Shown in pieces: positions 1-25,057 of a stretch of DNA of 25,057 nucleotides; positions within the stretch are counted from its first letter, which is position 1; each line of letters starts with the position of its first letter. The stretch lies in the IMG/VR virus record IMGVR_UViG_3300018039_000019, positions 1-25,057 of that record; one strand, given 5' to 3'. The DNA is from a virus. The notes beneath the pieces are model-generated. The model saw only the letters and a program-made list of their open reading frames with translations, searched no databases and was not told the origin of the DNA. Position numbers and translations under genes: made by a program.

Positions 1-62
1 ATGTTTCTGACATGCAGGCTTAGGTAAGCACCCAGCATTCTGTCTGAAGTAAAGAATACATG

Positions 63-85
63 TTCCACTACAGCGCGTAGTGGAA
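63..85. terminator. perfect 9-bp stem-loop after the last minus-strand gene
   Basis: TTCCACTAC (63-71), a 5-base loop (72-76) and GTAGTGGAA (77-85) form a perfect inverted repeat. It lies 15 bases beyond the stop codon (100-102) of the leftmost minus-strand gene. The position suits a transcription terminator or an RNA-stabilising hairpin. No clean U-run follows the stem on either strand, so a classical intrinsic terminator is not proven. The remaining bases 1-62 hold no gene I can support. Confidence 0.4.
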
Positions 86-99
86 AGAAAGTAAACGGC

Positions 100-1251
100 T
101 CAGAATTCGAGCGGAAGAACCTTAACAGCGAGAGACTTTTTGCCAGATTTGCGCGGATGCCCTGAAGGCAGCAAATCATTATCAGTGGTATATCTCTCGT
201 TCTTCGGCTTGCCCGTACTTAGCAAATGCAAGAAAGCATTCACGCGCGCATACGCCCAACGTCCACGGGTCATGCCCGGACGATGCGAAGACGAAAACGC
301 TCCAGCACCACGTCGGTACACCGATTTCAAAGCACCCAACGAAGCACGAGTGTGCGCAGGCTTATTTTGCTTCTTCATCTTTTCGTTGTGTTCTTTGACT
401 TTGTTTTTGAGCGCTGCCGTAGTCGCAGCATCGATCTCAATTTTCGAACCCGAGCTAGCGGACCGCGCAGTCCCCTCAGCATTGCGACTCGAACCAGAGC
501 GACGCTCCTCAGGCAAGGCCGGGGTTGCAGCCAAACGATCACGGCGAGCCTTCCGCCGCTTCTTCGCCTTCGACTCAAAATCGTTCGCAGGAACAGTCAG
601 ATATTTGATCGTGTCACGCCATTCGGCATCACGTGGAACAGATTTGACAGAGCCGTCAAAATCAGATCCAACTTTCCGCGACAGAGACATCTGGTCCATC
701 TCGCCAGACTTGATTTTCGCCTGACGACGAACACGGCGGATAAGTGCCTGTTCAGCGCGGCGCCTATCTCGGGCGGCCTGAGGCCCAATGCCCATGCGCC
801 TCCGGTAATCCGAATTGTTGGTACAAGGAGTCCAAACCACATCCCCATCCGGCGTCGAGCGTCGAGCAATCCCAACACACCCCAACTGACGGGCACGAAG
901 ACGAGCAGAATGCGGGTTGGTGAAAACATCAGGGTCGCCGAGACGTGGCCGCGCGCGACCATAAATAAACTGCTGTTTGGCGCCTATCGCCGCAGAGACG
1001 AGTCCTCCACCCGGAAGTGTGTCGATTCCAGCCGGGCCATCGCTGCCAAGTTCCTCCCAACCATCACGGCGACGTTTCCCTTTTCGCTTCCGCTTTGGTT
1101 TTTCTTCTTCTTCGACATAGGCCTTCTTCTTCGGCTCGGCTCTGTTGGAAATCCGCATCAGTTCTTCATGGGTCGAGCATGGCATCAGCTGGCCGTCGGG
1201 GCCGCGGTGCGATCCAGTGCAGCCCAAGTAGCGCGCCATGCGCGAAATCAT
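100..1251 (-). CDS. basic Cys-motif phage protein, probably virion-associated, unknown function
   Basis: I do not know its function. From the ATG at 1251 it is about 383 residues and rich in Lys and Arg. Two related Cys modules are visible near the N-terminus: RYLGCTG...PDG...PC at about residues 6-24, and RQLGCVG...TPDG...W.PC further in. They echo the Cys-Pro-Asp-Gly motifs of the two large proteins upstream. The C-terminal segment (RGAGAFSSSHRPGMTRGRWA, then ARVNAFLHL and YTTDNDLLP) resembles a segment I recall from structural proteins of other phages; this is memory, not a search. The reading frame stays open upstream to 1494 and beyond, across the neighbouring gene, but that stretch is Ser/Thr/Arg-rich and looks like a shadow frame. 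The start is uncertain: neither the ATG at 1251, the GTG at 1284 nor the ATG at 1239 has a well-spaced Shine-Dalgarno. It is the last minus-strand gene before the 63-85 hairpin. Confidence 0.75.
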   Translation of the reverse strand: MISRMARYLGCTGSHRGPDGQLMPCSTHEELMRISNRAEPKKKAYVEEEEKPKRKRKGKRRRDGWEELGSDGPAGIDTLPGGGLVSAAIGAKQQFIYGRARPRLGDPDVFTNPHSARLRARQLGCVGIARRSTPDGDVVWTPCTNNSDYRRRMGIGPQAARDRRRAEQALIRRVRRQAKIKSGEMDQMSLSRKVGSDFDGSVKSVPRDAEWRDTIKYLTVPANDFESKAKKRRKARRDRLAATPALPEERRSGSSRNAEGTARSASSGSKIEIDAATTAALKNKVKEHNEKMKKQNKPAHTRASLGALKSVYRRGAGAFSSSHRPGMTRGRWAYARVNAFLHLLSTGKPKNERYTTDNDLLPSGHPRKSGKKSLAVKVLPLEF

Positions 1252-1267
1252 TTTGCGTTCGTCTTTT

Positions 1268-1612
1268 TCAGCTTCCTTTGCCACGGCGCTTACGCTTTCC
1301 CTTCTTCGCCGGAGGGCGACTCGGACGCGTTGTCGCTTCAGTTTCCTCAAAGCCCGCCGTGCCACCGACTGCGAACTCGGCGAAGTGGACGCGCATGATT
1401 CGATCGTTCTCGGGATTTGAGTAAAACCTGAGTGCTGCGAAAAATTCGTCGGACTCGTCGTCGTTTTCGGACAGGATGTTTGCGAGGCGAACAATCTTTG
1501 TTCGCTTCTCTCCGTTCTTGACGCCGAGAAGGAAACGTCTGAGGATTTTCTTTTTGTCGTCTTCGCTGAGCTCCCTGACAGGGAAATCAGGCTCAGTTTT
1601 TTCCGTTGCCAT
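1268..1612 (-). CDS. small hypothetical phage protein (114 aa), second of an overlapping pair
   Basis: Unrecognised. The protein starts with an acidic, Lys-rich helical region (ELSEDDKKKILRRFLLGVK) and ends in a very basic tail (PAKKGKRKRRGKGS). The ATG at 1612 lies inside the end of the preceding gene, 20 bases overlapping, and is preceded by GGAAGAG at good spacing, so independent or coupled initiation is likely. Size, pairing and overlap recall the tail-assembly-chaperone gene pairs of many tailed phages, but I see no sequence feature proving that. The frame relation to the upstream gene is +1 (equivalently -2), not -1, so the slippery site at 1596-1602 would not feed directly into this frame. 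Confidence 0.7.
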   Translation of the reverse strand: MATEKTEPDFPVRELSEDDKKKILRRFLLGVKNGEKRTKIVRLANILSENDDESDEFFAALRFYSNPENDRIMRVHFAEFAVGGTAGFEETEATTRPSRPPAKKGKRKRRGKGS

Positions 1613-1940
1613 TTGGCTTCTCTTCCACTGAAATGTTCTTGGTGGCTTTCCCTTCGAGGTCGCTCATGGCGGAAAGGAATTCTTCTTGCCCTTCGCCCTT
1701 CGGGTAGTGCCGAAAGCCGGGCGAGTTGCCGAGTGCGGAGTACAGCGGGTTGTCGGAGTTTTTACCCGCCAACCACCCGATGGTCGGACGCTTGCCGTTG
1801 AAGATCATCGCGTATCTGTCAACAACAGCACGGTCACCAACAATGGTAACAATTTTTTTAGCCGTGTCATAGCGAAATGCCATAATCACTTTGCCTTCGC
1901 GCAGCATATTCGATTCATCAATCATGAACGAGTAAAACAT
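1593..1940 (-). CDS. small hypothetical phage protein (115 aa), first of an overlapping pair
   Basis: Unrecognised. It starts at the ATG at 1940, which overlaps the TGA of the giant upstream gene (TGATG), so translation is probably coupled. A second ATG (residue 20, MAFRYDTAKKIVTIVGDRAV) could be used instead. The first ~75 residues look like a mixed alpha/beta fold (KKIVTIVGDRAVVDRYAMIF; PTIGWLAG), followed by a polar tail ending NGNGKN. The last three codons are GGA AAA AAC followed by TGA, which places a canonical -1 slippery heptamer (A_AAA_AAC) exactly in phase at the stop. Confidence 0.7.
   Translation of the reverse strand: MFYSFMIDESNMLREGKVIMAFRYDTAKKIVTIVGDRAVVDRYAMIFNGKRPTIGWLAGKNSDNPLYSALGNSPGFRHYPKGEGQEEFLSAMSDLEGKATKNISVEEKPNGNGKN
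1596..1602 (-). promoter_or_regulatory. candidate -1 ribosomal frameshift heptamer A_AAA_AAC
   Basis: On the minus strand the codons GGA (1604-1602), AAA (1601-1599) and AAC (1598-1596) precede TGA (1595-1593). This gives X_XXY_YYZ = A_AAA_AAC in the correct phase, directly before the stop of the 115-residue gene. A -1 slip would enter the frame that is open all the way to 102 and contains the leftmost protein. No downstream pseudoknot was identified by eye, and six-A runs also occur by chance. Confidence 0.35.
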
Positions 1941-4900
1941 CAGCTAGTCACCCCAATACGCCGTCCCTGCGTGAACCAGTTCTTCACTTCCTCAAGAGCG
2001 TCAGCACCACCCTTGAGCTGTTCGACAAACATGTCGTACTTACTGCCAATGTAATCCCAATACTGGTCCCAGTCATTAAAACCATAGGGAAGAACAGCAT
2101 TGGCTGGCATGTTTCGGCGCGCCATGTCAATCCAAGATTCTCGGCCTGCTGCCCGGAGAGCATCAGCGCGATCCAAAAGTTGCCGCACGGTACTCAGGAC
2201 TTCCTGACGATATTCCTCGGCAGCAGCAACACCTCGCCTGCTAACCAGATCATCATAAACTTCACGCATAGTCGTCGGAAGTTCCATATCCATCAACGTG
2301 TAAACCTCGTTCAGATAATGCGCGAGACTGGAACCTTCCCTATTGCCAACAAGCCGCTGGAACATGTCATCACCCGGATCCATGCCAGCGTTGTTCGCCC
2401 ACCATGTCGTGTAAGTCCTACCGAAGTCGATCGGCAAAACCACTGCACGCGGAACCGGAGGCGGCGGGTTCGGATTGTCTACCGTTGCCTGCGTCGCGGG
2501 CGGTGTGAAAATGTACCCAAGAGCGTTGCCGTCATGGCGGTCACCCATGTTCATCAGCCACGAAGCCACAAGGGCCTGAACTCTGGCATTCACGCCACGA
2601 TCCTCAGCCTGATCCAAATGGGCGCGATCAAAGTTTCGGGCTCCACGTGTGACTTCTTCACCAGCAGCCGCAGCGTTCGGCGCATACGGAACGACAGCGA
2701 CAGGCTGGCCTGCGCCATCCACCCCGTCCCAAGTCGCGCCATCAGGGCTCAGTCCAAGTGCCGCCAAAACGTTGTATCCGAGAACTTCGTCACCAATTGA
2801 GTCGATCTGATATGGCTCACCCTGATCGCCAGTAAGAGAGGCGCCTTGGCTCCTCTTCATCACGTATCCCTGACCGGTTGGCCGACCGTTCTCGTCACGA
2901 ACCAAGTAGATCTCTACGGTTCCCATCGCTCCCGGCTGCTCGATCGTGCGATAGTAGAAAGTATTGTTGGTGTCGGTCTCGCGCGTCGACGAGTTGTTGC
3001 GAATTGCCCAACCCCAATATTCGTTGGGAACTTCGCTCAACGAACCGCCAGCTCTCACATGATCTGCGGCCGCATTCTCGTCGGTGATGTCTGGGTTGAC
3101 GAAAGCGGCCGGGTACGATGCCTGACTGGGCCCAACCTCACTGAGACCACCAGCCATAGTGGGATGGTCGGACTGAGGCTCGGGACCGCTTCCGTTGAGT
3201 TTAAATTTCTTATGTAGTTTGTTTTCGTTGGTTAGAACGGCAGCAACCTCGTCAGGGTTGATGAAATCCTCTCCGCCGATCTGCTGCCTCTCGTCAAACG
3301 TCCAAATTCCTTCTGAAAATTCGGCGTTGTTTTGCATCCATGCACGAACGGCCTGCTTGCGGTCTTCTGAACTGTCACCAAACTCGAGAGCATAAATGAG
3401 TTCCAGATACTGTGGACCATAGATGCCCTCAGAAAGCGATTCATCCGCCAGAGCCTCAATAAGCTGTGCCTGCTCCTCGGTCTTGATGATCGAATCATTC
3501 CCAGCACGGAAATCCTGCAATTGATCTCTGGCCCTCTGCCACATCGATGTGACATCCGAACTACTTTCTGTCCTGTAACCGAAACGTCCCCAAACGTATG
3601 GCCCATCTACAAAGCCGGCGTGAACCTCAGCATCGGTGAAGCCTGCGCCCTGAGCGAAGTTCCAAACCCTGTAGTTGAACGCTGTTGCCAAACCACCACC
3701 ACGGGAAAGTGGCCTATTGGTTGGCGGCATAACAGATTTGCCGCCAAATTCATCAATGTAGACACGGAAACCCTCTGGTAGATCGTGGATCTTCTGGCGC
3801 ATATCTTGGCCGTTGTCCATCATGGCAATCGCCTGATAGACATCTTCGCTGATTACACCAAGGTTGCGAAGCTCGGGGGCTGAGTTTGAATAGGTGTCAA
3901 TGTACCGGCCTTCGCCATTAACCGACCTTTTCGTCCTCTGCAAAATCTCGCCGTTCTCGAGGTCGTGAAGATTGATTCTCAGCAGGTCCATCATCACCCG
4001 GTTCTCGCTCGGGTTAAAACGGCGTGTGAAATTGCCAACACGGATAAACGACCCCTGACCGTCGGAAGCCATAATTCTTCCGTTGACCTCAAGTTCCCCA
4101 CCGGTATAACCAGAGCCGACCGACACATCTTCTAGTTCAACTCTGAACGCGCGTCCGTCGGGTGCGACGTAAGAGAAGTTGAAGACGTCATCAGCCCAAT
4201 CCCGCAGGGCGCCCTCCGCCCCCTGTATGCGACTTTGCTGATCTTCCCACGCCATCAACTCTTGCTGGTAGATTTCAAATTCTTCTAAAGCAACGTTGTA
4301 CTGCTGCTCGGAATCTGGATCAAGCCAGTTTCCCTTGTCGTCGGTGTAATCATCCAAGTCAGGCTCGTCAACCTCATATGGCTCATCAAGCCAATTGCCC
4401 GGATCTAGGTCGCTGAAAGCATCTCGGGCGCCCCTGTTGAAGCTGGAGTTATCCCACGGCAAATCGTCAGGATCAAGCGGGTTGCCGTCATAATCACGCT
4501 GGCCAGAAACAGCACTCCGACGTCGACGCGCCCAAACATTTCTCAGTTTGTCAGTCAGCCTCTGACGAACATCATCATCAACGTCAGGAAGGTTGTCCGG
4601 CATATTCGGCACGCCAGCAGGAACCGGAGGAAGCGGCTGACCCGGAACATCGCGGGTAGCCAAGATGCCGCCCTGCCTGCGCTCAGCAATCGCCCGCTGA
4701 ACGCGCGCCAATTTTTCAGCCCTATTGTTCTCGCTCGGATTGTTGTCGCGAATCGAACGGGCGATCTGGTTCGCAAACCGTCGAATACGTTCGTCGTTGA
4801 CGCGTTCACGAGCAGGGTTAGGCGCGAAGCCGTTTCCGATCGCGTCAATGTTCGCAATAAAATTGTTCAACTCGACATCGCTCATCCGCAAAATATTTTC

Positions 4901-7900
4901 GGTTGAAGCGTTCAGGTAGAAGTCAACGTCATTCATGGCATCGTTGATGTCGAGCCACAGCTCGTCGAACTCTTCAAGAGTCGGCGCACCGGGGACTGCG
5001 CGAGCAGCAAACGCCTGAGGTTCAGCCCATGTGACATCCGCCAACATGCGATCAATCGCCGGACCCAACTGCCCGCTTTTATCCCCATGGTAAAGGTGTG
5101 CATTGAGGCGCTGAGCCATCTGAGAAAGTGCGCGATACCTGTTGGAGATATCCGTCAAAGTTGGTGCGTCATTGTCGCCGCGAAGCCAAGCGTCCACATC
5201 ATCAGTGATGTCGCCAATTTCTCGCAGGAAGCCATCACGGTCTCTTACGATCTCCCCATACGTTGCGCGGTTGAAGCCGAATCGTTCCTCAAAAGCGGCA
5301 TCGAGATCCATTTCTCGAATGCGTGGTATTTGGGCAAGGGAACGACCGTCCAAACTCACAGCGTCAGGAAGATTTTCTTCGTTGAGATCAGTGCCGAAAT
5401 TGAGACTATTAACCCGGTCCCGCAGACGACCGTGGTAATCCATCCACCCCGCCAGCGCCCTCTTGCGATCCTCGTCAGGAAGTGTCGCCCATCCAAGCAA
5501 ATCATTTTGAGTTGCGCGTCTCCGCATCCCTCCGGACACGAGCGCCTCTTGGATGCGCATCTTCGCGCGGTTTACCTGTGCAGCGTTGGAAGCGGCCGCT
5601 TCTTGTCGCGTCGGAGGTTCAGTCGAGTTTCGGGAGAGATACGCGTAACGCTGAAGAATCTGATCGAGACGATTCAGATCGCCTTCGGACATGGCACGCA
5701 TGAACTCTTCGTCCATGTTTTGCGCCCAACGCTGAAGCAGTGTCGGACTGTCATCGTCCGACTCACGCATCGCGACGGCAAGAATGTCGTCCCAACGGCG
5801 AGAATCGATCGCGTCGTCGATGTAAGCGAACTCCTCAGCAAAATCAGGATCAGTGTCAATGTGAACGTCATCACCTTCGACATCGTTCAAGCCGATTCGC
5901 GAAGACCTATCCTCACCACCGTCAGGCAAATCAGGACGTGAAGGAGACTCGAGTTTTTCTCGTCCAGCCTCGATCAACTCCGGCGGCGTACGAGGTCCAA
6001 CCTCATCACCGCGGTCGACAAGCTCATTGATACGTTCCTGAACGAGAGTGAGGTTGTCAGCCAGTCGGTCGTCGTCCTGATCCATGATCCGGGACTCGAT
6101 CGAATACAGCTCGCCGAGACCAAAATCCTCAACGTCTTGAGGTGCAAGCTCACGGTTGATGTCCAAGTCTCGTGCGCGGCGACGTTTCGCCTGACGCTCA
6201 GCAACAACCTCTTCAGTCGGACGACTTGAAACACGTCGCGACGGCGAGCTCCGAAGTTTTTCATCACGGATCTGATGTCGCGCAAGGCTTCGGCCACGAA
6301 CCTCATCACCTTCACGGGTCAGTTGCGCGTTCGGACCATCGCCATCATAGAAACGACCCCAACGTGATTCGTATGCGTCACGGCGACGTTGACGGGCAGC
6401 AGAATCCGGGAAGTCGGCACCGAAATCCCTGTCACGCCAATACGGACGGAACGGCAAACCCTCAGAACCAAAAGTGACATTCGCGTCAGTGACATCGGCC
6501 GTGCTGACCTCGACCGGTGCGCGATCCGGGTCCCTGCGACGCCTTTCCCTTTCGTATGCGAGGCGAGCCAAATTGTTGAGGTAACGCTCACGTTGCGCGG
6601 TGGACAGCGCGCCAAAATCCGCATCGTCGTAAGCGTCAACAAGCTGCCTTAGTTCACGGTCGCCCATGTCGGCGAAATCTTCATCTGCCATGTCGCGGAA
6701 CGCGTCACGGCCGTTGATCAAAACCTGCCGCTCGGCTTCCGGCGCATCCCGAGGCGCTTCAGGAACGTCCGCACGTGGCGCGTCAACATCTTCAGCCTCG
6801 ACACGATCCGGAATACCTTCACGCTGGCGGCGAGCAGCAGGACCAGCCGGAGGACGACGGCCCGGACGTTGACGTCGGGTTCTAGCAATTTCCTCTGGGG
6901 TGCCCGGACCGTCAATGATTCGCTCACCCTCGCGAGGTGTGGGCAGGCCACCTTCGGCTTCGACGATGTCTCGGGCGATCTCGCCGGCAACATCTTCAAT
7001 TTCGCGGTCTTCGTTTGCGTCGCCGGGGGCAGCATCCGGGTCTTTCTCAGGGAGATCTAAACCGCGACGCAGTTCGCGGTCGATACGACGTTGCAATTCA
7101 TCGGTGGCTTCATCACCATTCCGGGCACGCCTATCGCGCCGGTTTTCTGAAGTTCTACCCCCGCGCGAACGGCCATCCCGATCACGTAAAAGATCACGCG
7201 CAGTGTCGGACACTCGATCGATGATTTCGTCAACACGTTCGTCGCGCTCGGTTCCACGGCGACGTCCTCCACGTGCCGGACGGCCATCAGCGGCTGGCTG
7301 GTAATCGCCAACTAGACGGTCGACTGCCCTGCCGATCGCAGCGCGGGCACGACCACGCCAACCTTCCTGCCGCTCAGCTTCAGCACCAACCCGACTACGC
7401 CGCGGGGTTCCCGGTTCAGGCCGATCCCGGAGCTGCCTGTCGACCAGACCGCGATCAGCGGCCACGGTCAGGAGAAGCGGGTATCGCTGAAGGGTGTCTT
7501 GGAATTCGTTGGTGTTGATCAGCGAGTCAGGATTGTTGAGTAGTTCTTCGGCGGATTCGATTTCGTCCAACAGCGCTTCGTCGCTGAGATTGGCGGCAAT
7601 CTCCATCTGTTCGTTGATGCCGAGGTCGCGTCGACGTCCGGTCCTGTTGTCGCGCTGTACGGCACGCGGCTCGACACCTCGACGAGCGGCACGGCCACCC
7701 TGCGAGGGGGTCCGTCGGCCGCCGCCCATCAGGAAGTTGGCTTCTGGAAGATCTCTCCGCTCACGGTCTTCAGCTGCTGAACGTTCCAGCTGGAGAGCTC
7801 CAAGCCGATCCTGTAATAGTTGACGTCGACGGCCAAACGACAAATCGATGTTCTCGCCACGGTCCCGACGCCGCTCGTAATCCCGGTCCATCTGACGAAG

Positions 7901-9220
7901 CTGGCGCCTGACATCCTGAATGTCGTTAATAATGTCTTCTGTGGTTCGCTCGCTGGGGGCTTCGACCGTGCGAGGAATCGCATCGTTCCCTAAGTCGAAC
8001 GTCTCTTCCACATCAGTCTGATCATCGCGACGTCGGCGGTCAGCATCAGCACGTGGAGCATCGACATCAGTACGATCATCACGACGTGGCGGCGGCAAAA
8101 TGACATCGTTGCCCATGTCGACAGTCTCATCGCGGCGTGGGCGAGGACGGTCAGACGGCGCCTCGTCACGGCGACGCATTTCTTCTTCCAGTTCACGGCG
8201 ACGACGTTGGAAACGTTCCCAAACCTCGGCCGCGCGGCGGGCATCATCCCACCGGGATGGCTCACCACGACGCCTGCGGGTATCCCCAGCACGACGACGC
8301 TTCTGCCTATTGCGTTCACGCAACAGCATCTCAGCCACAAAACGAAGATCATCAACAGCGCCGCCAGTGCCACGGCCCGGGTCGTAGTCGCCAACCAAAA
8401 GCTCAACAAGATCGCGTGCCGCCCTCCGACGCCGTGCGATCTCCGCCTCAGTTCGTGCGCGGCGACGAATACGTCGTGCTTCTCGGCGAGTCTGCCGAGC
8501 AACCTGTCGCTGTCCACGCTCAGCCGCACGCTGAAGACGTCGAGTGTCACGTGCAGTTTCTCCAGCCTGCTGACCTGCGCGCATGATCGCGCGACCAATA
8601 CGTCGAGTCAAGCTGCCGCCACAACCGCGACCAAAACGGTCGGTGATCCGGCCGCCGTACATTGTGCCGTCAGGACAACGCCAGCCTCCACCCGGGCCGA
8701 TGTCACGGTCGAAAACAGCGCGAACTCCTTTGACTTGGAGTTCCAGCGTCGACATTTTTTGCTGCGTGTAATAGTGGTTCACCTTGAACTGGGCCACCGC
8801 AGCACGATCTTCCGGACTGAAATCGCTCAAAGGCTGGAAAATCACTGAAGGTCGCTGCCCGTTCTGGGCGCGAACACGATTCGAGATCACATGACGCGAT
8901 TTGGTTTGACCGAAGTCCTCCTCAGCCAGAAGGTCATCGCTGACAGTGTGCAGCAGCTTCAGGTAGTTCTCTCGCTGCAAAGTGTTCCGAAGAGCCAGCA
9001 CACTTTTAGTACTAAACACGACCGGGGTGTCGGTTACGAAGTTGGCGGCAAGACTTTCGACAGCATCATCCAACGTCTTTGCGTTCTCTGAAGCCCACTG
9101 CGCCCAACGCTGAGCACCCTTCGTTGCGCCAAAAAAGTCAATGGACGAATCGTCGTGGACGATGACGCTATGCGTATACCCAGAAATACAGTCTTTGACG
9201 ACAGTTATTTTCTTACTCAT
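1940..9220 (-). CDS. 2426-residue giant multidomain protein with C-terminal PI3/4-kinase-like domain
   Basis: Probable virion or ejected protein, inferred from its place in the head operon. Regions in order: an N-terminal domain (1-175); a Cys module (C182-P-D-G..YGGRITD..C200) shared with the neighbouring 682-residue protein; a highly charged Arg/Asp/Glu region (about 200-1050); several divergent helical segments of 45-60 residues (near 541, 853, 1033, 1176 and 1445); an acidic linker (about 1580-1660); a module near 1660-1885 ending in VHAGFVDGPYVWGRFGYR that faintly resembles GNAT-type folds; and a kinase-like domain (about 2090-2330). That domain shows K2122 (YVMKRS), candidate helix-C E2145, catalytic loop GDRHDGN (2226-2232) and IDFG with D2265. 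GDRHxxN plus IDFG is the signature of PI3/4-kinase-like enzymes; HipA-like kinases are the alternative. The substrate is unknown. The start overlaps the end of the upstream gene by 8 bases (ATGAGTAA), and the stop overlaps the next start. Confidence 0.9.
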   Translation of the reverse strand: MSKKITVVKDCISGYTHSVIVHDDSSIDFFGATKGAQRWAQWASENAKTLDDAVESLAANFVTDTPVVFSTKSVLALRNTLQRENYLKLLHTVSDDLLAEEDFGQTKSRHVISNRVRAQNGQRPSVIFQPLSDFSPEDRAAVAQFKVNHYYTQQKMSTLELQVKGVRAVFDRDIGPGGGWRCPDGTMYGGRITDRFGRGCGGSLTRRIGRAIMRAGQQAGETARDTRRLQRAAERGQRQVARQTRREARRIRRRARTEAEIARRRRAARDLVELLVGDYDPGRGTGGAVDDLRFVAEMLLRERNRQKRRRAGDTRRRRGEPSRWDDARRAAEVWERFQRRRRELEEEMRRRDEAPSDRPRPRRDETVDMGNDVILPPPRRDDRTDVDAPRADADRRRRDDQTDVEETFDLGNDAIPRTVEAPSERTTEDIINDIQDVRRQLRQMDRDYERRRDRGENIDLSFGRRRQLLQDRLGALQLERSAAEDRERRDLPEANFLMGGGRRTPSQGGRAARRGVEPRAVQRDNRTGRRRDLGINEQMEIAANLSDEALLDEIESAEELLNNPDSLINTNEFQDTLQRYPLLLTVAADRGLVDRQLRDRPEPGTPRRSRVGAEAERQEGWRGRARAAIGRAVDRLVGDYQPAADGRPARGGRRRGTERDERVDEIIDRVSDTARDLLRDRDGRSRGGRTSENRRDRRARNGDEATDELQRRIDRELRRGLDLPEKDPDAAPGDANEDREIEDVAGEIARDIVEAEGGLPTPREGERIIDGPGTPEEIARTRRQRPGRRPPAGPAARRQREGIPDRVEAEDVDAPRADVPEAPRDAPEAERQVLINGRDAFRDMADEDFADMGDRELRQLVDAYDDADFGALSTAQRERYLNNLARLAYERERRRRDPDRAPVEVSTADVTDANVTFGSEGLPFRPYWRDRDFGADFPDSAARQRRRDAYESRWGRFYDGDGPNAQLTREGDEVRGRSLARHQIRDEKLRSSPSRRVSSRPTEEVVAERQAKRRRARDLDINRELAPQDVEDFGLGELYSIESRIMDQDDDRLADNLTLVQERINELVDRGDEVGPRTPPELIEAGREKLESPSRPDLPDGGEDRSSRIGLNDVEGDDVHIDTDPDFAEEFAYIDDAIDSRRWDDILAVAMRESDDDSPTLLQRWAQNMDEEFMRAMSEGDLNRLDQILQRYAYLSRNSTEPPTRQEAAASNAAQVNRAKMRIQEALVSGGMRRRATQNDLLGWATLPDEDRKRALAGWMDYHGRLRDRVNSLNFGTDLNEENLPDAVSLDGRSLAQIPRIREMDLDAAFEERFGFNRATYGEIVRDRDGFLREIGDITDDVDAWLRGDNDAPTLTDISNRYRALSQMAQRLNAHLYHGDKSGQLGPAIDRMLADVTWAEPQAFAARAVPGAPTLEEFDELWLDINDAMNDVDFYLNASTENILRMSDVELNNFIANIDAIGNGFAPNPARERVNDERIRRFANQIARSIRDNNPSENNRAEKLARVQRAIAERRQGGILATRDVPGQPLPPVPAGVPNMPDNLPDVDDDVRQRLTDKLRNVWARRRRSAVSGQRDYDGNPLDPDDLPWDNSSFNRGARDAFSDLDPGNWLDEPYEVDEPDLDDYTDDKGNWLDPDSEQQYNVALEEFEIYQQELMAWEDQQSRIQGAEGALRDWADDVFNFSYVAPDGRAFRVELEDVSVGSGYTGGELEVNGRIMASDGQGSFIRVGNFTRRFNPSENRVMMDLLRINLHDLENGEILQRTKRSVNGEGRYIDTYSNSAPELRNLGVISEDVYQAIAMMDNGQDMRQKIHDLPEGFRVYIDEFGGKSVMPPTNRPLSRGGGLATAFNYRVWNFAQGAGFTDAEVHAGFVDGPYVWGRFGYRTESSSDVTSMWQRARDQLQDFRAGNDSIIKTEEQAQLIEALADESLSEGIYGPQYLELIYALEFGDSSEDRKQAVRAWMQNNAEFSEGIWTFDERQQIGGEDFINPDEVAAVLTNENKLHKKFKLNGSGPEPQSDHPTMAGGLSEVGPSQASYPAAFVNPDITDENAAADHVRAGGSLSEVPNEYWGWAIRNNSSTRETDTNNTFYYRTIEQPGAMGTVEIYLVRDENGRPTGQGYVMKRSQGASLTGDQGEPYQIDSIGDEVLGYNVLAALGLSPDGATWDGVDGAGQPVAVVPYAPNAAAAGEEVTRGARNFDRAHLDQAEDRGVNARVQALVASWLMNMGDRHDGNALGYIFTPPATQATVDNPNPPPPVPRAVVLPIDFGRTYTTWWANNAGMDPGDDMFQRLVGNREGSSLAHYLNEVYTLMDMELPTTMREVYDDLVSRRGVAAAEEYRQEVLSTVRQLLDRADALRAAGRESWIDMARRNMPANAVLPYGFNDWDQYWDYIGSKYDMFVEQLKGGADALEEVKNWFTQGRRIGVTS

Positions 9221-11261
9221 CGCCCTCTAGTCCAAGAATCTGGAGGATTGCGTCTTTTGAACGCTCCAAAGCTTCGAGGCGGGTGGAGAAAAGATCCTCC
9301 AAGATCGCGAGATGTCGCTCTTCGCCCTCAGAAAGTCTACCGTCAATAGAGAGCTTTTCACGGTAAAGAGTCCAGTCAAATTCTTGCGCTCTTTGCAGAA
9401 GCTGATCAACAACTTCAAGCATAAGTTCACGGTCTTCTTCATCGACAAAGTTCCGACCGTATGACTCCATAGTGTCTTGGAAAAAGTCTTCGGGTCCGAT
9501 GTTTCGGCGAAGCGCAAGCTCCGACTCGCTCAACCCGATAAGACCGGCAGGAGGGCCGATTGTCACGACACCATCAACCTCATCTCCCTGACGGGCAACA
9601 AGAATCGAAGCAGGTGAACGCTCCCGAGTGTCACTCAACCAGTCAGCAGTCTGGACCGCGAGGATGATCTCACCGGGAAGATCCTCCGGACCCATCTCCG
9701 GGTCGATCTCCACATCTTCGACGACCTGATCGGGAGAGCGGTAAAGGAACGGACGCTCATCTCCTTCGCCAGCAAACTTCACGGCCGGCGCCTGCACCCC
9801 AAACTCGCGCATCAGCTCCGAGGTGTAATGGGCAGACATGTGCTCAAAGGGTTCGTTGTTTTCTTTGAGCATGATGCGTCGCCCATCTTCACTCTCGAAA
9901 AGACGGAAACCGTCACGAAGCTCGCGATCCTCGTAAATGTCGGATCGTTCTAGAGCCTCAACAACAATCGCCGGAGCGAGATCCGCCAGAAGGCCACCCT
10001 TGTTGAGGTGTTCCACACCTTCTTTGAGCGACGTAATTCGTTCGCGAGAAGAAGGAGCAACACTGACAGCATCATCAGGCTCGGCAGCAGCTTCTGCTTC
10101 GTCGGGTTCGGCAACGTCTTCGGTTCGTTCATCTGGAGGATTGATGAAAGCATCGACCACCCACCTCGGTTTCCCCTTGCCCTCACCGGAAGACTGAACC
10201 TGTTCAGGGTTTTTGACGTCGCCGAAATCTTGCGAGAACTCGAAAGCGCCGTCTGACTCCTCGGCTAGGAATTTGAGACGCGCAGCCGGATCCGCGTCGA
10301 CGTCCAAATCCGCCGCAGTATTTACATCCTTACCCAGCTGGCGGCGCTCACCCGTGGAAAGATCACGGGTTCTATCTAAAGTCAATTGTACACCATTAGG
10401 CGTAACGTAAACCAGTGTCGTGACACCAGTGTTCGACAAGAAACCCAGCTCCTCGCCGCCAATCGCATTGGCGTTCCGGACAGACTGAACCCAAGCGGCC
10501 TCTTCCATGTTGCGGTTATCGGGAACGCCACGCAGCTCCGCCGACGAAACAACAGGCACCATCACGTAGCCGTCACGACGCACGAGAACAGCCGAAGCAG
10601 CATCCTGATTAGCCGCCGCCGAGACAGCATTCTTGATACTCGACGAACGTGCTTTCCCGTCAGCTTTACCGACAGGCGGAACATTCGCAGCGCGACTCGT
10701 CATCAACTGCACCTGCGAGGCAGACACAACACCACCAAGCCGCTCGCCTTCCCCGCCACCTTCAGGGCGAGATCCGATCGCACGGAGACCACGAGTTCTG
10801 AACACCGCCTGCGCCAAAGTTTCACGAAGCGAAGGGATGTCGAACAGCTGCTTGCCGCACGTAGAAAAGTTCGCGTCCGTAAAACGGCCACCAAACTGGA
10901 AACCTTCCGGACACCGATAGCCGCGTTCCGGCTTGCCAGAAACACGACCACGACCAGAGCCGCCGCCCGGCGTCAACGCGCGCGCAATGCCAGAACGGAC
11001 AGGACTTCGCAACGGGCTGACGTTCCCCGGAAGAAGCGTGGATCCGACAGCCTGAGCGGCCTGACCGGCACGGCTGCTTGAACCAACCGTCCCAACAACC
11101 TTTTCCGCGGAAGCCCGCAGCGCACCAGAGCGATACAGCATTCCCTTGTACTGAAGTAGCTCATCGGAACCGTCGAGCGGCTCGTAAAACAAATCAGTAG
11201 GGATCGCACCCCACAACTCTTTTACGTGGCGCGTATACGCGACCCGGACCGGACGGCTCAT
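9213..11261 (-). CDS. 682-residue structural-locus protein with C-terminal pseudokinase-like domain
   Basis: Probable virion-associated protein and paralogue of the giant protein downstream. Numbering is from the ATG at 11261, one base after the upstream stop; a start at 11285 would add 8 residues but overlap that gene. C117-P-E-G..FGGRFTD..C135 matches the giant protein's Cys module with identical 18-residue Cys spacing. The middle is Ala/Asp/Glu-rich. From about 450, RRIMLKENN (K466) and YTSELMREFG (E482) look like a kinase N-lobe. ADWLSDTRERSPASIL then aligns with ASWLMNMGDRHDGNAL of the giant, with catalytic-loop Asp, His and Asn replaced by Glu547, Ser549 and Ser552. VVTIGPPAG aligns with VVLPIDFGR, with DFG replaced by Pro570-Pro-Ala. 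So it is probably a catalytically dead kinase fold. It ends in a helical region of roughly 90 residues. The stop overlaps the giant gene's start. Confidence 0.87.
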   Translation of the reverse strand: MSRPVRVAYTRHVKELWGAIPTDLFYEPLDGSDELLQYKGMLYRSGALRASAEKVVGTVGSSSRAGQAAQAVGSTLLPGNVSPLRSPVRSGIARALTPGGGSGRGRVSGKPERGYRCPEGFQFGGRFTDANFSTCGKQLFDIPSLRETLAQAVFRTRGLRAIGSRPEGGGEGERLGGVVSASQVQLMTSRAANVPPVGKADGKARSSSIKNAVSAAANQDAASAVLVRRDGYVMVPVVSSAELRGVPDNRNMEEAAWVQSVRNANAIGGEELGFLSNTGVTTLVYVTPNGVQLTLDRTRDLSTGERRQLGKDVNTAADLDVDADPAARLKFLAEESDGAFEFSQDFGDVKNPEQVQSSGEGKGKPRWVVDAFINPPDERTEDVAEPDEAEAAAEPDDAVSVAPSSRERITSLKEGVEHLNKGGLLADLAPAIVVEALERSDIYEDRELRDGFRLFESEDGRRIMLKENNEPFEHMSAHYTSELMREFGVQAPAVKFAGEGDERPFLYRSPDQVVEDVEIDPEMGPEDLPGEIILAVQTADWLSDTRERSPASILVARQGDEVDGVVTIGPPAGLIGLSESELALRRNIGPEDFFQDTMESYGRNFVDEEDRELMLEVVDQLLQRAQEFDWTLYREKLSIDGRLSEGEERHLAILEDLFSTRLEALERSKDAILQILGLEGDE

Positions 11262-11262
11262 C

Positions 11263-11874
11263 TCAACACCCGCAGCCGCAGTCACCGTCGCCCTTCATGC
11301 GACCGTGCTCCACCCAGTTGCCGTTCTCGTCCTGACCTTCGTGGGCCCAGATCGAATCGTCGGCGAGATATTTCATGAACCCGGGCTCCGTCTCCATGAA
11401 GTCACCCAGAACTTTGTTTGCGTGATCCCAGTCAGCTTCTGTGATCACATAGTCGATCATGCCGCCGTCAGCATCTTTCTTTCCACGACGGAACCGGCGG
11501 GCGAGTCGACGCTCCCATTCCTTGTCAGTCCACAGCGAGCCGCGCGTACCTTTGCGAATTTTGCCGCGACAGTTCTTCATGCCCGGATGATGGCAACCCT
11601 CGTTCGGCCACAGGCCAGTCGTCTCGTGGTGCAGCCAAGCGCAGATCCGCTCCAGCGGGTACAGCTCAGGGTGGTTCGCCAGAATGCGACGGCACCGACG
11701 GAAGCCACCCGGCTTGCGCATGATTGGACGCCAGTATCGAAGGAGTCGCTCAAGGTTTCCTCGGCGCGGACCGTAACCACGCAGAATGTCACCGGAGATC
11801 CGCTCCTGCGGAAGGTCCAAAACAGATTGGAGTGCCGGCGGCGTGGTTGCCTTCTCTTCGATGTTGTCGTCCAT
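11263..11874 (-). CDS. Cys/His-rich hypothetical structural-locus protein (~203 aa)
   Basis: Function unknown. The central segment carries a likely metal-binding cluster: RRCRRI, then ICAWLHHETTG, then EGCHHPGMKNCRGK, giving four Cys and two HH pairs within about 45 residues. The C-terminus is GDGDCGCGC, a Cys-Gly tail like those of neighbouring proteins. I chose the ATG at 11874 because GAGGT lies just upstream, overlapping the stop of the preceding small ORF; a GTG at 11895 in the same frame would add seven residues (MDVDEVD). The gene ends one base before the preferred start of the 682-residue gene. It is probably a conserved virion or head-assembly component, inferred from position only. 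Confidence 0.8.
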   Translation of the reverse strand: MDDNIEEKATTPPALQSVLDLPQERISGDILRGYGPRRGNLERLLRYWRPIMRKPGGFRRCRRILANHPELYPLERICAWLHHETTGLWPNEGCHHPGMKNCRGKIRKGTRGSLWTDKEWERRLARRFRRGKKDADGGMIDYVITEADWDHANKVLGDFMETEPGFMKYLADDSIWAHEGQDENGNWVEHGRMKGDGDCGCGC

Positions 11875-11881
11875 ATCTACC

Positions 11882-12195
11882 TCATCCACATCCACAGTCA
11901 GCAGAGATCCCAGCGCTCAACCGCTGATACAGCCGAGTGCGAGACTCAGCGAACTTCTGTCGCAACATTCCGATGTCTGAACTGTCAAACGTCTGAAACG
12001 TGACTCGTTTTACGAACACGTTCGGACTGCGCCCGTAACCCAAATGTCGGGTCGGTGGAAGCTCTGCCCTGAAATGGTTTTTGCGGCTGACGTCTTCAGC
12101 GGAAGACGACCGAGCAGCAGAGTTCCATCTCCGTCTGTTCGCAACGCGAAGAGCCGCTTCCTGTCTATCCACTGCGACAAATCTTTCTGTGTCAC
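11882..12195 (-). CDS. small Cys-tailed ORF, apparently split between two frames
   Basis: Between the 571- and 203-residue genes both visible frames look partly coding. Frame A opens with GTG at 12195 (MTQKDLSQWIDRKRLFALRT...) and stops at 12010. Frame B is open from 12172 to 11882 and ends in KFAESRTRLYQRLSAGISAD plus CGCG. Splicing A to B by a -1 shift at the five-A run (12078-12082) gives one smooth protein of about 104 residues: LKTSAAK continuing into NHFRAELPPTRHLGYGRSP. The A run does not form a canonical slippery heptamer, so a sequencing or assembly indel, a true mutation, or a single-frame gene starting at 12172 all remain possible. The Cys-Gly tail matches its neighbours, which supports a real product in frame B. 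Confidence 0.45.
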
Positions 12196-12217
12196 CCCAA
12201 CACGAGGGGATTTAGCG

Positions 12218-13933
12218 TCAGAGGAACTTCTTCAATTCCTCTTCGGCAGTCAGCATCTCGAATTCGAGAAGATCCTTCATCAGCTGGGAATCCTGATCGG
12301 ACCCGACAACATCGGCCGACTTCTCAGCAGCCTGAGCCTCTTCCTGAATCTTCTTCGGCACCCAGTTCTCGGGGATCAAATCTTCCTGACCGAGGTCCAA
12401 GGCGCGCTTCATGATGTGGGCCTTCGCCTTTTCCTTGTCCTTAGCCCGGCCGTAAGCCTGAATCGCGTTACGAAGATCGGCGACATCCTTGATCGGGAAG
12501 GAGCCATCCTCCATCGCCATGCCTTCCTTCGCCATCTCCTCACGCTGGTCTTCCGAATAGGCGCGCTTCAACGCGAGCTCAGCAGCCTCAGCCTCAATGT
12601 CCTGAGCTTCGGCAGCGTCATACTCGTCGTAGCCAAGAACGTGGCCGTCGAGAGAGACAAACACGTCGTACGACTTCCCGTTCACCGCGTCGATCTCAAA
12701 CACCCAAGAATCGAAACCTTCGAAGATGTCAGAGTCGGCCTGAACGACCATGCCCTTAGTTTCGATTTCGCTTTCGACGACACCGAGAGCGATCTCCTCG
12801 GCAATCTTGATGCTCACGTACTTGGGGGCAGCGCTTTGGATTTCGCCTTCGAGAGACTTCTGACCCATCGCGGCTTCAATGTTCTCGGTGTTGAGACGGT
12901 GGAAGTTGAGAAGTTCGCCGGTGTCACCATCGGCGATGATCTCGATCGCGTGCCCGTCCTTCGACATGATGTCGACGACGAACAGGTTGCCGAAGTCATC
13001 TTCCTCGGTGCCGGTGTAGCCGGAGGCGAGCACCTTGCCGCCGAACATGTCGAGAGCCATGCCCTCAATGTCAGCGATGCCGGGCATGTTGCCCTCAGCG
13101 GCGCATCCACCCGGACAGTTCGCGCAAACCTCACGGTCGTTGGGGAAAGCCTTCCGCTCGAACTGGCAGATGTACGAGTCTTCGAGGTTGAGTTCGTCGG
13201 ACTTCTTGCCGGCGACGCGCTTGATGGCGCGCATGCGACCCTCCATGGTGGGGGCCATCGCGTTGCCCTGAGGCTCAGCGTCTTCCTCTTCCTCTTCCTC
13301 TTCTTCGTCGTCCTCTTCTGCCTCGACCTCGACCTCGACCATGGCCTTTTTCTTCATGGCCATTTCGCCGTCGCCGGACTCCTCGTCCTCTTCGTCCTCT
13401 TCCTCGTCGTCGCCGTCTTCAGGCATTTCGCCCTCGGGCTCCGCCTTTTTCTTCATGCCCTTTTCGTCTTCTTCCATGTCCTCGTCGTCGTCGGACTCTT
13501 CGTCCTCTTCGCCCTCGACCATGTCAGGGGCGTCGACCGGCATGGCCTTCTCCTCGACCTCGGTCTCGACAACATCGTCAACCTTGGCCTCAACCTCTTC
13601 GGCGACCTCTTCGGCGACCTCTTCGACGGTTTCTTCAGCGTCCTTACTCATGACGGCCATCGCGCCACAGGCGCCACAAACCTTGCCGCCCTTGAAGCCG
13701 CACTCTTTAGCTTCCAGTCCCTTGGCGCAGGAGACGACGTCACCGTCGGCGCTGACCTTGAGGATTGCCTTTTCTTCCTGCTGATCCATCTCTTCCGTCT
13801 CCTTGTACTGCATGGCTCGTGACAAGCAGCCCTTGGGATTGGAGCACCCGTCACATGGTTCCATCCGTTTCTGTCCGGAAGTCATGCAGAGGTACTTATT
13901 GCCGATTTTCTCTAAAGCTTTTTCTTCGCTCAT
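12218..13933 (-). CDS. acidic Cys-rich head-locus protein with tandem PepSY-like domains (571 aa)
   Basis: Encoded next to the prohead protease, so probably a capsid-assembly or scaffold-like factor (inference). Regions: cluster C16/C27/C30/C36 (CDGCSNPKGC); cluster C69/C78/C86/C89; an Asp/Glu-rich low-complexity stretch (about 98-220) with repeated MKKKA units; cluster C256/C270/C273/C277 (CQFERKAF...CANCPGGC); two PepSY-like units, about 285-345 (FVVDIMSKDGHAIEIIADGD) and 370-437 (WVFEIDAVNGKSYDVFVSLD, then GHVLGYDEYD); and a C-terminal segment 460-525 (MEDGSFPIKDVADLRNAIQA, then HIMKRALDLG) resembling a conserved phage domain I recall as DUF6582. PepSY domains are known from peptidase propeptides, where they can restrain proteases. 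Three four-Cys sets suggest zinc or Fe-S binding. It is not an obvious major capsid protein. The ribosome-binding site is weak (CTGGATAAC). Confidence 0.85.
   Translation of the reverse strand: MSEEKALEKIGNKYLCMTSGQKRMEPCDGCSNPKGCLSRAMQYKETEEMDQQEEKAILKVSADGDVVSCAKGLEAKECGFKGGKVCGACGAMAVMSKDAEETVEEVAEEVAEEVEAKVDDVVETEVEEKAMPVDAPDMVEGEEDEESDDDEDMEEDEKGMKKKAEPEGEMPEDGDDEEEDEEDEESGDGEMAMKKKAMVEVEVEAEEDDEEEEEEEEDAEPQGNAMAPTMEGRMRAIKRVAGKKSDELNLEDSYICQFERKAFPNDREVCANCPGGCAAEGNMPGIADIEGMALDMFGGKVLASGYTGTEEDDFGNLFVVDIMSKDGHAIEIIADGDTGELLNFHRLNTENIEAAMGQKSLEGEIQSAAPKYVSIKIAEEIALGVVESEIETKGMVVQADSDIFEGFDSWVFEIDAVNGKSYDVFVSLDGHVLGYDEYDAAEAQDIEAEAAELALKRAYSEDQREEMAKEGMAMEDGSFPIKDVADLRNAIQAYGRAKDKEKAKAHIMKRALDLGQEDLIPENWVPKKIQEEAQAAEKSADVVGSDQDSQLMKDLLEFEMLTAEEELKKFL
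13280..13630 (-). repeat. low-complexity DNA encoding Asp/Glu repeats
   Basis: Short tandem repeats inside the 571-residue gene: a CTTCCT-type run near 13280-13305, (CTCGAC)3 around 13321-13340, and a repeated CTCTTCGGCGAC unit around 13588-13625. On the coding strand they give poly-Glu, Glu-Val and VAEE repeats. Such tracts can expand or contract by replication slippage. On the plus strand the same DNA produces spurious poly-Ser and Leu/Phe-rich reading frames. Confidence 0.75.
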
Positions 13934-13987
13934 TTGGTGTTATCCAGTTTATCTAAGACGTTGGGCACCCAGCGTAACGGATATGTG

Positions 13988-15682
13988 TCACTTGGCTGAA
14001 TAGTCATCAAATGACGACACAGCGTTACGTAGGGCGGATTGGAACATCTCAGCGTCACCAGCAACGGACTTTACTTCAATTCCACGCTCAGTGATGAACG
14101 TCTCAGCTCCGTAAAAATCCAACACCGGATCGATGTGCGATTTGAGAGCGAAAAGATCAGACATGGCGGCCTGAACTTCAAGCTCTTCGTTTTCTTTCAT
14201 TTCAATTTCAGCGCGTCCACCAGCGGCGATCACCTGCTGAAGGATCTCCATCGCCTGCTGCAACTTCTCAAGGTTGCTGGCGGAAATCACGCGGCCAGCC
14301 TTGACGTCGATGTCGTCTTCGATGGCGGACTTCATCATCTCGCGCAGACGGTCAAGGACACTCATCGGCCGCGAGCCACAGCCACCCTTCCCGCCGCATC
14401 CACATCCGCAGCCCTTTTCTTCCTCGGGCTCCTTGTAATCATCGTCACGCTCAGCGTCTCCGCCGTATCCGCCTTCCTCGTCGCCGTCCTCGATGACGGT
14501 GTAGAAGGTGCGGACTTGGACCTGTTCGGGCTCACCGAACATGAATTCGTTGTCGACGTAACGGAACGAAACGCGCATGGTCATCGGCTTGCCGTCGTGC
14601 ATGTGATCGAAGACCACTCGGCCGCCGCGAATTTCGCGGATCTTGGCAGGGCCGCCGAATCGCTTAGCGAGCTCGTCAGAAAGACGACGCATGATTGGAG
14701 GCATGTAGCCGAACTGAGGTGACCAGTCACCCTTTTCGTCGATGTTCTCGATGAGTTCCTGATCGATCTCGTCGAGGGCTTCGTCGATTTCTGCCGACTT
14801 ACCCTTCTTCTTCTCGTCGACCTTCTTCATGGCTTCCCGGACCACATTCTTCATGTAGTCCTCGCCACGACTCCCCACGGCCAGCCATTTGATCTGGGCG
14901 ATTACGCCGGGGAGGCGAAAGTCTCCCGCGTGCCGGGCCACCCACGCCTCGCGCAATTCGAGGGCGTTGATCTGATCCGGGGTGGTCGCCGTGCCATCCG
15001 CGTCGGCGATTTTGGTGAGAATGCTGTACTGGGCGTTGCCCTTGATGTTCCCGCCTTTTGCCCAAATCTCTGGATAGTCCTCTTTGATCCGTGCGGCAAA
15101 TTCCCTGTCAAACATCTTCCATTTGCTTTTACCGAAAGATGTAACTTCGTCGTCTTTTTCTTCCGACTTGATAGAAATGGTACCAGTCAACTGGTTCGCG
15201 CCATGCAGCACTGGAGAAACTTCGTAAAGTTCAACTTCCCGCAACAAATTAGCCTGACGCTGATTGTCGTAGATCGCATCGAGTGTCTTGTAGCCGATCG
15301 ACCACTCCTGCTCTTCACCATAGAAAGACACATTCGCGAACGCCTCGCGGCCCTTCTCGGACTTGAGGTTGAACTGGACCTTGGCGAAAAGGCCGCCAAT
15401 GCCTGCCGCTTTCATCTTTGCGGGCAGGCGACGATCCTCCGGCCCAACCTCGTAGATCTCAAGGACTTTGCCGATCGGGTGGTTCCAGTCGTGACCCCAA
15501 ACGACCCGCGGCTTGCGGCGCTTCAGACTTTCAGTAAAAGCTCCGGGCAGGACAATGTCACCGACGCTGTCCTTGTTCCCCACACCAGAAACGAAGCACT
15601 CGACGATACCCTCGGCCTCATCGACATTGATTTGGCCGCTAATCGCCTTGAATTCGGTCGCATGTTCGGTTGCTGTCGGCAT
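13988..15682 (-). CDS. HK97-family (S78) prohead protease with long C-terminal extension
   Basis: Serine protease that processes the capsid scaffold during head maturation. The N-terminal ~170 residues match the HK97 gp4/S78 family: GDIVLPGAFTESLKRRKPRV, catalytic His64 in WGHDWNHPIGK, catalytic Ser128 in EWSIGYKT, and LYEVSPVLHGANQLTG at 152-167. At 564 residues it is far longer than the usual ~200. The extension contains a domain at about 185-275 (GNIKGNAQYSILTKIADADG; REAWVARH; LPGVIAQIKWLA), a beta-rich segment (about 320-400), a GCGCGCGGKGGCG motif (424-436), a helical region (KAGRVISASNLEKLQQAMEI, 461-480) that could act as a fused scaffold, and an unknown C-terminus. The ATG at 15682 has GAGGTG six bases upstream, inside the CTCGCGAG repeat region. 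It lies between portal and the PepSY-like protein in the late operon. Confidence 0.93.
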   Translation of the reverse strand: MPTATEHATEFKAISGQINVDEAEGIVECFVSGVGNKDSVGDIVLPGAFTESLKRRKPRVVWGHDWNHPIGKVLEIYEVGPEDRRLPAKMKAAGIGGLFAKVQFNLKSEKGREAFANVSFYGEEQEWSIGYKTLDAIYDNQRQANLLREVELYEVSPVLHGANQLTGTISIKSEEKDDEVTSFGKSKWKMFDREFAARIKEDYPEIWAKGGNIKGNAQYSILTKIADADGTATTPDQINALELREAWVARHAGDFRLPGVIAQIKWLAVGSRGEDYMKNVVREAMKKVDEKKKGKSAEIDEALDEIDQELIENIDEKGDWSPQFGYMPPIMRRLSDELAKRFGGPAKIREIRGGRVVFDHMHDGKPMTMRVSFRYVDNEFMFGEPEQVQVRTFYTVIEDGDEEGGYGGDAERDDDYKEPEEEKGCGCGCGGKGGCGSRPMSVLDRLREMMKSAIEDDIDVKAGRVISASNLEKLQQAMEILQQVIAAGGRAEIEMKENEELEVQAAMSDLFALKSHIDPVLDFYGAETFITERGIEVKSVAGDAEMFQSALRNAVSSFDDYSAK

Positions 15683-15689
15683 GTTTCAC

Positions 15690-15723
15690 CTCGCGAGAAT
15701 GACATCTAAATGATACTCGCGAG
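15690..15723 (-). promoter_or_regulatory. duplicated CTCGCGAG palindrome upstream of protease gene
   Basis: CTCGCGAG occurs at 15690-15697 and 15716-15723, each followed by AA on the plus strand, with starts 26 bases apart. Each copy is self-palindromic, so the pair could be a double operator, or the transcript could form an 8-bp stem with an 18-base loop. The promoter-proximal end of that stem includes GAG of the protease Shine-Dalgarno (GAGGTG). This is the only gap of note (81 bases) within the head operon. No convincing -35/-10 pair was found there. Confidence 0.45.
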
Positions 15724-15763
15724 AAGTAACACGCAGGGGACCAGATTTTACTGAAAATGACTT

Positions 15764-18004
15764 TTACAGAAAACCGTCAAATTTCAGTCTGCACCGACAG
15801 TTCATCGTTAAAGACGGCGGAGCCATCGGATCGCCCGGGAACCTCAACATCTCGCCATCCGGCAAAAACCCTTCGGCGATGTCAACGGTCTTACCCTCGA
15901 GGTTGCGATGCACCTCGCGGACCTTCTGGTCCAGACGGGTCTTCCAAGTTTTAGTCGGAGCGCCGACAGCGATACTCCCGAAGTATGTTCCAGCGTTCAG
16001 AGCGGACTGGGACTCATGCTCAGCCATCAGGCGACCACGACGTCCGATCAGGTTCGCGAAAACAGCACCAAGAGCAGCGCGAAGGAGACCGGACCGGCTG
16101 TCCTCGTCTTCCTCCGTCATGGCCGATGCCACAGTAAGAGCAGCGATCACTTCTTCCTTGGTCGTCTCGTTGACCTTTTTCGCACGCGCCACCTGAGAAT
16201 CCAGATACTCGTTCAACTGCTCTTCATCGGGGGTGGCGTCCATCCCAGTTTTCTCGGCGATTTGCTCTGCGGCCTCGGCTGCCATCGCAGCAAACAAAGG
16301 CCTCAAATCATCTTCGAGCTGACGGTCCCAACCGGCTTGATCGAAGACAAACTCGGGATCGAACGTTCCTGCCGCAAGAGCTTTCTTTGACTTGGCCCCA
16401 AGGGCCTTCTCTGTAATTACTCGCTGTTGACGCTGGAAATAACGGTCGAGTGATCGGTCAAGAATGTCCGCCCAACGATCTGAAAGCCGGTCAGCTTTTT
16501 CTTCCCAATCATCAACAGACTTATCGGTCTTCGTCTCGATCGCGTCAGGCTGGCCTGACAGCTGACCTTCGGGAAGCGGCTCAATTGCCATGGCTGGCGC
16601 GGCTCCACCCGGAGCGGGAGCACCAGCCTCAGGGGCGCCGGGGGCACCGGGAGCACCGGGTGCGCCGGGCACCGCACCAGCAGGACCGCCCGGCGGAAGA
16701 GCCCCTTCAGGACCGCCGGCCGTCGGCACCGCCCCACCAGCCTCAGCAACAGGAGCCTGCTCCTCGGCACTGAACGGTTTCTCGGTGTTTGCGATCGGAA
16801 CAAGGTTCGGGTTCGCCAGCAACTGATCCGCGATTTCGGATTCCACCTTCTTGCGGCCAGTCGTGTCTCGATATTCGTTCGCTGAAATCAGGCCCTGCTG
16901 GAACTCCTCCATCCGATAACGGTGGCGTTCCTGCTTGGCGATGATCAGAATTGGTACCGAACTGGTATCAAAGTCGACGTAATACTTCGGGTCCAGCTCG
17001 TCCAGAGCGCGAGCGAGAGGCTCAAGGTGGGGAAGCATCGTCTCGAACCAGAAAACACGCGCCTCCTCGGAGGCGTTCGAGAACGTGCGGCCAGAAGCAT
17101 TGCCGATGATCGATTCGGGAACGCCGAATGACGCGAGAATTTCTTCCTTCGTCAGCTGACGCATCTGGATGTATGCCGCGTCACGCGGGCTTGCGCCCGT
17201 GTCGACAAAGTCCGCACCATCATCAGAGGAAATGACACCAACAGATCCGGCGCGGTTCAGGTTGCCCCTAAACCTGCTGCGGAGCTCGTCTTTATCCTCT
17301 TCGTCGATTTCTCCACGAATGACGAGGAGTCCACCCGGGCGACCGTCGTTCAACAAAAAGTTGCGGTTGTAGGTGCGGGCCAAGTTTTCAATTTCGATCG
17401 CGATTCCCGCCGACTCCATCGGGGTCAACGACAGGTACGGGTCGAGCGGATGGGGTCGCCGCATCCAAAGAACTTTTTCTGGAGGCAGGATCATCTTTTG
17501 GCCATACGGCATGTCCACCTGATATCCGGAAACGAACTTGGTGGGATGCGGGATCGGCGCCGTGTGCTGCGGGGGGAGAAGGTTGAGTGCGATGACACTG
17601 CCGTCGCGGCCAGTGATTTTTTCGATGAAGACGCCTCGCGTCGACATCAACAACTGGCTAGACAATCGGTATCTGAAAACGAACGAGTTTTCAGCAGGGT
17701 TTGATTTTGAGTTCAAAATATCCAGAAGTGGATTTTTTCTCTCAACAATTTCTCCGTTTGGACTGTTGTCCTTCCGAAGAATCATGGGGAGTCGCGCTTG
17801 GTTGCCAGCAATCGCATCAATACAGCGGTTGACCCAAACAACCTTCTGCATCCCTTCGCGATACGCCCGCTCGATATCCCAAGCATCGCGATACGGCTTG
17901 CCGATGAAGCCGTTGTTATAGGAAACGGGTGCGCCCGGGCCGACACTGGCCGCCTTCGCGCTAACCCCTCGCGCGTCTTTGCTTTCCCTCGAGTTCCATG
18001 CCAT
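15764..18004 (-). CDS. portal protein fused to MuF-type head morphogenesis domain
   Basis: Forms the dodecameric DNA-entry vertex of the head; the fused MuF part is probably internal to the capsid. Residues 1-410 are HK97-type portal: NPLLDILNSKSN, the stem/clip region, RNFLLNDGRPGGLLVIRG, FRGNLNRAGSVGVI, and TKEEILASFGVPESIIG followed by FSNASEEARVFW. A Gly/Pro/Ala linker follows (415-475) with a collagen-like GAP repeat. Then comes a long helical segment (490-660) and the MuF signature at the end: KTWKTRLDQKVREVHRNLEG, then RFPGDP and NCRCRLKF (about 684-742). Portal and MuF are usually separate adjacent genes; here they are one 746-residue chain. It begins three bases after the stop of the 50-residue membrane protein gene. 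The neighbouring terminase is on the opposite strand. Confidence 0.95.
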   Translation of the reverse strand: MAWNSRESKDARGVSAKAASVGPGAPVSYNNGFIGKPYRDAWDIERAYREGMQKVVWVNRCIDAIAGNQARLPMILRKDNSPNGEIVERKNPLLDILNSKSNPAENSFVFRYRLSSQLLMSTRGVFIEKITGRDGSVIALNLLPPQHTAPIPHPTKFVSGYQVDMPYGQKMILPPEKVLWMRRPHPLDPYLSLTPMESAGIAIEIENLARTYNRNFLLNDGRPGGLLVIRGEIDEEDKDELRSRFRGNLNRAGSVGVISSDDGADFVDTGASPRDAAYIQMRQLTKEEILASFGVPESIIGNASGRTFSNASEEARVFWFETMLPHLEPLARALDELDPKYYVDFDTSSVPILIIAKQERHRYRMEEFQQGLISANEYRDTTGRKKVESEIADQLLANPNLVPIANTEKPFSAEEQAPVAEAGGAVPTAGGPEGALPPGGPAGAVPGAPGAPGAPGAPEAGAPAPGGAAPAMAIEPLPEGQLSGQPDAIETKTDKSVDDWEEKADRLSDRWADILDRSLDRYFQRQQRVITEKALGAKSKKALAAGTFDPEFVFDQAGWDRQLEDDLRPLFAAMAAEAAEQIAEKTGMDATPDEEQLNEYLDSQVARAKKVNETTKEEVIAALTVASAMTEEDEDSRSGLLRAALGAVFANLIGRRGRLMAEHESQSALNAGTYFGSIAVGAPTKTWKTRLDQKVREVHRNLEGKTVDIAEGFLPDGEMLRFPGDPMAPPSLTMNCRCRLKFDGFL
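16625..16669 (-). repeat. collagen-like GAP repeat in portal-MuF linker
   Basis: Tandem 9-base units on the minus strand encode Gly-Ala-Pro repeats (about residues 446-460 of the portal fusion), inside a wider Gly/Pro/Ala-rich linker. This is a flexible or collagen-like spacer between the portal and the MuF domain, and its length may vary between relatives. Confidence 0.8.
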
Positions 18005-18006
18005 GT

Positions 18007-18159
18007 TTATTCAGACCCCAAAAGGTAGCCGAAGACGCCGCAGGCGATACCCGCGGTGATCAAACCCGCCGGGGGCATAATTAGACCTACACCCACAGAC
18101 GTAAATAGTATAAATGAAACCATGAGTGTGTTAGCGGCTATACTACGCCAATCGCGCAT
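18007..18159 (-). CDS. 50-residue small membrane protein
   Basis: A short gene with ATG at 18159 and TAA at 18009-18007. The start is preceded by GAGGAAG at good spacing. The product begins MRDWRSIAANTLM and has a hydrophobic segment (about residues 12-28, VSFILFTSVGVGLIM), a PPAG turn, and a second hydrophobic segment (33-48, including AGIACGVFGYLLG), so it probably has two membrane-spanning helices. Function unknown. It is the first gene of the minus-strand block, its stop is two bases before the portal start, and it is probably co-transcribed with portal. Small membrane proteins at phage head loci are not rare, but I cannot name this family. Confidence 0.75.
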   Translation of the reverse strand: MRDWRSIAANTLMVSFILFTSVGVGLIMPPAGLITAGIACGVFGYLLGSE

Positions 18160-18242
18160 TTTTCTTCCTCGACTTCAGAGCGACATCTGCCCGATGCATT
18201 CATACTTATACTAACGTACCCGAAGGGGGGCGGAGGATCGGA
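18160..18242. promoter_or_regulatory. divergent intergenic region between late and terminase/recombination blocks
   Basis: This 83-base gap separates the two opposed gene blocks and must contain promoters for at least one, unless transcription enters from outside. An AT-rich core (CATTCATACTTATACTAACG, 18197-18216) has TATACT on the plus strand and TATAAG on the minus strand as possible -10 boxes. Neither has a recognisable -35 at 16-18 bases, so a phage-specific or activated promoter is possible. GGAGG at 18232-18236 is the terminase ribosome-binding site. Confidence 0.4.
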
Positions 18243-19547
18243 ATGGCCGACTGGCAAAAAGTTCTCGAATATCTGGAGCCCAAAGAGGCCCTCTTCTGCC
18301 CAGAAGAGTCCTCGGTAACACAAAAAGTCTTCCTGAGAACGAACGCACTAGAAGCACTTTTTGGAGGTGCGGCAGGCGGCGGAAAAAGCTCCGCCCTACT
18401 CATGGCCGCCCTCCAATACGTTGATGTCCCCAACTACAGCGCCATCCTGTTCAGGCGCACATACGCCGACCTCGCCCTACCCGGCGCGATCATGGACCGT
18501 TTCATCAACTGGATGGCCCCATACGACGACGTACGCTGGAACTCCAACAACTACACCGCGCAATTCCCGTCAGGCGCACGAATCTCGTTCGGATACCTCA
18601 ACAACTCGCAGGACTACCTCCGCTACAAGGGTGCCGAGTTCCAGTTCATCGGAATGGACGAGGTCACGGAAATTAGAGAATCCGACTACCGCTACCTGTT
18701 CTCCCGTCTGCGTCGCCCAGCATCCGGACCGCTCGCCAAAGTCCCACTCCGAATGCGGGCCGCATCCAACCCAGCACCCAACTGGGTTCGCCAGCGATTC
18801 ATCGTTGAAGGTAAAACTTCGGGCCGAATTTTCGTCCCATCAAAACTGACCGACAACCCGGGCATCGACGCCGCCTCATACCGACAGTCACTCCAAGCCC
18901 TCGACCCAGTCGAGCGACGTCGGCTCGAAGAAGGCGACTGGTGGTCGACGACACTCGGCACAATGTTTGAGCGTGAAGGATTCGTCCTTCTTGACCCAAT
19001 CGAAATACCAGAAGTTACGTCCATGGTGCGAGCCGTCAGATTCTGGGACTGTGCAGCAACCGAACCGTCAGCCTCAAATCCCGACCCCGACTGGACTGTC
19101 GGAACCCTAATGCTGTTCGATCAGGGTGTCGCATACATATTAGATGTAAAGAAAGCGCGCGTCCGCGGAGAGCACGTCGAACACCTCATCGCGCAGACCG
19201 CCTATGAAGACGGACGCCACGTGGCCGTGCGGATGGAGCAGGAGCCCGGATCGTCGGGCAAAGCCCTCATCGACCAGTACGCCCGCAACGTACTTCCCGG
19301 CTACGACTTCGCTGGAATTCGCGCGACCGGAGACAAAGTGACGCGCGCACGCCCATTCGCGGCCGCGGTCGCAAACGGAAACGTTCGTGTTGTGCGCGGT
19401 CCATGGCTCACCGACTGGCTCGATGAGTTCTCCTCATTCCCAGAAGCTGCCAACCATGACGACCAAGTCGACTCGGCCGTTGGGGCGTTCACACACTTGA
19501 CCGGACTCGGGTTGCCGCAGAGGAAACGTGCCGCTATCATTCTCTGA
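18243..19547 (+). CDS. terL: terminase large subunit
   Basis: ATP-driven DNA packaging motor and genome-cutting nuclease. The N-terminal ATPase has Walker A GGAAGGGKSS (41-50), ILFRRTYADL after it, and Walker B FQFIGMDE (133-140). The C-terminal RNase H-like nuclease shows D269 (RFWDCAATEP), acidic residues E332/E334 (VRMEQEPGSSGK) and D406/D407/D410 (NHDDQVDSAVGAF). At 434 residues it is compact but complete. GGAGG precedes the ATG at six bases. No small terminase subunit is seen beside it. Placement is unusual: it is divergent from portal and heads the plus-strand recombination genes, so packaging and recombination functions may share a transcript. Confidence 0.96.
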   Translation: MADWQKVLEYLEPKEALFCPEESSVTQKVFLRTNALEALFGGAAGGGKSSALLMAALQYVDVPNYSAILFRRTYADLALPGAIMDRFINWMAPYDDVRWNSNNYTAQFPSGARISFGYLNNSQDYLRYKGAEFQFIGMDEVTEIRESDYRYLFSRLRRPASGPLAKVPLRMRAASNPAPNWVRQRFIVEGKTSGRIFVPSKLTDNPGIDAASYRQSLQALDPVERRRLEEGDWWSTTLGTMFEREGFVLLDPIEIPEVTSMVRAVRFWDCAATEPSASNPDPDWTVGTLMLFDQGVAYILDVKKARVRGEHVEHLIAQTAYEDGRHVAVRMEQEPGSSGKALIDQYARNVLPGYDFAGIRATGDKVTRARPFAAAVANGNVRVVRGPWLTDWLDEFSSFPEAANHDDQVDSAVGAFTHLTGLGLPQRKRAAIIL

Positions 19548-19574
19548 CGTACTACAACGTATCTAAGGAGAGAA

Positions 19575-20084
19575 ATGAATACTGAATACGAGCAATGGCT
19601 TGCCGAGCATCGGCAGGCCATCATGAAGCTTTCCGATCTCATCTCGGCCGTTCGCAGCAGTGACCTCACAATAGAAGAGGTCGGCGATGTTGTCGCCGCC
19701 TTCGGCGAGTTCAAGACGAGTATCGGCATCCTCTACAACGAGATGCTGGCCGTCATGGGCAAACGCATGGGTGACGCCGATCTTGTCGTTCTTGAGAGCG
19801 GCGCGACTATCGAAAGAAAGTTCGCCAAGGATCGCAAAGCGTGGCAACACAAAGATCTTGCGGCCGCGGTGGCCGACCGTATCGACAAGATGTCGATCGA
19901 CATGGACACCGGCGAGCGGCTACTGTCGTCCAGAGAGGTCGCAGAGAAAATGCTCGATTTCGTCCAGCCGTCGTACTGGCGTGTGGGCGCTCTCGACAAG
20001 ATCGGAATCAGCGCAGATGACTTCTGCGAGTCCGGAGAAACCAAAGAAAGCATCGTATTGAGAAAGCCGAAAGGTGATAACTGA
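19575..20084 (+). CDS. hypothetical phage protein (169 aa) preceding the annealing protein
   Basis: Unrecognised. It is mostly helical: an N-terminal part (EYEQWLAEHRQAIMKLSDLI), a central helical region (VVAAFGEFKTSIGILYNEML), a polar segment (IERKFAKDRKAWQHKDLAAA) and a C-terminal part with PSYWRVGALDKIG. A strong Shine-Dalgarno (CTAAGGAGAG) precedes the ATG. Its stop overlaps the start of the Rad52-like gene (TGATG), so the two are translationally coupled, and a role with the annealing protein or its nuclease is plausible but unproven. No catalytic motif is visible. Confidence 0.8.
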   Translation: MNTEYEQWLAEHRQAIMKLSDLISAVRSSDLTIEEVGDVVAAFGEFKTSIGILYNEMLAVMGKRMGDADLVVLESGATIERKFAKDRKAWQHKDLAAAVADRIDKMSIDMDTGERLLSSREVAEKMLDFVQPSYWRVGALDKIGISADDFCESGETKESIVLRKPKGDN

Positions 20085-20746
20085 TGTCAGAAATCTATAA
20101 CAGGCTCGCTGAGCCGTTTGCCCCCGAGATGGAGCGCACCCTGAACAAGGGCGGCACCCGCCTCACCTATATCCCCGTCTCCGAAGTCATCACTCGTTTG
20201 AACCGAGTGTTTGGCGTCGGAGGCTGGAGCAGCCAGATCGTTTCCTGCAAGCGAGACGAATTGGACCCCGACTACATCGTGGCCTCCGTCACGCTCAGCG
20301 CACGTGTCGCCAACGAGGACGACAAGTTCACCGGCGGCTGGATCAGTCACGACGGCATCGGCGGTCAGAAGATCAAGCGCACCAAGAACGGCGACATCGT
20401 GGATCTCGGCGACGAGATGAAGGGCGCCGTGTCCGACGCGTTGAAGAAGGCGGCACAGCAGTTCGGTATCGGCCTGTACCTCGCCCGCGACGCTGACGCG
20501 ATCGAGATGGAGATGGCCGAGTACGGCGCCGTACCGGTCAGCGAGTTCGACGAGCAGTACGAGCGGTTCAAGTCGATCCGCGAGGAGATGAACGACGAGC
20601 AGGTGGCGGCACTCCGCGAATGGTGGAACGAGTACGGCGAAGGCAAGCCGGTACCGAAGAAGAGCGAAATGAGCATGGAGATCCTGATGGCGATGACCAC
20701 TCAAGCCGTCGCTATCCGCATGGGCGGCACGGTCGTCAACAAGTGA
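20084..20746 (+). CDS. Rad52/Rad22-like single-strand annealing protein
   Basis: Anneals complementary single strands in phage homologous recombination. Family signatures: an N-terminal strand/helix (YIPVSEVITRLNRVFGVGGW, 29-48), a beta-sheet core (IVASVTLSARV), a loop with GWISHDGIGG (85-94), and the diagnostic helix KGAVSDALKKAAQQFGIGLY (113-132). Length 220 is typical of short phage Rad52-type annealing proteins. The C-terminal ~80 residues are acidic with FKSIREEMNDEQVAALREWW, possibly a partner-binding tail. It overlaps the upstream gene by one base, and its stop overlaps the GTG start of the Cas4-like nuclease, which suggests an annealing-protein/exonuclease pair. Confidence 0.9.
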   Translation: MSEIYNRLAEPFAPEMERTLNKGGTRLTYIPVSEVITRLNRVFGVGGWSSQIVSCKRDELDPDYIVASVTLSARVANEDDKFTGGWISHDGIGGQKIKRTKNGDIVDLGDEMKGAVSDALKKAAQQFGIGLYLARDADAIEMEMAEYGAVPVSEFDEQYERFKSIREEMNDEQVAALREWWNEYGEGKPVPKKSEMSMEILMAMTTQAVAIRMGGTVVNK

Positions 20747-21504
20747 GCGTCTACACGCCGCCTCCACACCTGTCACCGTCGTCCATCGGCACGTTTCAGA
20801 CGTGCCCTCTGAAGTTCAAATATTCGAAGATTGACGGCATCCGCGAGCCTGCCACCGAGGCAACGCTCATGGGTAACTTCGTTCACGAAATATTTGAGGC
20901 GTTGTACGCGCTCGAACCCGACCGCCGTGAAATCCTTGCGGCCAAAGATGCGGCACGCATCCTCTGGGATCAAAAGTACGAAGAGTTAGCGTCTGAAATT
21001 ATCCATGAACGTCATCACAACGATTTCCGATGGAAGTCTTGGTTTTGTGTCGAAAATCTGTGGCAGCTAGAGAACCCGAAGAAGACACGAGTCGACCAGA
21101 TCGAGTTCGAACTTAACGGTGATCTTGCCGGAGTCACGATGAAAGGTTTCATCGACCGGTACCACTACGATGAAAACGGCACAATCCAGATCGGTGACTA
21201 CAAAACCGGCAAGGTGCCCTCCGCCCGCTACGAGGACGACAAGTTCACCCAGTTGTTCATCTACGCGGCGCTACTCCAAGAACTAAATCTTGGTGAGGTG
21301 TCGTGGGTGCATCTGATCTATCTCAAGGGTCCGAAGATGATTTCTCGAAGGGTCAGTGAGGAAGACATCGATGAGGTGACTGAGACCGTCGTAACGGTAA
21401 AAAACGAAATCGACAAACGATGCGAGTCAGGAATATTCGAAACAAAAACAGGTCCGCTGTGCAACTGGTGTTACTTCAAACCCAACTGCCCGGCCTTCAA
21501 CTAA
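20743..21504 (+). CDS. Cas4/RecB-like PD-(D/E)XK nuclease with Fe-S cysteines
   Basis: Probable 5'-3' exonuclease partner of the annealing protein. Starting from the GTG at 20743 (overlapping the upstream TGA as GTGA) it has 253 residues; the frame runs open further upstream, but that part overlaps the Rad52-like gene. Motifs: SSIGTFQTCPLKFKYSKIDG with C21; GNFVHEIFEAL (H48); GFIDRY (D138); GDYKTGK (D152, K154); QLFIYA (Q170); and C240NWC243YFKPNC249. C21 with the last three Cys matches the four Fe-S ligands of Cas4, AddB-type and related nucleases. There is no CRISPR array or other cas gene nearby, so it belongs to recombination, not CRISPR adaptation. Confidence 0.92.
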   Translation: MSVYTPPPHLSPSSIGTFQTCPLKFKYSKIDGIREPATEATLMGNFVHEIFEALYALEPDRREILAAKDAARILWDQKYEELASEIIHERHHNDFRWKSWFCVENLWQLENPKKTRVDQIEFELNGDLAGVTMKGFIDRYHYDENGTIQIGDYKTGKVPSARYEDDKFTQLFIYAALLQELNLGEVSWVHLIYLKGPKMISRRVSEEDIDEVTETVVTVKNEIDKRCESGIFETKTGPLCNWCYFKPNCPAFN

Positions 21505-21513
21505 GGAGAAAAA

Positions 21514-22035
21514 ATGAAACTCACAGATGACACCTTCGCGAAACTTGTCGCGGAGGATGTAAAGAACAAAGTAACTCCAGCCAACAGAAAAATGCTGATG
21601 GAGAAGCCGAATTGGGACAGGTGGGAGCGGGCACTAATCGCTCTCGTTGAAAACCTGAACGGACAATTGGAAGACATCGAGTCCGACATCGCGGCCGACA
21701 AGGAGCGGTACTCCGACATTGAGGATGGACAAATCCTTCTAGCCGAGTCCCTTGCCGCGTACGAGGCCCGCAAGAAAAAGATTGAGCGGTTCCGCTTCCA
21801 CGTCGAAAACAAGTTGAGCGAAGTCAGCAAGATGATCGAGACCGGCATCCCACCGGAGGACGACATCATGACGAAGTTGCTGATGATGCAGAAGGCCATC
21901 AAGAAGCACAAGGAGATGCTCCACGAGTACACGATCGAGGCGACTGCGATCGACCGAGCCCTCTGGGATGTCTTGGACGGCAGGTGGTCATTCGACGGAA
22001 TCAGTGAAGACGATCTCGCTGAACTTTCCGCGTGA
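21514..22035 (+). CDS. coiled-coil hypothetical phage protein (173 aa)
   Basis: Unrecognised. The sequence is charged and almost entirely helical, with heptad-like stretches (ENLNGQLEDIESDIAADKER; EARKKKIERFRFHVENKLSE; KAIKKHKEMLHEYTIEATAI), consistent with a coiled-coil oligomer. It ends with an acidic segment (FDGISEDDLAELSA). A strong Shine-Dalgarno (CTAAGGAG) precedes the ATG, and the stop overlaps the GTG of the HNH gene. Position among nuclease genes suggests an accessory role in DNA processing, but no motif supports a specific function. Confidence 0.82.
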   Translation: MKLTDDTFAKLVAEDVKNKVTPANRKMLMEKPNWDRWERALIALVENLNGQLEDIESDIAADKERYSDIEDGQILLAESLAAYEARKKKIERFRFHVENKLSEVSKMIETGIPPEDDIMTKLLMMQKAIKKHKEMLHEYTIEATAIDRALWDVLDGRWSFDGISEDDLAELSA

Positions 22036-22421
22036 AAAGAAAAAAGCCGCTAAAAGCCAAAAAAGGCCTGCAACAAAAGACGCCGCTCAAACGGGGAGGT
22101 AAGCCAAATTATCGATCTGCCAAAACGTCCAAGAAGTATGAGGAGCGTCGACCCTTGGTGGAACGACTACTCAAGGAAAGGCCGGCGTGTGAGGCGTGCC
22201 CAGTTTTCGCAGAACATGACGGACAGGTCACTTACGTCCGCCGTGCTAGCGTCGACATCCATGAGGTCGTCAGGCGGAGTCAGGGCGGGTCGATTCTTGA
22301 TGAGGCTAATCTTCTCGCTGTGTGCCGCAGCTGCCATCGTCGTATCGGCGATTATCCTGCGCTGGCTTTCTCGTTAGGTTTAGCAAAACACGGTTGGGAA
22401 AAGGAGAACGACAATGAGTAA
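22032..22421 (+). CDS. HNH endonuclease
   Basis: Metal-dependent nicking or cutting nuclease. The N-terminal ~35 residues are very basic (MKRKKPLKAKKGLQQKTPLK), suited to DNA binding. The zinc frame is C53EAC56 with C98RSC101, and the catalytic core runs from DIHEVV (D75, H77) through GGSILDEANL (N93) to CHRRIGDYPAL. Length 129 is usual for free-standing phage HNH enzymes, which often assist packaging or act as homing or recombination nucleases. It starts at GTG (22032) overlapping the upstream stop and overlaps the next gene by 8 bases. Its distance from terL argues slightly against a dedicated packaging role. Confidence 0.9.
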   Translation: MKRKKPLKAKKGLQQKTPLKRGGKPNYRSAKTSKKYEERRPLVERLLKERPACEACPVFAEHDGQVTYVRRASVDIHEVVRRSQGGSILDEANLLAVCRSCHRRIGDYPALAFSLGLAKHGWEKENDNE

Positions 22422-22665
22422 AAGTGCTGTAAAAGACGAAAAGACTTTGACCGAGGCCTTGAGGATGATCTCCTCGTATCACAACAGGCACGGCTATCCC
22501 CCAACAGTCAGGGAGATCGGTGAAAGTCTCTCGTTTTCCTCACCTTCCTCCGCCATGGCTGTAGTGAAAATTCTTGCCAGTCGCGGAATGATTACGATGA
22601 GGAACAGGATGCCAAGAACCATCATGATGACTGAAGCCGGAAAATTGAGGATCGAACAGAAATGA
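22414..22665 (+). CDS. LexA-like winged-helix DNA-binding protein lacking the protease domain
   Basis: Putative transcription regulator. The 83 residues match the LexA N-terminal winged helix: LTEALRMISSYHNRHGYPPT, VREIGESLSFSSPSSAMAVV with recognition-helix position, and KILASRGMITM leading to the wing (PRTIMMTEAG). LexA's C-terminal autoprotease (Ser/Lys dyad) is absent, so it cannot self-cleave; it could compete for SOS-type operators or act as a phage repressor. AAAGGAGAA precedes the ATG, which lies inside the end of the HNH gene, and its stop overlaps the resolvase start (ATGA). No LexA-box-like operator was recognised in the window. Confidence 0.85.
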   Translation: MSKSAVKDEKTLTEALRMISSYHNRHGYPPTVREIGESLSFSSPSSAMAVVKILASRGMITMRNRMPRTIMMTEAGKLRIEQK

Positions 22666-23186
22666 GATCCGTTATGGGACTCGACTTGTCGCTTACATCG
22701 ACAGGCGTGTCCTGTGACGACAGAACGTGGACGATTGCCGCGAAATCGAAGGGCGCTCAACGCCTGTACGACATCCGCGCCAGACTCCGCGTAGACGTGG
22801 CGAGCAACCATCACCCCGGTGTTGTGATCGAGGGATATTCGTTCGCGAGCCGGAATAGTCAGGCGCACAGCATCGGTGAACTCGGCGGAGTCATCAGACT
22901 CTTGCTCCACGATTTGGGTATCCCCTATGTCGAGGTTCCGCCGACAGTTCGAGCAAAATTTGCTACAGGAAAAGGAAATGCCGGAAAAAACGAAGTTGTT
23001 TCAGCAGTATCGGCAAGAACAGGAATTGTTTGGGACGGAGCCGGAGGAGACGACCGGTGCGATGCCTACATCCTTGAGGAAATGGGGCGTGCCGTCCTCG
23101 GAAGACAGAGGCACGACTGGCCCGCCGCGAACCTTGCCGCACTCGAAAAAATCGACTGGTCAGAATTGGAGAAATACTGTGGCTAG
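22662..23186 (+). CDS. RuvC-like Holliday junction resolvase
   Basis: Cuts branched DNA from recombination or replication. The RNase H-fold signature is complete: D8 in GLDLSLTSTGV, E57 in VVIEGYSFASR, GELGGVIRLLLHDLG, VPPTVRAKFATGKGNAGKNE, and D131/D134 in DDRCDAYILEEMG. Length 174 equals bacterial RuvC and phage resolvases. The C-terminus adds an acidic segment (LEKIDWSELEKYCG). Start ATG 22662 overlaps the upstream TGA; a second ATG five codons later is possible. It completes a set with the annealing protein and Cas4-like nuclease, and may also debranch DNA before packaging. Confidence 0.92.
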   Translation: MRSVMGLDLSLTSTGVSCDDRTWTIAAKSKGAQRLYDIRARLRVDVASNHHPGVVIEGYSFASRNSQAHSIGELGGVIRLLLHDLGIPYVEVPPTVRAKFATGKGNAGKNEVVSAVSARTGIVWDGAGGDDRCDAYILEEMGRAVLGRQRHDWPAANLAALEKIDWSELEKYCG

Positions 23187-23517
23187 AACGCGGCCGATCT
23201 CTCAAGTTGAGATCGAGCAAGAGATCATCAGGCTTACCTCGATGCTGGAGGACGAGACCGAAACTTTCGAAGCCCTCGCTGTAGATGCAGCCGAGAAAGA
23301 AGCCGACTACAAGGCATCATGGGCGAAGGAGTACCTTTCCGCGAAGGGCTCCATTCGAGAACGAGAAGCGTGGGCTGACTACAAACTAGAAATCCAGATC
23401 CACAATCACAAGATCGCAGAGGCGTTGGTGAAATCGAAGCGAGAAAGGTTGTCCTCGTTGCGAACCTCCATCGACGCCCTGCGAACCCTCGCCGCAAACG
23501 TAAGGGCACAGACATGA
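23179..23517 (+). CDS. short coiled-coil phage protein (112 aa) ending ALRTLAANVRAQT
   Basis: Function unknown. Start is taken at GTG 23179 (GGAG eight bases upstream, overlapping the RuvC stop); the frame is open further upstream only as a shadow of the resolvase gene. The product is a single long helical protein: VEIEQEIIRLTSMLEDETET, KEADYKASWAKEYLSAKGSI and KIAEALVKSKRERLSSLRTS, ending ALRTLAANVRAQT. The length, helical layout and conserved end resemble a small protein family I recall next to recombination genes in many phages, without known function. Its stop overlaps the ParB-like start (ATGA). Confidence 0.82.
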   Translation: MARTRPISQVEIEQEIIRLTSMLEDETETFEALAVDAAEKEADYKASWAKEYLSAKGSIREREAWADYKLEIQIHNHKIAEALVKSKRERLSSLRTSIDALRTLAANVRAQT

Positions 23518-24281
23518 ACCAGATTGATCCAACCCTCATGCCTTTCGCCGTTTCGATCGAGAGCCTCGTTCCACTCCCCGGTAACCCCCGTAAGGGAAAC
23601 GTGGAAGCCATCATGGCGTCGTACCGTGAGTTCGGTCAGGTGAAGCCGATCGTGGTCCGCCCGAATGGTGACGGAACGTCGACTGTGGTCGCCGGGAATC
23701 ACCAGCTGGAGGCGGCGAAACGTCTCGGGTGGGCCCAGATCGCTGCCGTTCAATACGAGGTAGACGATAAGAAAGCTACGGCGTTCGCTTTGGCCGATAA
23801 CCGCACCTCTGAGCTGGGACACACAGACCCCGAGCTTCTCGACAACATTCTGAGCGCAGTTACTTTCGACTACGGAGAACTTCTCGATGGTCTCGGCTGG
23901 GACGAGTTCGAGTTGGCAGCAATCGGCGAGCAGGCCGATCGTCTCGAAAGCATCGCCGCGGACGATGCCGGATACGTCGCCCCACAGATCATTGAGCCGA
24001 TTTCCCGACCGGAGATCACGCGAGAGGTCACATCCGAGGGGGAACGGATCGTTCCTACTGGCGAGGTCGACTCGAAGAGTGTTGCCGCAACCGGTAGCAC
24101 CAGCATCGGGCAGTCCGGATCCCAGCAGGCTGTGGTCCAGTACACGCTCGTTTTCGACGGTGCCGATCAGCAGAAACGTTGGTATGATTTTGTTCGTTGG
24201 CTTCGGTCGGACCCGGGGTACGACGGCAACACCACGGCAGAACGACTCATGAATTTCGTTGAGGCTCACGCCGATTTCTGA
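23514..24281 (+). CDS. ParB/Srx-like N-terminal-domain protein
   Basis: ParB-type fold protein; such phage proteins may bind CTP/ATP, DNA, or act as nucleases or regulators. The N-terminal ~110 residues show the family: SIESLVPLPGNPRKGNVEAI, FGQVKPIVVRPNG, VVAGNHQLEAAKRLGW (box II region), and ALADNRTSELGHTDPELL. A Ser/Gly/Glu-rich linker (about 145-205) leads to a C-terminal unit (VQYTLVFDGADQQKRWYDFV, then AERLMNFVEAHADF), seemingly a separate small domain. No ParA partner and no helix-turn-helix of partition ParB are visible, so chromosome-style partitioning is unlikely. It is the last gene of the tightly overlapping cassette. Confidence 0.88.
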   Translation: MNQIDPTLMPFAVSIESLVPLPGNPRKGNVEAIMASYREFGQVKPIVVRPNGDGTSTVVAGNHQLEAAKRLGWAQIAAVQYEVDDKKATAFALADNRTSELGHTDPELLDNILSAVTFDYGELLDGLGWDEFELAAIGEQADRLESIAADDAGYVAPQIIEPISRPEITREVTSEGERIVPTGEVDSKSVAATGSTSIGQSGSQQAVVQYTLVFDGADQQKRWYDFVRWLRSDPGYDGNTTAERLMNFVEAHADF

Positions 24282-24283
24282 GG

Positions 24284-24312
24284 TTGCAAATCCGGAAAAT
24301 CGCCGGTAAGAT
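24284..24312 (+). promoter_or_regulatory. sigma-70-type promoter candidate before the deacetylase-like gene
   Basis: TTGCAA (24284-24289), a 17-base spacer, and TAAGAT (24307-24312) lie in the only real gap (68 bases) downstream of the ParB-like gene. Transcription would start near 24319, about 30 bases before the ATG at 24350. This suggests the deacetylase-like gene can be expressed separately from the recombination cassette. Confidence 0.5.
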
Positions 24313-24349
24313 AAAAGCAACACATCAACTACTACCTAAGGAGGCAAAT

Positions 24350-25057
24350 ATGATTGTGTTCTACAACGACGACTACGTTCTGGGTGCCGACGACTTCGAC
24401 ACCAACCGCAAGTCACAAGCGATAGCCAACGGACTCCCCGGAAGCTTCGACATCCAATCCCCTGAGGACCTCTACACCGAAACCGAGGCCCTCATCAGAA
24501 CCGTCCACGACGAAAACTACGTCAACGCCGTAAAAGACGGCCACCCCGAACATCTCGCCCGCTCCAACGGGCTCGAGTGGGACCCCACCGTCTTCGACAT
24601 GGCGCTCGCCCACAACGCAGGATGCCTTGCCGCCGCCAAGACCGCGGCATACCAAGGCAACGCGGTGGCGACGCTCTCGTCAGGCCTGCACCATGCCACA
24701 TACGACATGGGTGCTGGATTCTGCACCTTCAACGGAATTGCGGTTGCGGCCTACTGGCTCGCATCGCAGGGACTTACCACGTGCATCATCGACCTCGACG
24801 CCCACTGCGGTGGCGGCACCTACTCGATGATCAATCACGACACGACCTACCAGTTGGACTGCTCTGTGTCGGCCTTCGACCGGTACGTCACCGTCGATGG
24901 TCTCGATCGTCAGATGATGTCCTCGACGGAACATTACATTGAGAACATCATGGACCTGATCCACGGCGAACAGTTAGATCAGATCGACGCAGACATCTTC
25001 ATCTATAACGCCGGTGTCGACCCGATCAACTGCGGTGTCACTGCCGCACAGTTGGCG
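24350..25057 (+). CDS. HDAC/acetylpolyamine amidohydrolase-family deacetylase, 3' end outside window
   Basis: Zinc-dependent amidohydrolase of the arginase/deacetylase superfamily, removing acetyl groups from lysine side chains, polyamines or similar amides; the substrate cannot be read. The open frame runs 236 codons to the window edge. Seen: DTNRKS near residue 18; VHDENYVNAV (52-61); the active-site pair H114-H115 in SSGLHHATYDMGAGFCTFNG; zinc ligands D150 and H152 in IIDLDAHCGGGT; and third ligand D224 in YNAGVDP. The conserved catalytic Tyr should lie beyond the edge. CTAAGGAGG precedes the ATG at good spacing, with its own promoter candidate. Codon use is rich in C-ending codons at the start (GAC, AAC, ACC), similar to the terminase gene. 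The family assignment is firm; the role in a phage is open. Confidence 0.88.
   Translation, partial: MIVFYNDDYVLGADDFDTNRKSQAIANGLPGSFDIQSPEDLYTETEALIRTVHDENYVNAVKDGHPEHLARSNGLEWDPTVFDMALAHNAGCLAAAKTAAYQGNAVATLSSGLHHATYDMGAGFCTFNGIAVAAYWLASQGLTTCIIDLDAHCGGGTYSMINHDTTYQLDCSVSAFDRYVTVDGLDRQMMSSTEHYIENIMDLIHGEQLDQIDADIFIYNAGVDPINCGVTAAQLA

Follow-up and report, generated by a model that had tools for sequence, protein, structure and literature searches.

The C-terminal 386 residues of a giant phage protein are predicted, from sequence conservation and a structural model, to form an atypical kinase of the PI3/4K-HipA-CotH-CtkA group with a complete active site. The protein is encoded in the 25,057-nucleotide stretch of the IMG/VR virus record IMGVR_UViG_3300018039_000019 that was analysed here as a whole (hereafter the window), and in related phages the kinase end and the small partner gene behind it were shown to be swapped as one block. 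The features that carry the argument are summarized in Table 1; related loci are referred to by L numbers.

Table 1. Features of the window, with predicted domains and motifs of the giant protein
Feature	Position	Strand	Remarks
115-aa partner gene	1593..1940	minus	directly behind the kinase domain
Giant ORF, 2426 aa	1940..9220	minus	ATG start
Predicted kinase domain, 386 aa (giant residues ~2041-2426)	1943..3100	minus	
Predicted metal-binding motif PIDFG (residues 2263-2267)	2420..2434	minus	
Predicted catalytic loop GDRHDGN (residues 2226-2232)	2525..2545	minus	
Predicted helix-C Glu, E2145	2786..2788	minus	31/37 domains
Predicted ATP-site Lys, K2122	2855..2857	minus	36/37 domains, 21/21 of alignment A7
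Giant residues 1681-2040	3101..4180	minus	second region conserved with locus L013
Giant residues 221-1680	4181..8560	minus	Arg/Asp-rich, poorly conserved linker or filament region
Giant N-terminal domain (residues 1-218)	8567..9220	minus	kept in syntenic giants
Cys module GPGGGWRCPDGTMYGGRITDRFGRGCGG (giant residues ~174-202)		minus	within the N-terminal domain
690-aa gene with Cys module	9213..11285	minus	directly precedes the giant gene
Predicted pseudokinase domain (C-terminal 279 residues of the 690-aa protein)	9216..10052	minus	
210-aa head-locus protein	11263..11895	minus	protease-fused in related phages
571-aa head-locus protein	12218..13933	minus	syntenic conservation
Head maturation protease, Peptidase_S78	13988..15682	minus	
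Portal-MuF fusion	15764..18004	minus	
Terminase large subunit (TerL)	18243..19547	plus	divergent from the head genes

Giant gene and kinase domain

Both ends of the giant gene are translationally coupled to a neighbour: the start ATG overlaps the stop of the 690-aa gene by 8 nt (gATGAGTAA), and the stop TGA overlaps the ATG of the 115-aa gene (TGATG). The 690-aa protein also has the Cys module of the N-terminal domain, as do the tandem kinase proteins of related phages at their N-termini; the module is a candidate for a shared targeting or packaging function. Arginine makes up 22.6% of residues 221-830, and family searches with the middle domain (residues 1681-2040) gave no match.

Relatives of the kinase domain were fetched from 2.9 million viral contigs. 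Alignment A7, with 21 domain sequences of 14-84% pairwise identity (mean 27%), has just nine invariant columns: A11, G18, G57, K82, G116, D187, N192, P223 and D225 in domain numbering. Of these, K82, D187, N192 and D225 are the predicted catalytic set K2122, D2227, N2232 and D2265. Because the four named positions coincide with invariant columns (all four among nine of 386, odds of about 1e-7 if columns are taken as equal), the catalytic motif is not a matter of chance; the helix-C glutamate is E in 18 of the 21 sequences. In a larger set of 37 domains, collected partly with profiles from motif-bearing sequences and hence favouring intact members, the lysine is present in 36 and the catalytic Asp in 37; the Asn and the DxG Asp are each found in 35. 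A pseudokinase, a partial match and an ORF truncated by the contig end account for the missing residues, so that all 34 full-length kinase-type domains have the K/D/N/D set intact, with D2227, N2232 and D2265 invariant. L013, L046 and L014 were obtained by synteny and plain BLAST.

The domain from the window alone had no sequence match in Pfam, PHROG, NCBIfam, phmmer or PDB searches, and the PF00454 and HipA Pfam profiles did not match it at E<=5. A2-type relatives (L008, L011 and L012) match PF00454 (2.7e-5) and HipA_2 (1.1e-4), both under the curated cut-offs, and the A2 domain is joined to the window type by hhalign (E 1.8e-7). A 613-aa relative (L086:484-2322) clears the PF00454 gathering score (30.6 vs 27.1), and in the PDB the A7 profile picks up PI4K-beta (1.6e-4) and CtkA (2.8e-4). 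AlphaFold2 modelled the domain with low confidence from the single sequence (pLDDT 41) and as a kinase fold from the 21-row alignment (pLDDT 80.5, pTM 0.81), with helices beyond the DxG motif up to domain residue 378. Foldseek of the model against the PDB alone found nothing at E<=0.001 (best 3.3e-3, PI3K); the fold assignment is based on the ranking of matches and on the VIA-align alignment, not on Foldseek PDB E-values. All 50 of the 50 PDB matches listed by VIA-align are atypical kinases, among them PI4KIIalpha (Z 13.6, 255 residues, rmsd 4.8), CotH (13.0), CtkA (12.6), HipA (11.0), actin-fragmin kinase (10.5), Vps34 (10.5), PI4KIIIbeta (10.1) and HipT (9.1-10.4). As the HipA scores tie with those of other atypical kinases, the likeness to HipA is not specific.

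PI4KIIalpha, CtkA, CotH, HipA and actin-fragmin kinase resemble the phage domain in fold and catalytic motifs, but share 8-14% sequence identity with it and occur in another context. By the curated cut-offs the domain belongs to none of these families; it lies between PI4K, HipA/CtkA, CotH and actin-fragmin kinase. It is presumably catalytically active. An earlier note, made from the letters of the sequence, had the ORF, its residue numbering, K2122, GDRHDGN and IDFG correct, with these three motifs all inside 2200-2960; its domain limits (residues ~2090-2330) take in the motifs, and the whole domain is wider (Table 1). It had named two contrary outcomes, a non-kinase fold and homologues without conserved GDRHxxN and IDFG; the predicted fold is that of a bilobal kinase, and the homologues keep GDRHxxN and the IDxG Asp. 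Its label, PI3/4-kinase-like, holds for the fold and for the motifs, since the ordered Lys, GDRHxxN and IDFG of PI3/4-kinases are all present, and falls short at the curated PF00454 cut-off, which the window domain misses.

Head-gene neighbourhood

The kinase domain as query retrieved only two near-identical contigs, and the 690-aa neighbour as query led to 32 viral loci, with a giant gene behind the 690-aa homologue wherever the contig permits the check. About 220 N-terminal residues are common to these giants, and their ends differ. The C-termini of L013 (31%, E 7e-29) and L046 (33%, E 1e-38) match the window domain, that of L014 does so weakly (E 6e-7), and in L008, L011 and L012 the related A2 domain is internal, not at the protein end. 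In two of the latter loci (L008:17902-19233 and L012:17002-18381), where the giant has a further C-terminal domain after the internal kinase, there is an additional gene of 146-152 aa ahead of a partner-like gene of 111-115 aa. A search with the Cys module led to a second phage group (L077-L099), whose loci hold three or four genes in tandem; all of these encode the Cys module and most also a kinase domain.

The minus-strand genes of the window are ordered portal-MuF, head protease, 571 aa, 210 aa, 690 aa, giant and 115 aa. In the syntenic L014 the gene for the major capsid protein (MCP) follows the giant gene at a distance of about 3 kb, and in L088 it follows the kinase array; in related loci the giant gene sits between the head protease and the MCP. 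The earlier note's placement of the giant protein in a structural locus is borne out by the portal-MuF, S78-type protease and TerL genes of the window, together with the MCP gene of L014. Large ORFs stand upstream of the 690-aa homologue in distant relatives (L023:640-8955, 2771 aa; L019:3533-8779, 1748 aa; L024:3-5858, 1951 aa), and one of them may hold further head-locus modules.

The C-terminus of the 690-aa protein aligns with the kinase domain (hhalign E 8e-15, probability 98%, 265 columns). Among 22 aligned homologues, 8 have the Lys and 6 have D at the position of the catalytic Asp; Ser mostly takes the place of the Asn, and the DxG motif is lost, while D552 and R556 are invariant. Judged by this alignment, the degenerate copy, which is kept in more than 20 related loci, is a conserved pseudokinase of the head locus. 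The 690-aa protein probably has a structural or docking part.

The nearest cultured portal proteins (40-44% over the aligned half) come from Gordonia, Streptomyces and Brevibacterium phages, and a scan of bacterial genomes with the portal protein found one short contig (66%), binned with an Acidimicrobiia genome; together these make an actinobacterial host likely. The same kind of scan with the Cys module gave no match. In cultured phages, searches with the giant protein, the 690-aa protein and the array kinases turned up no homologue (two matches were at chance level), and profiles detected no kinase in the head loci of GMA6, Gilgamesh, Chidiebere and Cantare. Two cultured portal relatives have an ADP-ribosyltransferase toxin gene between the portal and the head protease or capsid genes, and toxins at this same place support the view of the region as an effector slot.

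Several further observations concern these loci. In Streptomyces phage Gilgamesh a hypothetical gene of 4624 aa without a kinase match (L107:17697-31571) closely follows the portal-MuF gene. The more distant giants of L020, L022, L023, L028, L053 and L094 are without the kinase; their unrelated end domains look ADP-ribosyltransferase-like by eye (RG...GxGEY/NF), and the small genes behind them form another family, with a (Y/F)PPF/L motif. Pfam and PHROGs confirmed this resemblance neither for these ends nor for that of L017, which was suspected in the same way. Elsewhere in the window, a Rad52-family annealing protein and an overlapping PD-(D/E)XK nuclease form a recombination pair (20084-21504, plus strand). 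There are also a free-standing ParB_N domain protein (23514-24281, plus strand) and a histone-deacetylase-like gene, unusual for a phage, that leaves the window end (24284-25057, plus strand; PF00850, E 2.6e-19).

Partner genes and cassette exchange

Homologues of the 115-aa protein are encoded behind the kinase giants of L013 and L046. A small ORF (89-152 aa, at -13 to +27 nt) directly follows 35 of 35 kinase genes examined. None of 25 pseudokinase genes has one, and among other genes in these loci the figure is 41 of 145; the genes counted are related and hence not independent, so that Fisher values overstate the significance. Proteins with the N-terminal module and no kinase also have a small gene behind them (24 of 24), of other families, so that a small gene per se is not specific to kinases. 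The type of partner tracks the type of kinase, the 613-, NKG, DRT, TGG and NRG types having a partner family each. Common descent by itself could account for the link between the 115-aa partner and the window-type kinase.

A single superfamily of all partner families was considered; hhalign connects only three of them. Searches of the partner families for a known fold found none, and the 115-aa protein has no Pfam match at E<=0.01 and no recognisable HTH antitoxin of the HipB kind. Because the families are mostly dissimilar and without known fold, the designation 'inhibitor' is derived from position and joint exchange. Behind the partner, a 114-aa gene (1268-1612, minus strand) resembles the gene of 77-87 aa that ends the kinase arrays of the second phage group. 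A 464-aa ORF (100-1494, minus strand) with paired Cys motifs (GCTGSHRGPDGQLMPC) and matches to DUF3721 and DUF5824 is conserved behind the giant gene in related loci, and its true start is probably internal.

Block exchange was observed among relatives whose kinase genes stand in tandem, and the window is not one of the cases. The DNA of L085 and L086 is 88% identical over 8.9 kb, up to 8936/9019. There, some 100 residues short of the kinase domain, the second tandem gene loses its similarity, which returns (~90%) at 10466 in both, directly after the partner gene. Identity inside the block is 29% for the kinases and 30% for the partners, compared with 93% for the N-terminal part of the same protein and 98% for the partner of the neighbouring pair outside it. 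The same block limits were found in L084/L088, L082/L077 and L082/L083, and G+C in the four measured blocks is 43-45% vs about 50% in the flank. Just before the switch, seven proteins with three kinase types have the motif AGRSA(S/T)R(K/R)P..(D/N)D(V/I)PEP. Exchange as a block, which is how polymorphic toxins and their immunity genes behave in bacterial weapons, argues that kinase and partner work as a pair. Polymorphic toxin systems are marked by a conserved N-terminus with an exchangeable C-terminal enzymatic domain, as found in the relatives, and by a specific downstream small gene that travels with the toxin domain, as found here.

Function and comparison with known systems

We consider the chances evenly balanced that the giant protein is a modular effector, in which a kinase with an inhibitor or chaperone partner is packaged, delivered and modifies a host protein. 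We infer inhibition by the partner, packaging, delivery and substrate as follows. The N-terminal and middle parts of the giant protein would belong to the head-gene programme, and the protein would be made late. The 115-aa partner would most likely be an inhibitor (immunity protein) or holding chaperone, with the kinase kept off in the virion-building cell. The kinase protein would enter the head via its N-terminal parts and then, with the DNA, the next host, where the partner-free kinase would phosphorylate or otherwise nucleotide-modify a host protein; this would help takeover or disable defence. The earlier note had named packaging and delivery into the host, or modification of capsid proteins, as possibilities; the pseudokinase copy, the partner gene and the block exchange, all unseen at that time, shift the weight from capsid modification to an effector/partner module. 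More tentatively, and with some doubt, the loci may represent an undescribed polymorphic effector system of tailed phages, in which injected PI3/4K-HipA kinases sit on virion proteins with a common N-terminal Cys module, have an immunity or chaperone protein each, are exchanged between phages as cassettes, number up to three or four genes per genome, dock on a pseudokinase virion protein and phosphorylate host targets.

A somewhat unlikely alternative is an unpackaged superinfection-exclusion or abortive-infection module, a HipBST-like kinase toxin with its antitoxin, made late from the head operon and acting against rival phages in the producing cell. HipA, HipT and CtkA are among the closest folds, the pairing of kinase and partner is similar to that of toxin and antitoxin, the activity of a late head gene might be confined to the producing cell, and a role of the exclusion kind has been suggested for the HipA-like kinase that the 'Gratiaviridae' encode between portal and MCP (PMC8008677). 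However, the kinases end very large proteins with a head-locus N-terminal module, which a cytoplasmic toxin would not need, and the antitoxin search described above recognised no HTH protein of the HipB kind. That the kinase serves morphogenesis, phosphorylating head proteins or the small partner during assembly, with the partner as substrate or loading factor, is unlikely. Such a role would suit the location of the gene between protease and MCP and the conserved pseudokinase paralogue encoded by the structural-looking gene in front, and joint exchange would also fit a kinase and its substrate; yet whole kinase types are quickly swapped among near-identical phages with unchanged head genes, unlike an assembly enzyme. 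Because several related giants are without kinase and end in unrelated domains, the kinase is not needed for assembly.

Kinase-like folds also serve AMPylation (SelO) and glutamylation. It is quite improbable that the fold is used here for such other chemistry or for nucleotide binding only: the substrate site is not readable from the sequence, but the usual order of Lys, DRHxxN and IDxG is kept and the PDB matches listed are kinases. That the motif arose by chance in a disordered C-terminus, with no kinase at all, is hardly credible; the empty Pfam, PHROG, NCBIfam and PDB sequence searches with the window domain alone would agree with it, and, short of an experimental structure, it is refuted by the invariant catalytic set, the significant profile matches and the predicted fold.

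Nearest in logic to the proposed effector are the MuF polymorphic toxins of temperate phages, in which a protein of the head/packaging module has a variable C-terminal toxin domain and a small ORF behind it, absent without the toxin domain, is the presumed immunity gene (PMC5576092). Both the variable C-terminal domain in the head module and the small ORF behind it have their counterparts here. Those toxins carry MuF themselves, whereas the giant protein has none and MuF is on the portal protein; no kinase is named in the main text of that paper (PMC5576092), the phages described here have several tandem paralogous cassettes and a conserved pseudokinase paralogue, and the hosts are apparently Actinomycetota instead of Firmicutes. 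Nearest in enzyme and place is the 'Gratiaviridae' kinase, which is linked to an AAA ATPase and a glycosyltransferase, and for which a cognate small gene, cassette exchange and a giant protein are not described (PMC8008677). Three proteins of uncultured Caudovirales in BFVD (A0A6J5MJB0, A0A6J5NE85 and A0A6J5SGR0; 614, 955 and 973 aa) have the same fold (Foldseek E 9e-10 to 8e-6) and lengths that match relatives found here; A0A6J5MJB0 was automatically named a PI3/4-kinase-domain protein and the other two are uncharacterised.

The polyvalent-protein kinases likewise are kinase domains in large, presumably injected phage proteins, but are described as a truncated Ser/Thr/Tyr-kinase group without the C-terminal subdomain, found in elements of Verrucomicrobia-Chlamydia and Bacteroidetes (PMC5512222). 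T4 Alt, an ADP-ribosyltransferase packaged with the head and delivered with the DNA (PMC5512222), follows the same delivery logic as proposed here for a kinase. In HipA/HipT systems an HTH antitoxin adjoins the kinase, whereas here a partner gene without Pfam match lies behind it. A search of freely accessible literature yielded no account of phage head loci in which PI3/4K-like kinases have exchangeable partners.

Few phage protein kinases are characterised, two having been counted, from T7-like phages and 933W (PMC8008677), and here a whole kinase family with conserved active sites is found in head-gene loci, with the pseudokinase paralogue, which lacks a partner, as a natural negative control. 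The cassette exchange points to arms-race selection. If the kinases are injected, they would join the ADP-ribosyltransferases as another class of enzymes delivered by virions, and the kinase/partner pairs would suit ordinary toxin/immunity assays. The pairs also offer a handle on what uncultured phages, probably of Actinomycetota, carry into the cell in their virions.
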